A DNA stretch of 64,000 bases, from contig NZ_JAQZAM010000003.1 in assembly GCF_028737215.1 (NCBI RefSeq), forward strand, positions 186,001 to 250,000, given 5' to 3'. Of this stretch, positions 1 to 64,000 are shown one piece after another. The DNA comes from Actinomycetospora chibensis. Lineage in GTDB: Bacteria; Actinomycetota; Actinomycetes; Mycobacteriales; Pseudonocardiaceae. The notes beneath the pieces were generated by a model. It was not told the DNA's origin. It was given only the letters and a program-made list of their open reading frames with translations, and did not search any database. Position 1 is the first letter of the stretch; every line of letters starts with the position of its first letter. The translations under genes and the position numbers were made by a program.

Positions 1-1513
1 TCGCCCGGCTGCCCATGATCTCGAAGTACTGGGTCATCAGCCGCCCGGCGGCGGCCGGGTCGTCGAAGGTGTAGGCCATGCTCACGCCGTCGATCGGGAG
101 CTGCGGAATGCCGTGGACCACTCGCGGCGGGGTGATGCCCACGACCTCGTAGATCGTCGGTACGAGGTCGTTGCAGTGGTGGAACTGGGCGCGCGGGGTC
201 GGGTCGGGCGTGATCCTCGCCGGCCACCGGACGGCCATGGGATTCCGCGTCCCACCGAGGTGCGAGGCGAGCAGCTTCAAGCCCTTGTAGGGCGTGCTGC
301 CGGCCCAGGCCCAGCCCGCGTGGTACATGTTGTCGACCTTGGGAGACCCGAGGACGTCGAGGCCCCCGAGCTCGTCCAGCGCCGCGATGTGCATGTCGAC
401 CGTCGTCGGGATGCCGTTCTGCGCGATCAGCTCACTGATGGTGCCGCTCTGGCCCTCGCCCGAGGAACCGTTGTCGCCCCAGATGTAGAAGACCAGGGTG
501 TTGTCCCCGTAGCCGAGGTTCTCGACCTCGTCGATCAGCCGCCCGACCTGGACGTCGACGTGTTCGGCGAAGCCCGCGGCGACCTCCATGAGCCGTCGCT
601 GGAAGGGCCGCTCCTCCTCGGGGACCTCGTCCCACGCCGCCATCCGCGGATCGCGGGGCGTCAGCTGCGCCTCGGGCGGTATCCACCCCATCTCCTTCGC
701 GCGGTGGTAGACCCGCTCCCGGTAGGCGTCCCAGCCGTCGTCGAACTTGCCGGCGTACTTGTCGGCCCATTCCTTCATGATGTGGTGCGGACCGTGCAGG
801 CAGCCGCTCGCCCAGTACATGAAGAAGGGCTTGTCGGGTTCCAGCGCCTTGTGCTGGTGCAGCCAGCCGATGGCGTCGTCGGCGAGGTCCTCGCTGAGGT
901 GGTAGCCCTCCTCGGGGGTCCTGGGCGGCGGCACGATCGTGGTGCCCCGCACCAGGTTGGGCTCGTACTGCGAGGCCTCGCCGGCGAGGAAGCCGTAGAA
1001 GTACTCGAAGCCGTTCCCGGTGGGCCAGTTGTGGAACGGCCCGGCGGCGGTGGTCTCGACGGCGGGGGTGTTGTGCCATTTCCCGAACGCGGCGGTCGAG
1101 TAGCCGTACTCCTTGAGGACCTCGGCGCAGAGTGCGCTGCTCTTGGGGATCTCGCCCGCGTAGCCGTCCCAGTCGTTCGCCAGTTCCGCGATCTGACCGT
1201 TGCCGATGCGGTGGTGGTTCCGTCCCGTCAGCAGCGATGCGCGGGTCGGGGAGCACATCGCTGTCGTGTGGAAACGGTTGTAGCCGATGCCGCCGTCGTG
1301 GACACGGCTCAGCGTGTCGGTGCGGACCTCGCCCCCGTACGTGCTCGGCAGCCCGGGGCCCGCGTCGTCGATGAGGACGATGAGGATGTTCGGCGCGTCG
1401 TCCGGCAGTCGCCTCGGGCGCACGCGCTGCGCGTACACCGACTCCTGCATCGTTCGACCCGCCGTGCTCGCTGACGGGGTCGGCGGGAAGGGCAGCACGT
1501 CTTGTGCGCTCAT
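1..1513 (-). CDS. Type I arylsulfatase, C-terminus cut off by the window edge
   Basis: This is a sulfatase that would hydrolyse sulfate esters. The ATG at 1513 opens about 504 codons that run off the left edge. The N-terminal metal ligands DDAGPG lie near residues 49-54. The active-site signature CSPTR starts at Cys87, the residue converted to formylglycine in this family, and is followed by LLTGR. GKWH and a later GDNG motif supply the other metal and sulfate ligands. Family members with this architecture are about 780 residues, so roughly a third is missing here. No signal peptide is visible. No formylglycine-generating enzyme is encoded nearby. The substrate cannot be read from the sequence. 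Confidence 0.9.
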   Translation of the reverse strand, partial: MSAQDVLPFPPTPSASTAGRTMQESVYAQRVRPRRLPDDAPNILIVLIDDAGPGLPSTYGGEVRTDTLSRVHDGGIGYNRFHTTAMCSPTRASLLTGRNHHRIGNGQIAELANDWDGYAGEIPKSSALCAEVLKEYGYSTAAFGKWHNTPAVETTAAGPFHNWPTGNGFEYFYGFLAGEASQYEPNLVRGTTIVPPPRTPEEGYHLSEDLADDAIGWLHQHKALEPDKPFFMYWASGCLHGPHHIMKEWADKYAGKFDDGWDAYRERVYHRAKEMGWIPPEAQLTPRDPRMAAWDEVPEEERPFQRRLMEVAAGFAEHVDVQVGRLIDEVENLGYGDNTLVFYIWGDNGSSGEGQSGTISELIAQNGIPTTVDMHIAALDELGGLDVLGSPKVDNMYHAGWAWAGSTPYKGLKLLASHLGGTRNPMAVRWPARITPDPTPRAQFHHCNDLVPTIYEVVGITPPRVVHGIPQLPIDGVSMAYTFDDPAAAGRLMTQYFEIMGSRA

Positions 1514-1732
1514 CGATCGTCCTTCGGTGGTCGGCGCTCAACGGAATCCGCCGGCCGGCTCGCGTTCGGCCCACGGAGCCGTCGTCTGCCGGGTGCTGCG
1601 GACAGCGGGATCAAGAGCCACACCGTCCCCCGGTGGGCAGGACCACTGCCTCACCCTCGATGGATGATCTGACGGCCGGCACCGTTGCTGGAGATCGTCC
1701 TCCTCGCCTGGGGGGGGCAGAGCGGGCAGCCG

Positions 1733-1764
1733 AAGCCCCAGGTCACAGCGCTGACCTGGGGCTT
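1733..1764. terminator. 13-bp perfect hairpin, likely terminator
   Basis: Arms 1733-1745 and 1752-1764 are exact complements around a 6-base loop and are followed on the plus strand by TTTC. The hairpin lies just past the stop of the monooxygenase gene and before the sulfatase start, so it probably ends the upstream minus-strand pair. The 269 bases between those genes hold nothing else I can support. Confidence 0.65.
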
Positions 1765-1782
1765 TCTCGTGGTACGGGTCCC

Positions 1783-2070
1783 TCAGAACGGCGGGCGCTC
1801 GCCGGACACGTCGAACAGGCCGACCTCGACCGCGACGAACTCGTCGCCGACATCGGGTGCGTCCGCCGCGGCCCGCCACCGGTCCAGGTGCTCCTGCGAC
1901 TCCCAGCGCTCGAAGTTGTTGATCCGCCCCGGGTCGATCGAATCGGCGGTCACGGCGACGTCGAGGCAGCCCGGGGCGGCCCGGGCGCGCCGCACGAGGT
2001 CCCCGAACCCCGCGACCAGCGCGTCCCGTCGCTCCGGCGCGACCCGGACGTGCCCGGCGATGATCAGCAT
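1783..2070 (-). CDS. Antibiotic biosynthesis monooxygenase (ABM) domain protein, 95 aa
   Basis: This is a small single-domain dimeric alpha/beta-barrel protein of the ABM/YgiN type. Visible features are the opening strand MLIIAGHVRVAPERRD, the helix ending in a PGCLDVAV strand and the conserved FERWESQEHLDRW segment around residues 53-65. Family members act as cofactor-free quinol or polyketide monooxygenases or heme-degrading enzymes, and the substrate cannot be told here. The start codon overlaps the stop of the DUF899 gene as TGATG, so the two are translationally coupled and probably work together. Confidence 0.8.
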   Translation of the reverse strand: MLIIAGHVRVAPERRDALVAGFGDLVRRARAAPGCLDVAVTADSIDPGRINNFERWESQEHLDRWRAAADAPDVGDEFVAVEVGLFDVSGERPPF

Positions 2071-2762
2071 CAGGGGTACTCCCCGCGGCGCTGTGCCCGA
2101 TAGGGCGGGAGCTGCGGGCGGCCCTCCGGGGTGTCCTCCCAGGTCTCCTGCCGCCCCAGCGGGGTGATGTCGAGCATCCCCAGCGTGGGGAGGACGGACT
2201 CGACGCCGCGGCCGTTAACGAAGTACGTGCGGAACACCCGATCGTGGTCGTCGCGCAGGAACACGTTGAGGCCGAACATCTCGGCGACGCCGAAGTCGTG
2301 GCTGAACGCCTCGCCGACCAGCGTGTACCAGGGGACGTGGTCCCAGCCGCTGCGCCGCCGCAGGTCGACGATCTTCTCCTGGTCGGTGGGGGAGGCCATC
2401 ACGAAGTTCGTGTCCCACGCGCGGAGGTGGTCGAGGTACGGGACGTGGTCGGCCAGGTAGGAGCATCCCGGGCAGCCCTTCTCGGGCCAGCCGTCGACGT
2501 CGGACTGGTAGAAGAAGCCGTACACCACGAGCTGGCGCCGGCCGGCGAACAGGTCGAGCAGACCGACCTCGCCCTCCGGGCCGACGAAGCGGTAGTCGGT
2601 CTCCACCGGCGTCATCGGCATCCGGCGGCGCCGCGCGGCCAGCGCGTCGCGGGCCCGCGTGAACGCCTTCTCCTCCACCAGCATGGCCTCGTGGGCGGCG
2701 GCCCACTCCTCCGGCGCCACGATGGGCGGTAGGGCGCTGTCGGGCAGCGGCAGCGACGTCAT
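2070..2762 (-). CDS. DUF899 family thioredoxin-fold protein
   Basis: The 230-residue protein matches the DUF899 family: a helical N-terminus with VEEKAFTRARDALAARRR, then a thioredoxin-like core with YGFFYQSDVDGWPEKGCPGCSYLAD (split CPGC cysteines near residues 98-101) and a C-terminal DITPLGRQETWEDTPEGRPQ. The biochemical role of the family is not established; members often sit beside small monooxygenases or ArsR regulators. An AGGAG site lies 5 bases before the ATG. Upstream is an AT-rich stretch (2780-2810), unusual for this genome, which is likely its promoter. It heads a two-gene operon with the ABM gene. Confidence 0.8.
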   Translation of the reverse strand: MTSLPLPDSALPPIVAPEEWAAAHEAMLVEEKAFTRARDALAARRRRMPMTPVETDYRFVGPEGEVGLLDLFAGRRQLVVYGFFYQSDVDGWPEKGCPGCSYLADHVPYLDHLRAWDTNFVMASPTDQEKIVDLRRRSGWDHVPWYTLVGEAFSHDFGVAEMFGLNVFLRDDHDRVFRTYFVNGRGVESVLPTLGMLDITPLGRQETWEDTPEGRPQLPPYRAQRRGEYP

Positions 2763-2839
2763 GAGTACTCCTGAGAACCAAGTAGTCCTATATATGTATC
2801 AGTCGACGCGGCGTCTGCTCAACCCGAGCATCTCCGGGC

Positions 2840-3026
2840 CTGGAGTCCGACGAGGGCTGTCTGCTCGACAACCAGCAGGCCCAGGCCGGGATCCGCGAGC
2901 GGCTGGTCGCCGGCGGCGTCGCGACGCCGCCGAGGTCGAGGAGCGCCTCGACAACCTCGCCGCCGGCCGGCTCCCCGACCCCGCCACGTCACCGCTGGTC
3001 AGCGCCTGGGGACGGCGCCGTCATTA
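2840..3026 (+). pseudogene. Possible frameshifted remnant of a small gene
   Basis: Two adjacent frames both read like protein. One gives LESDEGCLLDNQQAQAG and onward (2840-2920). The next gives DAAEVEERLDNLAAG and onward to a TAG (2923-3026). Joining them needs one frameshift near 2920. No start codon or family is recognisable. The rest of the 2763-3223 gap holds an AT-rich promoter-like stretch at 2780-2810, a pair of direct repeats (TCGAGTGAACC) near 3033-3060 and a short GGTGCCC/GGGCACC hairpin at 3143-3158. Confidence 0.25.
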
Positions 3027-3223
3027 GCCAGGTCGAGTGAACCCGTGCCCTCGTCGAGTGAACCTCTGGGAAAACCCCTGGTGCCCGGGCCGAACCGCCC
3101 GGCACGCTTCTCCGTACACCGGTGAGGACCTTCCCGGTGACCGGTGCCCGGGGGCACCGTCCGCGTGGTGGTGGGCCGGATCAGGCAGCTGGGGAGCGGG
3201 CCCCGGCCCACCATCATCGCAAC

Positions 3224-3646
3224 TCAGGGGCAGGTCACGGGCTTGCTGACGGTGCTGCTCGGCGTGCCTGTCCAGTTCCCGGCGCTCGCTGTGACGCGCA
3301 CGTGGACGTTCACCAGCAGCGTCGTGGTCGTGAGCGTGGTGGACGTGCCGGTGACGGTCTTCCTCTCGGCCTGCACCAGGTTCAGGACCCGGCCCGACTC
3401 GACCGTGTACTGCGTCGCCCCGGTCACCGACGACCAGCTCACCGGGATCGTCGCGGTGGTGGTGAGCCCGCTCGTGGTGCACGTGATCGCGCCGATGGTG
3501 ACGTTCGCGGGCGTGCCGATCTGGCCGGCCCTGGCGGTGGCGGTGCCCGTGCTGGTGGTGCGCCACGCCGCGGCCGCCACGCCGCCGCCGGCGAGCAGCA
3601 GCGTGACGACGACGGCGGCGACGGCCGCGAGAGCCGGACGCCTCAT
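3224..3646 (-). CDS. Secreted/anchored protein with one Ig-like domain, third of three tandem genes
   Basis: The 140-residue product starts MRRPALAAVAAVVVTLLLAGGG, a signal peptide or anchor, followed by the motif AAAAWRTTSTGTATA seen in related form in the two preceding genes. The rest is a threonine/serine/valine-rich beta domain with fibronectin-III-like features (PVSWSSVTGATQYTV) and two cysteines that could pair. The start overlaps the previous stop as ATGA. I infer an exported surface component. Homology to a named family is not certain. Confidence 0.65.
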   Translation of the reverse strand: MRRPALAAVAAVVVTLLLAGGGVAAAAWRTTSTGTATARAGQIGTPANVTIGAITCTTSGLTTTATIPVSWSSVTGATQYTVESGRVLNLVQAERKTVTGTSTTLTTTTLLVNVHVRVTASAGNWTGTPSSTVSKPVTCP

Positions 3647-4170
3647 GCGCTCGTGATCGCGACGGTGACGGGGATCGTGAACGTCGCGTTCTGGCAGCCG
3701 GTGTCCGACGCGCTGGACATCGACGCCGCGTTGGTCAGGGTCAGCGTCGCCGATCCGTTCGCGGGGATCGTCGTGCCCGACGACCCGGAGGTCAGGGTGA
3801 CCCCCGTGGTCGAGCACGAGCCCGTGCCACCGGTGGCGGTCGGCGAGCCGTTCGCGGTCACCGAGGTCAGGGTCACGGGGTAGGCGTTCGGGTTGTTTAC
3901 CGTGATCTTCACATCGCCGCTGGAGCCGGGGTAGAGCAGGCCGGAGGTGACCGCCGACCCGGCCACGGTGGTCGTCGTCGGGGGCAGGGCCTGCCCGGCC
4001 CGCGACGTCGCGGTGCCGCCGCCGCTGGACAGCCAGGCGGCCGAGGCGAGCCCGGCACCGAGCAGGACGGCGACGACGACACCGATCACCCCGACGGCCG
4101 GGAGGCGGCGGAGCCACCACCGCCACGAGAGCCGGCGGTCCGAGGACCAGCGGGCGCGACGGGGGGACAC
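3643..4170 (-). CDS. Secreted/anchored beta-rich protein, second of three tandem paralogues
   Basis: The 175-residue protein has a basic N-terminus, one hydrophobic segment at about residues 25-45 and the post-signal motif SAAWLSSGGGTAT. The remaining part is a Thr/Ser/Gly-rich beta domain with the phrase VNNPNAYPV, closely matching VNNPNQYPV in the upstream paralogue. Start is GTG, 3 bases after the upstream stop, and its own stop overlaps the next ATG, so the three genes form one operon. The motif right after the signal recalls SipW-type exported proteins, but no signal peptidase gene is present here. Confidence 0.65.
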   Translation of the reverse strand: MSPRRARWSSDRRLSWRWWLRRLPAVGVIGVVVAVLLGAGLASAAWLSSGGGTATSRAGQALPPTTTTVAGSAVTSGLLYPGSSGDVKITVNNPNAYPVTLTSVTANGSPTATGGTGSCSTTGVTLTSGSSGTTIPANGSATLTLTNAASMSSASDTGCQNATFTIPVTVAITSA

Positions 4171-4173
4171 CGG

Positions 4174-4641
4174 TCAGCCGACCGCAGAGGCCAGGCTGGC
4201 GGTCAGCGGCAGGTCGAAGGTCTTGCCCTGGCAGGTGTTGCTCGGGTCGTTGATCATCTTCGCGGGCAGCGTGTAGGTGCGCGTCGCGCCGGGCGCGATG
4301 GTGCCCGGCGGGTTGGTCAGGCCCCCGGTGGTGACCGTGCCGGCGGGGCAGTTGCCCGCGGTGGCGTCGGAGGTGCCCGGTGAGATGGAGGCGACCACCA
4401 CCGGGTACTGGTTGGGGTTGTTGACCGTCACCGTGGTGTCGATGGTGGCTCCGGGGTAGAGGCCGGCGCCGCCCCCGTTCGGGGCGATGGTCGAGTTGAC
4501 GGCGGTGGTCGAGGTCCCCTCCGCCGTGCCGGCGCCGCTCGAGAGCCAGGCCGCGAGCGCGACGCCCGCGACGCACGCGAGGGCGATGCCCCCGGCGATG
4601 GCGCCGAGGCGCCTCTTGGTGGTGGTCTCCACGTCGAACAC
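4174..4641 (-). CDS. Secreted/anchored beta-rich protein, first of three tandem paralogues
   Basis: The 155-residue product has a signal or anchor segment at residues 12-32 and then LAAWLSSGAGTAEGT, the same AAW-LSSG-G-TA block found in the next gene. The mature part carries TVTVNNPNQYPVVVASI and an even spread of Gly, Thr and Pro typical of extracellular beta sandwiches, plus two Cys. It leads a three-gene operon. The function is unknown; a surface or matrix structural role is an inference from repetition and export signals. Confidence 0.65.
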   Translation of the reverse strand: MFDVETTTKRRLGAIAGGIALACVAGVALAAWLSSGAGTAEGTSTTAVNSTIAPNGGGAGLYPGATIDTTVTVNNPNQYPVVVASISPGTSDATAGNCPAGTVTTGGLTNPPGTIAPGATRTYTLPAKMINDPSNTCQGKTFDLPLTASLASAVG

Positions 4642-4719
4642 TCCTTCCGACGTCGGTACTTCCCCGACGTTCCGGACAGGAGGTAGACCGAATGGCCTAA
4701 GAAACCACGTGCCGACGAC

Positions 4720-5892
4720 CTAGTTCACCGGATCGGTGAGCGTGGCGTTGCCGTTCGACCCGGACGGGCGACGCTGGACGCGGTACAGCCGCTGCGCGCC
4801 CCGGACGCCCTTGAACTTGCGGGGGGCCGCCGCCCGGAAGCGGAACGGCGGGTCGTCCGGCGCGCTCGCCACGATCGCGTCGTGGACGGCCGCGGTGACG
4901 GTGACGTGGCCCGGCCGCGCGGTCTCGGTGACACGGCTGGCGAGGTTGACCGGGGGCCCGAACCAGTCGCCGGCATGCGGGACCCCGATCCCCATCGCGA
5001 CCCCGACGCGCAGCGCGGGCCGGCCGTCGTCGGCCTCCGACCAGGACTCGACGAGGTCGAGCGTGGCCCGCAGCAGGGCCGTCGGGTCGGGCGAGACGAG
5101 CATGACGGCGTCGCCGATGACCTTCGCCAGACGCACCGGCCACGCCGCGACCTGGGTGGCGGTGGCCGACAGCAGCTCGGCGACCTCGCTGAGCTCGACC
5201 GCGGACACGCTCTCGCCGAGGTCGGTGAAGCCGACGAGGTCGGCGAAGCAGACGGTGACCTCCTGGGCGCCGCGCAGCCGTCCCGCGTTCGACTCCTCGA
5301 CGGCCAGGGCGTGCGAGCGGATGCGGTCCGCGAGGGCGGCGGCGACGAGGTGCACCAGGTGCAGCGAGTCGTCCTCGACGATGCGGCGCGCCTCGGTGGC
5401 GTAGCGCAGCGCCAGCTCCGGCTCGGGCTCGCCGGGTCGCAGGAGGGCCTCGCCGAGCAGCCCGCCGAGCGCGTCGGCGATGTTCAGCACGCCGCGTCCG
5501 ATCGCGCGGACGACCGGCATCATCTCCTGGTCGCTGAAGCCGAGGCTGCGGTAGCGGTGGATCCGCTGGGCGATCTCGACGTCCTCGTCGGTGTAGATCG
5601 GATCGTCGGGGCTCGGGGCGAGCGGTCGTCCGAGGGCCTGGAACCAGAGCCGGACGACGTCGGGCTCGATCCCGGTCAGCGTGCAGACGTCGGTGAACGA
5701 GTGCCCGTCCTCGGGCCGCAGGGTCCGCTCGAGCAGCAGCAGGCCGAGACGGTCGCCGTCGATGGCGTCGCGCATCGCGTCGATGGCGACGCCGTCGGCG
5801 GCCAGCGACTCGAGCACCGACACCCGCGTGCGCCGGTCCTCGCCCGTGAGGCCGTCCAGGAGACCGGCCCGCTCGTAGTCGCCCTCGGCCAT
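4720..5892 (-). CDS. Class III adenylate cyclase, Rv1264 type
   Basis: The enzyme converts ATP to cAMP. The layout matches mycobacterial Rv1264: an N-terminal alpha-helical regulatory half (about 1-200), which in Rv1264 is an autoinhibitory pH sensor, and a C-terminal cyclase domain from about 210. All key residues are visible: metal ligands Asp218 (FADLVGFT) and Asp261 (KVIGDAV), substrate-specifying Lys257 and Asp309 (DWFGPPVN), and transition-state Asn316 and Arg320. At 390 residues it is close to Rv1264 length. A GTG at 5946 would add 18 residues; I chose the ATG because it matches the family N-terminus. No membrane segment is seen. Confidence 0.9.
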   Translation of the reverse strand: MAEGDYERAGLLDGLTGEDRRTRVSVLESLAADGVAIDAMRDAIDGDRLGLLLLERTLRPEDGHSFTDVCTLTGIEPDVVRLWFQALGRPLAPSPDDPIYTDEDVEIAQRIHRYRSLGFSDQEMMPVVRAIGRGVLNIADALGGLLGEALLRPGEPEPELALRYATEARRIVEDDSLHLVHLVAAALADRIRSHALAVEESNAGRLRGAQEVTVCFADLVGFTDLGESVSAVELSEVAELLSATATQVAAWPVRLAKVIGDAVMLVSPDPTALLRATLDLVESWSEADDGRPALRVGVAMGIGVPHAGDWFGPPVNLASRVTETARPGHVTVTAAVHDAIVASAPDDPPFRFRAAAPRKFKGVRGAQRLYRVQRRPSGSNGNATLTDPVN

Positions 5893-6060
5893 CACGGCCC
5901 GGATCCGCGCCGGGATCGGCAGCGATGTGCGGTGGCGGGGCGGCACCGGCTCATGGTGCCAAACATGCGAGGTGGGGTCAGGGTGTGGGAGTCCGCTCAC
6001 GAGGGGGATGTCCCGGAAGAGCAGGCACGTAGCGTGCGGGTCGGAGACAGGGAGGACCCC

Positions 6061-6972
6061 ATGAGCAGCGGCCCGCGCCTGCTGGCCACGAGCGACCTGC
6101 ACGTGAACCGCTCGGAGAACGAGAGCCTGGTCCAGGACCTCCACCCCACCCACCCCCGGGACTGGCTGATCGTGGCCGGGGATGTCGGCGACCGCGTGGC
6201 GACCACCACCTGGGCCCTGGAGATCCTGGCCGAGCGCTTCGCGCAGGTGATCTGGGTGCCGGGCAACCACGAGCTGTGGACCCCGCCCGGCGACGAGGTC
6301 GACCTCGTGGGTCCCGCCCGCTACGACCACCTCGTCAAGGCCGCCCGCGACCTCGGGGTGCTCACGCCGGAGGACCCGTGGCCGGTGTGGGACGGGGCGG
6401 GCGGGCCGGTGCTCGTCTGCCCGATGTTCCTGCTCTACGACTACTCGGTGCGCCCGTCGTCGATCCCCGCGAAATGGTCGAACGAGGCGGCGCTGGAGGT
6501 CGCCCGCGAGGCGGGCGTCGTGGCCACCGACGAGATCCTGATGTCCAGCGACCCGTTCCCCGACGCCGCCGCGTGGTGCGCCGACCGGATCGCGATCACC
6601 GAGGCGCGCCTCGCCGAGCGTCCACCGGGGATGCCGACGGTGCTGGTGAACCACTGGCCGCTGACCCCGGAGCCGACGCGCATCCTGCGGTATCCCGAGT
6701 TCTCGCTGTGGTGCGGGACGACCGCGAGCGCCGACTGGCACGTCCGCCACGACGCCGTCGCCGTGGTCTACGGCCACCTGCACATCCCGCGCACGACCGA
6801 GGAGGACGGCGTGCGCTTCGAGGAGGTGTCGGTCGGCTATCCGCGCGAGTGGCAGCGCCACGGGCTCGTGCGCGGCGCGCTGCGCGAGATCCTGCCCGGC
6901 CCGGTCGACGAGGGCCCCGACCCCTTCACCGCCTGGGCGGCCGAGCGGTATGCCCGATGGGCACGGTCGTGA
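6061..6972 (+). CDS. pptH: Metallophosphoesterase, PptH-like phosphopantetheinyl hydrolase
   Basis: This is a 303-residue calcineurin-type phosphoesterase with the motifs ATSDLHVN, GDVGDR, PGNHELW, VNHWPL and VYGHLHIPR in order, which supply the two-metal site. It precedes and overlaps pptT. In Mycobacterium tuberculosis the equivalent gene pair is Rv2795c-Rv2794c, where Rv2795c (PptH) removes phosphopantetheine from carrier proteins and so opposes PptT. The same pairing here supports that role. An AGGGAGG site precedes the ATG by 6 bases. The gene is divergent from the cyclase, with about 170 bases between them for promoters. Confidence 0.85.
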   Translation: MSSGPRLLATSDLHVNRSENESLVQDLHPTHPRDWLIVAGDVGDRVATTTWALEILAERFAQVIWVPGNHELWTPPGDEVDLVGPARYDHLVKAARDLGVLTPEDPWPVWDGAGGPVLVCPMFLLYDYSVRPSSIPAKWSNEAALEVAREAGVVATDEILMSSDPFPDAAAWCADRIAITEARLAERPPGMPTVLVNHWPLTPEPTRILRYPEFSLWCGTTASADWHVRHDAVAVVYGHLHIPRTTEEDGVRFEEVSVGYPREWQRHGLVRGALREILPGPVDEGPDPFTAWAAERYARWARS

Positions 6973-7649
6973 CCGACGTCCTCGGCTCCCTCGCCGATGT
7001 CCTGCCCTCGGCCGTGGTGGTCGCCGCGCGCACCGACGACGACCCGGACGCCGTGCTCGCCCCCGAGGAGGAGCCGGCGGTCGCGAACGCCGTCGCGACC
7101 CGTCGCGCCGAGTTCACCACCGCGCGGGCGTGCGCTCGCGACGCCCTCACCCGGCTCGGCCTGGCCGCCCCCGCCGTGCCGGTGGGGGAGAAGCGCGCGC
7201 CGGTCTGGCCGGACGGCGTGGTCGGCGCGATCACCCACTGCGCCGGGTTCCGCGCCGCGGCGGTGGCGTGGCGCGCGCAGGTGCGCACGGTCGGGCTCGA
7301 CGCCGAGCCGCACACCGCCCTGCCCGACGGCGTGCTCGAGGCGGTGTCGGACGCCGGGGAGCGCGCGCTGCTCGAGCGCCTCGCCCGCGAGCGGCCCGAG
7401 GTGCGGTGGGACAAGATCCTCTTCAGTGCCAAGGAGAGCGTCTACAAGGCCTGGTTCCCGCTGACCGGGCGGTGGCTGGGCTTCGAGGACGCCGACCTCG
7501 CGCCCGCCCCGGACGGCACCTTCCGGGCGTCGCTGCGCGTGCCCGGGCCGGTGGTCGACGACGCCGAGATCACCGCGTTCACCGGGCGCTGGGTGGTGCG
7601 CGAGGGCCTGGTGGTCACGGCCATCGCCGTGGGAGCCGGCTCGTCGTAA
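6957..7649 (+). CDS. pptT: 4'-phosphopantetheinyl transferase, PptT type
   Basis: The enzyme transfers phosphopantetheine from CoA to carrier proteins of fatty-acid, polyketide and peptide synthases. The 230-residue length fits the Sfp/PptT class. The magnesium site is seen as Asp115 and Glu117 (GLDAEPH), and the FSAKESVYKAW motif supplies Lys159 and Glu160. RRAEFTTARACARDAL is the conserved N-terminal helix. Its ATG lies inside the end of pptH (16-base overlap), so the transferase and the opposing hydrolase are made from one message. Confidence 0.92.
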   Translation: MGTVVTDVLGSLADVLPSAVVVAARTDDDPDAVLAPEEEPAVANAVATRRAEFTTARACARDALTRLGLAAPAVPVGEKRAPVWPDGVVGAITHCAGFRAAAVAWRAQVRTVGLDAEPHTALPDGVLEAVSDAGERALLERLARERPEVRWDKILFSAKESVYKAWFPLTGRWLGFEDADLAPAPDGTFRASLRVPGPVVDDAEITAFTGRWVVREGLVVTAIAVGAGSS

Positions 7650-7660
7650 CGTGGTCTCCG

Positions 7661-8158
7661 ATGGCGGACGAAGCCTACTGGGAACGCTACGAATCGGTCG
7701 TGGAGCAGCGGATCCGCGACGCACAGGATGAGGGTGCGTTCGAGAACCTGCGCGGCGCCGGGCGTCCCCTGCGCGGCCTGAACGGCCCGCACGACGAGAA
7801 CTGGTGGCTGCGCTCCTACCTCGAGCGCGAGGGCCTGCCCAACGACGTCCTGCTGCCGACGCCGCTGCGCCTGCGCCGCGAGATCGACCGCCTCCCCGAG
7901 ACCGTGCGGGACATGGACACCGAGCGCGAGGTCCGCGACACCGTCGCCGCCCTCGCCCGCCGGGTCGCGGAGTGGCTGCGCTTCCCCGACGGTCCCCGGA
8001 TCAGCGTCCGCATGCCCCGTGCCGACGACGTCGTCGAAGCCTGGCGGGCCGGGCGCGCGGCGCGGACGTTGCCCGCGCCGGTGCCGGAGCCGCCGGCGGA
8101 CGTCCCAGCACCATCGGGGTGGGCGCGCCTGCGGCGGGCTCTGCGTCGGGGGCGCTGA
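7661..8158 (+). CDS. DUF1992 (DnaJC28-like) domain protein
   Basis: The 165-residue protein carries the DUF1992 domain, with YESVVEQRIRDAQDEGAFENLRGAGRPL at residues 9-36 followed by conserved helices to about residue 100. The tail is proline and arginine rich. The domain is found in DNAJC28-type proteins, but this one has no J domain and the family function is unknown. It starts 12 bases after pptT and is probably the last gene of that operon. A hairpin follows 50 bases past the stop. Confidence 0.75.
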   Translation: MADEAYWERYESVVEQRIRDAQDEGAFENLRGAGRPLRGLNGPHDENWWLRSYLEREGLPNDVLLPTPLRLRREIDRLPETVRDMDTEREVRDTVAALARRVAEWLRFPDGPRISVRMPRADDVVEAWRAGRAARTLPAPVPEPPADVPAPSGWARLRRALRRGR

Positions 8159-8208
8159 GCGGGCGTTCCGAGTGGAGGAGCGAGGGTCACCTCGAGTGCG
8201 CACGATGC

Positions 8209-8227
8209 AGCGAGGGCGTCCTTCGCT
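8209..8227. terminator. Hairpin between convergent genes
   Basis: AGCGAGGG and CCTTCGCT pair over 8 positions (one G-T) around a 3-base loop. A second small stem (CGAGG/CCTCG) lies just upstream near 8181-8195. Both sit between the converging DUF1992 and SbcC-like genes and probably terminate both. Confidence 0.5.
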
Positions 8228-8270
8228 CCTTCCGGGCGCGCGCCGATGGCGTCGCGGGGAAGCGCCGGGC

Positions 8271-11051
8271 TCAGCCCGCGCGGTGGGTGCGGGGGAGGTC
8301 GAGGACCGTGCCCGGTGTCGCGGCCGGCGTGTCCTCGGCGCCGCGGATGACCTCGGGGCCGGAGCGCTCCGACGCGGCGCGCTCGCCGGGCCGGCGGGAC
8401 GGCGCGAGCGGCACGACCGTCGCCGCGCCGATGCCGTGGTAGCGCTCGGGCGTGCAGGTGAGCACCACGACCTGGGCCGCGCCGTGCGCCGAGGTGGCCG
8501 CGGTGAACACGGCACCGAGCCGGGCGAGCCGCTCGGGGTCGGAGTGGCCGAGCGCGTCGTCGATGACCACCGGGACGCCTTCGGACGGGTCGACGAGCGC
8601 CGCGCAGGCCAGCCGCGCACACAGCCCGAGCTGCTCCTGGGCGCCGCTGGAGAGCGCCCCGAAGGGCACGGTGGTGCCGTGAAGGGTGCGGTGCGTGATC
8701 CGTAGGTCCTCGTCGATCTCGAGCGCCAGCGAGGGCCCGAACACGATGCGCGCCAGACGCTCGACCTGCGCGCGGAACGGCGCAACGTAGGAGCGGCGGA
8801 CACGCTCGCGGTGCCGGGTCAGCGTCTCGTGCAGCCGTCGCGCCGCGGCGGCGCGTCGGGCGACGGCGGTGTGCTCGCGCACCGCCGCGTCGAGCTCGAG
8901 TTCAGCGGCGGCCAGCTGGTCGTGCCAGCCCGCGAGCCCCGCGGCCTGCAGGCGGCCGGTGGTCTCGGCGTGCTCGCGCTCCAGGCGCGCGCCCTCGCCC
9001 GAGAGGCGCTCCGCGACGGCGCGGGCGTTCAGGACGCGGGCCTCGACGGTGTCGGGGTCGTCGTCCGCGAGCGCGGCGGCCATCGCCTCGTGCTCGCGCT
9101 CGGCGACGCGGGCGCGTGCGAGCCGCGTGGTCTCGGCCTCGGCCAGCGTCGCGTCGGGCTCGGCGACGCGGGCGGCGTCGAGCTCCTCGAGCCGGCGGGT
9201 GTGCGCGTGGCGGGCCTCGGCGGCGCGCTCGGCGAGCACGGCGGCGCGGGTGTCGGCCTCGCGCACGGTGTCCTCGGCGCTGCGGCAGGCGGCGTCGGCC
9301 TCGTCGGCCCGGTGGGCGGCGTCCTCGGCGTCGGCGCGCGCGGTGTCGGCGGCGGCGCGCAGCTCCGTCACGTCCGCCGGGGTCGTGGGCGTCCCGTCGT
9401 CCGGCAATCGGCTCCGCACCGCGTCGTGGGCGGCGCGCAGCGCGGGGGCGTCGCCGTGCCCGGCGAGCTCGCGGGCGAGGGCGGCGCGGTGCTCGTCGGC
9501 CCGGCGGGCCGCGTCCTCGGCGTCCCGGCGGGCGGCCCGGGCGGCGTCCAGATCGGCGACCCCGAGCTCCTCGCACGCCTCGGCGAGGGCGCGGGAGCGC
9601 TCCCGCACCGCGTCGTCGCGGCCGGCGTCGTCGAGACCCGGGGTGACCCGCACGTCGAGCACCCCGGGCAGCGACAGCGCCCGCGACCCGGCGACGGGCA
9701 GCGTGCGCGACCCGCCGGGCGCGAGCACGACGGTCTCCCCGTCGACCACGACGGTCAGCTCGCCGGCGTCCTCGGGCACCGCCAGCTCGACCCGCGCGGC
9801 GGCGGCGTCGCGCGCGGCCTCGGCGCGCACCACGTCGCGCGCGAGGTCCTCGAGCTCGTCGAGGGCGTCGGCGTTCACGGTGCTCGCGGCGAGCGCCCGC
9901 TCGGCGACGGCCAGGCCGGCGGCGGCCTCGTCGACGCGCCGCAGCCGCTCGGCGAGGTCGGCGAGCTCGGCACGGTCGCGGGCGGCGGACACCGCGCGCT
10001 CGGCCGCGTCGGCGGCCCTGCGCGCCTCGCCCGCCCGCGCGCGGGCCGTGGTGTCGGCGGCGCGGCGGGCGTCGCGCTCGTCGCGGGCCGCGGCGTGCTC
10101 TGCCTCGTGGGCGGCGACCGCCTCGGCCGCGCGGGCCGCAGTGGCGGCCTCGTCCTCGGCGGCGGCGATCAGGGCGTCGCGGGTCTCCCGGCGCTCGCGG
10201 GCCGCGTCGGCACGTTCCCGCGCGAGCACCGCGTGCTGACGGGCGGCGTCGACCTCGCGCAGCCGCGACTGCAGGGCGGCCCAGGTGTCCTCGAGGCCGG
10301 TGACCTCGGCGGTGTGCGCGTGCTTGCGGGCCCTGAGGGCCGCGGCGTCCGCGTCGAGGCGGTCGCGGGCGGCGACATCGCGCTCCACCGCATCGAGCGC
10401 GGCGCGACAGCGTGCCTCCTCGGCCTCGGCGTCGGCGAGGCGCACCTCGGCGGCCCGCAGCTCGCCAGTGGCCCGGCCGCTCGGGGTGCGGTAGCGGCGC
10501 AGCTCCTCGGCGGCGCGCTCGATCAGCCCGTCGTCAACGCTCGGGTCGGCGCGGGCGACGCCCGGCCCCGAGGCGGCGCGGTCCAGTGCGCGCGTCAGCG
10601 CGTCCTGCCCGCCGAGGTCGGCCTGCCCGACGACGCTGTTCTGCTCGACGCGCAGGCCCCGCCACAGGGCCCGGTCCATCGTCTCGTCGAGGATCGCGGT
10701 GACGCGGGCGTGGGCGTCGGCACCGGTGAGCTGCTCGGGGGCGGGCGCCGTGACGTGCAGCTCGGTGCGCGGCCGGCGCAGCCAGCGCTTGCGATAGACG
10801 AAGCGGTACGGGCCGGTGGAGACCTCCGCCTCGACCTCGGGCCCGGCGTCGACCCCCGCCGGCTGGGCGGCGCGGATCTCCGCGCGGCGCGACGAGTCGG
10901 CTGCGTCGAAGAGCAGGTCGAGCGCCACGAGCGTGGAGGTCTTGCCCACCTCGTTGTCGCCCTGCAGCACCGTGACCCCGTGCTCGGCGAGCGACACCTC
11001 GCGGTCGTGCACGCCGCGGAAGTCGCGCAGCCGGACCCGGTGCAGCCTCAT
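8271..11051 (-). CDS. SbcC/Rad50-like ATPase subunit (AAA_23/YhaN type)
   Basis: The 926-residue SMC-like ATPase probably drives the nuclease encoded just upstream in DNA end processing. The Walker A is GDNEVGKTS at residues 31-39. A long Ala/Arg/Glu-rich coiled coil follows, broken near the middle by a small beta-rich insert with LAPGGSRTLPVAGSRALSL. The ABC signature LSSGAQEQL lies near residue 800 and the Walker B VVIDDALGHSDP near 825. There is no CxxC zinc hook, which separates it from classical SbcC/Rad50. The ATG overlaps the stop of the phosphoesterase gene as ATGA, so the two subunits are coupled. Confidence 0.85.
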   Translation of the reverse strand: MRLHRVRLRDFRGVHDREVSLAEHGVTVLQGDNEVGKTSTLVALDLLFDAADSSRRAEIRAAQPAGVDAGPEVEAEVSTGPYRFVYRKRWLRRPRTELHVTAPAPEQLTGADAHARVTAILDETMDRALWRGLRVEQNSVVGQADLGGQDALTRALDRAASGPGVARADPSVDDGLIERAAEELRRYRTPSGRATGELRAAEVRLADAEAEEARCRAALDAVERDVAARDRLDADAAALRARKHAHTAEVTGLEDTWAALQSRLREVDAARQHAVLARERADAARERRETRDALIAAAEDEAATAARAAEAVAAHEAEHAAARDERDARRAADTTARARAGEARRAADAAERAVSAARDRAELADLAERLRRVDEAAAGLAVAERALAASTVNADALDELEDLARDVVRAEAARDAAAARVELAVPEDAGELTVVVDGETVVLAPGGSRTLPVAGSRALSLPGVLDVRVTPGLDDAGRDDAVRERSRALAEACEELGVADLDAARAARRDAEDAARRADEHRAALARELAGHGDAPALRAAHDAVRSRLPDDGTPTTPADVTELRAAADTARADAEDAAHRADEADAACRSAEDTVREADTRAAVLAERAAEARHAHTRRLEELDAARVAEPDATLAEAETTRLARARVAEREHEAMAAALADDDPDTVEARVLNARAVAERLSGEGARLEREHAETTGRLQAAGLAGWHDQLAAAELELDAAVREHTAVARRAAAARRLHETLTRHRERVRRSYVAPFRAQVERLARIVFGPSLALEIDEDLRITHRTLHGTTVPFGALSSGAQEQLGLCARLACAALVDPSEGVPVVIDDALGHSDPERLARLGAVFTAATSAHGAAQVVVLTCTPERYHGIGAATVVPLAPSRRPGERAASERSGPEVIRGAEDTPAATPGTVLDLPRTHRAG

Positions 11052-12217
11052 CGGGGGCTCCCGACCAGGCGGTGCAGCAGCCGCAGCGCGTCCCGGGACT
11101 CGGCGTCCCCCGTGCCCTCGGCGGGCGCGGCCGCGGCGAAGAGCTCGGTGGCGGCGTCGGCGGCGAACCCGTGCAGGTCGAGCTCGTGGAGGTCGGCGTC
11201 GTCGGGCACGGTCGCGAGGTCGGAGTGCTGCTCGACCACCTCCACCGCCGCGAAGGCGAGCCCATGCCCGGCGAGCAGGTCGTCGAGGCGGGAGCGCTGG
11301 CGCAGCGAGAGCGTGCCCACCAGGGCGAGCCGCACCGCGGTGCGCTCCTTGTCGGGCAGCGCGGCGAGCCGGGCGTCGAGCGCGTCGAGGTCGGCGTCGG
11401 TGTCGAGCGCGGCGTCGTGGCGCACGAACCGCCAGCGCCCCACGGTCTCCGTGGTCACCCGCGCGGCGCGCTCGTCGAGGTCGACCACCAGGACGTGGCC
11501 CGGGTCGATCTCGTCGAAGTCGGTGACCTCCGGCGTGCCCGCGTGACGGATGCGGTCGTCGACGGCGTCGGTCCAGGCGGAGTGCCGGTCGCCGAGCGCG
11601 GCGTAGTGCACGCGGCCGTCGGCCAGCGCCGCGAGCACGCCGTCGCGGCGGATGCGGGCCGGCTCGTCGTCGTCGGGGTCGAGCACGTCGAGCTCGCCGT
11701 GCCCGGCGAGGACCCGCAGCGTGCCCGCGGGCGCCGGCTCGAGCACGGCCAGCTGCTCGCCCACGAGGTCCGTGAGCGGGTACTTGGAGCGCCACGGCGC
11801 GGCGACGACCTCGACGCCGGGCACGATCTCGTGCACCCCGGGGGTGTCGAGCACCCGGACGTGGGCGGGGCGTCGCCGCACGAAGTCCGGCCTGCGGAGC
11901 ACGCAGGCGGCGTCGGCGGGGTCGTGGTTGCCGGGCAGGAGCAGCACCGGCGTGCGGAACGACCCGAGCGCCTCGCAGGCGCGGGCGACGACGTCCGGGC
12001 CGACGAGGTTGGACTCGAACACGTCGCCGCAGACCAGCACGAACGCCGCGTCCTGCGCGTCGGCGAGGCGTCCCAGCGCCCGGACCGCGTCGAGCCGGGC
12101 CTCCGCGAAGCGCGCCTGCGCCTCACCCGTGAGCCCGCCGGCCTCCTTGGGCGGGCGTGCGCCCAGGATCCGGCGCGTCATGCCGAGCTGCCAGTCGGCG
12201 GTGTGCACGAACCGCAC
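11048..12217 (-). CDS. SbcD/Mre11-like metallophosphoesterase subunit
   Basis: The 389-residue calcineurin-fold nuclease is paired with the SbcC-like ATPase. Motifs are HTADWQLG at residues 4-11, CGDVFES, PGNHDPAD and AGHGELD, then ALGDRHSAW. The classical Mre11 residues differ at two points: the His in D-x-H is Gln, and the last GHxH reads GDRH. The same changes may be normal for this actinobacterial subfamily, but they mean activity should not be assumed. The GTG at 12217 was chosen because GGAGGGAGG lies just before it and the first strand RFVHTADW begins at residue 2. Confidence 0.82.
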   Translation of the reverse strand: MRFVHTADWQLGMTRRILGARPPKEAGGLTGEAQARFAEARLDAVRALGRLADAQDAAFVLVCGDVFESNLVGPDVVARACEALGSFRTPVLLLPGNHDPADAACVLRRPDFVRRRPAHVRVLDTPGVHEIVPGVEVVAAPWRSKYPLTDLVGEQLAVLEPAPAGTLRVLAGHGELDVLDPDDDEPARIRRDGVLAALADGRVHYAALGDRHSAWTDAVDDRIRHAGTPEVTDFDEIDPGHVLVVDLDERAARVTTETVGRWRFVRHDAALDTDADLDALDARLAALPDKERTAVRLALVGTLSLRQRSRLDDLLAGHGLAFAAVEVVEQHSDLATVPDDADLHELDLHGFAADAATELFAAAAPAEGTGDAESRDALRLLHRLVGSPR

Positions 12218-12287
12218 GCTCGCCTCCCTCCACTGCTCGACCTTCGACCGTAGAACGACGCCGCGACCCGGGCAGGTAGCGACATGC

Positions 12288-12309
12288 GCCGGATCGCACC
12301 CGATCCGGC
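12288..12309 (-). terminator. 9-bp hairpin downstream of the phosphatase gene
   Basis: GCCGGATCG (12288-12296) pairs exactly with CGATCCGGC (12301-12309) around 4 bases. It lies in the 210-base gap after the phosphatase stop and before the nuclease pair, so it may end the phosphatase transcript. No T-run follows. An operator role is equally possible. Confidence 0.35.
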
Positions 12310-12427
12310 ACATGGGTTTCGACGCAGCGACGGCGCCGACGGTTCCCGGTGCTCGTCGACTCGTTCGAGCTGGGGGCTTTCTGACGATGAACGTCGCCAT
12401 GGCCCCCAGGCTGATACCCCCCGAAAC

Positions 12428-14068
12428 TCAGGTCAGAGGGAGTTCCGCGACCGCCTCGAGGCCGCCGCGGGTGCCCGAGCGCTCCACCCGGATCCGCGCC
12501 GCGCGGCCGTTCACCTCGAGCGTGGAGACGGCGTTGCCGAACCACGGCCCGCCGATCGGCGACCAGCTCATCGGCAGGTCACCGATCCCGGCCGCCTTGG
12601 CGACGCGGGCCAGCGCCGAGGTGAGGCCCTGCCACCAGCCGAGGGCGAACACGTACTCCATGAACCAGGGGACGCCGTTGCGCACCGGCGAGCAGGTCAG
12701 CTGGTAGACCCGCGAGCGGGTCGGGGAGGGGTAGCGCACCTCCGCGGCGTAGCTGTGGTGGACGTCGCCGGAGAGCACGCAGACCGTCGCGGGCGCGTCC
12801 GGGCCGGACGCGACGCCGCGCACCAGGTCCGCGAGCCGGTCGAACGACGCGCGGAACGCCGGCCAGTGCTCGAGGTCGACGGCCTGGCGGACGGTCTCGG
12901 CGAGCTTGCTGCCCCGCGCGGCCGCCCACTCGTCGAGCGACTGGACGTGGCTGACCGCGGGAGGCATCAGCCACGGGATCGACGAGCCGAGCAGGAGGTG
13001 GTCGACCTCTTCTCCCGCGTCGGGGGTCGCGTTCTCCTCGATCCAGGCGAACGAGTGGTCGTTGATCATCAGGCGGTCGTTCTCGTTGAGCACCCGGGCG
13101 CAGCGCGAGTCGACCATGAGCAGCCGGGTCCTGCCGAGGTCCCAGCGGTAGCTCCAGCGCACGCCGGTGGGCTCGCCGACCTCGGCGTCGGCGCGGCCGG
13201 CGAAGTCCGCGAGCAGGTCGTAGACGTCGCCGTCGGCCTCGAGCACCTTGCGGTAGAGCGGATCGGCGTCCCGCGTCGCCGGGTCGAGGTTGCCCAGGTG
13301 CTGGTAGACCCAGTACGACGACAGCCCCGCGCGGATGCGCTGCGGCCACCACGGCTTGCTCGCCATCTCGTCGCGCCAGGCCTGCGAGGTGTTCCAGTCG
13401 TCGCGGACGTCGTGGTCGTCGAAGATCATCGCGGTGGGCACCGTCGAGAGCAGCCACCGCATCTCGCGGTCGGTCCAGGACTCGCTGTAGAGGTGCGCGT
13501 ACTCGCCGAAGTCCGCGATCTCCATGCCCGGACCGGACTCGTCGTCGGGGTCGCGGTGGGAGCGGATCCACTGCTCGGTGCGCGGGGTGATCTCGTCCGC
13601 ATAGACCTGGTCGCCGAGCAGGCAGAGCGCGTCGGGCAGCACCGTCGACGGGTCGTCGGTCGCCTCGACCTCCTCCATCAGGCGCACGGAGAAGGCGTCG
13701 AGCGCGTCGATCCCCAGCGACGCCTCGAGCTCGGCGTCGTCGGTCGGGGGGTAGCGGCAGGAGCCGAACACGAACCGCAGACGACCGGTGTCCTCGACCT
13801 CCGTGCGCGTGCGCAGGTAGCTCGGCGGGGTCCCGGTGCCCTCGAGGGGCCACACGAGCTCGCCGTCGAGGCGGACCTCGTAGGGACGGCAGGTACCGGG
13901 CTCGAGCCCGTCGACGACGACGAGCGCGTAGTGCTGCCCGCACACCTGGAAGGTGGGCGCCGACGCGCCCAGCACCTCGACGGTGCACGCCTCGCTCGTC
14001 TCCACCCAGATCGTGGCGGTGGTGGTGCCGACGTGGCGCAGGAGGGGGCCCAGCTCCAGGGTGCTCAC
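12428..14068 (-). CDS. PhoD-like phosphatase family protein
   Basis: The 546-residue protein has the alkaline phosphatase D layout: an N-terminal fibronectin-like beta domain (1-90) and then a metallophosphatase domain with FGSCRYPP, LLGDQVYADE, IFDDHDVRDDWN and VCVLSGDVHHSY, which carry the metal-binding Asp, Asn and His. There is no Tat or Sec signal, so unlike secreted PhoD it is probably cytoplasmic; actinobacteria have several such paralogues. The C-terminal 80 residues form a second beta-rich part. The gene stands alone. Confidence 0.88.
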   Translation of the reverse strand: MSTLELGPLLRHVGTTTATIWVETSEACTVEVLGASAPTFQVCGQHYALVVVDGLEPGTCRPYEVRLDGELVWPLEGTGTPPSYLRTRTEVEDTGRLRFVFGSCRYPPTDDAELEASLGIDALDAFSVRLMEEVEATDDPSTVLPDALCLLGDQVYADEITPRTEQWIRSHRDPDDESGPGMEIADFGEYAHLYSESWTDREMRWLLSTVPTAMIFDDHDVRDDWNTSQAWRDEMASKPWWPQRIRAGLSSYWVYQHLGNLDPATRDADPLYRKVLEADGDVYDLLADFAGRADAEVGEPTGVRWSYRWDLGRTRLLMVDSRCARVLNENDRLMINDHSFAWIEENATPDAGEEVDHLLLGSSIPWLMPPAVSHVQSLDEWAAARGSKLAETVRQAVDLEHWPAFRASFDRLADLVRGVASGPDAPATVCVLSGDVHHSYAAEVRYPSPTRSRVYQLTCSPVRNGVPWFMEYVFALGWWQGLTSALARVAKAAGIGDLPMSWSPIGGPWFGNAVSTLEVNGRAARIRVERSGTRGGLEAVAELPLT

Positions 14069-14130
14069 GGGTCCTGCCTACCCCAGCCGGGGGATCGCAG
14101 CACGTCGTCCGGGGGCCGGGCGTGGCGCGG

Positions 14131-14841
14131 TCACTCCGAGCGGTGGGTCAGCTGCTCCAGGCGGCTCTGCACCTGGTCGAGGCGGGCCTGCAGGAGCGCG
14201 ACCTCGGCGGAGAGCAGCGGGACCAGCGAGGCCTCGTCGACGTCGTCGGCCACGCCGGCGAGCGGAGCGAACACGGCGTCCGGATCGTCGCCGGCCTGGT
14301 CGCTGCAGACCGTGACGCCACCGCTCAGCGTCGCGAAGGCCGCGAGGGTGAGGACGGGCCGCGGTCCGGCGCACAGACCGCACACCGGGTGCAGCCGCCG
14401 CCAGCCCACGACGCCCGGCCCGCCGTCGGCCAGGGCCGTCGACATCCGACCGCAGCCGCACCGGCCGAGGCGCACGGTGCGGACCGTCTGGCGCGCGTAG
14501 CGCAGCCCCAGCTCGTACCGGACGAAGCGGCCGGACGCGGCGATCTCGAGCAGCACGCAGTGCTGGTACTGCGGGTCGCAGGCGAGGTCGCGCGCGTCCT
14601 CGAGGGTGTGGAAGCAGTAGAACCCGCAGTCGCACCAGGACGACGGCGGGTGGTGGCGGGGGCTCTGGATGCAGACGGCGTCGGCCACCTGGCCGTAGAC
14701 CTGGGTGCGCCCCAGGGCGACGCCGTTGAAGCCGACGCGCCGTGAGTCCGCCGAGATCATCGGGTAGGCGATCTTGTACCCGGTCAGCGGACCCTCCGGC
14801 CCGCGGTGCCTAGCGATCGACCAGCTGCTCGGCCGGCTCAC
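14131..14841 (-). CDS. Conserved-looking cysteine-rich protein, unknown function
   Basis: The 236-residue product has several paired cysteines (WCDCGFYC, RCGCGR, CGLCAGP) that could bind one or more metals and a C-terminal heptad-like coil (VALLQARLDQVQSRLEQL). I do not recognise the family. The start is uncertain: the ATG at 14841 overlaps the preceding small gene by 32 bases, and an ATG at 14760 would give 209 residues starting just before RRVGFNGVALG. It lies 62 bases before the PhoD-like gene on the same strand and may be cotranscribed with it. Confidence 0.6.
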   Translation of the reverse strand: MSRPSSWSIARHRGPEGPLTGYKIAYPMISADSRRVGFNGVALGRTQVYGQVADAVCIQSPRHHPPSSWCDCGFYCFHTLEDARDLACDPQYQHCVLLEIAASGRFVRYELGLRYARQTVRTVRLGRCGCGRMSTALADGGPGVVGWRRLHPVCGLCAGPRPVLTLAAFATLSGGVTVCSDQAGDDPDAVFAPLAGVADDVDEASLVPLLSAEVALLQARLDQVQSRLEQLTHRSE

Positions 14842-14971
14842 GCGGCTCCGCCCTCACCTGGTCCGCTCTCACCTGGTCGGCCCTGATCGGGGCGACCTCG
14901 TCCACGGGGACCTCCGGGGTGTCCGGCGGGTCTTCGGCGATGCCGGCGGAGAGTCGACGTCCCAGGCGCAT
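14810..14971 (-). CDS. Small hypothetical protein, 53 aa
   Basis: This is a short frame missed by simple length filters. The ATG at 14971 is preceded at 5 bases by GGAGG. The product is charged and proline rich, with a short internal repeat (RADQV twice) and an acidic middle (IAEDPPDTPEVPVDEV). It overlaps the start of the cysteine-rich gene by 32 bases. Codon use is typical for the genome. No family is recognised. The frame continues open upstream without another start. Confidence 0.45.
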   Translation of the reverse strand: MRLGRRLSAGIAEDPPDTPEVPVDEVAPIRADQVRADQVRAEPREPAEQLVDR

Positions 14972-15037
14972 GGCGGCCTCCGAGCGTTCGGGGTGACGTT
15001 CCCACCCAGACTCGTCGGCGATCGCGACCGTGTCCAG

Positions 15038-15113
15038 CCTTTGCGCTGCGCGCTCGTGAGTGCGTGTCCGTGCCAGGACACCGAGAGGCGCTCACGAGCG
15101 CGCAGCGCAAAGG
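15038..15113. repeat. 23-bp perfect inverted repeat with a 30-base loop
   Basis: Arms 15038-15060 and 15091-15113 are exact complements. Inside the loop TGTCC and GGACA can pair as well. The structure lies between minus-strand genes, past the end of the small secreted-protein gene (stop at 15233), and may terminate it. Two more long intergenic palindromes of this kind occur in the window (46191-46238 and 56910-56960). Confidence 0.7.
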
Positions 15114-15232
15114 GCCCGGGTCGGGCTCCCGTGGGGAACTGGCCCGGCCCGGGCCCTCGCGGAAGCTGTTGTGGGGAGCGGCTCGTCGTGCTGGTCGTGC
15201 TCCGGCGGGTGCCGGCCGGTTCCTGCTCGGTC

Positions 15233-15421
15233 CTACTCGGCCGCGAAGCCCAGGTCGTCGACGACCGCGCCGACCTCGGCCTCGGTGGCCGCGACGTCCT
15301 TGTCGAGCTGGTGGGCGTAGGGGGCCAGCTCGACCGCGTTGGCCGCCGGGGCGGTGAAGCCGGTGACGGCCGCCGGGACGGCGACAGCGGCGAACGCGAG
15401 ACGCATCGTGCTCTTCTTCAT
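15233..15421 (-). CDS. Small secreted protein, 62 aa
   Basis: The start MKKSTMRLAFAAVAVPAAV is a classical Sec signal peptide ending at about ANA (residue 28). The mature peptide has only about 34 residues and is acidic (VELAPYAHQLDKDVAATEAEVGAVVDDL), probably a short amphipathic helix. A GGAAGGA site lies 6 bases before the ATG. The function is unknown. The 443 bases between this gene and the tRNA show no other convincing frame. Confidence 0.6.
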   Translation of the reverse strand: MKKSTMRLAFAAVAVPAAVTGFTAPAANAVELAPYAHQLDKDVAATEAEVGAVVDDLGFAAE

Positions 15422-15864
15422 GAGGGGTCCTTCCCGATCAGGACGGTGAACACGTTCGGACCAGCAGTGGACCGAACGGCCGAACCATGACCGCCGTCAG
15501 ACGCCCGATTCAAGCCAGAACGGCTCCTTCGGTCGCTCGGTAACGAGATCATCACGAGCCGTGACGACCGTTCGTCGCGCCTCGTCGTCGATGTCGCATG
15601 TCGAGGCGGTGTCCGGTCGCGTACTCGCGGATCTCCGAGATGTCACTTCTCGGTAACGGGGGGTCACGTGATCGACATGGTGGCGGTGCCTCGCCCCGCG
15701 AGGGGCACGTTCCGGCAGGCGCTCCGGCTCGTCGATCATGCGCAAGGTGCCCCCCGCGCGGGATGAACGGCCGAGCGCGGTGGTCGCGCCTGCCTCACCC
15801 GGCGGTGTCGTACGCTCGCCCCGCCGCGACGCCCGGGGCGGGTCTCCGGAGGTCCGCGGCCCGG

Positions 15865-15942
15865 GGGGCAGTAGCTCAGCTGGTCAGAGCAGCGGACTCA
15901 TAATCCGTCAGGTCGTCGGTTCGAGCCCGACCTGCCCCACCA
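15865..15942 (+). tRNA. tRNA with anticodon CAU, probably elongator tRNA-Met
   Basis: A complete cloverleaf can be drawn. The acceptor GGGGCAG/CTGCCCC is followed by an encoded ACCA end. The D arm contains AGCTCAGCTGGTCAGAGC. The anticodon stem GCGGA/TCCGT carries the loop CTCATAA, and the T arm holds GGTTCGAGCC. The perfect first pair argues against initiator tRNA. Isoleucine tRNA with a modified C34 also has CAU and cannot be excluded by eye. Its 3' half is the attachment site of the element that follows. Confidence 0.92.
15905..15941. other. attL: 37-bp core in the 3' half of the tRNA gene
   Basis: Bases 15905-15941, from the anticodon stem to the CC of the CCA end, recur exactly at 31408-31444. 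Integration therefore leaves the tRNA gene intact at the left end, as usual for tyrosine integrases that target tRNA genes. The integrase gene begins (by its stop) 60 bases further in. Confidence 0.9.
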
Positions 15943-16001
15943 TCTCCGCAGGTCAGCGCGCGATCCGCGACCGACGCTCAAGATCGAACCACTCTTTTCC
16001 C

Positions 16002-17168
16002 TCACTTTTCGTCGGCTTCCGCTGATCCCCAGGCGCTGTCGAGGGCGTCGGCGGCCTCGCGGCCGGCGGCTCGCTTGTCCATGTAGACGTCCTGCGTGAT
16101 CGAGGGCCGGGCGTGCCCGATGTGGCCGGCGATGGCCCGCGCCGAGAGGCCGTGCTGATCGAGCACCGTGGCCGCGGTCTTGCGGAAGACGTGGCTTGTG
16201 ACCCACTCGAAGCCGGCCAGGTCGAGCGTGGTCCGCAACCGGGCGCCGGTGTTGTGCGGATCGCGCCACGAGTCCCGCCCCAGACCGTGACCGCGGGAGT
16301 TCGGGAAGACCATCGAGTCCGGCAGCACGTCAGCCGGCCGCCGCTCGGTCAGCATCGCCATCGCGAACGCCGGGAGCGGCAGGACCCGTTGCGAGGCGAA
16401 CGTCTTCCCCTCGTGGCGGACCAGGCCGACGCGCTTGACCCGCACGATGTTCGCCACGATCGCCACCGTCTCGGCCTGCCAGTCGATCGCGTGGTCCTGC
16501 ACGGCCAGAACCTCACCGATGCGGCAACCCGTCGCGAGCATGAACCGCACGAGGTCGGGCAGGTCGAAGCGGAACGCATCCTCGTCGGCGTCGAGCTTGC
16601 CCAGCAGCTCCACCCGCTCCGACCGGGTCAGCGCCCGCACATCCTTCGGCGAGCCCTCGATGTGGCCGGCGTCCCGGACCGGGTTCGTCGAGATCGCGCC
16701 GAACCGTGCCGCCAGCGCCATCGCCCCGGAGATGACCGTCCGGACGCTGCGGGTGGTGTTCGCCGACAGCCGCGCCTCGCACGAGCGCAGGAACACGTCG
16801 ACTCGAGCCACCGTCACCTCACGAACCCGGAGCTGGCCCAGCGCCGGCACGACGTGGTTCCGAGCGTGCATCTCGTAGGTGTCGTACGTCGTGCCCTTGC
16901 GGCGGCGCTTCGTCTCGGCCAGGAACCGTTCGACCAGCTTCTCGACTCGGGTGTCCGCGGTGATCTCCCCGCCGGTCGGCGCCTGCCGAGTCCGCAGGTG
17001 GGACTTCAACGCCCGCTCCGCCGCCGCACGGGACTTGCCCGAGCGCTCGACGGGACGGGTGACGCCATCCGCATCCCGGACCTTCGTCATGGCTCGGACA
17101 CCACCGGAGGCCAGCTCGTAGAACCTGATCTTGCCGTGGGCTCCGACCGGCAGCGGTGGGCGGCCCAC
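16002..17168 (-). CDS. int: Tyrosine site-specific integrase
   Basis: The 388-residue recombinase integrates and, with excisionase, excises the element. It has an N-terminal arm-binding region, a SAM-like core-binding domain (about 75-160) and a catalytic domain. Catalytic residues are visible as Arg216 (ATGCRIGEV), His326 and Arg329 (SHVFRKTAA), His352 (GHIGHARP) and the nucleophile Tyr362 (DVYMDK). The gene ends 60 bases from the attL core and follows the excisionase gene by 3 bases, so both are expressed together. Confidence 0.95.
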   Translation of the reverse strand: MGRPPLPVGAHGKIRFYELASGGVRAMTKVRDADGVTRPVERSGKSRAAAERALKSHLRTRQAPTGGEITADTRVEKLVERFLAETKRRRKGTTYDTYEMHARNHVVPALGQLRVREVTVARVDVFLRSCEARLSANTTRSVRTVISGAMALAARFGAISTNPVRDAGHIEGSPKDVRALTRSERVELLGKLDADEDAFRFDLPDLVRFMLATGCRIGEVLAVQDHAIDWQAETVAIVANIVRVKRVGLVRHEGKTFASQRVLPLPAFAMAMLTERRPADVLPDSMVFPNSRGHGLGRDSWRDPHNTGARLRTTLDLAGFEWVTSHVFRKTAATVLDQHGLSARAIAGHIGHARPSITQDVYMDKRAAGREAADALDSAWGSAEADEK

Positions 17169-17171
17169 GGG

Positions 17172-17378
17172 TCAGGCCACCTCGTCGGTAAGGGCGTCGA
17201 ACCAGCGGCGCACCTCCTCCGGGTCGTACCGCAGGAAGCGGCCGACCTTGCGCGCACGAGGGCCGTAGCCCGTCGAACGCCACGAGTAGATCGTCTTCAC
17301 CGGGACGCCCAGGAACGTCGCCACGTCCTGCACCGTCCACAGCTTCGCGAGCCGCGGGTTCATCACTCCTGTTGCCAT
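17172..17378 (-). CDS. xis: Excisionase / MerR-like HTH DNA-binding protein
   Basis: The 68-residue protein carries a winged HTH of the HTH_17 (excisionase) class: LWTVQDVATFLGVPVKTIYSWR at residues 14-35, then YGPRARKVGRFLRYDPEEVRRWF. This is the standard form of AICE Xis proteins, which bind near att and direct excision. A strong GAGGAGGAG site lies 3-4 bases before the ATG at 17378. It sits between the replication gene and int, as in pSAM2. Confidence 0.88.
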   Translation of the reverse strand: MATGVMNPRLAKLWTVQDVATFLGVPVKTIYSWRSTGYGPRARKVGRFLRYDPEEVRRWFDALTDEVA

Positions 17379-17391
17379 CACTCCTCCTCGA

Positions 17392-18909
17392 TCATGCAGG
17401 CGTCGTGGTCTCCTCCTTCGCCGCACGCCGCCTTGCCCGCGCGTTGGCCGCCGACGTGTTCGCCAGCAGCGCGTCGGCGCTGGTGTGCCAGCCGATGCCG
17501 GCGAAGGCCAGGGAGTTGACGATGACCTCGGTGGTGTCCTCGTCGGCCAGTTCGTCGTCCTCGTCGGGATGTGGGGCGTGCTCACGGCGCCAGTCGCGGC
17601 GGGCCTGGCGCAAGGCAGCGAGGGTGGTGGAGTAGCGGCGGGACCGGGTGGAGAAGTGGCCGCCAAACCCGAGCATGTGCGCCCAGCGCCGGAGCCGGCC
17701 CCAGCCGGCGGCCCACTCCTCGGCGTCGACGGTCTCGGGACGGGTGCCGAGGTGCCAGCAGGCGTCGATCTGGCGGCCGGGGTGGGTGTCGAGGCGCGCG
17801 TAGTCCCGCACGGTGTCGGGACGCAGGCGCGTCGAGGCGTGGCCGGCCAGCTCGGTCGCCTTGGTGGCGTACTTCGCGAGGTAGCCGGCGACGGCGCCGG
17901 TGGTGATTTCGCCGGAGTCGTCGAGGTCGAGCCGGGAGAGCCGGACGGGGCGGGGGTCGACCTGTTCGCCCCACACGATAGGCCAGCCCAGCTCGCGGGC
18001 CGGATGCGGAGCGGTGACGAACCGAGTCTCTTCCACGGCGCGGCGGAGGACGGTGGCGAGGTGGTGGGCGCCGACGCGGGCGTCCGGGACCAGGACGGCG
18101 TCGGGGTCGGTGGGGTCGCGGCCGTCGAGGCGGACCAGGGCGTGCAGGTGCACCGCGCCGCGCGCCTGGAACTCGGCGACCTTGGTGTAGCTCAGTCGCA
18201 GCTTGATGTGGTGGCGCTTCTCCAGCGCTGTGATCCCGCGTCGGGCGGCGATCATCGTGCGGCGCCACAGCTCTCCGGCATGCAGGTTCCACACCGCCTG
18301 GGTGGGGTGGTCGTAGCAGTCCAGGCACAGCGGGCGACCCAGCTCCGGGGCGTCGTCGTCGTGGCGGTCGAAGCAGGCCAGCGGGGCGCCGTGCGGGCAG
18401 TGCTCGAGGTGGCGTCGCGGGCGGCAGGCGATGGTGCGCCCGGCGCGGTCGGTGCGGTGCGCGTGCACCGGGCCGAAGGAGGGGGCGGTGACGGTGAGGA
18501 ACACACACGGGTGCTCCGACACTGAGGCGGGGACGCCCTTGCCGCCGACGAGTCCGGCCGCGACGAGCTGGTAGGTGTCGGCGCGGTAGGTCTCTGCGCA
18601 GCCGGCGCACACCGAGGCTCGGCGGTTGCCGCACGGGGTGTAGAGCACCCCGTCGGGCATCTCGGTGGTGTGGACGTCGCGGGTGATGCGCCAGGTGGAG
18701 GCCTCGACGTGAGTCACGTTTCCGACCAGCCGGATGGGGTGCGAGCAGCCGGCGGCGCCGGCGATGTGGCTCATCCACCGGTCGTGGTCGTCGCGGACCG
18801 CAGCTGCGACCTCGGCGAGGGAGGCAGTGACGGCGTCGCGAGCTCGTCGACGAGCACCCAGCTCCTCGACCGTCTCCGACCGCGCCACGCGCGCCCTGGT
18901 GGTCGTCAT
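17392..18909 (-). CDS. RepSA-like replication initiator
   Basis: The 505-residue protein resembles the initiator of pSAM2-type elements, which nicks the double-strand origin for rolling-circle replication after excision. Cysteine pairs (CGNRRASVCAGC, HCPHG, CLDCYDH) suggest zinc binding in the N-terminal half. GAVHLHALVRLDG near residue 245 gives the His-x-His metal motif of HUH nucleases, and GYLAKYATKATE near residue 345 supplies candidate catalytic tyrosines. The C-terminus is acidic and then Ala/Arg rich. It overlaps the preceding small gene as ATGA. Confidence 0.88.
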   Translation of the reverse strand: MTTTRARVARSETVEELGARRRARDAVTASLAEVAAAVRDDHDRWMSHIAGAAGCSHPIRLVGNVTHVEASTWRITRDVHTTEMPDGVLYTPCGNRRASVCAGCAETYRADTYQLVAAGLVGGKGVPASVSEHPCVFLTVTAPSFGPVHAHRTDRAGRTIACRPRRHLEHCPHGAPLACFDRHDDDAPELGRPLCLDCYDHPTQAVWNLHAGELWRRTMIAARRGITALEKRHHIKLRLSYTKVAEFQARGAVHLHALVRLDGRDPTDPDAVLVPDARVGAHHLATVLRRAVEETRFVTAPHPARELGWPIVWGEQVDPRPVRLSRLDLDDSGEITTGAVAGYLAKYATKATELAGHASTRLRPDTVRDYARLDTHPGRQIDACWHLGTRPETVDAEEWAAGWGRLRRWAHMLGFGGHFSTRSRRYSTTLAALRQARRDWRREHAPHPDEDDELADEDTTEVIVNSLAFAGIGWHTSADALLANTSAANARARRRAAKEETTTPA

Positions 18910-19172
18910 CGCCGGTCCGAGATGCGGGTGTCGATGCTGGGGTCGCAGCTGGCGAGATAGCGGGCGTTGGCCCGCAGGTCGCGCCCGAGCAGGTCGGCCT
19001 CGTCGGGCGAGAGCAGGACCTCGATGGTGCGGTTCGGCCCGATCGTCAGGCGCACGACAAGCACGACCGCGGCGGCGTCCATCACCGGCGCGATGTTCGC
19101 CGCGCACAGCCGAGTGACCCGGTCCACCGGGATATCGCCGACCCCGACCTCACGGCGTGCCGGGGCGTTCAC
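18906..19172 (-). CDS. Small AICE-core protein, unknown function
   Basis: The 88-residue protein sits between the translocase and the initiator genes, overlapping both (GTGA at its start, ATGA at its stop), so its translation is tied to theirs. It is mostly alpha/beta, with a hydrophobic VMDAAAVVLVVRLTIG strand and VLLSPDEADLLGRDLR. Similar small proteins occur at this place in many AICEs and may be spread or regulatory proteins. No motif defines the role. Confidence 0.65.
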   Translation of the reverse strand: MNAPARREVGVGDIPVDRVTRLCAANIAPVMDAAAVVLVVRLTIGPNRTIEVLLSPDEADLLGRDLRANARYLASCDPSIDTRISDRR

Positions 19173-20062
19173 GCCGCGCTCCCGTGGCCGTGCCGCAGGG
19201 ACGCGGCGCGCTCGGCCAGGGCATAGACCTGCTCGTCGGACAGGTAGGCGGACTTGATGCGGCGCGGTTCGCCGCCCTCAGCGAGCAGCAGGCCGACGCC
19301 CTTGTCCTCCGGGGCGATGGCGACGGCGGTGTGGCCTCGGGTGGCCCAGCCGGCCCCGAGGACGATGTCCGAGCTGCTGTCGGTGGTGCAGCGGAACGCC
19401 CACCGGTAGCCGAACAGGTCCCGCAGGCTGGTCGGGATGATGTCCGACGACGGTCGTTGAGTGGCGGCCACGACGATGATCCCGGCGGCACGGCCCCGGG
19501 CTACCAGGTCGCGCACGGCCACGGAGAAGGCTTCCCGCTGCGCCTTGGCGCCCACGGTCGCCGAGTAGTAGGCGACCTCGTCGAACACGGCCACCACCGG
19601 TGAGATGCCGTGCGTGCTGGCGTCGTCGGGGGTGATCTTGCGACGACGCTGGGCGTCGAGCAGGTCGTAGCGACGATCCATCTCGGCCTGGAGGTCGCCC
19701 AGGGCGCTCAGGGCGTCGTCGAGGTTGGGGCCGACGAACCGCCGCGCGCACGAGCGCCAGAGGCCGAGTTCGACGAGCTTGCCGTCGAAGAGCCACAGGT
19801 CGCAGTCGGTGGACAGGGCGGCGTGGCCGACCGGGAGGTTCAGCCCGACCGACTTGCCCGCGCCGGGCTCCCCGGCCAGGAGCATGTTGCGGTAGGTCAA
19901 GATGACGCGGACCGGCTGTCCGTACTCGTCGACCCCGAGGTGGATTGGCTCCCAGATCGAGAGCGCCGAGGGCTCCGGGGCCTCGTCACACAGGCTGGCG
20001 GTGGTGGTGACGGCGGTGCGCCAGTCGCGCAGCAGGGCGCGCAAGCGGGTCGGCTCAGACAT
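19169..20062 (-). CDS. TraSA/FtsK-like DNA translocase
   Basis: The 297-residue ATPase is of the FtsK/SpoIIIE class and is probably the single protein that moves double-stranded element DNA between mycelial cells, as TraSA does for pSAM2, whose length is about the same. The Walker A GEPGAGKS lies near residues 62-69 and the Walker B VVAVFDEVAYY near 162-172. AATQRPSSDIIPTSLRDLF is the conserved segment that follows. No membrane segment is present; the upstream membrane protein may anchor it. The ATG at 20062 overlaps the upstream stop by 8 bases. Confidence 0.88.
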   Translation of the reverse strand: MSEPTRLRALLRDWRTAVTTTASLCDEAPEPSALSIWEPIHLGVDEYGQPVRVILTYRNMLLAGEPGAGKSVGLNLPVGHAALSTDCDLWLFDGKLVELGLWRSCARRFVGPNLDDALSALGDLQAEMDRRYDLLDAQRRRKITPDDASTHGISPVVAVFDEVAYYSATVGAKAQREAFSVAVRDLVARGRAAGIIVVAATQRPSSDIIPTSLRDLFGYRWAFRCTTDSSSDIVLGAGWATRGHTAVAIAPEDKGVGLLLAEGGEPRRIKSAYLSDEQVYALAERAASLRHGHGSAA

Positions 20063-20897
20063 AGTCCGACCAGTCCCCGCCACGGTCGTGCACGACCGCC
20101 CGGTCTTCCTTCGAGCGCTCCGGCTCGGCGTTCTCGGCCTGGTCGATGACAACCGGGACGTCGTCGCGCTCGTCGAGCGTGGGCCGCGGGACCGGCACGC
20201 CGTTCGTGGCAGCCGCCCGAGCGGTACCGGAGTGGTGCTGATTGGCCGGCGTCGGCGGGACGATCATGGCCCCGCGCGGGGGCGCCTGGCCGGTGGCGGC
20301 GGTCCAGTCGTCCAGCTCGGAGGCGATCAGCTCCTTGGCGAGCGGGTCGCGGCGGATGACCTCGACCTTCACCAGGGCGGTCATGCGCCTCGTCGGCGTG
20401 ACGCGGGCGTCGCGGGCGAAGCAGCCCGAGGCGATCCACTCGACCTCGTCCTCGACGTCGGAGGGGCTAATCCCGGCCCGGAGCAGCAGCCACACGGTGT
20501 CGCCGACCTTGTTCGGACGGGACCAGAGGAAGAGCGGGGCGTGGCGGGAGAAGTTCAGGCAGCGGCGCTCGACGAGGACCTGGCGGAGCCGGTGGCGGGT
20601 CATCACCGCAGAAGCCCGGCGCGAGACGAAGCGCCGGAACGCTGGCACCGCGAGAACAGCGGCCACCGTGATGGCGATGACCGCTGACGCGGCGGCGGGC
20701 GGGAGCCAGGAGTAGGCGACGGCGAGAAACGCGAACACCAGCGCCAGGGCGGTCAGCTCGGCGCGAAGCCGGATGGTGAGGCCGGCGAGCCTGGCGGAGG
20801 GGTGGGTGACGGGGTTGCTTATGACCTCGAACGAGTCGGTGCGGGCACGGCGCACGATCGGGCGGGTGGCGGGACGGCCGGCGGTGTTGCGAGCCAT
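20055..20897 (-). CDS. Membrane protein of the AICE transfer operon
   Basis: The 280-residue protein has two adjacent hydrophobic segments at about residues 48-65 and 68-86, with a basic N-terminus and a large cytoplasmic part that ends in a proline- and acid-rich tail. Its position directly before the translocase gene, with overlap, suggests that it works in transfer or spread. Resemblance to Spd proteins is positional only; I see no recognised domain. Confidence 0.7.
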   Translation of the reverse strand: MARNTAGRPATRPIVRRARTDSFEVISNPVTHPSARLAGLTIRLRAELTALALVFAFLAVAYSWLPPAAASAVIAITVAAVLAVPAFRRFVSRRASAVMTRHRLRQVLVERRCLNFSRHAPLFLWSRPNKVGDTVWLLLRAGISPSDVEDEVEWIASGCFARDARVTPTRRMTALVKVEVIRRDPLAKELIASELDDWTAATGQAPPRGAMIVPPTPANQHHSGTARAAATNGVPVPRPTLDERDDVPVVIDQAENAEPERSKEDRAVVHDRGGDWSDYV

Positions 20898-21012
20898 GAC
20901 AGATCACTCCGGAGCAGACAGGCCGGGCATCGCCGACCGTGGGCGAGACGAGAGGAGGGGTCGGGGCTGTGGGGAAGCCAGCCCCGACCCCCGGGAGCGG
21001 ACGAGTGAGCGG

Positions 21013-21270
21013 TCAGTCGGGCCAGGCGAGAGCGGCGCAGATGCCCGCGCAGGCGAAGACCTGCGATCCGGTCTCGGAGCAACCGACTGGGACGGCGGGG
21101 ATGCCTGCTGGGCCAGTGCGGGTGCCGGGGATCGGCTCGGGCCGGTACGGGTCGGGCAGCGCGGGCCAGGTGAAGGACCGCTCGCACATGACGCACTCGC
21201 TGCCGCCGGCCTGGTTCGGGTTGAGGCCCTGCCACAGCGCCTCGGACCGGGTTGTATCGGCGGCAGTCAC
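21013..21270 (-). CDS. Small cysteine-containing AICE protein
   Basis: The 85-residue product starts at a GTG that overlaps the upstream stop (GTGA). It has a CVMC pair around residue 27 and a later pair in CAGIC, spaced like a small zinc-binding domain, with FTWPALPDPYRPEPIPGT between them. The function is unknown. It lies 115 bases upstream of the membrane protein gene in the same direction. Confidence 0.6.
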   Translation of the reverse strand: MTAADTTRSEALWQGLNPNQAGGSECVMCERSFTWPALPDPYRPEPIPGTRTGPAGIPAVPVGCSETGSQVFACAGICAALAWPD

Positions 21271-21605
21271 GAGCCGGCGCCCTTCGCGCTCGGGGTCTGG
21301 CCGGCCGGGATGGTCTCGATCGCGTCGGCCTTGAACGACACCCCCGAGCGGCCGTCCTGCTGCCAGGGAATCGCAATCAGGTTGCGCGGCCGGACCTCGT
21401 CGCCAACAGCTACGTCGGGCACGCCGGCGGTGGTGCAATTGAGAACCTCGGCACCCTCGGGGCCGATCTTGACCAGCTGTGTGACCGACAGTCCGATACC
21501 GCTGAGGCGGTCGGTGCGCTGGCGGCCCTGCATATCAGTCTTTGGCTTGGGCGCCGCACCGACGCTGTAGCGATCCTCCGAGATGTCCACCTTGATCGTT
21601 GCCAT
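21267..21605 (-). CDS. Conserved AICE protein, first gene of the core operon
   Basis: The 112-residue soluble protein has a beta-rich centre (VTQLVKIGPEGAEVLNCTTAG, then DEVRPRNLIAIPWQQDGRSGVSF). The ATG at 21605 has GGGAGGA 6 bases upstream. It heads the minus-strand operon that runs through the translocase, initiator, excisionase and integrase. A strong hairpin at 21622-21659 lies immediately upstream. The function is unknown; position and length resemble accessory genes in Streptomyces elements. Confidence 0.65.
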   Translation of the reverse strand: MATIKVDISEDRYSVGAAPKPKTDMQGRQRTDRLSGIGLSVTQLVKIGPEGAEVLNCTTAGVPDVAVGDEVRPRNLIAIPWQQDGRSGVSFKADAIETIPAGQTPSAKGAGS

Positions 21606-21621
21606 GTCGTCCTCCCAGGGA

Positions 21622-21659
21622 CTTCGAGGTGATGGCCCCGGCATCGGGGCACCTCGAAG
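21622..21659. promoter_or_regulatory. Two-part hairpin in the divergent control region
   Basis: CTTCGAGGT (21622-21630) pairs with ACCTCGAAG (21651-21659), and inside it GCCCCG pairs with CGGGGC around GCAT, leaving a 4-base bulge on one side. It lies between the core operon and the divergent regulator, 17 bases before the operon start codon. It could be an operator, a terminator shielding the two promoters, or a leader structure. Confidence 0.55.
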
Positions 21660-21707
21660 ACTCCGGGAATCAGAAGGACGACCACACCACATGGCTGGAC
21701 ATCTCCG

Positions 21708-21742
21708 GACGTCCTTGAGAGTCTCAGACGTCCAAGACGTCC
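21708..21742. promoter_or_regulatory. Three GACGTCC repeats before the HTH regulator
   Basis: GACGTCC occurs at 21708-21714, 21727-21733 and 21736-21742. The last copy ends 17 bases before the regulator ATG at 21760. Repeats in the shared control region of the element make a good candidate binding site for the regulator encoded next to it. Confidence 0.45.
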
Positions 21743-21759
21743 CCTGGAGGGTCCTGGTC

Positions 21760-22503
21760 ATGGCGAACGAGCGGCTACGCGACGCGCTACATCGAGGCGG
21801 GACCACCCTGGAGGACATCGCCCAGCGCACCGGCGTTGACCCAAAGACCGTCGAGCGCTGGATCACTCAGGACCGCGTGCCTTACCCGCGGCACCGTCGG
21901 ACTGTCGCGACCGTGCTGGCCGAAGCCGAGTCCTACCTCTGGCCTTCGGCGAACTCTGACCAGAAGATCGAAGAGGCGTCGAACTCCGAAGTCGTCAAGG
22001 TCTACCCGAGTCGCAACGCCGTCCCTCGCGAGCTGTGGGATCGCCTGCTCAGCGAAGCTGGCTCGCGAGTCGACATCCTCGTCTACGTCGGGATGTTCCT
22101 AACGGAGAACCCCGCGCTGCTTCCCGCGCTCCGTGAGAAGGGCTCAGCCGGCGGGCGCATAAGGCTGCTGTTCGGGGACCCGAACAGCCGCGAAGTGATG
22201 CGCCGCAGCACCGACGAAGGGATCGGACGCAACGCCATCTCTGCGAAGATTCGCAACGCGCTCGCGTTCTTCGGCCGGATCGCCGACGCTCCCGGCATCG
22301 AGATTCGCTGCCACAGCACAACGCTCTACAACTCCATCTACCGTTATGACGACGAGATGATCGTCAACCCACACGTCTACGGCGCCCCCGCACCGCATGC
22401 ACCCGCGATGCACCTGCGCCGGCTCTCGGCGGGCCTGATGTTCGAGACCTACGCGCAGAGCTTCGACACCGTGTGGGAGGCCGCCAAGCCTCCGAAGTGG
22501 TAG
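21760..22503 (+). CDS. XRE-type HTH regulator with a C-terminal effector-like domain
   Basis: The 247-residue protein opens with an HTH (TTLEDIAQRTGVDPKTVERW, residues 15-34). The C-terminal 170 residues form a separate alpha/beta domain with SRVDILVYVGMFL, RIRLLFGDPNSREV and HSTTLYNSIYRYDDEMIVNPHVYG, like the DUF5919-type domain attached to regulators of actinobacterial elements, which resembles phospholipase-D folds. It probably controls the divergent core operon, the role of KorSA or Pra in pSAM2. A GGAGGG site lies about 10 bases before the ATG. Confidence 0.8.
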   Translation: MANERLRDALHRGGTTLEDIAQRTGVDPKTVERWITQDRVPYPRHRRTVATVLAEAESYLWPSANSDQKIEEASNSEVVKVYPSRNAVPRELWDRLLSEAGSRVDILVYVGMFLTENPALLPALREKGSAGGRIRLLFGDPNSREVMRRSTDEGIGRNAISAKIRNALAFFGRIADAPGIEIRCHSTTLYNSIYRYDDEMIVNPHVYGAPAPHAPAMHLRRLSAGLMFETYAQSFDTVWEAAKPPKW

Positions 22504-22513
22504 GTCTGGTGGC

Positions 22514-22981
22514 GTGGGCAAGACCGACTACTACGACGATCCTGCGGCTCCCGCTGCCAACAGCCTCGTCGTGGCCGTGGCCGCGGTGGTCCTCGACGAC
22601 CATGGGCGGGTCCTGCTCATCCAGCGCACCGACAACGGTCTGTGGGCACTCCCAGGCGGTGCACAGGACCTCGGCGAGTCGGTGAGCCAGGCCGCGGTGC
22701 GCGAGACCCGAGAGGAGACCGGCCTCAAGGTCGAGGTGACCGGCATCGTCGGGGTCTACTCGGACCCGCGCCACGTCATCAGCTACGACGACGGCGAGGT
22801 GCGCCAGGAGTTCTCGGTCTGCCTCCGCGCCCGACCCTTAGCGGGTGACCTGGCGACCAGCACTGAGAGCCGCGTCGTACGGTGGGTCGATCCGAGCCAG
22901 CTCGACCAACTCGAGATGCACCCGACCATGCGTCTGCGCGTCGAGCACGGCCTCAACGCCGGGGCTCCTCACATCGACTGA
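22514..22981 (+). CDS. Nudix hydrolase, Pif-like
   Basis: The 155-residue protein carries the Nudix box GGAQDLGESVSQAAVRET followed by REETGL (residues about 53-77), which binds metal and hydrolyses nucleoside diphosphate-linked compounds. In pSAM2 the Nudix protein Pif blocks transfer into cells that already carry the element, and a Nudix gene beside the regulator is a hallmark of this class. It starts with GTG 10 bases after the regulator stop, so the two are cotranscribed. Its 3' end overlaps the convergent HD gene by 13 bases. Confidence 0.85.
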   Translation: MGKTDYYDDPAAPAANSLVVAVAAVVLDDHGRVLLIQRTDNGLWALPGGAQDLGESVSQAAVRETREETGLKVEVTGIVGVYSDPRHVISYDDGEVRQEFSVCLRARPLAGDLATSTESRVVRWVDPSQLDQLEMHPTMRLRVEHGLNAGAPHID

Positions 22982-23526
22982 GCGATTCCAGCAGCCCGCA
23001 TCCGAGAAACGGTCCGATCGACCGCCGCCCGCAGTGACGGCTCCGCCAGATCGAGAAACCGAGTCACGACGTGATCCGGTCCGTAACGCCGCCTGATCTC
23101 TGCCCATCGCTCGTCTGGGCTCAACCGCTCACCGGTCGGGCCAGTCACCGCATCGCAGTACCAAAGCGCATCGCGCGTCGGGCTCTGCTCGTCCTCGAAG
23201 GCGGCCAGTCCGTCAACCGCTCGGAGTTCCGCCTCGATCGTCGCTGCTGAATGGTGCGCGACCAGACCGACGACCTCGCTGCCGTATCCACGTGCGCCGA
23301 GAAATCGTGCTCCGTCGAGCGGATGGAATCCCACCCGCGCGACAACAGGTGAGTATCCGATGTCGTGGAGGACGGCCGACTGGATCAGCGAATCGCGATC
23401 TACCCCGTCAATATCGACAATGCGCCTCGCTTCTCTAGCGACTGACTGCACATGACGCCACCGATTCGGCAGATGCTCTGCAAGCGCCAGCTCCGCGAGA
23501 GCTCGAGCATCGGCGAAGGTCGGCAC
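22969..23526 (-). CDS. HD-domain phosphohydrolase
   Basis: The 185-residue protein has the HD metal motif in order: RHVQSVAREA (first His, about residue 24), AVLHDIGYSP (His-Asp, about 54-55), then VAHHSA and WYCDAVTGP with the final Asp. Such proteins remove phosphates from nucleotides or act on signalling nucleotides; the substrate is open. It starts with GTG and converges on the Nudix gene. HD proteins often accompany the Nudix gene in AICEs. It marks the end of the GC-rich element core. Confidence 0.82.
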   Translation of the reverse strand: MPTFADARALAELALAEHLPNRWRHVQSVAREARRIVDIDGVDRDSLIQSAVLHDIGYSPVVARVGFHPLDGARFLGARGYGSEVVGLVAHHSAATIEAELRAVDGLAAFEDEQSPTRDALWYCDAVTGPTGERLSPDERWAEIRRRYGPDHVVTRFLDLAEPSLRAAVDRTVSRMRAAGIAQSM

Positions 23527-23568
23527 GGTGCCACTCTATACACTCCCGACGTGCGGCGTGCAGACGGC

Positions 23569-24105
23569 TCATCTATTTCTCCCGGCGTACTTCACAACCC
23601 GTACTAGGAGGGACTGTGGGCGGGCGAGCACTGCTTCCACGGCGTCCGGGCCTGGGCTCGCATTAAATTCGGCGTTCTTCGACTCGCCGTACGTAAACAC
23701 CAAACCTTGCTTTGGTTCGATGTACTGTACAACACCGCGAACCGGGGTTTCGGCACCGAAGGCCTGCGCTGGATGGATTCCTTCGATCTCCCATTCCGCG
23801 TAGTCCATGCCCTCAATTCGATGTCCGAACGAGGGTCCGGCCACATCCTTTTGATTCTCCCGAAGGTTCTTAGCTGATAGTCGTCTGCCGTCTGCGTGCG
23901 ACTCTAGGCCAATGTCTGCAACAGTCGTCGCTTGATGACCTGCATTGGCAACTAAGACTACAAAGGTGCGCCCTCCACGGCCAACGCCAGCCCGCTTCCA
24001 TACGAGAACGTGCAGCGACGGTCCAGCGCGCACGTAAGTTCTGAACGCAACGAGAAGGGAGGCGAGAGCGACCACGAGTGCCGTCGCCGATATAGTAGCC
24101 AGCAT
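23569..24105 (-). CDS. Membrane-anchored protein of unknown function, cargo
   Basis: With the ATG at 24105 the 178-residue product has one N-terminal membrane segment (ISATALVVALASLLVAF) followed by a soluble beta-rich domain (LHVLVWKRAG, FVVLVANAGHQATTVADIGLE, VRGVVQYIEP). The layout, a single anchor plus a beta sandwich, recalls small membrane partners in defence loci, but no family is recognised. A TTG at 24129 would add 8 residues. It follows the next gene upstream by about 40 bases and is likely cotranscribed. GC is clearly lower than in the element core. Confidence 0.55.
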   Translation of the reverse strand: MLATISATALVVALASLLVAFRTYVRAGPSLHVLVWKRAGVGRGGRTFVVLVANAGHQATTVADIGLESHADGRRLSAKNLRENQKDVAGPSFGHRIEGMDYAEWEIEGIHPAQAFGAETPVRGVVQYIEPKQGLVFTYGESKNAEFNASPGPDAVEAVLARPQSLLVRVVKYAGRNR

Positions 24106-24148
24106 TGTAGGCCCTGTCAGTCGTGACAAATGCGATTTCGCGGTCTTC

Positions 24149-24796
24149 CTAGCTATTGCGAATGTATGCAGGGGATTTCGCCGTCTTCATGAACTCGTGA
24201 GCTATCTGCCTTACAGAGGCCAAAGCGAAGTTGTTCTTCAGCTCCAGCTCGCGTCCGTGCTCGTCAAAGAAGGCCATGCCAAGGCCATTCTCCTCTGCAA
24301 GTTTGTGGTAGGGGGCGTAGACGTTCCGGTGAACGTGGGCACCACCTTCCTTGTTTGCGAGGGTAAGCACGAAGTTTTCGCGGCTCCACTCCGTGCCATC
24401 CTGCTCTTTCGCGACCGAACGCGTCCACCAGTGGTCGAAATTGCTTCGCCTGCTCAGGAAGGGCGGTGGCAATTCGTCGAGTCCGGCGAAGTAGGGACCT
24501 GGAGACTTGGGGAGCGTCCTGTACGTCTGGGCGAGCCCGAGCGTCGCAAGTATGTTCTGGGGGTTGATGTCCGGGGCCGTATCGAAATATGCCAACCGCT
24601 CTTTGAGGCCTAGCTGTCTTAATAGAGAGTGAGAAGTTCCCTTATCGAAGAACAGTACGCGCAACGTGACTGCGAGACGCTTGGCTTCTGCCTCGTGGCC
24701 CTCGTCGTAGGCGTCCGCGGACACTCGAAGGAATTCAAGGCTCTCGAACAACATTTCTGTGAGCTGCTTGCGAGTCCGACGGATAGGATCGCTCAA
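24149..24796 (-). CDS. Unknown cargo protein, 215 aa
   Basis: The start is TTG with GGAGG 6 bases upstream. The N-terminal third is helical (QLTEMLFESLEFLRVSADAYDEG, EAKRLAVTLRVLFF, SHSLLRQLG), and the remainder contains conserved-looking aromatic and charged patches (RSNFDHWWTRSV, HVHRNVYAPYHKLAEENGLG). I believe similar proteins of unknown function occur widely in accessory regions, but I cannot name a family. A small overlapping frame on the same strand (24735-24860, GTG start, 41 residues) precedes it. It is probably transcribed together with the membrane-anchored gene downstream. Confidence 0.6.
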   Translation of the reverse strand: MSDPIRRTRKQLTEMLFESLEFLRVSADAYDEGHEAEAKRLAVTLRVLFFDKGTSHSLLRQLGLKERLAYFDTAPDINPQNILATLGLAQTYRTLPKSPGPYFAGLDELPPPFLSRRSNFDHWWTRSVAKEQDGTEWSRENFVLTLANKEGGAHVHRNVYAPYHKLAEENGLGMAFFDEHGRELELKNNFALASVRQIAHEFMKTAKSPAYIRNS

Positions 24797-25278
24797 TCAA
24801 AGCCTCCATCTGTCTGGCGACCTCGTCGCGCAACCGTCTCCTAGCTTGCAATGCCTCCACGTGAGTATAGGGCAGCGCAGAAGAGGCCCAACTGGCGCCC
24901 TCGCCCCCTTCGACCTGTTCCCTCCACGATGACTAAGTTCGGCGATCTTGCCGGACTCGCCGCCCAGCTAAGCGGTGAGAACTTTCTTTACGTCTTCAAG
25001 CCGGCCCTCACGGGCCGGACCGGGCGGCTCCGCTGCCAGCCCGCCTCCTGCCTTCGGCCCGGCGGCTGGCGCGGGCACGCCCGGCCAACCGCAGGTCGGC
25101 ACAGGCCACTAGACGCCGCACACACAAATGGTTGGGACGCGCCTGAAGTTCCCAGTGGCACGTGGGGGCGTGGTCCAACTGTAACGGGGCGAGCAGCTGA
25201 CACGATAAGGACGCATCTACAGTTGAGATTAACAGGATGGCATGGTCTGTGTGCGCCGGATGGGGGGAGAACCTACCT
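24797..25278. other. Divergent intergenic region with promoter-like elements and a hairpin
   Basis: No full gene is seen. On the minus strand a TATACT box (24863-24868) lies just before the GTG of the 41-residue frame at 24735-24860, which could be a leader peptide or part of the next gene. CCGGCCC (25001-25007) and GGGCCGG (25012-25018) form a stem inside a short GC-rich block that stands out from the AT-richer surroundings. The divergent genes on both sides probably use promoters in this region. Confidence 0.4.
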
Positions 25279-26400
25279 ATGACAGTAGTCGCACGGTTTG
25301 GGGCGGGGTGCTTCTACTTCGTGCCGCTGGGGATTGCGCGCGACGCTCAGTCGTGGGAGAGGTTCGTAAAGGCAGAATTGGAGAAGATTCCCTCCGTTTC
25401 AGAGATCGAGTTCGCCCTAGACGGTGGCTGGGTCGGCGCTGATGAAGTTAAGGTACTTGAGGGCGATTTACCTGACGATCTTCAAGTGATTCAGCCTGGA
25501 GGTGGAACGCTCACCTTCGAGGTAACGATTCCTTTGCGGGTTCAGGAGGGCCTGTTCGGCGCGGTCGCTCCCATTCTCGACTGCACCCAATTCAGGCTGA
25601 TCACCTACTACGAGTTTGAAGGGCCGGCCACCATTGTTCGTTGTTTAGAGGGTGACTTGGCCGAGAACGATCCTAGCGACGCCGTCTTTCTGGTTCGTGA
25701 GTTCCTGGAGAACGAGCTGCGGACCCGTCGCGAGTCGCGTCTAAAACTGGTCACTGTCGGCCCCAGTCCCTTTCACGCGAACTTCTCTGTTGTTGATGAT
25801 GCCGCAGACCTCAACGAAGGCAAGGCGTCTCCTCTCGGCAACATGCTATTCGAGCGCCGCGGGCAGCTTGGGTACGCCGAGTACCTCTTCCATAAGGAGC
25901 GCAGTGCTGAATCTGTGGCAGAATTTGCAAGAAGTGTACCGCCGATTTTGGCTCGCCAGTTGGCCTTCTTCTACTCTCTAAGTGTCGCGCGGGCCATCAG
26001 AATCAAGAACGCTGACGTTGCCGAGAGAGCGCGAGAGGAACTCGTCAAACGGTATCGAGCGCACGGTCTTGGGGCCCTCTTATACCGACTCTTTCGCTCC
26101 GGGAGGGCGGCTCGCAATACTCTAATCTTGGTAATCGAACTTGAGAATACCGAGTCGCGTCATAAGCGGCAGTACGAAAACGGGTTGCGTGAGTTCGAGA
26201 GCCAGGGGGAGGAGGTGGCAATTCTAGGCGAGATGAAGGAGGCTGCAGAATTTTCGCAGCTCGATGATCTGAAGTCAGCTCGCGAGACGGTCGTGGCACT
26301 AGATGAGGTGCGTAAGAAGGAGTTCGAGGTGGCTGTTGTCTCACTCTCAACGCTTCTTGGTGCGGCCGCAGGCGCCGTAGCGTCATTGCTGTCCGGCTGA
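25279..26400 (+). CDS. Unknown cargo protein with C-terminal membrane segment
   Basis: The 373-residue product begins MTVVARFGAGCFYFVPLG and has a beta-rich N-terminal half, a central helical region (about 190-270) and a charged coiled stretch (about 285-345). It ends in one hydrophobic segment, VVSLSTLLGAAAGAVASLLSG, that could span the membrane or insert as a short hairpin. Tail-anchored proteins of this type are common as effectors in abortive-infection systems, but that is only analogy. GGGGGGAGA lies about 10 bases before the chosen ATG; an ATG at 25237 would add 14 residues. It is divergent from the two minus-strand cargo genes. Confidence 0.6.
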   Translation: MTVVARFGAGCFYFVPLGIARDAQSWERFVKAELEKIPSVSEIEFALDGGWVGADEVKVLEGDLPDDLQVIQPGGGTLTFEVTIPLRVQEGLFGAVAPILDCTQFRLITYYEFEGPATIVRCLEGDLAENDPSDAVFLVREFLENELRTRRESRLKLVTVGPSPFHANFSVVDDAADLNEGKASPLGNMLFERRGQLGYAEYLFHKERSAESVAEFARSVPPILARQLAFFYSLSVARAIRIKNADVAERAREELVKRYRAHGLGALLYRLFRSGRAARNTLILVIELENTESRHKRQYENGLREFESQGEEVAILGEMKEAAEFSQLDDLKSARETVVALDEVRKKEFEVAVVSLSTLLGAAAGAVASLLSG

Positions 26401-26499
26401 AGTCGTCTTCGCATCTGAGGGCCCGGTCGGACCGTGTCTGATATCCCGGCGGGGCGCTCGCCGCCCCCGCACCCCAGGCGACCTCCGGGGAGGGGGCAA

Positions 26500-26624
26500 G
26501 TCTCCCCGTCGGCCACCGGAGGCGTAGCACCCCAGGGGCAGGGGGCCAGGTCGTTCAGCCGCCGGGTGCTCCACCTGGCCCCCTGCCCCTGGCGCGCTTC
26601 GGGAGGACCTGGCCGACGGGGAGA
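26500..26624. repeat. Nested long inverted repeat (15-bp outer, 20-bp inner arms)
   Basis: The outer arms 26500-26514 and 26610-26624 are exact complements. The inner arms 26532-26551 and 26573-26592 are also exact, around a 21-base loop. The whole 125 bp can fold into one long hairpin or cruciform. It lies between converging genes (stops at 26400 and 27122) and may terminate both, but it is much larger than needed for that. A diverged copy of its right half occurs at 30926-30991. Confidence 0.7.
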
Positions 26625-27121
26625 GCAGGGACCCAGCGTTGGGGCAACGGGACCAAGATCAAGGGCGGTGCCCTCGGTGCTCAAGCCTCTATCGCTGTGA
26701 AGCTTCTCCGGACGTCGCTTGCCCTCCGTCGCGACGGTCGCCGACTCAGCCTCTGGGCGGTTGCTCGCGGTTGGTCCTGAGATCGACTGTCGGGTCACGC
26801 TTGGGGCACGGGAGCCCTCGACGAGCCCGGAGACGACCGGAACCACCAGAAGGTCAACAGCCAGGTCAGGGCTGGTATAGCCGGCGGTGGTCCTGGTCGC
26901 CCTGACTCGTGAAAACGCTCCGGCTTAAAGGCTGCTAGCCGGGGCTATCGGCCCGCTGTTCGCCCCTCGTCAACGAGGTATTTGGACCCCGCTTCTCCAG
27001 CGGAGGAGCACTAGGTTGCGAGCACAACCTGCCCGTCAGGGGTGCGTCCTAGACGGAGCGTTATGCCGAATCCACATATCTGCGATGCTACGGTAGACGA
27101 GACGTCGATCTGCCGGGTGGT
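26625..27121. other. Non-coding stretch between cargo genes
   Basis: I see no supported gene in these 500 bases. Frames on both strands are short or have unnatural composition. The base composition is mixed, which suggests decayed sequence. Confidence 0.4.
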
Positions 27122-30004
27122 TCATATTTTCCGCGAGGTAGTGGTCGTCACACCCAAGACGGAGATGGTGCTATCCGACCACATGTCGAACATATCTTCA
27201 CCTCTCCGAGACGCTCCACTCCGTGCGCACAGTTCGGAGAGGCATTCCCCTAGGCCCCCGATAGAGCTTAGATCGCATGTGCGCGGGAGGCCTGCGACTT
27301 GCCACATCTCGCGGACAAGTCTTTCGGCCTCGAAGGACGAGCCGAGCTCCCAAAGGGCGGCAGCAGCGATACAACCCAGCGAGTAGAACGCAGAGACCTC
27401 GTATTGCAGCTCCCAATGATGGAGCCTCAATCTCCAGGCGGACTTCTCGCTGCTCAGGGCTTTCTCTAACCCATCCTTCAGGCGCTGAGCTACCACCTTA
27501 TTAGGAATCCTGATGCGCCACATGTCCGAACCAACAGTGCCCGCGAATTCACTGAAGCTCGCTGGGAACAGCCCAGTCGTGGATAACTCATCGAGCGAGT
27601 CGACCAAAGCTCCAACCGTGTAGGTAGGAGACCTCTCCTGCTTGGAGCTAGGCCGGTAGACTGGCACGGCAACGAAGACACCGGGCCCGTGATCCGAGAT
27701 GACGGACGATATCGTTGTCAGACCTAATCTTAGATTGTGCAGTACAAATTCTGGGTGAGTCTCGTGAATTCGGAGTACGTAAGCCGCACCGTATCGCATT
27801 GCTGAGTAGTGATGGCCATCCGCGTCGAACTCCGCAAGTACCCTTTCTGCTTCTCCGCGGGTTCGATTCGAGAACTGCCTGCTGTACGCGAGGACCTCTT
27901 GCCGCAAAGTGTAGTCCGGTGAAGATGCAACAACAGCCAAAGAGCCTAAGAAAACCAGCTTTACGACGTCCCACGCCAAGTCTTCGCGAGCGACAAATCG
28001 AAGAAGAAAGAGGGCAAGGGACGTACTAGCGGCGACTTCCGTTGTTGAGTTTGCTACCAGCCTCACGCATCTTTCAAGATCTCCGGTCGCATCGTACGCC
28101 CGCAATGCGACGTCGGGCGCGACTAGGCTCCTTCCCGATACAATCATCTCTCGCAAATCATCGGCAAGGTCCTTCGTCGATCTCGCATTGCGTGCTAAGT
28201 AGCGTCCTGCATAGTACTCCATCAACGTGCGATGCGCGAAACCGTATACCCGGTCACCTCTCTCATCCCGATCAAACTGAGTCAAAACCCAGCCGCGGCC
28301 CGAGCAATGCTCGAAGAATCGTTCCTCTAGTTCATGGTTCGACTCCTCGTCTGCGACCACGATACGTGATATCGCAGCTTGAACTACTCTTCGTAGTAGG
28401 CGCTCGCTCGCGCGATCACGGGGATGTTCACTCAGGAAGAAGAAGCTGGCTAGCTCTTCCACCAAGCGTCGGAGTCTGTTCTCAGCGGGGACGGTGAGTT
28501 GCACACCGCGGAGTCGGTCCCATCGAATAAGAAGCAGTTCAGCGCACGCAGCATAAGCAGCCGAAGGAGAGTCTGGTATTGCCCCGTCGTAACGTTGCAG
28601 CAAACACAAGAGTGAAAGCAACAGCGGGTTGCTTCTGATATCCCTAAGGTGATCTGTCTGATTTAAGAATCGCGTCGAGACTGCGTATCCGCGATTACCT
28701 GAGCCCTCAACGATTGTGAACCAGCGCCGCGAGTATTCGGCCACCTGGGCTCGATCAAATTCATTCAGCTCATAGACGGGAAACTCTTTCCTCTCGAGCG
28801 GAGCGCTGGAGTACGTTTCGATGCGACAGGTAACTAGTATATTGGCCAATGGGTAGTTGAACGCAAAGGCTTGAATTGCCTTTGCTGTGCGACGTCGACC
28901 TTCTAGGTTTGCCACTTCATCGAGGGCATCGAATACGACGTTCATTAGCCCGCTTCTTAACAGGCTGACTACTTCATCCTTGGTAACGTCCTCTTGTAGA
29001 AGCCTTGCTATTTCTCTTGCTAGAGCACCTGTAATCGTCTCTGAGTTGTCTTGGTAGTTCTTGAGCTCGATCATGATCGAGCAGGGCCCTTCATCATCCC
29101 ATGCCGACGCGACAGATGAGTCGTAGAGACTCTTTCGGACGAATGTGCTCTTACCTGCTCCTGGATTTCCAACGACCACACAAGATGTATCGGCGATATC
29201 GGGTTCAGTGATGTTTCTTAGGCCCGATACTCCCCCTCCAGCTCTGACGGCGCTCGCGGATTCAGGTAGCATGGTTAGAGTTCGCCGGACATATACTGAA
29301 TCGACCGAGCTGAAGTGCTCTGTGGTAGAGTGAGGCATCTCGACAATCTTGTATTGCCGGCGAGTCTGCTCGCGAATCCTTGAATGCAAAACATCAACTC
29401 GATCAGCCATCAACTCGCTGAGCGGAATTTCGGCTCGCAGTGTGGCGGCCGATGTCTTCGTCGTGCTCCCGGGAGCCCCTACAGGACGCATGACACGGAC
29501 CATATGCATAGCGCGCTGATTCGTGCCTTCACCTTTCGCCAGTCCTGCCTTTGTGCGGGCAGCTATGTCCCCGCAGAGTGTCTGCCAAAGAGGCGCGGCG
29601 ATGGGGTCGACTTCCTTGATCGTCATGCGTAACTTGCGCGCGAGCTCCGTAATAAACGCGAATTCGAGTTGATCTCGCTCTGCCTGTCGCCTGATTCTTT
29701 TCTCTTCGCCGTCTTTCCGCAGCTCGACCTCCTGGTACTGCGCGTGATCTGCGACTTCGAGGTAGGCCATCATCTGCAACAGGCTTGCGCATTTTCGGCT
29801 TCTTAGGTAGGAAGCAATCTTGTCTTGATGGTGCCTCGCCGCTTTCGTCTCGCTCCACGTCTCGAACTTCCGGATCGCTTTCGGATCGCGAACTATTGTT
29901 TCGTAGATCCACCGCCATGATGGGATTGCCGACTTGAAAAGCCCCGCGCCGAGGGCCTTCGCTGCTGCGGTTGCGGCTGCGGTGGCGAGAGACCCTGGGT
30001 CCAA
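27122..30004 (-). CDS. NACHT-domain STAND NTPase, candidate anti-phage NLR-like protein
   Basis: This is a 960-residue signal-transduction NTPase. Residues 1-155 form an Ala-rich then charged helical N-terminal region of unknown type, where an effector or adaptor would sit. The NACHT core has Walker A GNPGAGKST (about 278-286), Walker B VVFDALDEV (about 354-362) with the extended acidic residues typical of NACHT, and the sensor segment ILVTCRIETYSSAPL. FAHRTLMEYYAGRYLAR near residue 625 is the end of the winged-helix part. A long helical C-terminus (650-960) probably senses a ligand. The start is TTG with AAAGGA about 9 bases upstream. Bacterial NACHT proteins are known phage-defence factors. 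GC is low for the window. Confidence 0.9.
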   Translation of the reverse strand: MDPGSLATAAATAAAKALGAGLFKSAIPSWRWIYETIVRDPKAIRKFETWSETKAARHHQDKIASYLRSRKCASLLQMMAYLEVADHAQYQEVELRKDGEEKRIRRQAERDQLEFAFITELARKLRMTIKEVDPIAAPLWQTLCGDIAARTKAGLAKGEGTNQRAMHMVRVMRPVGAPGSTTKTSAATLRAEIPLSELMADRVDVLHSRIREQTRRQYKIVEMPHSTTEHFSSVDSVYVRRTLTMLPESASAVRAGGGVSGLRNITEPDIADTSCVVVGNPGAGKSTFVRKSLYDSSVASAWDDEGPCSIMIELKNYQDNSETITGALAREIARLLQEDVTKDEVVSLLRSGLMNVVFDALDEVANLEGRRRTAKAIQAFAFNYPLANILVTCRIETYSSAPLERKEFPVYELNEFDRAQVAEYSRRWFTIVEGSGNRGYAVSTRFLNQTDHLRDIRSNPLLLSLLCLLQRYDGAIPDSPSAAYAACAELLLIRWDRLRGVQLTVPAENRLRRLVEELASFFFLSEHPRDRASERLLRRVVQAAISRIVVADEESNHELEERFFEHCSGRGWVLTQFDRDERGDRVYGFAHRTLMEYYAGRYLARNARSTKDLADDLREMIVSGRSLVAPDVALRAYDATGDLERCVRLVANSTTEVAASTSLALFLLRFVAREDLAWDVVKLVFLGSLAVVASSPDYTLRQEVLAYSRQFSNRTRGEAERVLAEFDADGHHYSAMRYGAAYVLRIHETHPEFVLHNLRLGLTTISSVISDHGPGVFVAVPVYRPSSKQERSPTYTVGALVDSLDELSTTGLFPASFSEFAGTVGSDMWRIRIPNKVVAQRLKDGLEKALSSEKSAWRLRLHHWELQYEVSAFYSLGCIAAAALWELGSSFEAERLVREMWQVAGLPRTCDLSSIGGLGECLSELCARSGASRRGEDMFDMWSDSTISVLGVTTTTSRKI

Positions 30005-30621
30005 TGCTAAAATCCTTTGATCCTACTTGCCTGGCGAATCTTTGCGGAGGTCGATTGAGTGGGTTGCCGGGGGCCGAGTCTACTCGAGTTGACCGTAGAA
30101 AGCACTTGGACTTGCGGCGTTGGAAGTATGGCCTCGTGCCGACCGAGATGAGCGATCACCGGTCCCCGTCCGGCACCCCGTTGTCCGGCGTGATGCGCCG
30201 CGGTGGACCTAGGCAGCCAGGTCTCCCCGCCCGTCAGGTCTTCCAAGGCGCGGCAAGGCAGGAACCTAAGCGAGCACCCGAAGCGAAAGACGAGCTGGAC
30301 CTCTGCCCGGCGAGCGCTGTGCCCCTGATGTGATCGGCGGCAGCAAGCTGGAGGACCGTCACACCGAAGCGCTCAACTCCTTGGCCCTAGCCGGCCCACA
30401 GTAAGCATGTACTTGTCAAAGATCAAGGACTGCTCTGGGGACCATCTGAGGACCGCGGGCCGCTCACTTTGCCCGCGTGCCCGCACCTCGGGCACGGCCG
30501 CGTCGGGCAAATGAAGATGGGCTGACGTGCCGCTCCTCGCCCCCGCCGTCCTGGGTCAAAGTTGGGCTGAGAGCCCGTCTATCCCGGCGCGCCAGGTCTT
30601 CGCGCTGCTACTTAGGAGCGG
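30005..30621. other. Intergenic region upstream of the NACHT gene, no gene seen
   Basis: The region should hold the promoter of the NACHT gene. Short frames on both strands show no family features. A 10-base match to the start of the att core (CCGTCAGGTC) occurs near 30227 and is probably chance. Confidence 0.4.
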
Positions 30622-30715
30622 TTGAGCACCATCGACGGCAAGTTCGACGCCGAACGGCGTCGTACTCGGCGATGGCAGCGTTGACGGAGGCGGCGGTGAT
30701 GTCCTGGAGTGCCAC
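30622..30715 (-). pseudogene. Remnant of a ScoMcrA-like N-terminal domain
   Basis: From a GTG at 30715 the frame reads VALQDITAASVNAAIAEYDAV, the opening of the N-terminal domain of ScoMcrA-type HNH restriction proteins as I know it. It then loses the pattern. A second frame (30622-30656) continues with FGVELAVDGAQ, similar to the expected next segment. The piece is therefore frameshifted and truncated, a trace of a former type IV restriction gene. Identification rests on about 30 residues. Confidence 0.4.
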
Positions 30716-30925
30716 GGGATGAGATTACCGTGGCAGCATCAAGAGGGTTGCTGCTCCCTTCTCGCCACGGACCGACGTCGGACACCCAGGTCGCTGATGG
30801 AGTTGTCAAGGATCGAGGTTTGCCGGAGAGCAAATGCGAACGTCACCTTCGGGCGCGGGCCGGGGCAGGGAAGAGCTCTTGTTGCCGGCCACCCGGAGGG
30901 CCCAGCGCCCGCCAATGGGCGGGTT

Positions 30926-30991
30926 GTTCAGTGCGTCGGTGCTCCACTGAGCCGTTGAAAGTGGACCTATCGGTAGGACCTGGCCGACGGG
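30926..30991. repeat. Diverged copy of part of the 26.5-kb inverted-repeat region
   Basis: GTTCAG, then a CGG-rich step, TGCTCCAC and, about 50 bases on, AGGACCTGGCCGACGGG occur in this order here and at 26553-26620. The last 17 bases are identical (30975-30991 and 26604-26620). The two copies bracket the NACHT gene. The flanks 30716-30925 and 30992-31052 show no other feature I can support. Confidence 0.5.
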
Positions 30992-31052
30992 TCGACCGCG
31001 CGCCAGCCGTCACGTCTGGACGACCTCGAGCAGCTCGGGCACCGTGCCGGAC

Positions 31053-31253
31053 ATGCCCGAGGAAGAACTGGCTCAGGCCCAGGGCGAGCAGGACGCCGCG
31101 ATGGCGCTCGCCGAGGAGGACCACTGGCAGATCGTCGGCGGCGGCATGCTCACCGTGCACCCATTCGGGGAATGGGTCCCGCGAGCGCACCGACGCGCCT
31201 ACCTCGCCGGCGCCGCCTCCGTTCTCGGATACCGCCCGCTGATCATGGCCTGA
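31053..31253 (+). CDS. Small protein, 66 aa, paralogue of a chromosomal gene
   Basis: The product is 66 residues, with an acidic Gln/Ala-rich start (EEELAQAQGEQDAAMALAEE), then GGGMLTVHPFGEWVPRAH and SVLGYRPL. The gene at 32968 encodes a near-identical protein outside the element, and the DNA similarity reaches upstream over the shared sequence GCTCGGGCACCGTGCCGGAC. The function is unknown. This copy lies 155 bases inside the right end of the element, where the GC returns to chromosomal level. Confidence 0.6.
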   Translation: MPEEELAQAQGEQDAAMALAEEDHWQIVGGGMLTVHPFGEWVPRAHRRAYLAGAASVLGYRPLIMA

Positions 31254-31407
31254 CGGGGCAAGATCGTTCCCACACTTTTCCCCCACGGAATGATGGGGGA
31301 GAGGGTGCCCGAGCCCGTCACGCTCGGAATGGCGCCACCGGCGTCCGACCAGCTCAGAGGCCGGGTTTGCCACTGCCCGCAGCCGGCCAGAACGGGTCAA
31401 CCAGAAC

Positions 31408-31444
31408 CCGTCAGGTCGTCGGTTCGAGCCCGACCTGCCCCACC
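31408..31444. other. attR: second copy of the 37-bp att core
   Basis: The 37 bases equal 15905-15941 of the tRNA gene and end one base before the final A of the tRNA would be. Just before it ACGGGT and ACCCGT form a 6-bp inverted repeat, a possible integrase or excisionase contact site. The 300-base gap 31254-31554 holds this site and no gene. Confidence 0.9.
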
Positions 31445-31554
31445 GAGACGCCGGGTCGGCGCACGATCGAGGCCGCCCTCGGCCGAATCCCTCGACGGTG
31501 GTCATCGACGCCTGCCACCTGGTCAACGCCGGAGGCGGCGGCCACGCTGGAGGC

Positions 31555-31800
31555 ATGGACCTCGCCACCATCCGATCTCTGCGTCGGTGGCTCCTCGCCG
31601 CGACGGTGCTGACCGCCGGGTTGATCGGCTCCAGCTGGGCCGAAGCCACCGATACCCCGGCGAGTCCTCGGGTGTGGGTCGATGTCGCTCTCGCCGTGGC
31701 CGCGCTGGTCTGCGTCGGCGTCGTCGGCGGGCGCCTGCGACGTCAGGAGCGGAGATCCGAGAGCGGGAGCACGGGTGTCGAGCGGCGTACGACAGCCTGA
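31555..31800 (+). CDS. Small membrane protein, two predicted helices
   Basis: The 81-residue product has two hydrophobic segments, WLLAATVLTAGLIGSSWA (about 12-29) and VDVALAVAALVCVGVVGG (about 42-59), and a basic, polar tail. It is the first gene on the chromosomal side of attR. An upstream GTG at 31498 is possible, but the extra residues look unlike protein. The function is unknown. It ends 23 bases before the peptidase gene and may be cotranscribed with it. Confidence 0.5.
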   Translation: MDLATIRSLRRWLLAATVLTAGLIGSSWAEATDTPASPRVWVDVALAVAALVCVGVVGGRLRRQERRSESGSTGVERRTTA

Positions 31801-31822
31801 CCGGCGACGAGGGAACCCCGTC

Positions 31823-32917
31823 ATGGGCGGTCCGGGCCGGGCGGGACGTGCTCGCGCCCTGGTCGCCGCGGTGATGGCGTCTCTCGTCCTGACGGGCTGC
31901 GCGAGCGGAACAGGATCGGCGCCGGCCCCGGGAGGTCCGGTCGGCGGCGGCCCGCTCGCGGAACGCCTCGCTGCGGAGGCGACCGTCGACGGAGCCGTCG
32001 GCCACCTCCAGGCGCTGCAGGCCATCGCCGACCGCAACGGCGGGAACCGCGCCGTGGGCACCCCTGGCTACGACCAGAGCGTGGAGTACGTGGCGTCCAC
32101 GCTGAGCCGTGCCGGCTTCCGGGTGGAGACCCCCACCATCGTCGTGACCAGCGAGGACGACGAGGGCGAGGGCACCGAGGGCGCCGTCGGCGCCCGGACC
32201 ACCCGCACCGTGATCGCCCAGACCACCACGGGCCGGACCGACGAGGTCGTCCTGAGCGGAGCCCATCTCGACAGCGTCCCCGAGGGGCCGGGCATCAACG
32301 ACGACGGCAGTGGGGTCGCCGCGAACCTCGAGATCGCACTGCGGCTGGGTGCCGCCGCGCCGGTGACGAACGCGGTGCGCTTCGTCTGGTTCGGGGCCGA
32401 GGAAGAAGGCCTCGTCGGCTCGCAGCAGTACGTCCAGGGGCTGTCGGCCGACCAGCGCCGGGACGTCGCCCTGATGCTGAACTCCGACATGATCGCGTCC
32501 CCAAACGCCGGCTACTTCGTCTACGACGGCGACGGGTCGGACCCGGGCAGCACCGAGGACGCAGCGGCGGGATCGGCGACGATCGAACGCCTGCTCGTCG
32601 ACCGCCTCGCCTCGCTGGGCGTCCCGGCGCAGGGGACCCCCTTCAACGGCGACTCCGACTACGGCCCGTTCGTCGAGGCCGCGATCCCGTCCGGTGGGAT
32701 CTTCACCGGCGACGCCCCGAGCAAGACGCCGGAGCAGGCCGCGCTCTGGGGCGGCCGGGCCGGCGTCCCCTTCGACGTCTGCTACCACCGGGCGTGCGAC
32801 ACCACGAGCAACATCGACCGCGTCGCGTACGGACGCATGCTCAACGCCCTCGCCTTCGGCATCGGGTCGTTCGCCACCGACCTCGACGGCCTCCCTCCGC
32901 GCGCCGACCGCGGCTGA
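31823..32917 (+). CDS. Secreted M28-family zinc aminopeptidase, lipoprotein
   Basis: The 364-residue enzyme has a lipoprotein signal ending LVLTGC (lipid-modified Cys near residue 26), so it would be anchored outside the membrane. The two-zinc site of the M28 family is visible: GAHLDSV, GINDDGSG, the catalytic Glu and ligand in EEEGLVGS, NSDMI and the late His in CYHRACDT. This pattern matches the Streptomyces griseus-type aminopeptidase. GAGGGA lies about 10 bases before the ATG. It would release N-terminal residues from peptides for uptake. Confidence 0.9.
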   Translation: MGGPGRAGRARALVAAVMASLVLTGCASGTGSAPAPGGPVGGGPLAERLAAEATVDGAVGHLQALQAIADRNGGNRAVGTPGYDQSVEYVASTLSRAGFRVETPTIVVTSEDDEGEGTEGAVGARTTRTVIAQTTTGRTDEVVLSGAHLDSVPEGPGINDDGSGVAANLEIALRLGAAAPVTNAVRFVWFGAEEEGLVGSQQYVQGLSADQRRDVALMLNSDMIASPNAGYFVYDGDGSDPGSTEDAAAGSATIERLLVDRLASLGVPAQGTPFNGDSDYGPFVEAAIPSGGIFTGDAPSKTPEQAALWGGRAGVPFDVCYHRACDTTSNIDRVAYGRMLNALAFGIGSFATDLDGLPPRADRG

Positions 32918-32967
32918 GAGGTCGGCCGCGCTGGACGCCGTCGGCGAGCTCGGGCACCGTGCCGGAC

Positions 32968-33168
32968 ATGACCGAGCGGGAGCAGGCCCAGGCCCAGGGC
33001 GAGCAGGACGCCGCGATCGCGCTGGCCGAGGAGGATCACCGGCGCATCGCCGGCGGGGGCATGCTCACCGTCCACCCCGTCGAGGAGTGGGTCCCGCGGG
33101 CCCACCGCCGGACCTACCTCGACGGCGCCGCGTCCGTCCTCGGCTACCGGCCGCTGATCAGGGCCTGA
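32968..33168 (+). CDS. Small protein, 66 aa, chromosomal paralogue
   Basis: The 66-residue product matches the element-borne protein at 31053 over nearly its whole length (QAQGEQDAA-ALAEEDH, GGGMLTVHP-EWVPRAHRR, GAASVLGYRPLI). It is acidic at the start and has no Cys or membrane segment. It follows the peptidase by 50 bases. Two copies with kept reading frames argue that both are real genes. The function is unknown. Confidence 0.6.
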   Translation: MTEREQAQAQGEQDAAIALAEEDHRRIAGGGMLTVHPVEEWVPRAHRRTYLDGAASVLGYRPLIRA

Positions 33169-33198
33169 CGGCGGTGGATCGCGATCCCGGGCGGGAGA

Positions 33199-33897
33199 TC
33201 AGCAGCAGTGCTCCCCACGCCAGGAGGTGATCCCCTCCCGCACGGCCACGGCGGCGATGACGAGGGCGACGACGGGGTCCGCCCAGCTCCACCCGAGGGT
33301 GGCGTTGAGGACGAGGCCCAGGAGCAGCACGCCCGACAGGTAGGTGCACAGCAGCGTCTGCTTCGAGTCGGCCACCGCGGAGTTCGAGCCCAGCTCCCGG
33401 CCGGCCCGTCGCTGCGCGAAGGAGAGGAACGGCATGACCACCAGGCTCACCGCGGCCAGGACGATGCCGACGGTCGAGGGCCGGGGGTCGGCCGCGCCGA
33501 GCAGGGTCCGCACCGCCTCGACGCCCACGTAGGCGGCGAGGGCGAAGAACGAGACCGCGATGACCCGCAACGCCGCACGCTCGCGGGCCTCGGGGTCACG
33601 GCCGGAGAACTGCCAGGCCACGGCGGCGGCCGAGGCGACCTCGATGATGGAGTCGAGGCCGAAGCCGATGAGGGCGGACGACGACGCCACCGCGCCGGCA
33701 CCGATCGCGACGATGGCCTCGACGACGTTGTAGGTGATCGTCGCGGCCACCAGCAGGCGGACCCGTCGGGTGAGGACGGCGCGGCGCTCGGCGTCGCCAC
33801 CGGCGCGCTGCGCGACGGGGCCGGCGCAGCACTCCTTGTCGCACTCCGCCCCCGAGGCCAGGGGCAGTGAGTGCCGTGGCTGGTGCCCGGCGCTCAC
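33199..33897 (-). CDS. Cation transporter, cation-diffusion-facilitator type
   Basis: The 232-residue membrane protein has about five to six hydrophobic segments. GFGLDSIIEVASAAAVAW near residue 90 and SWADPVVALVIAAVAVREG near 205 carry the Asp residues that bind metal in CDF-like exporters. The N-terminus has CDKECC, possible metal-binding cysteines. The GTG start overlaps the stop of the CmtR-like gene, so a metal sensor and an exporter are coupled. The likely substrate is a divalent heavy metal such as cadmium or lead, inferred from the sensor. Confidence 0.8.
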   Translation of the reverse strand: MSAGHQPRHSLPLASGAECDKECCAGPVAQRAGGDAERRAVLTRRVRLLVAATITYNVVEAIVAIGAGAVASSSALIGFGLDSIIEVASAAAVAWQFSGRDPEARERAALRVIAVSFFALAAYVGVEAVRTLLGAADPRPSTVGIVLAAVSLVVMPFLSFAQRRAGRELGSNSAVADSKQTLLCTYLSGVLLLGLVLNATLGWSWADPVVALVIAAVAVREGITSWRGEHCC

Positions 33898-34223
33898 GAC
33901 CGGACCGCCTCGTCCAGGCACTCCTCGGACGTCGACACCGCGAGGACGACGCGCGCCATCTCCCGCAGGGCCGTCGCGAGGTGGGGGTCGGCGATCTCGT
34001 AGCGGGTCTGGCGGCCCTCGAGCGATGCGACCACGAGGCCGCAGCCCCGGAGGCACGCCAGGTGGTTGGAGACGTTGGACCGCGACAGCCCCAGTGCCCC
34101 GGCGAGCTGTGCCGGATAGCCCGGACCGTCGAGCAACGCGACCAGCAGCCGGCACCGGGTGGGGTCGGCCAGCGCGCGCCCGACCCGGGCGAGGGCGGCG
34201 TCACGGGTCTCGCCGGTCAGCAT
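33894..34223 (-). CDS. cmtR: CmtR-like ArsR/SmtB metal-sensing repressor
   Basis: The 109-residue winged-helix protein is closely similar to Mycobacterium tuberculosis CmtR, including ALADPTRCR, the recognition region LSRSNVSNHLACLRGCGLVV and EGRQTRY. The three cadmium/lead ligands of CmtR are kept at the same numbers: Cys57, Cys61 and Cys102. Metal binding should release it from its operator and induce this gene and the downstream transporter (GTGA overlap). It is the first gene of the operon; the short gap upstream probably holds the operator. Confidence 0.9.
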   Translation of the reverse strand: MLTGETRDAALARVGRALADPTRCRLLVALLDGPGYPAQLAGALGLSRSNVSNHLACLRGCGLVVASLEGRQTRYEIADPHLATALREMARVVLAVSTSEECLDEAVRS

Positions 34224-34263
34224 GCGCTGAACCGTACAGCGATGACTGAACAGTGGGGAAGGG

Positions 34264-34629
34264 TCAGCGCGGGGTCAGCCACCGCGCCGCGGCGTCGGCG
34301 CAGTCGACGGGCGTGGAGTTGAACGCGATGGCGGCCTGCGGGGCGTGACGCCGGACGAGGTTGACGACGACCTCGAAGAACCCCAGCAGCTCCTCGTCCT
34401 TCCGCAGGCCGCCGCCCACGACCACGCACTCCCACGGCTCGCGCCGCAGGTGCTCGACGATCGTCCCCTCGGCGCTGCCGTCGAGCGGTACCAGGCACAT
34501 CGTGTGGGAGATCCCGAGCTCGTCGAAGCGCCGACGTCCGCGCTCGAGCGCCTCGAGCACCGGCGCCGGGTCGTAGCCCGCGATGGTGACGGGGTCGAGC
34601 CCGAGGACGAGCGTGGAGGGCGGGGCCAT
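34264..34629 (-). CDS. Conserved protein of unknown function, 121 aa
   Basis: The product has a compact alpha/beta pattern: STLVLGLDP, a helix with PVLEALERGRRRFDELG, CLVPLDGSAEGTIVEHL, WECVVVGGGLRKDEELLGFFEVVVNLVRRHAPQAAIAFNSTP. The motif GGGLRKDEELL followed by a long helix is strongly conserved-looking. I know the type as a widespread unnamed bacterial protein without an assigned function. A GGAAGGG site precedes the ATG. It lies 40 bases upstream of cmtR on the same strand. Confidence 0.6.
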   Translation of the reverse strand: MAPPSTLVLGLDPVTIAGYDPAPVLEALERGRRRFDELGISHTMCLVPLDGSAEGTIVEHLRREPWECVVVGGGLRKDEELLGFFEVVVNLVRRHAPQAAIAFNSTPVDCADAAARWLTPR

Positions 34630-35050
34630 GCCGCCCTTCCTAGCATCGCGATCCGTATCGGCTGGACGTCGTCGCGGTCCTGCGCGATCGTGGAGGCGGT
34701 CGACCAGGACCCCGTCGCCGACCCGCCCCGCCGAGATCGGGGGCCCGTCGACGCACCGGGAGAGCCATGGCCCGGCGGTGGCCGTCCGCGTCCTGTCCGT
34801 CCACGGGATCGACGTCCTGGGATGGAACCCGGCCCACCCGGAGGCGAGGGCCTCCGTCGCGACCATCCTGACGCCGAGGAGCCCCGGACCTCGCCGCGAG
34901 TCGTGGCGTTGCGGTGAGCACGGCCCGGGGCGGGGCCCGTACCCAGGTGTAGGGTTCGCCGGACCCGTTCCCCCGAGAGCTCTCGGTGGGGGCGGGCCCG
35001 GCCTGGACCTCGTCGGGGCGTGAGCGGGAGAGCCCGCCCACACGGCGACC
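34630..35050. other. Divergent intergenic region, no gene seen
   Basis: Frames here have poor composition. A 14-bp perfect palindrome, CCGAGAGCTCTCGG, lies at 34973-34986 within a C/G-rich stretch, 65 bases before the GAF-ANTAR start, and may be an operator or part of the promoter for that operon. Confidence 0.4.
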
Positions 35051-35872
35051 ATGGGCGGCGGGTGCGAGGTGGATCAGGCCCGGCTGAGCCAGGCCCTCGC
35101 CGACGCGGTCGCGGCGGGTGGCGCCGAGTCCGCACTGGCCGTGTGCCGGGCCTGCGTGGAATGGCTGCCGATGACCGGGGCGTCGATCACGATGATGACC
35201 GTGGCCGAGGTGCAGGAGCCGGTCTGTGCCACCGACGCGGTCTCCGCCCGCATCGACGAGCTGCAGTTCGGGCTGGGCGACGGCCCGTGCGTCGAGTCCT
35301 TCCGCACCGGTCGCGCCGTGCTCGTGCCCGATATCGCCGATCCGGCCGAGACCCGGTGGCCGGTGTTCGCGTCCGCCGCGGCCGCGACGGGCGCCCGCGG
35401 CATGTTCGTGTTCCCCCTCCAGGTCGGTGGTGCGCGCATCGGGGTGCTCGACTGCTACCGGGACGTCCCCGGCCCGCTGACCGACGAGGACGTCACCGGG
35501 GCCCTGCGCACGGCCGACGCCGCGGTGTGGTCCCTGCTCGACCACGGCCGCACCGGGAGCGACGGCGAGCCCGAGCCGGCCGGAGCGGTGGACGGCTCCG
35601 CACTGACGCGCGCCGAGGTGCACCAGGCGACGGGGATGATCATGGCGCAGGCCCGACTCGGCGCGCCGGACGCGCTGGCCCGGCTGCGCGCGCACTCCTT
35701 CCGCGTCGGACGCACGATCACCGAGGTGGCGGACGACGTCGTCGCCCGCCGCCTCCGGCTGAGCCCCGACGGAGTGTGGAGCACCACAGGTGGCGGCAAC
35801 CCCACAGACCGCGCGACCCCGAGTGACGACCCGGTTGACCCTCGCAGCCGGGACGACGAGGAGAAGTCATGA
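35051..35872 (+). CDS. GAF-ANTAR regulatory protein 1
   Basis: The 273-residue protein has an N-terminal GAF sensor domain (about 10-165, with LQFGLGDGPCVESFRTGRAVLVPDI) and a C-terminal ANTAR RNA-binding domain (about 190-245, with ALTRAEVHQATGMIMAQ). ANTAR proteins bind paired hairpins in nascent RNA and prevent termination. The tail is polar and disordered. Its stop overlaps the next start as ATGA. The two similar proteins may respond to related signals. No ANTAR target hairpin pair was recognised in the window. Confidence 0.85.
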   Translation: MGGGCEVDQARLSQALADAVAAGGAESALAVCRACVEWLPMTGASITMMTVAEVQEPVCATDAVSARIDELQFGLGDGPCVESFRTGRAVLVPDIADPAETRWPVFASAAAATGARGMFVFPLQVGGARIGVLDCYRDVPGPLTDEDVTGALRTADAAVWSLLDHGRTGSDGEPEPAGAVDGSALTRAEVHQATGMIMAQARLGAPDALARLRAHSFRVGRTITEVADDVVARRLRLSPDGVWSTTGGGNPTDRATPSDDPVDPRSRDDEEKS

Positions 35873-36600
35873 GTACACCCTCAGCCGTCCGTGAACAGGC
35901 ACTGGTGACGGCCTTCGTCCGCCTCGCCGACACCCTGGTGGCCGACTACGACGTGATCGAGCTGTTCCACGCGCTGTGCGGGGACTGCGTCGCGCTCCTC
36001 GGTGCGGACGCCGCCGGCCTGCTGCTGACCGACCAGCGCGGCGCCCTGCAGGTCGTCTCCGCGTCCACCGAGGCCGCCAACCTGGTCGAGCTGTTCCAGC
36101 TCCAGGCCGAGGAGGGCCCGTGCCTGGACTGCTTCCGCACGTCGGCGCAGGTCCACGCCGGCGACCTCGCGACCGACACCCGCTGGCCGCGGTTCGCCGC
36201 GCTCGCCGACGACAACGGTTTCACCGCGGTGCACGCGCTGCCGATGCGGCTGCGGGGGGAGACCATCGGCGCGCTCAACCTGTTCCACCGCAACCGCACG
36301 GACATGAGCGTCGACGAGCTCGCCATCGGTCAGGCCCTGGCCGACGTCGCCACCATCGCCATCCTCTCGGACCGCAACACCCGCGAGCGCGAACGGCTCA
36401 CCGAGCAGCTCCAGGCCGCGCTGACCAGCCGTGTGATCATCGAGCAGGCCAAGGGCGTCCTCGCCGAGCGAGGTCAGATCCCCCTCGACGAGGCGTTCAC
36501 GCGCCTGCGGTCACACGCCCGCTCGACCCAGCAGCGTCTCTCCGACCTGGCCCGCGCCGTGACCGACGGGTCCCTCGACACCACCCCGCTCCTGCGCTGA
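35869..36600 (+). CDS. GAF-ANTAR regulatory protein 2
   Basis: The 243-residue protein has the same layout as its neighbour: GAF (about 10-165, with LQAEEGPCLDCFRTSAQVHAGDL and ALNLFHRN) and ANTAR (about 175-230, with SRVIIEQAKGVLAERGQIPLDEAFTRLRSHAR). The ANTAR helix motif is closer to consensus here than in the first protein. It ends 2 bases before the stop of the convergent anti-sigma gene, so both transcripts must run into each other or end sharply. Confidence 0.88.
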   Translation: MSTPSAVREQALVTAFVRLADTLVADYDVIELFHALCGDCVALLGADAAGLLLTDQRGALQVVSASTEAANLVELFQLQAEEGPCLDCFRTSAQVHAGDLATDTRWPRFAALADDNGFTAVHALPMRLRGETIGALNLFHRNRTDMSVDELAIGQALADVATIAILSDRNTRERERLTEQLQAALTSRVIIEQAKGVLAERGQIPLDEAFTRLRSHARSTQQRLSDLARAVTDGSLDTTPLLR

Positions 36601-36602
36601 GC

Positions 36603-37079
36603 TCAGCTCGTGACGAGGGCCCGCCAGCACATCCGGACCGTGGTGCCGAGATCCGACCCCAGCACGGCGTGGTGGTCCGAGAGCTCGCGCACGAGGTCGA
36701 GCCCGCGGCCGCGGAAGCCCGGGTCCGCGCCCGGCGGCGACCACACCCCCTGGTCCTCGACGACCACGACCACGCCGTTCCCGCACGGGCGGGGCGCAGC
36801 GAACACCGAGACGTCCCCGACGGGACCCCGGTAGGCGTGCTCGACGACGTTGCTCACCGCCTCGTCGACCACCAGGACGATCGACTCGCCGATCTCCTCG
36901 TCCACCACGGTCGTCACCGTCCACCGCCGGACGAGACGGCGGAGGGCGACGACCGTCTCCGGTCGCGCCGGACGCCGCTCCCACAGCCAGGCCCCGCGGA
37001 CCCCGGCGGTGTCCGTACCGGCCGGGCACACGCATCCCGTGGCCAGCCCCATGCACTCGAGATCGCGGTTGGTGATCAT
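36603..37079 (-). CDS. Anti-sigma-factor serine kinase, RsbW-like ATPase
   Basis: The 158-residue protein has a GHKL ATPase fold of the HATPase_c_2 type. The N box is VVDEAVSNVVEHAYRG (about 78-93), and the ATP-lid region is VVVEDQGVWSPPGADPGFRGRGLDLVRELSD (about 110-140). Such proteins hold a sigma factor or phosphorylate a STAS partner. The upstream gene encodes a STAS protein and overlaps it as TGATG, so the pair forms a partner-switching module. Its sigma factor is not in the window. The first 25 residues include two cysteines. Confidence 0.82.
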   Translation of the reverse strand: MITNRDLECMGLATGCVCPAGTDTAGVRGAWLWERRPARPETVVALRRLVRRWTVTTVVDEEIGESIVLVVDEAVSNVVEHAYRGPVGDVSVFAAPRPCGNGVVVVVEDQGVWSPPGADPGFRGRGLDLVRELSDHHAVLGSDLGTTVRMCWRALVTS

Positions 37080-37537
37080 CAGCTGTCGGCCGGGCGCGTC
37101 GCGGTCGGGGTCGACGTCCGGGGCGCCGGGACGGGGGGTGCGACGACCGGGACGCGGTGCGGGTCGATCATGAGTGGTCGGCGGAGCTCCCGGACCGTCC
37201 CCCGGAGCATGTCGGCACCCTCGGCGGCCTCGCGGGCCAGGATGTCGGCGAACTGCGGCAAGCGCGCACCGACCACGTCCACCACACAGTCGGGATGGGC
37301 CTCGAGCCGGCCGCGGAGCCGGACGAGACCCAGGAGACCCGCGCGGTCGCAGGACACGATCGCGCGAATGTCCAGGACCACACGCGTCGACCCCTCGCGG
37401 GCCTCGGACTCCGCCCTGGCGCGCAGCGCCGGGATGGCGGCGCCGTCGACGGCACCGCCGAGGACGAAGATCGTCTTGCGGTGGTGCTCGCCCACCCAGC
37501 GCGAGGAGCTCGTGCGGCTGACGGTGATCCGGCTCAT
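37079..37537 (-). CDS. STAS-domain anti-sigma-factor antagonist, atypical
   Basis: The 152-residue protein has a STAS domain (about 5-115) with IFVLGGAVDGAAIPALRARAESEA and VVLDIRAIVSCDRAGLLGLVRL. The usual phosphorylated Ser in the D-S-[ST]-G segment is replaced: the sequence reads CDRAG, with Arg at the Ser position. It may therefore be a constitutive or differently controlled antagonist of the kinase encoded next. The C-terminal 35 residues are Pro/Thr rich. Translation is coupled to the kinase gene. Confidence 0.75.
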   Translation of the reverse strand: MSRITVSRTSSSRWVGEHHRKTIFVLGGAVDGAAIPALRARAESEAREGSTRVVLDIRAIVSCDRAGLLGLVRLRGRLEAHPDCVVDVVGARLPQFADILAREAAEGADMLRGTVRELRRPLMIDPHRVPVVAPPVPAPRTSTPTATRPADS

Positions 37538-37685
37538 CTCGGCGGCCCCCCTGGACGCGACGCAGCGATGACTCAGCGCCAGGGGTCCGGGGCGCGGTAC
37601 GGCCGAGTGCGGCCGCCTGAGCGCCACATGTTAACGCCCCGGACACGGCTCGTCACCACATCAGCACGCACCGGAAGCAGCGCGA

Positions 37686-38597
37686 TCAGCTCGTGAGGTG
37701 CTCCAGCACGAAGTCGACGGATCGGTCGAAGGCGGCCCGGGCGACGTCGGGCCGGCCGAGCCACAGGTGGTCGGCGCCGTCGAGGAGCTCGAGCGTCATC
37801 GCAGCGCCGACGGCGTGCAGGGCCGCGCCGAGGCGCTCCGACTGCCGGGTCGGGACCAGGCGGTCGGCCGTGCCGTGCAGCAGCAGGAACGGCGGCGCGC
37901 CGGCGCGGACGTGCGTCACCGGGCTCGCCGCCCGGGCCCGTTCGGGGTCCGACGACGGCGCGACACCCAGCAGCAGCGCCTCGCGGGAGTCCGGAGCGCC
38001 CGGGTCGACGGCGCTGATGCCCCCGGCGGCGGCGTCGGCGGCGACCGTCGTCAGGTCGGCCGGGCCGTACCAGTCGACGACCGCGCGGACGCCGGGATCG
38101 GTGAGGCCGAGCAGGGCGGCGAGGTGCCCGCCCGCGGACTCGCCCCACAGCGCGATGCGGGTGGGGTCGATCCCGAGGTGCTCGGCGTGGGTGCGCAACC
38201 AGCCCAGCCCCGCGGCGGCGTCCTCCAGCGGCGCCGGGAAGCGGGCCTCGCCGCTGAGCCGGTAGTCCAGCGACGCCACCGCGAACCCGTGCGACGCGAG
38301 CTGCAGGAACGGCGACGGCGACCACCCGGCGTAGGCCGGTCCGAAGCCCGCACGGCTGCCGCCGCGCCAGCCGCCGCCGTGCAGGAAGACGATCAGTGCC
38401 GGCAGCGGTCCGTCGGGTCGGTGCAGGTCGAGCAGCAGCGGCCGGTACCCGGGGACGGCCGCGTACTCCACCGCGCGCCAGGTCGTGACGCCGTCGGCGC
38501 GGACGGGCGGGGGCAGGTTCGGCGGCTCGCTCGGGGGCTCGCTCGGGGGCTCGCTCGGGGGCTCAGTCGAGGAGGCGGACATCGTGGTGGAACTCAT
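37686..38597 (-). CDS. Alpha/beta hydrolase, carboxylesterase (HSL/BD-FAE type)
   Basis: The roughly 303-residue enzyme hydrolyses esters. Visible are the oxyanion motif HGGGWRGG, the nucleophile elbow GESAGG, the acid in HGTADRLVPT and the final His in DGADHLWLG. The N-terminus carries an EPPS repeat from a 12-bp tandem repeat and looks like a disordered tail. The start is unsure: ATGs at 38597 and 38582 and a GTG at 38675 are all possible and none has a clear ribosome site. There is no signal peptide. It lies beyond the LLM gene on the same strand and may be the end of that operon. Confidence 0.82.
   Translation of the reverse strand: MSSTTMSASSTEPPSEPPSEPPSEPPNLPPPVRADGVTTWRAVEYAAVPGYRPLLLDLHRPDGPLPALIVFLHGGGWRGGSRAGFGPAYAGWSPSPFLQLASHGFAVASLDYRLSGEARFPAPLEDAAAGLGWLRTHAEHLGIDPTRIALWGESAGGHLAALLGLTDPGVRAVVDWYGPADLTTVAADAAAGGISAVDPGAPDSREALLLGVAPSSDPERARAASPVTHVRAGAPPFLLLHGTADRLVPTRQSERLGAALHAVGAAMTLELLDGADHLWLGRPDVARAAFDRSVDFVLEHLTS
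38524..38564. repeat. 12-bp tandem repeat, about 3.4 copies, inside the hydrolase gene
   Basis: The unit GGCTCGCTCGGG is repeated exactly three times from 38524 to 38559 with a partial fourth copy. It encodes Pro-Pro-Ser-Glu repeats in the N-terminal tail, so copy-number change would keep the frame and vary tail length. Confidence 0.8.
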
Positions 38598-38678
38598 TGC
38601 GGTAGGCAGGGGGAAGAGCTCGGCACTCTGCGCCTCGCGGGACCCGCCGTCACGGTGGCTTCCGCCCACCGGCACGGC

Positions 38679-39584
38679 CTACGCGCCGGGCAGGCGGGGG
38701 AGGACCTCGCCGGCCACGAGATCCAGCATCCGCTCGCGGTCCGCGTCCTCGACCGCCGGCGCGAGGACCACCGAGTCGGCGCCGGCGTCGGCGTACTCGG
38801 CGAGGCGGGCGGCGACCTGCTCGGGGGCGCCGTGGGGGACGACCGCGTCGAGGATGCGGTCCATGTCCTGCCCGTAGGTCGCCAGGAGCGACTCCCGCGC
38901 GCGGCGACGGGCGACGGCGGGGTCGGCGTCGACGGCCGTCCACGCGAAGTAGGCCCCGGAGACCTCGGCGGGGTCCCGGCCGTGACGCTCGGCCTCCTCG
39001 CGGGCGGTGGCGAGGCCCCGGGCGACGCGGTCCGGGCTGCCCAGGTACGGCATCCACACGTCCCCGGCGCGCCCGGCGCGGCGCATGGAGGCCTCGGAGC
39101 GCCCGCCGACCCACATCGGGGGTCGCGGACGCTGGATCGGCAGCGGGTCGAGCGTGGCGGGCGTGCCGTCGACGTCGATCGGCTCGCCCGCGAAGAGCGT
39201 GACGAGGACGTCGAGCGCGTCGTCGGTGCGCCGGCCCCGTTCCTTCACCGGCACCCCGCACGCCGCGAACTCCACGGGGTTCTCGCCGCCGACCCCGACG
39301 CCGAGCTCGAAGCGGCCGCCGGAGATCCGGTCGAGCGTCGCGGCCATCTTCGCCGCGAGCGGCGCGGGATACAGCGGAAGCAGCGTGACGGCGCTGAGCA
39401 GGCGCACGCGAGTGGTGACGCTCGCGGCGGCGGCGAGGGCGACGAACGCGTTGGGCGTCGGGCTCCCGAACAGCACGTGCTCGCCGCTCGCGACGAGGTC
39501 GAAGCCCCGCTCCTCGGCACGCCGGGCGGTGTCCGGGACGTCGGCGGGGTCGCCGGCGGGCGGCAGGACCAAGCCAACCCTCAC
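38679..39584 (-). CDS. LLM-class flavin/F420-dependent oxidoreductase
   Basis: The 301-residue luciferase-like TIM-barrel protein has typical segments: [74 protein letters not shown] and PPMWVGGRSEASMRRAGR. In actinobacteria such enzymes use F420 or FMN. The substrate is unknown. The start overlaps the lyase gene by ATGA, making it the last tightly coupled gene of the acyl-CoA operon, so it probably acts on a related intermediate or on an alternative substrate of the pathway. Confidence 0.85.
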   Translation of the reverse strand: MRVGLVLPPAGDPADVPDTARRAEERGFDLVASGEHVLFGSPTPNAFVALAAAASVTTRVRLLSAVTLLPLYPAPLAAKMAATLDRISGGRFELGVGVGGENPVEFAACGVPVKERGRRTDDALDVLVTLFAGEPIDVDGTPATLDPLPIQRPRPPMWVGGRSEASMRRAGRAGDVWMPYLGSPDRVARGLATAREEAERHGRDPAEVSGAYFAWTAVDADPAVARRRARESLLATYGQDMDRILDAVVPHGAPEQVAARLAEYADAGADSVVLAPAVEDADRERMLDLVAGEVLPRLPGA

Positions 39585-40390
39585 GCCTCCACGCCCGCCC
39601 GGGACAGCACGGCACGAGCCATCGTCAGGTGCACCGCGTCGACCATCTCGCCGTCGACGACCCCCACCCCCGACGAGCCGGCCTCGATGACGAGGCGGGC
39701 GTGGGCGATCTCCTCGTCGGTCGGGGTGAAGGTCTCGTGCGCGAGCGCGACCTGCGAGGGGTGGATGCAGATCTTGCCGTCGTACCCGAGGTCACGGCCG
39801 ACGGCGGCGTCGACGCGGAACGCCTCGGCGTCGTGGGCGGCGACGACGGCCTGGTCCAGCAGCCCGACGCCGGCGACCGCGGCCGCGAGCACCACCTCGC
39901 TGCGGGCGAACAGCACCTCCTGCCCGCCCGCCGTGCGCCGGCCGCCGACCGAGGCGATGTAGTCCTCGGCGCCGAAGTAGGCGGCGAGCAGGCCGTTCAT
40001 CAGCTCCCGGCACTGCGCCACCCCCCGCGCCGACTCCAGGCCCCCGATCACCGGGTGGTCACCGAGACGGGAGCGCAGGTCCTCGAGCTGCTCCGGGGAC
40101 TCCAGCTTGGGCAGCACGACGCCGTCGGCGGCCGACTCCGCGACCGCGGCGACGTCGTCGGCGTACCAGGGCGTCGTCGGGCCGTTGACGCGGATCAGCA
40201 CGAGCGTCCTGCCGTCGCGGGGCAGCTCGGCGACGGCGCGGACCGCGGCGTCGCGCGCGGACTCCTTGTCGCCCGCGGCCACGGCGTCCTCGAGGTCGAC
40301 GGCCACGGCGTCGGGCGACCACCGCGGCACCTTGGCCACCATGTCGGGCCGCGCGCCGGGCACGAACAGCAGGCTCCGGGGGACCCTCAT
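39581..40390 (-). CDS. CitE-like CoA-ester lyase (HMG-CoA/citramalyl-CoA lyase type)
   Basis: The 269-residue TIM-barrel enzyme is of the HpcH/HpaI-CitE class: [58 protein letters not shown] and KICIHPSQV near the end. It cleaves beta-hydroxyacyl-CoA substrates. In M. tuberculosis the related Rv2498c lies beside a MaoC gene, an acyl-CoA dehydrogenase and the accA1/accD1 carboxylase, as here, and acts on 3-hydroxy-3-methylglutaryl-CoA-like substrates. I infer the same step. Both ends overlap neighbours as ATGA. Confidence 0.85.
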
Positions 40391-40839
40391 GCCGGCCGCC
40401 GATGCATGAGCCCCGTGCGCTTGCAGGAGCACACCAGCTCGTTGCGCTGGTTCTGCGCCCGATGCTCGAAGACGACCAGGCCGGCGTCCGGGCGTGACCT
40501 CGACGAGCGCGCCGACACGACCTCGGTGGTCACCCGCACGGTGTCGCCCTGGAACACCGGCGCGGGGAACGTCACGTCGTCGAGCCCCAGCTGGGCGACG
40601 ATCGTCCCGAGCGTCAGCTCCGGCACCGACAGCCCGACCACCAGTGCGAGGGTGAACATGCTGTTCACCAGCGGGCGCCCGAACTCGGTGCTCTCGGCGT
40701 ACTGGTGGTCCAGGTGCAGCGGCGCGGGGTTCATCGTCATGGTCGTGAACAGCACGTTGTCGGTCTCGGTGACCGTGCGCCGGACGGCGTGCTCGACGAC
40801 GAGCCCCTCGGTGAGGTCCTCGAACCAGAGGCCGCTCAT
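40387..40839 (-). CDS. MaoC-like hydratase
   Basis: The 150-residue hot-dog-fold protein has [26 protein letters not shown], the catalytic-region [20 protein letters not shown] (with Asn and His) and [19 protein letters not shown]. MaoC proteins hydrate enoyl-CoAs. Between a carboxylase and a CitE-like lyase, the likely substrate is 3-methylglutaconyl-CoA or a similar branched enoyl-CoA. It overlaps both neighbours by ATGA. Confidence 0.85.
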
Positions 40840-42761
40840 GCCCGTACCGCCGCGGCGAGGGTGTCCAGGCTGCCCGGGTCCTCGAGCGCGCTGGTGTCGC
40901 TGCGGGCCTCGCCGTGCAGCAGGACCTCGCGCATCAGCCGACGCATGATCTTGCCGGTGCGGGTCTTGGGCATCGCCGAGGTGACGATGACGCGGTCGGG
41001 CCGCGCCAGCCCGCCGATGGTCTCCCCGACCAGGTCCCGCACCTCGTCGGGCACGCCCTCGGTCTCGCCGGACACGGTCACGAACGCCACCGGCACCGTG
41101 CCCTTGGTCGCGTCGGGCACCCCGACGACGGCGGCCTCGACGACGCGCGGGTGGGTGCCGACGACGGCCTCGATCTCCATCGTCGAGAGGCGGTGCGCGG
41201 CGACGTTGATGACGTCGTCGGCGCGCCCGAGCACCCAGAGGTGCCCGTCGGTGTCCACGACGGCCTCGTCGTTGGTGGCGTAGCGCCCCGGGAAGCGCCC
41301 GAAGTAGGTCGAGAGGTAGCGGTCGTGGTCGTCCCACACGGTGCGGGCGAGGGTGGGGAACGGCCGGGTCATCACGAGGTTGCCCTTCACCCCCGGCACC
41401 ACCGGCGCGCCGTCGTCGTCGACGACGTCGAAGGCGTGGCCCGGCACGGGGGTGCCCGCCGAGCCCGCCTTGAGGTCGTCGACGCCGGTGACGGGATAGG
41501 TCCACGTCGAGCCGGTCTCGGTCTGCCCGTAGGCGTTGACGATCGGGACGCCGAACGTCTCGGTCGCCCACGTGAACGTCTCCCCGTCGAGCGGCTCGCC
41601 CTGCACGGTGATCAGCGCGAGGCGGGGGAGCGGGTGGGACGCGGCGAGGTCGTCACCGAACTTGCGCAGCATCCGCAGCACCGTCGGTGCGCACAGCACC
41701 TGGGTGACGCCGTGGCGCTCGCAGACGTCGTAGAACCGCGAGGGCGACGGGGTGTCCAGCGCGCCCTCGTAGCAGGCGATCGTCGAGCCGTGCGCCAGCC
41801 CGCCGATCACGGCCTGGATCGGGAAGGTCAGCCAGCCGACGTCGGCGGCCACCCAGTAGACGTCGCCCTCGACGGGCCCGGCCTGCCAGTGCACGTTCGC
41901 CCAGGTCCCGAGCAGGAATCCGCCGACGGAGTGCACGACGCCCTTCGGCTTCGACTCCGTGCCGCTGGTGAAGATCAGGAACGCCGCCTCGTTGGGGTCG
42001 AGCGACGCCATCGGGGCACCCTCGGGGTGCTCGGCGAGCAGGGCGGCGTAGGAGACCTCGTCACCCTCCAGGGGGACGGAGCGGCCGGTGCGGTCGACCA
42101 CGACGACGTGCTCCACCGTCGGGGCGTCCGACCGCGCCGCCCGCAGGGTCTCGAGCAGCTCGACGGGCTTGCCGCGCCGGTAGATCGCGTCGGCGACGAC
42201 GACGGCCTTCGCCCGGGCGGCCGCCAGCCGCGAGGCGACGGCGTCGCGACCGAAGCCGGAGAAGAGCACCGTGTAGATCGCGCCGATCCGGTTGCAGGCG
42301 TGGATCGCGGTGAACGCCTCGACGAGGTTCGGCATGTAGACCGCGACGACGTCGCCGCGCCCGATGCCCAGGGCGACCAGGCCGCCGGCCAGCCGGTTCA
42401 CCTCGTCGGCGAGCTCGGCGTAGGTCACCGTGCGGGTGTCGCCGGGCTCGCCCTCCCATACGATCGCGGCGCGGTCGGCCGTCGCCGGGTCCTCGGCCCA
42501 GCGGTCGACGCAGTTGTCGGCGACGTTGATCCGCCCGCCCTCGAAGTAGCGGAAGTCGCCCAGCTCGCCCGAGCGGACGGTGTGCCAGGGCTCGAGCCAG
42601 CGGTGCTTCTCGGCCACCCAGACCCAGTAGTCGTCGGGATCGGTGTCGTGGCGCGCACGGGCCGTCGCGAGCTCGTCGACCCGGTCGGCCGAGCGCCATC
42701 GCTCGTCCAGCGGCTGCAGCGGCGCGGAGATCAGGGTGGCGAGGGTGTCGCGATCGTCCAT
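40836..42761 (-). CDS. Acyl-CoA synthetase (acetyl/acetoacetyl-CoA synthetase-like)
   Basis: The 641-residue AMP-forming ligase has the ACS-type N-terminus ([18 protein letters not shown]), the P-loop-like [23 protein letters not shown] and the C-terminal [15 protein letters not shown], whose Lys is needed for adenylation and is often acetylated. The length fits acetyl-, propionyl- or acetoacetyl-CoA synthetases. In this operon, recapture of acetoacetate produced by the lyase would make sense, but substrate choice cannot be read here. It starts 22 bases after the carboxyltransferase gene. Confidence 0.85.
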
Positions 42762-42783
42762 GATCGGGTCTCCTCCGTGGGGA

Positions 42784-44370
42784 TCACACAGGGCTGACGG
42801 GGTGGTGACGGCGCCCGCTGGTGCGGGTCCAGCCGTCGGCGTGGCGCAGACGGGTGATCAGCTCGTCGCGCAGGCCCTCGCCGGGGACGACGGCGTCGAC
42901 GACGAGCTCGTCGCCCATGCGCAGCAGGTTGACCTCGGCCCGGTGCTCCTCGACGCGGGCGGCGAGGAACGCGTCGCGCTCTCCCGCGTCCTCGATCGCG
43001 GCGATCTTGCCGGCGTAGACGGCGTTGACCGACGCCTCGGGGCCCATGGCGCCGATGAACGCGCTGGGCAGCGCGAGGGTCGCCCGCGGCTCGAAGCCCG
43101 GCGCGCACATCGCGTAGTAGCCGGCGGCGTAGGCCTTGCGCAGGACGATCGTGAACTTCGGGACCTCGGCCGACGACATCGCGAGGATCATCTTGGCGCC
43201 GTGGCGGATGATCCCCTGGCGCTCGACGGCGACGCCGACCATGAAGCCGGGCACGTCCTGCAGGAAGAGCAGCGGGACGTTGAAGGCGTCGCACAGGGCG
43301 ATGAAGCGGGCGGCCTTGTCGGCGGAGTCGACGTGGATGGCGCCGCTGCGCACCTGCGGCTGGTTGGCGACGAGGCCGACGACGCGCCCCTCCAGCCGCG
43401 CGAACCCGACCACGAGCTCCTGCGCCCAGTCGGGCTTGATCTCGAAGAACGTGCCGCCGTCGACGAGCCGGTCGATCACCGTGATGACGTCGTAGCCGAT
43501 GTTCGGGTCCTCGGGGACCAGCCCGTCCCAGCCGGTGGCCTCGGGCGGGGCGGGCTCGACCTCGGGCGGCGTCCCGGTGAAGTCGTCGGGCAGGTAGGTC
43601 AGGAGCAGCCGGGCGGCGGCGAGCGCCTCCCAGTCCTCCTCGAACACGGAGTCGCCGCAGCCCGAGACCTCGGCGTGCATCCGCGCGCCGCCCATCTCCT
43701 CGGCGGTGGTGTGCTCGCCGGTGACCTTCTCGGCGACCCGCGGCGACGCGAGATACATCGACCCGCGGCCCTCGACCATCCCGACCCAGTCGGTGAACGC
43801 CGGCATGTAGGCCCCGCCCGCGGCCGACGGGCCGTGCAGGCAGCAGATCTGCGGGACCCGCCCGGACAGCCGGACCTGCAGGTGGAAGATCCGCGAGGCG
43901 CCTCGGCGCCCGGGGAAGAAGCCCATCTGCTCGGTGAGCCGGCCGCCCGCCGAGTCGACGAGGTAGAACACCGGGAGCAGGTCCCGGTCGGCCCGCTCGA
44001 GGATGCGGATCTGCTTCTCGCAGGTCCGCTCGCCCCACGACCCGGCCTTGACGCCGAAGTCGTGCGCGATCACCGCCACGGGCCGGCCCTCGACCGTCCC
44101 GACGCCGGTGACGACGCCGTCGCCCGGCATCCCGGGCTGGGTCGCCGCGGCCAGGAGCCCGTCCTCGACGAAGCTGCCCGGGTCGAGCAACACGTCCAGG
44201 CGCTGGCGCACGGGAAGCTTCTCGGGCCAGCGCCCGGCGTCCCCGCCCAGGCGCGCCCGGTCGGCGGCCGCGAGCACGTCATCCCCCGAGGGAGGTGCCG
44301 GCGCCCCGGGGGGATGAGGCGCCGACACCTCCCACGCGGGACCCGCGCCGTGAGCTGCCGTCCCGGTCAC
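42784..44370 (-). CDS. Acyl-CoA carboxylase carboxyltransferase (beta) subunit
   Basis: The 528-residue biotin-dependent carboxyltransferase has two crotonase-like halves. Features are FVEDGLLAAATQPGMPGDGVVTGVG, HDFGVKAGSWGERTCEKQ, CCLHGPSAAGGAYMPAF, NQPQVRSGAIHVDSADKAARFI and LLFLQDVPGFMVGVAVERQGIIRHGAK. The last motif is typical of methylcrotonyl-/propionyl-CoA-type subunits. With the neighbouring dehydrogenase, MaoC and CitE-like genes, 3-methylcrotonyl-CoA is the likely substrate. The partner alpha subunit with biotin carboxylase and carrier domains is not in the operon and must be elsewhere. The GTG start overlaps the dehydrogenase stop. Confidence 0.88.
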   Translation of the reverse strand: MTGTAAHGAGPAWEVSAPHPPGAPAPPSGDDVLAAADRARLGGDAGRWPEKLPVRQRLDVLLDPGSFVEDGLLAAATQPGMPGDGVVTGVGTVEGRPVAVIAHDFGVKAGSWGERTCEKQIRILERADRDLLPVFYLVDSAGGRLTEQMGFFPGRRGASRIFHLQVRLSGRVPQICCLHGPSAAGGAYMPAFTDWVGMVEGRGSMYLASPRVAEKVTGEHTTAEEMGGARMHAEVSGCGDSVFEEDWEALAAARLLLTYLPDDFTGTPPEVEPAPPEATGWDGLVPEDPNIGYDVITVIDRLVDGGTFFEIKPDWAQELVVGFARLEGRVVGLVANQPQVRSGAIHVDSADKAARFIALCDAFNVPLLFLQDVPGFMVGVAVERQGIIRHGAKMILAMSSAEVPKFTIVLRKAYAAGYYAMCAPGFEPRATLALPSAFIGAMGPEASVNAVYAGKIAAIEDAGERDAFLAARVEEHRAEVNLLRMGDELVVDAVVPGEGLRDELITRLRHADGWTRTSGRRHHPVSPV

Positions 44371-45518
44371 GGCACCAGCCGCTTCGCCAGGATCTCGAGC
44401 TGGATCTCGTCGGTGCCGCCGCCGATGCGCAGGATGCGCACGTCGCGGTGGTGGCGGGCGATCGGCGTCTCCTCGAGGTAGCCGGCGCCGCCGTAGAGCT
44501 GCACCGCCTCGTCGACGATCCACGCGGCCGCCTTCGCCGCGAAGTACTTCGCCGCCGCGACGGACCGGCCGGCCTCGGGGTGGCCGCGATCGAGACGGTC
44601 GGCGGCCTTGTAGGTCATCACGCGTGCGGCCTCGAGCTCGATCTCCATCGCGACGATGCGGTGCCGGATCGCCTGCCGGGCGGTGAGCGGCTCGCCGGCG
44701 ACCTCGCGGCCGCGCAGGTACTCGGTGACCGTCTCGAGCGCCTCGGCGGCGTGGCCGACGCCCATCGCGGCCAGCACGACGCGCTCCAGCTGGAACGCGT
44801 CCATGATCTGGTGGAAGCCGCGGCCCTCGACGCCGAGCACCGCGTCCTCCCCGAGCGTGACGCCGTCCAGCACGACCTCGCGGGTGTCCGAGGAGTGCCA
44901 GCCCATCTTCTGCAGCGGGGCGCCGAACGAGAGCCCGGGCGTGCCGGCCGGCACCACGAACGTCGTGATCCCGCGGTGCCCGCCCTCGGGGTCGGTCTTC
45001 GCGCCGACGACGAGGACGTCGGCCAGGCCCGCGTTGGTGATGTACATCTTGCGGCCGTCGAGCACCCAGCCCTCGTCGGTGCGCCGCGCGCGGGCGGAGA
45101 TGCCCGCGACGTCGGAGCCCGCGCCGGGCTCGGTGACGGCGATCGCGGCGATGGCCTCGCCGGCGGCGAGCGCGGCGACCCAGCGCTCCTGCTGGTCGGT
45201 GGTGCCGTGGCGCACGAGATGGGGCGCGGCCATGTAGGCGCTGACCAGCGCGCTCACGGCGATGCCGCCGCAGGCGCGGGTGAGTTCCTCGGCGAGCACC
45301 GTCACGGCGGTCGCCTCGCCGCCCTCGCCGGCGGACCCGCCGAACTCGGCCGGGGTCAGCAGGCCCAGGAGCCCGGCGTCGCCGAGCTCCTTCCACAGCC
45401 GCTCGGGCGGACGTCCCTCGCGCTCGGCCTCGTCGACGACGGGGCGGACCCGCTGGTCGGTGAACGCGCGGACGCTGCGACGGAAGTCCTCGTGGACTTC
45501 GTCGAGTTCGTGGCTCAC
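44367..45518 (-). CDS. Acyl-CoA dehydrogenase, isovaleryl-CoA dehydrogenase-like by context
   Basis: The 383-residue flavoenzyme has the standard pattern: helical N-terminal domain, AIAVTEPGAGSDVAGI and KMYITNAG in the middle domain, and AVQLYGGAGYLEETPIARHHRDVRILRIGGGTDEIQLEILAKRL in the C-terminal domain. It oxidises an acyl-CoA to the enoyl-CoA. As first gene of an operon with carboxyltransferase, hydratase and lyase, isovaleryl-CoA or a similar branched acyl-CoA is the probable substrate. The GTG start has GGAG 8 bases upstream and faces the TetR gene across a palindromic operator. Confidence 0.88.
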   Translation of the reverse strand: MSHELDEVHEDFRRSVRAFTDQRVRPVVDEAEREGRPPERLWKELGDAGLLGLLTPAEFGGSAGEGGEATAVTVLAEELTRACGGIAVSALVSAYMAAPHLVRHGTTDQQERWVAALAAGEAIAAIAVTEPGAGSDVAGISARARRTDEGWVLDGRKMYITNAGLADVLVVGAKTDPEGGHRGITTFVVPAGTPGLSFGAPLQKMGWHSSDTREVVLDGVTLGEDAVLGVEGRGFHQIMDAFQLERVVLAAMGVGHAAEALETVTEYLRGREVAGEPLTARQAIRHRIVAMEIELEAARVMTYKAADRLDRGHPEAGRSVAAAKYFAAKAAAWIVDEAVQLYGGAGYLEETPIARHHRDVRILRIGGGTDEIQLEILAKRLVP

Positions 45519-45537
45519 GCGGACTCCTTCGCTTGCG

Positions 45538-45559
45538 TTCGACCGACCGGTCGGACGAA
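45538..45559. promoter_or_regulatory. Palindromic operator between the acyl-CoA operon and its TetR gene
   Basis: A 22-bp palindrome with 20 matching positions is centred on ACCGACCGGTCGG. It lies 20 bases before the dehydrogenase start and 55 bases before the TetR start, the normal place for a TetR-family operator controlling both divergent transcripts. Confidence 0.75.
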
Positions 45560-45614
45560 AGTACCCCACATCACAGGAGTCCGGGTCAACCGCACGGACC
45601 GGGGGGAGGCCGCG

Positions 45615-46193
45615 GTGAGTCGTGCCGACGAGGTCCGCGCGCGGATCCTCGCCGCTGCCGTGGAGGTGTTCAGTCGCCGCGGGTACCGCGCGGCGTCGAT
45701 GAACGACGTGGCGGAGAAGGTCGGCCTGCGGAAACCGACGCTCTACCACTACGTGCGGACCAAGCAGGACCTGCTCGTCGCGGTCTACGAGGAGGTGCTC
45801 GACGAGAGCCTGACCAGCGCCCGCACGATCGTCGCCGGCGCGCCGTCGACGCGCGAGGCCGTGCGGAGGCTCATCGTCGAGCGCGTCGCCTACACCTGCG
45901 AGCACCGTGACCTGCTCACGATCTGCTTCGAGGAGGAGTCCGAGCTGCCCGACGAGCTCGCCGCGCCGATCCTCGCGCGCCGGCGCGCCTTCGAGGACCT
46001 CGTGCTCGAGGCGGTGCAGGCCCACCTGCGCGCCACGGGGCGGACGCTGCCGATGACGCCGCGCACCTACGTCAACGCGTGCCTCGGCGCCGCGAACTGG
46101 ACCTACAAGTGGTTCGACCCCGCCGGTCCGCGCTCGCCGCGCGAGCTGGGCGACGACGTCGCCGCCGTGCTCCTGCCGGTGCTCGACGGCTGA
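45615..46193 (+). CDS. TetR-family regulator of the acyl-CoA operon
   Basis: The 192-residue protein has an N-terminal TetR HTH (ARILAAAVEVFSRRGYRAASMNDVAEKVGLRKPTLYHYVRTKQDLL, residues 9-52) and a helical ligand domain with ACLGAANWTYKWFDPAG. It is divergent from the dehydrogenase operon and has a palindrome in the shared region, so it most likely represses that operon and itself, with an acyl-CoA as inducer. GGGGGGAGG precedes the GTG start. A long palindrome begins at its stop codon. Confidence 0.85.
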   Translation: MSRADEVRARILAAAVEVFSRRGYRAASMNDVAEKVGLRKPTLYHYVRTKQDLLVAVYEEVLDESLTSARTIVAGAPSTREAVRRLIVERVAYTCEHRDLLTICFEEESELPDELAAPILARRRAFEDLVLEAVQAHLRATGRTLPMTPRTYVNACLGAANWTYKWFDPAGPRSPRELGDDVAAVLLPVLDG

Positions 46194-46238
46194 CGTGAGC
46201 GAACTTCGGGGCTATAACCCCGAACTTCGCTCACGTCA
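46191..46238. terminator. 21-bp inverted repeat shared by two convergent gene ends
   Basis: Arms 46191-46211 and 46218-46238 pair at 20 of 21 positions around 6 bases. The repeat includes the TGA of the TetR gene and reaches the stop of the hydratase gene (46236), so it can terminate both transcripts. The single mismatch arises because GAACTTC occurs in direct orientation on both arms. Confidence 0.75.
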
Positions 46239-47045
46239 CTCCACCTCGCTGAAGACCGGCGCCCGCTTCTCGAAGCCCGCGGTGACCGCCTCGACCTGGT
46301 TCGGGCTCCCGATCAGCGCGCCGATCTCGGTCTGCTCGGCCGCGAAGCCGGTGGCGAGGTCCACCCGGCCGGCGACGTCGAGCAGGCGCTTCGCCGCGCG
46401 CACGGCGTGCGGGCTGCGCCCGGCGATCTCGCGGGCGAGTGCGAGCGCGGCCTCGCGCGGCTCGGGGTCGGTGCGCGTGCAGAGCCCGAGGGCCGCGGCC
46501 TCGGTGCCGCTGACGACCCGCGCGGTCAGCGTCAGCTCCTTGGCGACGTCACGGCCGACGAGCTCGGGGAGCACCTGCGTCCCGGTCATGTCCGGGATCA
46601 GGCCCCACTTCACCTCCATCACCGAGAGCCGGGCGTCGGGGGCGACGATGCGCAGGTCGGCGCCCAGGGCGATCTGGAGACCACCACCCAGCGCGTTGCC
46701 CTGGATCGCGGCGATCACCGGGACCTCGAGCTCGGCCCACACCCATGCCGCGCGCTGCCCGGTGGCCCGCGCCGGCCCGTCCGACGGCGGGAGCTGTGCG
46801 GACGCCGACAGGCGCTCCCCGTTCGCCATCGCGCGGAACGAGCCGAAGTCGAGGCCCGCGCAGAAGTCCGGGCCCTCCCCGGAGAGGACGACGACGCGCA
46901 CCGCGGGGTCGGCCTTCAGTCGTTCGCCGGTGTGGACGAGCCCCTCGAACATGGCCGGGTCCAGCGCGTTGCGCTTCTCCGGGCGCGCGAGCCGCACGTC
47001 GGCGACCCCGTCGGTGATCTCGACCCGGACCCGCTGCTCGCTCAT
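46236..47045 (-). CDS. Enoyl-CoA hydratase/isomerase (crotonase) family
   Basis: The 269-residue protein has crotonase features: VADVRLARPEKRNALD, VVVLSGEGPDFCAGLDFGSF (oxyanion hole and CoA binding), IAAIQGNALGGGLQIALGADLRI and LSVMEVKWGLIPDMTGTQVLPELVG, where the Glu of VMEVKWG is near a catalytic position. It probably hydrates or isomerises an enoyl-CoA. It is divergent from the acyl-CoA dehydrogenase at 47211 and has its own stop in the shared terminator palindrome. The precise substrate is not evident. Confidence 0.83.
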   Translation of the reverse strand: MSEQRVRVEITDGVADVRLARPEKRNALDPAMFEGLVHTGERLKADPAVRVVVLSGEGPDFCAGLDFGSFRAMANGERLSASAQLPPSDGPARATGQRAAWVWAELEVPVIAAIQGNALGGGLQIALGADLRIVAPDARLSVMEVKWGLIPDMTGTQVLPELVGRDVAKELTLTARVVSGTEAAALGLCTRTDPEPREAALALAREIAGRSPHAVRAAKRLLDVAGRVDLATGFAAEQTEIGALIGSPNQVEAVTAGFEKRAPVFSEVE

Positions 47046-47182
47046 GGCCCCAGTTTCGCCCGCAACGCGGAGATCATGGGCACCTGGTGCACCTCGCGGT
47101 GGGCGGCGACGTGGAGGACGCGCCCGTGATCTCCGAACGCGGGCGCGCCCTTCCGTCCGCGCAGCCGGCGCTGGCATGCTCG

Positions 47183-47198
47183 CTGAACGATCGTTCAG
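47183..47198. promoter_or_regulatory. Perfect 16-bp palindromic operator
   Basis: CTGAACGATCGTTCAG lies 12 bases before the GTG of the dehydrogenase gene, between divergent genes. The first 11 bases recur at 52502-52512 before the hydratase at 52531, next to a TetR gene. Both sites are likely bound by that regulator. Confidence 0.75.
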
Positions 47199-47210
47199 GA
47201 GGAGGTCGGT

Positions 47211-48467
47211 GTGGACTTCGCACTCCCGGCGGAGCTGACCCAGCGGCTCGCCGCGCTCGACGACTTCATCGAGACCGAGATCCGCCCGCTCGAGGAGCAG
47301 GACGACAACGCGCGCTTCTTCGACCACCGGCGGGAGTGGGCGCGCACCGACTTCGAGGGCGGCGGGGTCCCGCGGCACGACTGGGAGGAGCTGCTCGGCG
47401 AGATGTTCCGCCGGGCCGACGCCGCGGGCTGGTTGCGCTACGGGCTGCCGGCGGAGGTCGGCGGGTCGGACGGCACGAACCTCGACATGGCCGTCATCCG
47501 CGAGCACCTCGCCCACCGCGGGCTGGGCCTGCACAACGACCTGCAGAACGAGTCGTCGGTGGTCGGCAACTTCCCCTTCGTGCACATGGTGCTCGAGTAC
47601 GGGACGGCCGAGCAGCGCGAGGAGTTCCTCGAGCCGATGCTGACCCGCACCGCCCGAGTCGGCTTCGGCCTCTCCGAGCCCGACCACGGCAGCGACGCCA
47701 CGTGGATGGAGACGACGGCGGTTCGCGACGGCGGCGACTGGGTGATCAACGGGACGAAGCGCTGGAACTCCGGAATGCACTCGGCCACGCACGACGTCGT
47801 GTTCGCCCGGACATCCGGGACGGACGGCAGCGCGCGGGGCATCACCGCGTTCTTCGTCCCCGTGCAGGCCCCGGGGTTCTCGGTCGACTTCCACTGGTGG
47901 ACGTTGAACATGCCCACCGACCACGCCGAGGTGACCCTGCGCGACGTCCGCGTCCCGGACTCCGCGATCTTCGGCGAGGAGGGCGGCGGCCTGGCGGTCG
48001 CGCAGACGTTCGTGCACGAGAACCGCATCCGGCAGGCCGCGTCCGGCGTCGGCGCCGGCCAGTACTGCGTCGACCGCAGCGTCGCCTACGCCCGCGGGCG
48101 CCGGACGTTCGGCGAACCGCTGGCCACCCGGCAGGCGATCCAGTGGCCGCTCGTCGAGCTGCAGACCGAGGCCGAGATGCTGCGCGGGCTGGTGCGCAAG
48201 ACGGCCTGGGAGCTCGACCGGGTGCCGCACACGGAGATCAGCGACCGCGTCTCGATGTGCAACTACCGGGCCAACCGCTTCGTGTGCGACGCCGCCGACC
48301 GCGCGATGCAGGTGCACGGCGGTCTCGGCTACTCGCGGCACACGCCGTTCGAGCACATCTACCGCCACCATCGCCGCTACCGGATCACCGAGGGCGCCGA
48401 GGAGGTCCAGATGCGCAAGGTGGCGGCGTACCTGTTCGGCTTCGCGGGGCCGAACAAGGTCCGATGA
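47211..48467 (+). CDS. Acyl-CoA dehydrogenase (ACAD), first gene of the second cluster
   Basis: The 418-residue flavoenzyme has GFGLSEPDHGSDATWMETTA and TKRWNSGMHSATHDVVFART in the middle domain and AMQVHGGLGYSRHTPFEHIYRHHRRYRITEGAEEVQMRKVAAYLFG at the end. The sequence type resembles the dehydrogenase part of ACAD10/ACAD11. The next gene encodes the kinase-fold domain that is fused to those eukaryotic proteins. GGAGGAGG lies 5 bases before the GTG. Its stop overlaps the kinase start (ATGA). Confidence 0.87.
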   Translation: MDFALPAELTQRLAALDDFIETEIRPLEEQDDNARFFDHRREWARTDFEGGGVPRHDWEELLGEMFRRADAAGWLRYGLPAEVGGSDGTNLDMAVIREHLAHRGLGLHNDLQNESSVVGNFPFVHMVLEYGTAEQREEFLEPMLTRTARVGFGLSEPDHGSDATWMETTAVRDGGDWVINGTKRWNSGMHSATHDVVFARTSGTDGSARGITAFFVPVQAPGFSVDFHWWTLNMPTDHAEVTLRDVRVPDSAIFGEEGGGLAVAQTFVHENRIRQAASGVGAGQYCVDRSVAYARGRRTFGEPLATRQAIQWPLVELQTEAEMLRGLVRKTAWELDRVPHTEISDRVSMCNYRANRFVCDAADRAMQVHGGLGYSRHTPFEHIYRHHRRYRITEGAEEVQMRKVAAYLFGFAGPNKVR

Positions 48468-49816
48468 GCGCCCTCCGCGATCAACTGGCACGGCGCCTCG
48501 CGGAGATCACCGGCACCGCCGTCACGGTGACGGACCTGCGCCGGCTCACCGCTGGGGCCAGCCGCGAGACGTGGGCGTTCACCGCCACATCCGCCCACGG
48601 GGGGCGCGACCTCGTGCTGCGCCGCGACCCGCCGGGCAACGACCGGCCCGAGGGCATGGCGCTCGAGGCCACCGCGATCGCCGCCGCCGCGGACGCGGGC
48701 GTCCGGGTCCCGCGGCTCGTCGACAGCGGCGCCGACACCGCGACGGTCGGCTCGCCGTACCTGATCACCGAGCATGTCGCCGGCGAGACGCTCGGGCCGC
48801 GGCTGCTGCGCGAGCAGCGCTACGCGCACGCCCGGGAGGGGCTGGCCGCGGAGCTGGGCCGCACGCTCGCCCGCATCCACACGATCCGGCCGAACGCGCT
48901 CCCGGGGCTGGCGGCGGGGGACCCGGTCGAGGACCTCCGGGCGACCTACGACGCCCTCGACGAGCCGCTGCCCGTCGTCGAGATCGCGCTGCGCCGGCTC
49001 GACCGCCACCGGCCCGCACCGGTGCCCGACACCCTCGTGCACGGCGACTTCCGCCTCGGCAACCTCATCGTCGACGAGACCGGGCTGCGCGCGGTGCTCG
49101 ACTGGGAGCTGGTGCACCGCGGCGACCCGCGCGAGGACCTCGGCTGGCTGTGCGTGAAGTGCTGGCGCTTCGGCTCGCCGCTGCCCGTCGCGGGTCTCGG
49201 CACCGTCGACCAGCTGCTCGACGGCTACGCCGAGGTCGCCGGGTACCGGCCCGACCCGGAGGCCGTGCGCTGGTGGCAGCTCCACCGCACGACGTGGTGG
49301 GCGCTGGGGTGCCGGGAGATGGCGCAGCGGCACCTCGACGGGACGACGCCGTCGGTCGAGCTCGCCGCGATCGGCCGGCGCGTCGCCGAGAACGAGCACG
49401 ACCTCCTGCTCCTGCTGGGCCTCCCGGCGCAGGAGGAGGCCGTCGGGGAGGCGGTCGAGGCGGGGCCCTCCGACCTCTACGGACGCCCGAGCGCGGTCGA
49501 CCTCGTCGACGCCGTGACGTCCTTCCTGCGCGAGGACGTCGTGACCGGCGACGACGAGCGGGTGGCGTTCCTCGCCCGCGTCGCCGCGAACGTCCTCGGC
49601 GGCGTCGGGCGGGAACTGCGGCTGGGCCCCGAGCACGAGCGTCGCCACCGCGAGCGGCTCGCCGCGCTGGGGTACGCCGACCAGGCCGCCCTGGCCGCGG
49701 CCATCCGCGCCGGGGAGATCGACGACACCGACCCCGCGCTGCTCGCGGCCGTGCGCGCGGCGACGACCGACCGGCTCGCCGTCACCAATCCGCGCTACCT
49801 GGCCCAGCCCGGATGA
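48464..49816 (+). CDS. APH-fold phosphotransferase (LvaA/ACAD10-like) with C-terminal DUF6285-type domain
   Basis: The 450-residue protein has an aminoglycoside-phosphotransferase/choline-kinase fold in residues 1-330. Catalytic motifs are VHGDFRLGNLIVDE (catalytic Asp) and VLDWELVHRGDPREDLGW (metal Asp). The C-terminal 100 residues form a separate helical domain (DLYGRPSAVDLVDAVTSFL and onward) like that found on similar actinobacterial proteins. In Pseudomonas LvaA and in ACAD10/11 such kinases phosphorylate the hydroxyl of 4-hydroxyacyl-CoAs so that phosphate can be eliminated. Being flanked by two dehydrogenases here supports that role rather than drug resistance. Confidence 0.82.
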   Translation: MSALRDQLARRLAEITGTAVTVTDLRRLTAGASRETWAFTATSAHGGRDLVLRRDPPGNDRPEGMALEATAIAAAADAGVRVPRLVDSGADTATVGSPYLITEHVAGETLGPRLLREQRYAHAREGLAAELGRTLARIHTIRPNALPGLAAGDPVEDLRATYDALDEPLPVVEIALRRLDRHRPAPVPDTLVHGDFRLGNLIVDETGLRAVLDWELVHRGDPREDLGWLCVKCWRFGSPLPVAGLGTVDQLLDGYAEVAGYRPDPEAVRWWQLHRTTWWALGCREMAQRHLDGTTPSVELAAIGRRVAENEHDLLLLLGLPAQEEAVGEAVEAGPSDLYGRPSAVDLVDAVTSFLREDVVTGDDERVAFLARVAANVLGGVGRELRLGPEHERRHRERLAALGYADQAALAAAIRAGEIDDTDPALLAAVRAATTDRLAVTNPRYLAQPG

Positions 49817-50568
49817 CCGGCCCGGATGACGCGACGTTGCGCGGCGAGGCCGTCGCGAAGGAGGCTCCGGACATGCGCGCGGTGACGACCGGCCTGCGGT
49901 TCCCGGAGGGACCGATCGCGCTGGCGAACGGCGACGTCCTGGTCGTCGAGATCCGCCGCGGCACGCTGACGCGCGTCGCGCCCGACGGGACGACCACGGT
50001 GGTCGCCGACCTCGGCGGCGGTCCCAACGGCGCCGCGATCGGCCCGGACGGCGCGGTCTACGTCTGCAACAACGGCGGCTTCGTGTGGCACGACCGCGAC
50101 GGCGGGATCACCGCGCCCGGCCACCAGCCGCCCGACTACCTCGGCGGGCGCATCCAACGCGTCGTCCTCGACGGACCGGACGCCGGCGCGGTGACCGATG
50201 TCGCGGCTCTACGTCGCCGAGACGGGGCCGGGCCGGCTGTGGGCCTGGGACGTCGTCGGCCCCGGACGCCTCGACGGGCCCGGCGGCTCCTGCACGGGTT
50301 CGAGGGTCACCAGCCGCTCGACTCGCTGGCCGTCGACGGCGAGGGCAACGTCTGCGTCGCGACGCTGATGACCGGCGCGATCAGCGTCGTCTCGCCCGAC
50401 GGCACGCTGCTGCGGCAGGTGCCCGTGCCCGACCCGGACCCCTACGTCACCAACATCTGCTTCGCCGGCGCGGACTCGCACTCAGCCTGGGTCACCTCGT
50501 CGGGACGCGGCGTCCTCTACGCCCTGGAGTGGGACACCCCGGGGCTCGACCTGGCCTTCAGGGCCTGA
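49813..50568 (+). pseudogene. SMP-30/gluconolactonase-like gene, internally deleted and frameshifted
   Basis: The first part reads as an intact beta-propeller (GLRFPEGPIALANGDVLVVE, then PNGAAIGPDGAVYVCNNGG) to about 50200. Then the sense moves to another frame for about 80 bases (LYVAETGPGRLWAWDVVGPG) and back again (LLHGFEGHQPLDSLAVDGEGNVCVATL) to the stop at 50568. Compared with the family, some 50 residues between the second and third blades, including the usual PNDL motif, are missing. Either the gene is broken in this strain or the assembly has an error here. ATGA overlap with the kinase gene shows that it was part of the operon. Confidence 0.75.
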
Positions 50569-50579
50569 AGGAGCGACAC

Positions 50580-51866
50580 ATGGCCTGGGACTTCTCGACC
50601 GAGCCGGAGTTCGAGCAGCAGCTCGCGTGGATGCGGACGTTCGTCCGCGAGGAGATCCTCCCGCTCGAGACCCTCGACCTCGACGGACCCGCCCTCCGGG
50701 CGGCGACGGCGCCGATGCAGGAGGAGGTGAAGGCCCGCGGGCTCTGGGCCGCGCACCTGCCCCCGGAGCTGGGCGGGGGCGGGTTCGGGCAGGTCAAGCT
50801 GGGTCTGATGCACGAGATCCTCGGGCAGTGCGTGTACGCGCCGTCGGTGTTCGGCAACAACGCCCCCGACTCGGGGAACGCCGAGCTGCTGGCGCTCGGG
50901 GCGAACGAGGCACAGAAGAAGCAGTGGATGGAGCCGCTGCTCGACGGCCGCCTGCGCAGCGCGTTCTCCATGACCGAGCCCAACGCCGGCGCCGACCCGA
51001 CCCTGCTCACCACCCGGGCCGAGCGCGTCGGCGACGAGTACGTGATCAACGGGCACAAGTGGTTCACGTCGAACGGCTCGGTGGCCGACTTCCTCATCGT
51101 CATGGCCGTCACCGACCCGGACGCGGCGCCGCGGCGGCGCGCGTCGATGTTCGTCGTGCCGGTCGGCACGCCCGGGGTGGAGGTCGTGCGCGACATCCCG
51201 ACCATGGAGCACCCCGAGGAGGGCACGGGCTACGCCGGCGGGCACTCCGAGGTGCTCTACCGCGACGTCCGCGTGCCGGGGGAGAACCTCATCGGGGCCG
51301 AGGGCGACGGCTTCCTCCTCGCCCAGAAGCGGCTGGGTCCCGGCCGCATCCACCACTGCATGCGCTGGCTCGGACAGTCGCGCCGCGCCTTCGACATGCT
51401 CTGCGAGCGCGCGGTCTCGCGGCACACCCACGGGTCGCTGCTCTCGGAGAAGCAGATGGTGCAGGACTGGATCGCGACGTCGACCGCGGAGATGACCGCG
51501 GCGCGCCTGATGACGCTCCAGGCCGCCTGGAAGATGGACCAGGGCGGCACGGAGGCGGCGCTCACCGACATCGCGATGATCAAGTTCTACGGCGCCTCGG
51601 TGCTCTACAACGTCATCGACCGCGCGATCCAGGTGCACGGCTCGCTCGGCTACACCACCGACCTGCCGCTGGAGTCGATGTACCGCCACGCCCGGGCGGC
51701 GCGGATCTACGACGGCCCCGACGAGGTCCACAAGGTCACCGTCGCGCGCCGGGTGCTGCGCGACTACGAGCCCCGCGAGGTGCCCACGGAGCACGTGCCG
51801 ACCCGTCGCGAGGCGGCGCGGCGGAAGTTCGCGCACCTGCTGGACGCGGCGGCCGTCAGCGGCTAA
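50580..51866 (+). CDS. Acyl-CoA dehydrogenase, second of the cluster
   Basis: The 428-residue enzyme has SAFSMTEPNAGADPTLLTTRA and NGHKWFTSNGSVADFLIVMAV in the flavin region and DRAIQVHGSLGYTTDLPLESMYRHARAARIYDGPDEVHKVTVARRVLRDY at the end. It is the typical partner of APH-fold proteins in actinobacterial fatty-acid clusters. A GAAGGAG site lies 6 bases before the ATG. The gene ends in a 4-base overlap with the convergent TetR gene. Substrate likely a medium-chain or hydroxylated acyl-CoA, by context only. Confidence 0.87.
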   Translation: MAWDFSTEPEFEQQLAWMRTFVREEILPLETLDLDGPALRAATAPMQEEVKARGLWAAHLPPELGGGGFGQVKLGLMHEILGQCVYAPSVFGNNAPDSGNAELLALGANEAQKKQWMEPLLDGRLRSAFSMTEPNAGADPTLLTTRAERVGDEYVINGHKWFTSNGSVADFLIVMAVTDPDAAPRRRASMFVVPVGTPGVEVVRDIPTMEHPEEGTGYAGGHSEVLYRDVRVPGENLIGAEGDGFLLAQKRLGPGRIHHCMRWLGQSRRAFDMLCERAVSRHTHGSLLSEKQMVQDWIATSTAEMTAARLMTLQAAWKMDQGGTEAALTDIAMIKFYGASVLYNVIDRAIQVHGSLGYTTDLPLESMYRHARAARIYDGPDEVHKVTVARRVLRDYEPREVPTEHVPTRREAARRKFAHLLDAAAVSG

Positions 51867-52471
51867 GGCCGGTGGTCGACGATCCGCAGGGCGATCTCGC
51901 CGTAGCGCTCGACGAGGTCGGGCACGGCGAGGTCGCCCGCCGGGTCGTACCACTGCGCGATGGCGTTGCAGGCGGCGACGATCGCGCGGCGGGCGTCCTC
52001 GGGGTGGGCGCAGCGGAAGTGCCCGCGCGCGACGCCGTCGTCGACGATCTCGGTCCAGAGCCGGCCCGCCGACTCCCGCAGCCCGTCGAGCCGCGCCCGG
52101 TGCTCCGGGGCGAGGTTGCCCCACTCGGCGGCCGCGATGGTGCTCTCCACCCGGCGGCTCACGCGGTACTCGACGGTGGCGCGCACGAGCGCGAGCAGGC
52201 GCTCGGCGGGGTCGGCGGTGTGGCTGCCGACCTCGTCCAGCGCGCCCTCGCAGCGGCGGAAGTACTCGGCGGTGCTCTCCTCGATGAGCAGCACCAGCAG
52301 GTCCTGCTTGCCGGAGTGCCAGTGGTAGAGCGCCGAGAGGGACAGCCCGGCCCGGCGGGCGATGTCGCGGATCGAGGTGCCGTGGTACCCCTGCTCGGCG
52401 AAGCTCTCGCGCGCCGCGCGCGTGATCGCGTCCCGGCCGCCCCCGCGCGGGACGGGCGCGGCGCTGCTCAT
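51863..52471 (-). CDS. TetR-family regulator
   Basis: The 202-residue protein has the HTH RDAITRAARESFAEQGYHGTSIRDIARRAGLSLSALYHWHSGKQDLL at residues 13-58 and a C-terminal TetR_C-like ligand domain. It is divergent from the hydratase gene at 52531, with operator-like sequences between, and convergent with the dehydrogenase gene. The shared CTGAACGATCG sites suggest that it controls both plus-strand transcripts that start at 47211 and 52531. Confidence 0.85.
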   Translation of the reverse strand: MSSAAPVPRGGGRDAITRAARESFAEQGYHGTSIRDIARRAGLSLSALYHWHSGKQDLLVLLIEESTAEYFRRCEGALDEVGSHTADPAERLLALVRATVEYRVSRRVESTIAAAEWGNLAPEHRARLDGLRESAGRLWTEIVDDGVARGHFRCAHPEDARRAIVAACNAIAQWYDPAGDLAVPDLVERYGEIALRIVDHRP

Positions 52472-52483
52472 CGGGTCAGCATA

Positions 52484-52521
52484 AGGCGATCGCCTGGCAT
52501 CCTGAACGATCGATCGATAGG
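52484..52521. promoter_or_regulatory. Operator-like sites in the TetR/hydratase divergent region
   Basis: AGGCGATCGCCT (52484-52495) is a perfect 12-bp palindrome. CTGAACGATCGATCGATAGG follows at 52502-52521, and its first 11 bases equal the left part of the perfect palindrome at 47183. The region is only 59 bases long, so binding here would affect both promoters. Confidence 0.6.
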
Positions 52522-52530
52522 TTCCGCACC

Positions 52531-53313
52531 ATGGCCGACGAGGTCCTGCTCGCCCACCGCGAGAGCGGTGTCCTGACCCTCACGCTGAACCGGCCGGAGC
52601 GCCGCAACGCGATCGACGGCCCGACGTGGGACGCGCTGCGCGCGGGGTTCGAGCGCGCGCGTGACGACCCCGAGACGCGGGTCGTGGTGATCACGGGCGC
52701 GGGCGGGGCGTTCTGCGCGGGCGCCGATCTCTCCGTGAAACGGGAGGGCCACCCGCTCGACCGGATGCGCTCGATCAACGAGATCGCGCTCCTGCTGCAC
52801 GAGCTCCCGAAGCCCACCGTCGCGCGCGTCGACGGCGTCGCCGTCGGGGCCGGCTGGAATCTCGCCCTCGGCTGCGACCTCGTCGTCGCCACCCCGACGT
52901 CGCGCTTCTCGCAGATCTTCGCCAGGCGCGGGCTCTCGCTGGACTTCGGCGGGTCGTGGCTGTTGCCCCGCCTCGTGGGGATGCAGCAGGCCAAGCGGCT
53001 CGCGCTGCTCGCCGAGATGATCGACGCGACCGAGGCCGAACGGCTCGGGCTGGTGACCTGGGTGACGCCGCCCGAGGAGATCGACGCATTCGTCGCCGAC
53101 CTCACCGCCCGGCTCGCGTCCGTCGCGCCCGTGGCGGCGGCGCAGTCGAAGGCCCTGCTGCACGAGAACGCCGACCGCACGCTGCGCGAGGCCCTCGCGA
53201 GCGAGGCGCGTACCCAGGCCGTCAACTTCGCCACCGCGGACGCGCCCGAGGCGTTCGCGGCCTTCACCGAGAAGCGCGAGCCGGACTTCACCGGGGAGTG
53301 GTCGATCCGGTGA
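52531..53313 (+). CDS. Enoyl-CoA hydratase/isomerase family
   Basis: The 260-residue crotonase-fold protein has VLTLTLNRPERRNAIDG, VVVITGAGGAFCAGADLS, VARVDGVAVGAGWNLALGCDLVVA and FARRGLSLDFGGSWLLPRLVG. In the last segment the second catalytic position looks like that of isomerase-type members rather than a classical two-Glu hydratase. It starts an operon with an SDR and a transporter, coupled by GTGA overlap. It likely acts on a beta-oxidation intermediate. Confidence 0.83.
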   Translation: MADEVLLAHRESGVLTLTLNRPERRNAIDGPTWDALRAGFERARDDPETRVVVITGAGGAFCAGADLSVKREGHPLDRMRSINEIALLLHELPKPTVARVDGVAVGAGWNLALGCDLVVATPTSRFSQIFARRGLSLDFGGSWLLPRLVGMQQAKRLALLAEMIDATEAERLGLVTWVTPPEEIDAFVADLTARLASVAPVAAAQSKALLHENADRTLREALASEARTQAVNFATADAPEAFAAFTEKREPDFTGEWSIR

Positions 53314-54077
53314 CGGGGCTCTTCGACCTCACCGGCCACGTCGCCCTCGTCACCGGCGGCAACTCCGGCATCGGGCTCGGGATGGCGCGCGGGCTCGCGC
53401 GCTGCGGCGCCGACGTCTGCGTCTGGGGCACCAATGCCGAGCGCAACGCGGCGGCCGCCCACGAGCTCGCCGGGTACGGCACGCGCGTCCGGGCCCTGCG
53501 CTGCGACGTCGGCGACGAGGCAGCCGTCGCGGAGGCCTTCGCCGCGACACTGGAGCACTTCGGCCGCATCGACTCCTGCTTCGCCAACGCCGGGGTGACC
53601 GGCTCCGGCGCGCGCTTCGTCGACACCACCCTCGAGGACTTCCGCGCGGTGACCCGCGTGAACCTCGACGGCGCGTTCCTGACGCTGCGGGCCGCCGCCC
53701 GGCACATGGTCGAGCGCGGGGGAGGCGGCGTGCTCGTCGGCACCTCGAGCGTCTCGACCGTCCACGGGGCCCCGCGCGCGGAGGCCTACGCGGCGAGCAA
53801 GGCGGGGCTGACCGCGCTGATCAAGGGCTGCGCGGTCGAGCTGGCGCGGCACGGCATCCACGCGCACTCGATCGTCGCGGGCTGGACCGAGACCCCGCTG
53901 GCCTCGCCGCGGCTGCACGACGAGCGCTTCGAGCGGGCGGTGATGGCGCGGATGCCGCAGCGGCGCTGGGGCGAGCCCGACGACTTCGCGCGTCTCGCCG
54001 TGTACCTCGCCGGCGGCGTCGGCGGGTTCCACACCGGCGACGAGATCGTCGTCGACGGCGCGTACTCGATCTTCTAG
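53310..54077 (+). CDS. Short-chain dehydrogenase/reductase
   Basis: The 255-residue Rossmann protein has the cofactor motif TGGNSGIGLGMA (residues 15-26), NAGVTG, the catalytic Ser in GTSSVS and Tyr/Lys in YAASKAG. The C-terminus GDEIVVDGAYSIF is typical of classical SDRs. It probably oxidises a hydroxyacyl-CoA or alcohol in the same pathway as the hydratase whose stop it overlaps. NAD(H) or NADP(H) choice is not clear. Confidence 0.87.
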   Translation: MTGLFDLTGHVALVTGGNSGIGLGMARGLARCGADVCVWGTNAERNAAAAHELAGYGTRVRALRCDVGDEAAVAEAFAATLEHFGRIDSCFANAGVTGSGARFVDTTLEDFRAVTRVNLDGAFLTLRAAARHMVERGGGGVLVGTSSVSTVHGAPRAEAYAASKAGLTALIKGCAVELARHGIHAHSIVAGWTETPLASPRLHDERFERAVMARMPQRRWGEPDDFARLAVYLAGGVGGFHTGDEIVVDGAYSIF

Positions 54078-54079
54078 AG

Positions 54080-54934
54080 GTGCTCGCCGAGGCGGGGCTG
54101 CTGCTCCTCGCGGTCGTCGGCATCTCGTTCTCCGCGCCGCTCGCGGCCGCGGCCGCCGTCCCCTCGCTGGCCATCGCGTTCTGGCGCACGGCGATGGCGT
54201 CGGTGGTGCTCGCGCCGGTGGTCGGGGCGCGTCCGGACCGTCGCCGGGTCGGCGCCCGGGACACGCGCACCTGCGCCCTTGCGGGGGTGCTGCTCGCGGT
54301 GCACTTCGGGACGTGGGTGCCGAGCCTCGTGCTCACCTCGGTGGCCACCTCCACGGCCCTGGTCTGCACCGCCCCGCTGTGGACCGCGGTGCTGACCCGG
54401 GTGCGCGGCGGGCCGGTCGCGGGTGCCGAGTGGGCGGGCGTGGCGGTGGCGCTGGCGGGCGTGCTGCTGGTTGCCGGGGTCGACCTCGCCGGCTCGCCCC
54501 GTGCCCTGCTCGGCGATGCGCTCGCCCTGGTCGGCGGGCTCGCGATGGCGGGCTACCTCCTGGTCGGCGCGGCGGCGCGGGAACGTCTGGCGACCTCGAC
54601 CTACACGCTGCTCTGCTACGCCACTGCGGCGCTGGTCCTGCTCGCCGTCGTCGTCGTCGCGGGGGTGCCGCTCGCGGGGTGGCCCGCGGCGGGCTGGCTG
54701 TCCCTCGTCGCGATCACGCTCTGCGGGCAGTTCCTCGGGCACTCGCTGCTCAACCGCGCCCTACGGACCGTGGGCGCGCCGGTGGTCGCCGTCGTCTCGC
54801 TGCTCGAGGTGCCCGGCGCGGCGCTGGTCGCGGCGCTCTGGCTGGGGGAGCGGCTCGCGCCGGGCACCCTCGTCGGCCTCGTGGTGCTGCTGGGCGGGGT
54901 CGCGCTGGTGGTCCGGGGGAGCCGGCGCGCCTGA
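54080..54934 (+). CDS. EamA/DMT-family transporter
   Basis: The 284-residue integral membrane protein has about ten hydrophobic helices in two repeats, as usual for the drug/metabolite transporter superfamily, with AIAFWRTAMASVVLAPVV in helix 2 and the second-half counterpart LNRALRTVGAPVVAVVSLLEVPGAALVAALWLGE. It starts with GTG 2 bases after the SDR stop and so belongs to the same operon. It likely exports a small metabolite; the substrate is unknown. Confidence 0.83.
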   Translation: MLAEAGLLLLAVVGISFSAPLAAAAAVPSLAIAFWRTAMASVVLAPVVGARPDRRRVGARDTRTCALAGVLLAVHFGTWVPSLVLTSVATSTALVCTAPLWTAVLTRVRGGPVAGAEWAGVAVALAGVLLVAGVDLAGSPRALLGDALALVGGLAMAGYLLVGAAARERLATSTYTLLCYATAALVLLAVVVVAGVPLAGWPAAGWLSLVAITLCGQFLGHSLLNRALRTVGAPVVAVVSLLEVPGAALVAALWLGERLAPGTLVGLVVLLGGVALVVRGSRRA

Positions 54935-55069
54935 ACGCCGCTGCAACCTGGCTGCAACCCCTGCCGCGAGCGCGCGTGAGCGGCTTCACTGTCCCTCACG
55001 CCACACGACCGCGGGCGGGTGTGGGCGAGTGCCCGCGGTCGGCCGTACGTCGCCCGCGTGGAGGTAGCA

Positions 55070-56893
55070 GTGACCCAGACGGTCGAGAGTGGCCGCACCC
55101 AGGCCGGCACCCGCGTCGATGCCTGGCTGACGCAGTTCACCGAGGCTCTCAACGCCGGGGACGCCGACCGCGCCGCGTCGCTGTTCGCCGACGAGTCCTA
55201 CTGGCGCGACCTCGTGTCGTTCACCTGGAACCTGATCACGGTCGAGGGCCCCGGCGGGGTGTCCGAGCTGGTGTCCTCGGACGCCGCCCGGCAGGCCACC
55301 CCGGTGTCCTTCGAGGTCAGCGGCGAGCCGACCGAGGCGGACGGCGTCACCGAGGCCTGGCTGAAGTTCGAGACCGCGATCGGCCGCGGCACCGGGCACC
55401 TGCGGCTGAACGCCGACGACAAGGCCTGGACGTTCCTCACCACCCTCGACGAGATCAAGGGCCACGAGGAGCCGGCGAGCCCGAACGCCGACCGGCCCTT
55501 CGGCACCGAGCACGGCGCCAACCCCGACCGCGTCACCTGGGCCGAGCAGCGCGAGGCCGAGGCCGCCGAGCTGGGCTACACCCGCCAGCCCGAGGTCGTC
55601 GTCATCGGCGGCGGCCAGGGCGGCATCGCCCTCGGTGCGCGGCTGCGCCAGCTCGGCGTCGAGACGATCATCGTCGAGCGCAACGAGAAGCCCGGCGACT
55701 CCTGGCGCAAGCGCTACAAGAGCCTCGCCCTGCACGACCCGGTCTGGTACGACCACCTGCCCTACCTGAAGTTCCCGGACAACTGGCCGGTCTTCTCGCC
55801 GAAGGACAAGATCGGCGACTGGCTCGAGATGTACGCCAAGGTCATGGAGCTCAACTACTGGGGCTCCACGACGGCGCAGAGCGCCACGTACGACGAGGCG
55901 TCCGGGCAGTGGAGCGTCGTCGTCGACCGTGCCGGCGAGCAGGTGACGCTCAAGCCGCGCCAGCTCGTCTTCGCCCTCGGCGTCTCGGGCAAGCCGAACA
56001 TCCCGTCCGTCCCCGGCGAGGACGTCTTCCAGGGCGAGATCCAGCACTCGTCGCAGCACCCCGGCCCGGACGCCTACAAGGGCAAGAAGGTCGTGGTCAT
56101 CGGGTCGAACAACTCGGCCTTCGACATCTGCGGCTCGCTCTGGGAGGTCGGCGCGGACGTCACGATGGTGCAGCGCAGCTCGACGCACATCATCCGGTCC
56201 GAGACGCTGATGACCTACGCCCTCGGGGACCTGTACTCCGAGGAGGCCGTGCGCAACGGCGTCGACACCTACACGGCGGACATGATCTTCGCGTCGCTGC
56301 CGTACCGGATCATGCACAACTTCCAGAAGCCGGCGTACGACAAGGCCCGCGAGGTCGACGCCGACTTCTACCGGCGCCTCGAGGAGGCGGGTTTCGACCT
56401 CGACTTCGGCGACGACGACTCCGGCCTGTTCATGAAGTACCTGCGCCGCGGCTCGGGCTACTACATCGACGTGGGCGCCGCCGAGCTCGTGGCCGACGGC
56501 AAGGTCAAGCTCGCCAAGGGCCAGATCACCGAGCTGACCGAGAAGGAGGTCGTGCTCGACGACGGCACCCGTCTCGAGGCCGACCTCCTCGTCTGGGCCA
56601 CCGGCTACCGGTCGATGAACGGGCTGGCCGCCGACATCGTCGGCCAGGAGGTGGCCGACAAGGTCGGCAAGGTGTGGGGCCTGGGCTCGGACACCACCAA
56701 GGACCCCGGTCCCTGGGAGGGCGAGCAGCGCAACATGTGGAAGCCGACCCAGCAGGAGAACCTCTGGTTCCACGGCGGCAACCTGCACCAGTCGCGCTTC
56801 TACTCGCTCTACCTCGCGCTGCAGCTCAAGGCCCGTTCGGTCGGCATCCCGACCCCGGTGCACAAGCTCCAGGAGTCGCACCACACCTCGTGA
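55070..56893 (+). CDS. Flavin-containing monooxygenase-like oxidoreductase with N-terminal NTF2-like domain
   Basis: The 607-residue protein has an N-terminal SnoaL/NTF2-like domain (about 12-130: FTEALNAGDADRAASLFADESYWRDLVSF) and a two-dinucleotide-fold flavoprotein. The FAD motif VVVIGGGQGGIALGARLRQ lies near residues 177-195 and the NADPH motif VVVIGSNNSAFDICGSL near 343-359. A C-terminal WATGYRSMNG matches the family. This recalls YUC/FMO and Baeyer-Villiger relatives and would oxygenate a small organic substrate. The GTG start follows GGAGG by 5 bases. A 25-bp perfect palindrome lies just after the stop. Confidence 0.85.
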   Translation: MTQTVESGRTQAGTRVDAWLTQFTEALNAGDADRAASLFADESYWRDLVSFTWNLITVEGPGGVSELVSSDAARQATPVSFEVSGEPTEADGVTEAWLKFETAIGRGTGHLRLNADDKAWTFLTTLDEIKGHEEPASPNADRPFGTEHGANPDRVTWAEQREAEAAELGYTRQPEVVVIGGGQGGIALGARLRQLGVETIIVERNEKPGDSWRKRYKSLALHDPVWYDHLPYLKFPDNWPVFSPKDKIGDWLEMYAKVMELNYWGSTTAQSATYDEASGQWSVVVDRAGEQVTLKPRQLVFALGVSGKPNIPSVPGEDVFQGEIQHSSQHPGPDAYKGKKVVVIGSNNSAFDICGSLWEVGADVTMVQRSSTHIIRSETLMTYALGDLYSEEAVRNGVDTYTADMIFASLPYRIMHNFQKPAYDKAREVDADFYRRLEEAGFDLDFGDDDSGLFMKYLRRGSGYYIDVGAAELVADGKVKLAKGQITELTEKEVVLDDGTRLEADLLVWATGYRSMNGLAADIVGQEVADKVGKVWGLGSDTTKDPGPWEGEQRNMWKPTQQENLWFHGGNLHQSRFYSLYLALQLKARSVGIPTPVHKLQESHHTS

Positions 56894-56909
56894 GCGAGCC
56901 TCGCCCGAC

Positions 56910-56960
56910 GAACGAACGGCGCTTTCGCTGCTTCCGAAGCAGCGAAAGCGCCGTTCGTTC
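56910..56960. terminator. 25-bp perfect palindrome with a one-base centre
   Basis: Arms 56910-56934 and 56936-56960 are exact complements around a single C. It lies between two convergent genes (stops at 56893 and 56996) and can act as terminator in both directions. It is unusually long and perfect. Confidence 0.8.
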
Positions 56961-56995
56961 AGGGCGCGCGCAGACGGAGGGCCAGGTTCGCCCGG

Positions 56996-58744
56996 TCAGG
57001 TGCGGGCGGGCTCCGGGGTCGGGTCGAGGACCACGTCGCCGCGGGTGGTCAGCCCGTCGGTGAGCACGATCTGCTGCGCGGTCGGGGCCCGTCCCGCGGC
57101 CCCGGCGACGAGCAGGTGGTCGCCGGGCCTCGCGCGCAGCGTGTAGTCGCCGGCGTCGTCGGTGACCGCACGGCCCGCCTCGTGGCCCGCCGTGTCGACG
57201 AGGGTCAGCGTCGCCCCGGCCACCGCGCGCCCGCCACCGTCGCGCACCGCTCCCACCAGCCCCGTGCCGACGGGCTCCGCAGGCTCCGCGGGCTCACCGG
57301 CCTCGGTGGAGGCCGTCCGGGTGGTGACGGCGGACCGCGCGGTGGTCCGGCCGGCGGGGATGAGGAACCCGACGACGACGGCGCCGACGACGAAGATGCC
57401 CGCGGCGACCGTGAACGCGGTCGTGTAGCCGTGCAGCGCGGCGGCGAGCGGCGGCACCGCGAAGCCGGCGGCCGCGGTGCCCGCGATGCTCGAGAGCAGC
57501 GCGGTGCCGACCGACCCGCCGACCTGCTGCATCGTGTTCACCGACGCCGACGCGACGCCCGCGTCGCCGGGCTCGACGCCGTAGGTGGCCGTGTTGATCG
57601 ACGTCGACATCGCCGTGCCCATGCCGAGACCGATCATCAGCAGCGGGCCGAGGACGTGGGCCGCGTAGCCCGACTCCGGGGTGAGGAACGAGAACCAGAA
57701 CAGCCCGCCCGCGCCGAGCAGCATTCCGACGACCACGAGAGGCTTGGGCCCGGTCCGCGGGAGCAGGATCGCCGGCACGGTGTTCGCCGCCAGCACGATG
57801 CAGGCGACCATGGGCAGGAACGCGACCCCGGTCATCAGCGGCGAGAAGCCGAAGACCTGCTGCATGACGTAGGCGAGGAACAGCGTCACGCCGAACATGC
57901 CCGTGGTGAGCACGAGGATCGTCAGGAACGACCCGCCGCGGAAGCGGTCGAGCACGACCCGCAGCGGCAGCAGCGGGGCCTTGACCCGGCGCTGGACGAG
58001 CACGAACGCGACGAGCAGCACGAGGCCGGCGGCGAGGAAGGCGTAGACCAGCGGCGAGGTCCAGCTGTCGGTCTCCGCGCTCGCGAAGCCGTAGACCACG
58101 CTGAACAACCCGGCCGACGCCAGCACCGTGCCCACGACGTCGAGGTGCGGCCGGTGCTCGACCGGCTGCGCCGGGAGCAGCAGCGAGGCGCCGACGAAGG
58201 CGACCGCCGCGAAGACCGCGTTGACGTACATGCACCAGCGCCAGTCGACGTACTGGGTGAGCGCTCCGCCGAGCAGGAGCCCGATCGCGGCGCCGGAGCC
58301 GGCGAGGGCGGCGAACACCCCGAAGGCGCGCGCCCGTTCCCGTCCCTCGGTGAACGTCGTCGTCAGCAGCGACAGGGCGGCCGGGGCGAGCAGCGCGCCG
58401 AACACGCCCTGCAGGGCGCGCGCCGCCACCAGCAGCTCGAAGCCGGGGGCGAGACCGCCGAGGATCGACGCTACGGCGAAGCCGACCAGGCCGACGAGGA
58501 AGGCGCGCTTGCGTCCGAAGAGGTCGGAGAGGCGGCCGCCCAGCAGGAGCAGGCTGCCGAACGCCAGCGCGTAGGCGGTGATGATCCACTGGCGCTGCGC
58601 GTCGTCGAAGCCGAGGTCGGCCTGCGCCGACGGCAGCGCGATGTTCACGATCGAGTTGTCGAGGATGACCATCAGCTGGGCGATCCCGATCACGGCGAGG
58701 ATCAGCCAGCGTCGCCGGACGGGTGGTGCTTCGGGGGTGCTCAC
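56996..58744 (-). CDS. DHA2-type MFS multidrug transporter with a C-terminal beta-sandwich domain
   Basis: The first roughly 475 residues form a 14-helix EmrB/QacA-type proton-driven exporter with LDNSIVNIALPSAQADLGF in helix 1 and GGRLSDLFGRKRAFL as the conserved loop. After a Glu/Pro-rich linker (GEPAEPAEPVGTG) follows an 80-residue carboxypeptidase-regulatory-like domain (LVGAVRDGGGRAVAGATLTLVDTAGHEAGRAVTDDAGDYTLRARPGDHLLV). Such domains usually occur on extracellular proteins, so its attachment to a transporter tail is notable. The GTG start has no strong ribosome site. The gene is divergent from the aldo/keto reductase. Confidence 0.87.
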   Translation of the reverse strand: MSTPEAPPVRRRWLILAVIGIAQLMVILDNSIVNIALPSAQADLGFDDAQRQWIITAYALAFGSLLLLGGRLSDLFGRKRAFLVGLVGFAVASILGGLAPGFELLVAARALQGVFGALLAPAALSLLTTTFTEGRERARAFGVFAALAGSGAAIGLLLGGALTQYVDWRWCMYVNAVFAAVAFVGASLLLPAQPVEHRPHLDVVGTVLASAGLFSVVYGFASAETDSWTSPLVYAFLAAGLVLLVAFVLVQRRVKAPLLPLRVVLDRFRGGSFLTILVLTTGMFGVTLFLAYVMQQVFGFSPLMTGVAFLPMVACIVLAANTVPAILLPRTGPKPLVVVGMLLGAGGLFWFSFLTPESGYAAHVLGPLLMIGLGMGTAMSTSINTATYGVEPGDAGVASASVNTMQQVGGSVGTALLSSIAGTAAAGFAVPPLAAALHGYTTAFTVAAGIFVVGAVVVGFLIPAGRTTARSAVTTRTASTEAGEPAEPAEPVGTGLVGAVRDGGGRAVAGATLTLVDTAGHEAGRAVTDDAGDYTLRARPGDHLLVAGAAGRAPTAQQIVLTDGLTTRGDVVLDPTPEPART

Positions 58745-58906
58745 GTGGCGTACGACCGTTCTGGGGCGATTCTTGGGGGGTTCGACCGAGTCGGGAACGG
58801 CGATGTCCCTGGCTGCCGACGCTGTGGAGTCGAGCGCGGACGGGGTCCCGTCGATTCCCGCGTGGACGTGTGAATCGATCGGCGGTTCGTGGGGCAGGCT
58901 GACGGC

Positions 58907-59878
58907 ATGGAGTTCACGAAGCTCGGCATGACCGGTGTCGACGTGTCGAGGATCTGCCTGGGGTGCATGAGCTACGGCGTCCCCGACCGGGGCACCCACC
59001 CGTGGTCCCTCGACGAGGACGCCTCGAAACCCTTCTTCCGCCAGGCCCTCGACGCCGGCATCAACTTCTTCGACACCGCGGACGCCTACTCCGACGGCAC
59101 GAGCGAGGAGATCACCGGCCGCGCGCTGCGCGAGATGGCCGATCGCGACGAGGTCGTCGTCGCCACCAAGGTCTTCATGCCGATGCGCCAGGGCCCGAAC
59201 GGCGGCGGCCTCTCGCGCAAGGCGATCATGACCGGGATCGACGCCTCGCTGCGGCGCCTCGGCATGGATTACGTCGACCTCTACCAGATCCACCGCTGGG
59301 ACTACGGCACGCCGGTCGAGGAGACGCTCGAGGCGCTGCACGACGTCGTCAAGGCGGGCAAGGTCCGCTACATCGGGGCGTCCTCGATGTGGGCCTGGCA
59401 GTTCGCGAAGGCGCTGCACCTGCAGGACGTCAACGGCTGGACCCGCTTCGTCACGATGCAGGACCACTACAACCTGCTCTACCGCGAGGAGGAGCGGGAG
59501 ATGCTGCCGCTGTGCGGCGACGAGGGCGTCGGCGCCATCCCGTGGAGCCCCCTCGCGCGCGGCCGGCTCACCCGCGACTGGGACGACTCGACCGGCCGGC
59601 AGGAGACCGACGAGGTCGGCAAGTCGCTCTACCGCGACACCGACCGGCACATCGTCGAGGCCGTCGCCGAGATCGCCGAGAAGCGCGGCGTCTCCCGGGC
59701 CCAGGTGGCGCTCGCCTGGGTGCTGAACAACCCCGTCGTCGACGCCCCGATCATCGGCGCGACGAAGGAGCACCACCTGGCCGACGCCGTCGCCGCCGTC
59801 GACCTGCGTCTCGACGACGACGAGATCCGTGCGCTCGAGGAGCGCTACGAGCCCCGCGGGGTCGCCGGGCACCGCTAG
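58907..59878 (+). CDS. Aldo/keto reductase
   Basis: The 323-residue TIM-barrel oxidoreductase shows the catalytic tetrad in order: Asp and Tyr in NFFDTADAYSDG (about 47-58), Lys in VVATKVFMP, and His in LYQIHRWDYG. The NADPH-binding end IIGATKEHHLADAVAAVDLRL is intact. The substrate is unknown. It converges on the acyl-CoA ligase gene, the stop codons lying 1 base apart. Confidence 0.9.
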   Translation: MEFTKLGMTGVDVSRICLGCMSYGVPDRGTHPWSLDEDASKPFFRQALDAGINFFDTADAYSDGTSEEITGRALREMADRDEVVVATKVFMPMRQGPNGGGLSRKAIMTGIDASLRRLGMDYVDLYQIHRWDYGTPVEETLEALHDVVKAGKVRYIGASSMWAWQFAKALHLQDVNGWTRFVTMQDHYNLLYREEEREMLPLCGDEGVGAIPWSPLARGRLTRDWDDSTGRQETDEVGKSLYRDTDRHIVEAVAEIAEKRGVSRAQVALAWVLNNPVVDAPIIGATKEHHLADAVAAVDLRLDDDEIRALEERYEPRGVAGHR

Positions 59879-59879
59879 G

Positions 59880-61427
59880 TCACCGGGCCGGCGATCGGCT
59901 CCCGGTCAGGGTCGCCCGCACGTCGGTCTTCAGGATCTTCCCGACGGTGGACCGCGGCAGGGCGTCCCAGAACTCGATCTGCTTGGGCGCCTTCACGCTG
60001 CCGATCCGCGCCTTGACGAACGCGACGAGGTCGTCGCCGGACACCGCGCGCTCCGGCACGAGCTCGACCACCGCCGTCACCCGCTCGCCCCACTTCTCGT
60101 CCGGGAGCCCGACCACCGCGCAGTCGCGGACGGCCTCGTGCGCCATGAGGGCCTGCTCGACCTCGGCGGAGTACACGTTGAAGCCGCCGGTGATGACCAT
60201 GTCCTTGGCCCGGTCGACGATGAACAGGTAGCCGTCGTCGTCGAGGTAGCCGATGTCGCCGGTGTGGTGCCAGCCGTGCGCGGACACCTCCGCGGTGGCC
60301 TCGGGGTTCTTGTAGTAGCCGGCCATCACCAGCGACCCGCGCACGACGATCTCGCCACGCTCACCGGCCGGCAGCAGAGCACCGGCGTCCGACATGATCG
60401 CCACCGTCACCAGCGGCGACGGCCGGCCCGCGGACGCGAGGCGGGACCGGGCCACCGACCCGTCCCGCAGGCGGTGCTGGGCGGGCGACATCGTCGAGAC
60501 CATCATCGGCGCCTCGGACTGCCCGAAGAGCTGCGCCATCGGCCCGATCCGCTCGAGCGCCTCCTCCAGGCGCGCCACCGACATCGGTGCGGCGCCGTAC
60601 CAGAAGCACTGCAGCGAGCTCAGGTCCGTCCGGTCCAGGTCGGGGTGCCCCAGCACCATGTAGATCAGCGTCGGCGGCAGGAAGGTGTGCGTGACGTGGT
60701 GGTGCTCGACGAGGGCGAGGAACCGTCCCACGTCGGGCGTCGCCATCACGACGATCTCGCCGCCGAGGGCCATCACCGGGAAGCAGAGCACACCCGCGGC
60801 GTGGGTGAGCGGGGCGAGCGCGAGGTAGACCGGCCGCCCCTCGAACGGATAGCTCATCAGCGTGATCGCCGACATCGCCTCGAGGTTGCGGTCGGTCAGC
60901 ATCACGCCCTTCGGTCGCCCGGTGGTGCCCCCGGTGCCGACGAGGGCGACGACGTCGTCGGGCGGCTCCGCCTCGGCGGGCGGGTCGCCGTCGGCGGCCG
61001 CCAGCCAGTCGGCGAACCCCGGGGCGTCGCCGCGCGGCCCGTCCAGGCACACCACGGTGTGCAGCTGGGGGAGCGCCGGGGCGATGGAGGCGACGAGCTC
61101 GCCGAACCCGCTCTGGAAGATCAGCGCGGCGCAGTCGAACAGGTCCAGCAGCTCGCGGTTCTCGTCGCCCGCGTTGCGCGGGTTGATCGGGCACCAGACG
61201 GCGCCGGCACGGGCGATGCCGAAGACGCAGGCGAACGCGACGGGATCGTTGGCCGAGAGGATGCCGACCTTGTCCCCGGGCCGGACGCCCGAGCGTCGCA
61301 GCGCCCGGGCGACCCGGTGGCTCAGGTCGACGACGTCGCCGTAGGACAGTGACGTGCCGTCGAGGGTCAGGCAGGGGGCGTCCGACCCGAGCGACGCCCC
61401 CTTGTCCAACCAGGACGTCAGGGCCAC
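59880..61427 (-). CDS. AMP-dependent acyl-CoA ligase (FadD/aromatic-acid ligase type)
   Basis: The 515-residue adenylating enzyme has VGTGGTTGRPKGVMLT (P-loop-like), FGQSEAPMM, GWHHTGDIGYLDDDGYLFIVDRAKDMVITGGFNVY and the C-terminal PRSTVGKILK with the catalytic Lys. It makes an acyl-CoA from a carboxylic acid. Proximity to boxC suggests an aromatic or related acid, but benzoate-specific residues cannot be judged by eye. The start GTG lies 2 bases after the SDR stop. Confidence 0.86.
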   Translation of the reverse strand: MALTSWLDKGASLGSDAPCLTLDGTSLSYGDVVDLSHRVARALRRSGVRPGDKVGILSANDPVAFACVFGIARAGAVWCPINPRNAGDENRELLDLFDCAALIFQSGFGELVASIAPALPQLHTVVCLDGPRGDAPGFADWLAAADGDPPAEAEPPDDVVALVGTGGTTGRPKGVMLTDRNLEAMSAITLMSYPFEGRPVYLALAPLTHAAGVLCFPVMALGGEIVVMATPDVGRFLALVEHHHVTHTFLPPTLIYMVLGHPDLDRTDLSSLQCFWYGAAPMSVARLEEALERIGPMAQLFGQSEAPMMVSTMSPAQHRLRDGSVARSRLASAGRPSPLVTVAIMSDAGALLPAGERGEIVVRGSLVMAGYYKNPEATAEVSAHGWHHTGDIGYLDDDGYLFIVDRAKDMVITGGFNVYSAEVEQALMAHEAVRDCAVVGLPDEKWGERVTAVVELVPERAVSGDDLVAFVKARIGSVKAPKQIEFWDALPRSTVGKILKTDVRATLTGSRSPAR

Positions 61428-61429
61428 GT

Positions 61430-62218
61430 CTACATGCCCATCCCGCCGTCGACCGGCAGGCCGACGCCGTTGACGAAGCGGGACGCGTCCGAGGCGAGGA
61501 ACACCGCGGCGTCGGCGATGTCGGACACCTCGGCGAGGCGCCCGGACGGGGTGAGCTCGACGACCGCGCCGACGGCGGCGTCGGGGCTCTCGAAGAGGCC
61601 GAGGGCGGAGGTCTCGACCGCGAGCTTCACGCCCATGTCGGTGGGCACCAGGCCGGGGTAGAGGCAGTTGACCCGGACGCCGTAGCCGAGCTTGCCCGAC
61701 TCCATCGCGGCGACGCGGGTGAGCCGGTCGACGCCGGACTTGGTGGCCGAGTAGCCCGCGATCGCCGGGAAGGCGATGGTCGCGGCCACCGACGAGATGT
61801 TGATGACCGACCCGCCGTGTCCGGCCGCGCCACCGGGGCGCATGGCGCGGAAGGCGTGCTTGAGCCCGAGCATCGTGCCCAGGACGTTGATCTCGAGCAT
61901 GCGACGGACGTCGTCGGGCTCGGTGTCGACGAGCAGCGAGGTGACCTCGATGCCGGCGTTGTTGACCAGGACGTCGAGCCCGCCGAGCGCGGTGACGGTG
62001 TGCGCGACGGCCGCCTCCCACTGCGCGTCGTCGGTGACGTCGAGCTCGACGAAGCGTGCGCCCGGGATCTCGGCCGCGGCCTGCTCGCCGACGTCCTTGA
62101 GCACGTCGGCGAGCATCACCGAGGCGCCGGCGGCGGCCATCGCCGATGCCATCCCGGCGCCGAGCCCCCGGGCGCCGCCCGTGATCAGCACTCTCCGGCC
62201 GGCGAGCTGGTCACTCAT
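61430..62218 (-). CDS. Short-chain dehydrogenase/reductase
   Basis: The 262-residue SDR has RVLITGGARGLGAGMA (cofactor site), LVNNAGIEVTSL, the catalytic Ser in NISSVAATIAF, Tyr/Lys in YSATKSGVDRLT, and the C-terminal NGVGLPVDGGMGM. It is the first gene of a pair with the ligase and may oxidise a hydroxylated CoA ester or cyclic alcohol of the same route. Sequence type is that of bile-acid/steroid and cyclohexanol-type dehydrogenases, which is not specific. Confidence 0.88.
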   Translation of the reverse strand: MSDQLAGRRVLITGGARGLGAGMASAMAAAGASVMLADVLKDVGEQAAAEIPGARFVELDVTDDAQWEAAVAHTVTALGGLDVLVNNAGIEVTSLLVDTEPDDVRRMLEINVLGTMLGLKHAFRAMRPGGAAGHGGSVINISSVAATIAFPAIAGYSATKSGVDRLTRVAAMESGKLGYGVRVNCLYPGLVPTDMGVKLAVETSALGLFESPDAAVGAVVELTPSGRLAEVSDIADAAVFLASDASRFVNGVGLPVDGGMGM

Positions 62219-62324
62219 CCGCTGTCCCCTCGTCGTGCGCCGCTCGTGCGACGCAGATCACAACGTAGGGAGGTCCGTGCCGAGCAGACAAGGTCCACCT
62301 GATCTCCCGCGCGCGGCCTCCGGG

Positions 62325-62765
62325 TCACGCCCGGCCCGGCGCCGCTCCGGACGCGACCTTCTTGCGCAGCTCGCCGACCTCGGTGGCCGTGAAGCCGTGC
62401 GCGCCGAGCCACTCCCGCACGGTCTCGCCGTCGGGGTGACGGGTGGGGACGACGTTGTAGACGTAGTTGAGCTGCCGCGACGCGGCCTCGCGCTCGAGGT
62501 TCTCCAGGACGAACGCCCCGACACCGGTGCCGCGGGCCTCGGGCGCGGCCACGATCAGGATCTCGGCGTCGCCCCAGGTGTCGTCGAGGCGCCCGTAGCC
62601 GACCGCCGCACCGGCGTCGTCCTCGACGCGCCACCACGTGTCACCGAGGTGCTGGCCCACCTCGGGGTAGCCCAGCCCGAAGAGCGTCGGCGGCAGGTCG
62701 CCCAGTGCGGCGGCCTTGCCCTGGTCCCAGCGGGGTTCCTGCTCGGCGATCCACTGCCACGTCAT
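62325..62765 (-). CDS. GNAT-family acetyltransferase
   Basis: The 146-residue protein has a GNAT core: DTWWRVEDDAGAAVGYGRLDDTWGDAEILIVAAPEARGTGVGAFVLENLEREA, where RGTGVGAFV is the acetyl-CoA-binding motif. The ATG at 62765 has GGAGG 5 bases upstream. It is divergent from boxC across about 85 bases and may share its control. Substrate unknown. Confidence 0.8.
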   Translation of the reverse strand: MTWQWIAEQEPRWDQGKAAALGDLPPTLFGLGYPEVGQHLGDTWWRVEDDAGAAVGYGRLDDTWGDAEILIVAAPEARGTGVGAFVLENLEREAASRQLNYVYNVVPTRHPDGETVREWLGAHGFTATEVGELRKKVASGAAPGRA

Positions 62766-62850
62766 CCGGTCCTCCAACGTTCTACAGCTCTATGCATCGG
62801 CGTCGAATTCTCGTAGACTGTGGCCCGCACGACAAGGGAGGACCACCACC

Positions 62851-64000
62851 GTGACCGTTCTCGAGGACGCTCCGGCCGCCCCGCAGGCTGCCGGTGCCGA
62901 CGCCCCGCCGCAGGTCGACTTCGACACCGACCCCACGCGCTACCGCCACTGGCGGTACGAGGTCGAGGGTGAGACCGCCTGGGTCTACCTCGACGTCGCC
63001 GAGGACGGCGGGCTGGTTCCCGGCTACGAGCTCAAGCTCAACTCCTACGACCTGGGCGTCGACATCGAGCTCTACGACCTCACCCAGCGCCTGCGCTTCT
63101 CCCACCCCGAGGTGCGCAGCGTGGTGCTCACCAGCGGCAAGGAGTCCAACTTCTGCGCCGGGGCGAACATCCGGATGCTCGCCCAGTCGAGCCACTCGTG
63201 GAAGGTGAACTTCTGCAAGTTCACCAACGAGACCCGCAACGGCATCGAGGACATGACCGCGAACTCGGGTCAGACCTGGCTGGCCGCGCTCAACGGCACC
63301 GCGGCGGGCGGCGGCTACGAGATGGCCCTCGCGTGCGAGACGATCCTGCTGGTCAACGATCGGTCCAGCGCCGTCGCGCTGCCCGAGGTACCACTGCTCG
63401 GCGTGCTGCCCGGCACCGGCGGGCTCACCCGCGTCACCGACAAGCGCCATGTCCGCAAGGACCGCGCCGACATCTTCGCCACCAAGTCCGAGGGCTTCCA
63501 GGGGCCCAAGGCCGTCGACTGGAAGCTCGTCGACGAGACGGTCTCGCGCAAGCAGTGGGACGCCACGGTGCGCGAGCGCGCGGCGGAGGCCGCGGCCGGG
63601 TCGCACCGGCCCGTCGACGGTCACGGAATCAGCCTGCCGCCGTTGGCCCGCGAGGTCACCGCTGAGTCTGATTCTCTGGCTTCGATCCGCTACCCCAACG
63701 TGCGCTGCGACATCGACCGCGGCGCGCGCACCGCGACGATCACGGTGCTCGGCCCCGAGCCGCACGCCGTGCCCGAGTCGCTCGAGCGCATCCACGCCCT
63801 CGGCGCCGACTTCTGGCCGCTGGCGATGACCCGCGAGCTCGACGACCTCATCCTGCGGCTGCGCACCAACGAGCTCGAGATCGGCACCTGGCTGATCAAG
63901 ACGCAGGGCTCGATCGAGGGCGCGCTGGCCTTCGAGCGGGTCATCGCCGAGCACTCGTCGTCCGACTGGCTCGTCAACGAGATCCGCCACTACTTCAAGC
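62851..64000 (+). CDS. boxC: Benzoyl-CoA-dihydrodiol lyase, BoxC, 3' end outside the window
   Basis: BoxC opens the ring after epoxidation of benzoyl-CoA in the aerobic box pathway. The visible 383 residues fit the start of the roughly 550-residue BoxC: YRHWRYEVEGETAWVYLDVAEDGGLVPGYELKLNSYDLGVDIEL, VVLTSGKESNFCAGANIRML, ALNGTAAGGGYEMALACE and LPEVPLLGVLPGTGGLTRVTDKRHVRKDRAD. It belongs to the crotonase superfamily. GGGAGG lies 9 bases before the GTG. boxB and boxA would be expected further right. Confidence 0.88.
   Translation, partial: MTVLEDAPAAPQAAGADAPPQVDFDTDPTRYRHWRYEVEGETAWVYLDVAEDGGLVPGYELKLNSYDLGVDIELYDLTQRLRFSHPEVRSVVLTSGKESNFCAGANIRMLAQSSHSWKVNFCKFTNETRNGIEDMTANSGQTWLAALNGTAAGGGYEMALACETILLVNDRSSAVALPEVPLLGVLPGTGGLTRVTDKRHVRKDRADIFATKSEGFQGPKAVDWKLVDETVSRKQWDATVRERAAEAAAGSHRPVDGHGISLPPLAREVTAESDSLASIRYPNVRCDIDRGARTATITVLGPEPHAVPESLERIHALGADFWPLAMTRELDDLILRLRTNELEIGTWLIKTQGSIEGALAFERVIAEHSSSDWLVNEIRHYFK

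What the first reader, a model, noticed from the sequence alone, without database searches (positions are those of the whole stretch)
27122..30004. NACHT NTPase carried as cargo on a conjugative element
A 960-residue STAND NTPase with clear Walker A (GNPGAGKST), extended Walker B (VVFDALDEV) and winged-helix features sits in the low-GC cargo half of an AICE. Bacterial NACHT proteins are proven phage-defence factors. Its N-terminal 155 residues and its long C-terminus match no effector or sensor domain I recognise, so the killing mechanism may be new.
Basis: partly seen in the sequence, partly recalled or inferred. Interest (0 to 1): 0.8.

Follow-up and report, generated by a model that had tools for sequence, protein, structure and literature searches.

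The report
NACHT immune-type switch on mobile element
A bacterium carries, on a mobile piece of DNA parked in a tRNA gene, a large ATP-driven switch protein of the kind bacteria use to sense phages; its relatives show a conserved front part and a fast-changing rear part, as expected of an immune sensor, but no one has tested it.

Summary
The 960-aa ORF at 27122-30004(-) is a NACHT protein (31.1 bits, cut-off 26.7). Its element is a pSAM2-type AICE: 37-bp att copies, one at the end of tRNA-Met, with integrase, RepSA, FtsK-type and Nudix genes; a same-genus genome has the empty site.

The ends are not orphan sequence. An 11-member subfamily shares the whole architecture, and N- and C-domains match those of a wider family (profile P 1e-7 and 6e-18; reversed controls 0.29, 0.083). 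No Pfam, NCBIfam, PADLOC or PDB entry matches the N-domain significantly.

Some copies are resident at near-native GC, between recO and uppS or beside a LigD polymerase gene; others lie on tRNA-bounded elements. In orthologue pairs the C-domain diverges fast (dN/dS 0.57-0.60 in 5 of 6) while NACHT is constrained (0.13-0.30 in those five). This fits an immune sensor better than a housekeeping regulator.

Defence is inferred, not shown. I see no conserved catalytic set in the N-domain; a membrane-acting helix is possible but unproven.

The parts
27122..30004 (-). NACHT STAND NTPase gene, 960 aa, TTG start
   Evidence: homologues
29381..30004 (-). N-terminal domain (residues 1-208), conserved in the family, no Pfam match; Ala/Gly-rich, nearly uncharged first helix at about residues 5-22 (helix inferred)
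29195..29380 (-). linker with subfamily signature MPHS...YVxR (residues 209-270)
   Evidence: invariant columns M223 P224 H225 S226 Y238 V239 R241
28715..29182 (-). NACHT NTPase core (residues 275-430), Walker A and B
   Evidence: Pfam PF05729
28169..28714 (-). helical / winged-helix part of the NACHT module, with FAHRTLMEYYA at its end (residues 431-612)
   Evidence: conservation; weak collinear alignment to NLRP3; winged-helix assignment is from recall, not from a model
27125..28168 (-). C-terminal domain (residues 613-960), inferred sensor, fast evolving in orthologue pairs of relatives
15865..15942 (+). tRNA-Met(CAT), integration site
15905..15941 (+). att core, left copy, 37 bp, identical to the right copy
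31408..31444 (+). att core, right copy, 37 bp
16002..17168 (-). tyrosine integrase
   Evidence: PF00589 E 2.3e-14
17172..17378 (-). probable excisionase (68 aa from an internal ATG of the listed ORF)
   Evidence: read by eye; xis assignment from recall
17392..19107 (-). RepSA replication initiator, pSAM2 type
   Evidence: PF20199 504.6 bits
19169..20152 (-). FtsK/SpoIIIE-type transfer protein (Tra)
   Evidence: PF01580 E 1.4e-12
20055..20897 (-). element gene of unknown function, 77.5% identical to one on an AICE in G004
21583..22503 (+). HTH regulator with DUF5919
   Evidence: DUF5919 over its cut-off; HTH hits under theirs
22514..22981 (+). NUDIX hydrolase, likely counterpart of pSAM2 Pif
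   Evidence: PF00293; Pif comparison from passages of PMC3218068
24149..24796 (-). cargo gene, matches phrog_7805 of unknown function
25237..26400 (+). cargo gene, 387 aa, no family match; one 37% relative among the 17 other same-genus genomes searched

Best explanation
It is a single-gene bacterial NLR-like (bNACHT-type) immune switch carried as cargo by a pSAM2-type AICE. Inferred working: the C-terminal domain senses an invader or a disturbance caused by one; the ATP-dependent NACHT/winged-helix module then oligomerises; the clustered, conserved N-domain stops phage growth or kills the cell. The N-domain is probably a non-enzymatic helical effector, perhaps membrane-acting through its Ala/Gly-rich first helix. 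Shown here: the NACHT module, a shared N-NACHT-C architecture, conservation of the N-domain, fast divergence of the C-domain in orthologue pairs of relatives, and carriage on an integrative element. Inferred: the ligand, oligomerisation, effector mode and phage defence itself.
For: NACHT match and intact Walker motifs. Family-wide N-domain and C-domain homology. C-domain dN/dS 0.57-0.60 against 0.13-0.30 in NACHT+WH for 5 of 6 pairs; neighbouring genes of three of those pairs gave 0.08-0.22 in 9 of 9 comparisons. AICE anatomy and empty site. Two other members lie between tRNA-Val repeats with an integrase gene: G004 and Mesorhizobium. Three further members lie on plasmids. A CHAT-domain gene is cargo of the AICE in tandem with the G004 element. 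Phage defence by bNACHT proteins and the sensor-switch-effector layout are taken from passages of PMC12169576.
Against: No PADLOC hit beyond the P-loop at E 0.046. The only NCBIfam antiphage hit, EruA, scores 22.3 bits against a cut-off of 1000. Seven subfamily copies are resident and share neighbours, which a housekeeping role would also give. The plasmid pair shows no C-domain acceleration (0.11 against 0.11 in N and 0.07 in NACHT). The rate test could not be done on the window protein, which has no close orthologue here. Relaxed constraint could also raise C-domain dN/dS. A wider test of an uncharged N-terminal helix was not convincing: the longest uncharged run lay in the first 60 residues in 5 of 32 proteins, 2.0 expected; in the subfamily only 5 of 11 first helices stay under 0.05 once the best of nine windows is allowed for.
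Confidence: 0.65

Rival explanations
1. A housekeeping or developmental STAND regulator of Pseudonocardiaceae-type actinomycetes that an AICE captured.
For: Three loci place a member between recO and uppS and four beside a LigD polymerase gene, with shared neighbours and near-native GC (Pfam was run on L046, L142 and L147, the other loci are assigned by similarity to these).
Against: In the resident pairs tested the C-domain diverges at dN/dS 0.58-0.60 where neighbouring genes show 0.08-0.22. Presence is patchy: 11 of 249 same-family genomes, the own one included, match the N-domain profile. Pfam finds no DNA-binding or transcription-activator domain in the window protein.
Confidence: 0.15
2. 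A weapon of the element itself: it acts against competing plasmids or AICEs, or stabilises its carrier, rather than against phages in general.
For: It lies on an AICE that also has a Nudix gene like the Pif conjugal-immunity gene (PMC3218068 passages). Relatives lie on plasmids.
Against: Resident chromosomal copies exist with no integrase or tRNA repeat noticed around them. No partner gene is conserved: of ten element genes only weak FtsK (L043) and Nudix (L082) hits were found near relatives.
Confidence: 0.15
3. An inert or decaying cargo gene.
For: AICE cargo is often pseudogenised (PMC9513070 passages). The protein has a long branch, 1.85, and no sigma-70-like promoter was found in 26300-31450.
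Against: The 960-codon frame is intact and keeps the residues invariant in its relatives, including Walker A, HRT..EY and MPHS..YV. An SD-like AAAGGA lies before the start. The promoter scan covers one promoter type only.
Confidence: 0.05

Closest known systems
Bacterial NACHT (bNACHT) antiphage proteins, e.g. clades 14 and 6 as described in PMC12169576
   Same: Central NACHT module in a single protein with N- and C-terminal domains; clade 14 also lacks a readily discernible effector domain (passages).
   Different: No PD-(D/E)XK nuclease or other known effector found; clade membership could not be tested because the clade paper (Kibby et al. 2023) is not held.
NACHT antiphage protein EruA (NCBIfam NF058535)
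   Same: Weak match over residues 356-610; all 11 subfamily members match weakly, best E 4.6e-10.
   Different: 22.3 bits against a cut-off of 1000 for the window protein; its match covers profile positions 72-310 of 1318.
pSAM2-type AICEs
   Same: int, xis-like, RepSA, FtsK-type Tra, Nudix, tRNA att site.
   Different: Cargo differs. A NACHT gene on AICEs or related elements of Frankia is named in a figure legend of PMC3218068; whether it is of this family was not tested.
HeLo / MLKL / RPW8 / bacterial Bell pore-forming N-domains of NLRs
   Same: An N-domain in front of the NTPase with a hydrophobic first segment (PMC9815663 passages).
   Different: No Pfam match to any of these; the four-helix fold is untested.

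Membership tests
NACHT-family STAND NTPases | NACHT domain over Pfam gathering score with Walker A and B | tested here: met
   31.1 bits against 26.7; motifs
bNACHT antiphage proteins | protection against phage | not testable with these tools
   needs expression and phage challenge
bNACHT antiphage proteins | recognisable N-terminal effector domain (not all clades have one) | tested here: not met
bNACHT antiphage proteins | variable C-terminal sensor domain behind a conserved NACHT module | tested here: met
   variability met in relatives: 5 of 6 pairs; sensing itself untested
EruA (NF058535) | score over the equivalog cut-off of 1000 bits | tested here: not met
   22.3 bits
PADLOC defence systems (version of 2023) | significant match to a system gene | tested here: not met
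   best mad8 E 0.046 over residues 272-297 only
HeLo / Bell / MLKL pore-forming domains | Pfam profile match in the N-domain | tested here: not met
   E up to 10 (HMMER filters drop most weak matches)
HeLo / Bell / MLKL pore-forming domains | four-helix bundle with an extrudable hydrophobic first helix | tested here: inconclusive
   hydrophobic first segment in 10 of 11 subfamily members, not convincing in 32 wider members; no structure available
AICE (FtsK/SpoIIIE-type ICE) | integrase, Rep of RepSA type and FtsK/SpoIIIE Tra between att repeats at a tRNA | tested here: met
AICE (FtsK/SpoIIIE-type ICE) | empty site in a close relative | tested here: met
   G017: flanks 90-96% identical, one att core inside an intact tRNA-Met
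AICE (FtsK/SpoIIIE-type ICE) | excision and conjugal transfer | not testable with these tools
   needs PCR across attB/attP and mating

The most novel reading that the evidence does not exclude
The N-domain is an undescribed, non-enzymatic effector domain of a NACHT family with members in Actinomycetota, Planctomycetota and Pseudomonadota. It would act by inserting its Ala/Gly-rich first helix into the membrane, a bacterial counterpart of the helical executioners of plant and fungal NLRs. The family would live both as resident genes fixed beside recO-uppS and as mobile AICE cargo.
Probability: 0.25. Interest if true: 0.65.

Novelty: new variant of a known kind. Interest (0 to 1): 0.42.

Why it matters
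Bacterial NACHT proteins with unrecognised ends are easily taken for orphans. Here both ends are conserved family domains, and the C-domain diverges fast in orthologues that share their neighbours. That makes the sensor half identifiable and directly testable by exchanging C-domains between resident orthologues in a laboratory actinomycete. If the N-domain proves to be a membrane executioner, it would tie bacterial NACHT proteins to the helical executioners of plant and fungal NLRs. The pairing of resident copies with AT-rich element-borne copies also gives a natural case for how immune genes move between chromosome and element.

Tried and rejected
Orphan ends: rejected. A single-sequence search with residues 1-251 found 5 of 397 genomes of the order sample: the own genome and four weak hits. 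I translated two of these four; by eye L044 is an oxidoreductase-like protein and L045 an implausible frame. The other two were frames of 211 and 163 codons with stops inside. The pair profile A3 then found 11 of 249 same-family genomes, the own one included, but only the own genome among 394 of the class sample.

Membrane helix: the longest uncharged run lay in the first 60 residues in 5 of 32 proteins, 2.0 expected. In the subfamily, 10 of 11 first segments are among the 4.3% most hydrophobic windows of their protein, L148 is not; allowing for the best of nine windows, 5 of 11 stay under 0.05; the hydrophobic moment is ordinary. Start codons there were partly my choice. Kept as a possibility only.

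Enzymatic effector: I see no catalytic constellation among the N-domain columns at 90% or more: M1, A14, A17, Y66, L67, C72, L75, L76, L82, E83, L113, F117, E120, L139, W140, R190, R202.

Conserved partner gene: tblastn of ten element genes against the loci then held (L001-L125, flanks 1.5 to 10 kb) gave only weak FtsK (L043) and Nudix (L082) hits besides the own locus.

General link of this family with RepSA AICEs: not found. RepSA occurs in 17 of 30 genomes or records of members (L046 was not held, so not searched), but none lay within the flanks held. The G004 copy lies on another element, where I scanned five genes with Pfam and found no RepSA, next to a RepSA AICE.

tRNA-repeat test: 11 of 90 loci hold a tRNA and 1 of 90 has a repeat pair around the NACHT gene; flanks are 10 kb at most, so misses say little. 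Low GC alone does not prove an element: L053 (-0.19), L068 (-0.16) and others are low in GC without an element noticed in the held flanks.

Single-protein scans of genome contigs and viral contigs: no relative. Phage records: no match at E 1e-3.

Slips: one search translated eight loci on the wrong strand (L005, L009, L014, L015, L020, L021, L023, L025); those translations were not used. In the tree two rows did not begin at a start codon (L127 about seven codons late, L054 about twelve early). Domain cuts rest on motif searches; seven rows lacked the C-cut motif and were left out of the C tests, and the N-cut of L069 is short (109 aa). One search was an incomplete submission on my side.

Full report
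Observation. The ORF at 27122-30004(-) codes for 960 aa from a TTG at 30004, with AAAGGA ending eight bases before it. Pfam NACHT covers residues 275-430 at 31.1 bits, cut-off 26.7. Walker A, the Walker B region and the F-x-H-R-T-x-x-E-Y motif are kept. PADLOC gave only a P-loop hit at E 0.046, NCBIfam only EruA at 22.3 bits against 1000, and the single-sequence PDB search nothing up to E 1. The 9-sequence profile A1 aligns weakly and collinearly to NLRP3 (E 0.0018 for the chain, no stretch significant alone). Against PHROGs the NACHT part matches phrog_18297, unknown function, E 4.7e-19 over residues 275-486.

The element. Between 15905 and 31444 lies a 15.5-kb AICE. The two 37-bp att cores are identical; the left one is in the 3' end of tRNA-Met. 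It carries a tyrosine integrase (PF00589), RepSA (PF20199, 504.6 bits), an FtsK/SpoIIIE protein (PF01580) and a Nudix protein, with a probable excisionase read by eye. In the same-genus genome G017 the flanks align at 90-96% and a single att core sits in an intact tRNA-Met, so the site is empty there. The right half, 23-31 kb, has GC 0.535-0.645 against about 0.67-0.75 around it. The abstract of PMC9513070 names phage resistance among AICE cargo (passage), and a figure legend of PMC3218068, in its section on AICEs and related elements of Frankia, lists a Nacht-domain NTPase (passage). NACHT on an AICE is thus not new in print.

The family. Searching 100 related genomes with the whole protein gave 19 with a match, the own one included; the other matches lie within residues 185-672. 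The best, from Solihabitans fulvus, is 30% identical over residues 18-946. A two-row profile of the N-domain then found 11 of 249 same-family genomes, the own one included. Nine of the ten other proteins (the broken L146 was dropped), with the window and Solihabitans proteins, align end to end, at 28-31% identity to the window protein. With that 11-row profile the N-domain aligns to the N-domains of 30 wider family members over 155 columns (probability 94.3, P 1e-7; reversed control P 0.29). The C-domain, 11 rows against 23, gives P 6e-18 (reversed control 0.083). With only the window and Solihabitans as profile the N-domain gave P 4e-4 and probability 34, and with the window alone P 0.07, no better than the reversed control. 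So the two unmatched ends are conserved family domains. I found no public model for the N-domain: hits up to E 10 in ten N-domains scanned were noise, best E 0.066.

Resident and mobile copies. In L046, L141 and L142 the gene lies between recO and uppS; in L147-L150 it lies beside a LigD primase-polymerase gene with shared neighbours (Pfam on L046, L142 and L147). These seven copies have the GC of their surroundings to within 0.04. The window copy is 0.14 below its flank, the G004 copy 0.17 and the Mesorhizobium copy 0.11; other copies are also low in GC with no element noticed (for example L053, -0.19). In G004, 44-bp copies of a tRNA-Val end start at 74518, 87431 and 100200 of its contig. 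The first pair encloses an integrase gene, an FtsK-like gene (23.5 bits, just under the cut-off of 24) and the NACHT relative; the second pair encloses an AICE with RepSA 78% and FtsK 88% identical to the window's and a CHAT-domain gene. In Mesorhizobium (L069) 71-bp copies of a tRNA-Val end enclose an integrase, the NACHT gene and a resolvase. Only 1 of 90 loci showed such a pair, with flanks of 10 kb at most. In a tree of 40 proteins the window row falls in a supported clade with L147-L150 (100/98) inside the 11-row subfamily (100/99), on a branch of 1.85 that the tool flags as long, so its exact place is unsure. The host's family, Pseudonocardiaceae, is my inference from named relatives.

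Evolutionary rates. In six orthologue pairs (L141/L142, L147/L150, L147/L149, L036/L038, L047/L048, L143/L144) dN/dS was: N-domain 0.41, 0.27, 0.28, 0.11, 0.17, 0.25; NACHT plus winged-helix part 0.30, 0.20, 0.17, 0.07, 0.13, 0.19; C-domain 0.58, 0.60, 0.58, 0.11, 0.58, 0.57. Two pairs share L147, and the plasmid pair L036/L038 is the exception. Nine comparisons of neighbouring genes, from three of these pairs, gave 0.08-0.22 (halves 0.04-0.28, neither half consistently higher). A fast C-domain behind a constrained switch and a more constrained N-domain is what a sensor-switch-effector protein in an arms race would show. Relaxed constraint is an alternative, and the window protein itself could not be tested.

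Mechanism. For the class (passages of PMC12169576): C-terminal sensing, NACHT oligomerisation, N-terminal effector. For this protein the effector step is open. I see no catalytic set among the conserved N-domain columns, which speaks against a nuclease, NADase or protease. The first segment is hydrophobic, with at most three charged residues in 18, in 10 of 11 subfamily members, but tests of its excess were weak. PMC9815663 (passages) describes fungal HeLo, plant RPW8, human MLKL and bacterial Bell domains as four-helix bundles that expel an N-terminal helix; no profile link to these was found.

Verdict. An intact NACHT protein on an AICE, a member of a NACHT family that I could not name, with its own N- and C-domains. 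Phage defence is the best explanation, not a result. Paper searches made; papers were seen as listings and passages only. The clade paper of Kibby et al. 2023 was not held, so this family may be one of its clades.

Noticed in passing
31016-31266 and 32931-33181: A 251-nt direct repeat, 84% identical: one copy inside the AICE near attR, one outside, past the M28 peptidase gene. It may mark an older insertion or host DNA picked up by the element.
   Followed up: no
24149-24796(-): Cargo protein of 215 aa matching phrog_7805, a phage protein family of unknown function, over residues 6-208 (E 2.4e-43).
   Followed up: no
L128 (G004 C3:85001-104000), 11223-13433(-): On an AICE in tandem with the NACHT-bearing element: a CHAT-domain gene (PF12770) and a 386-aa neighbour without a Pfam match, both with low third-position GC. 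A possible second defence cargo.
   Followed up: partly
G000 C21, C33, C52: The genome holds three RepSA genes, so probably three AICEs.
   Followed up: no
L047 from 9542 and 12143; L052 from 2303 and 6329: Two NACHT-family frames close together on one strand, in Lentzea nigeriaca and in a Nocardiopsaceae MAG.
   Followed up: no
L146 (G818 C24), 2426-2924: A broken subfamily copy: the N-domain matches in two separate short open frames.
   Followed up: no
30010-31000: About 1 kb between the NACHT start and the attR side without a convincing gene; no sigma-70-like promoter found in 26300-31450.
   Followed up: partly
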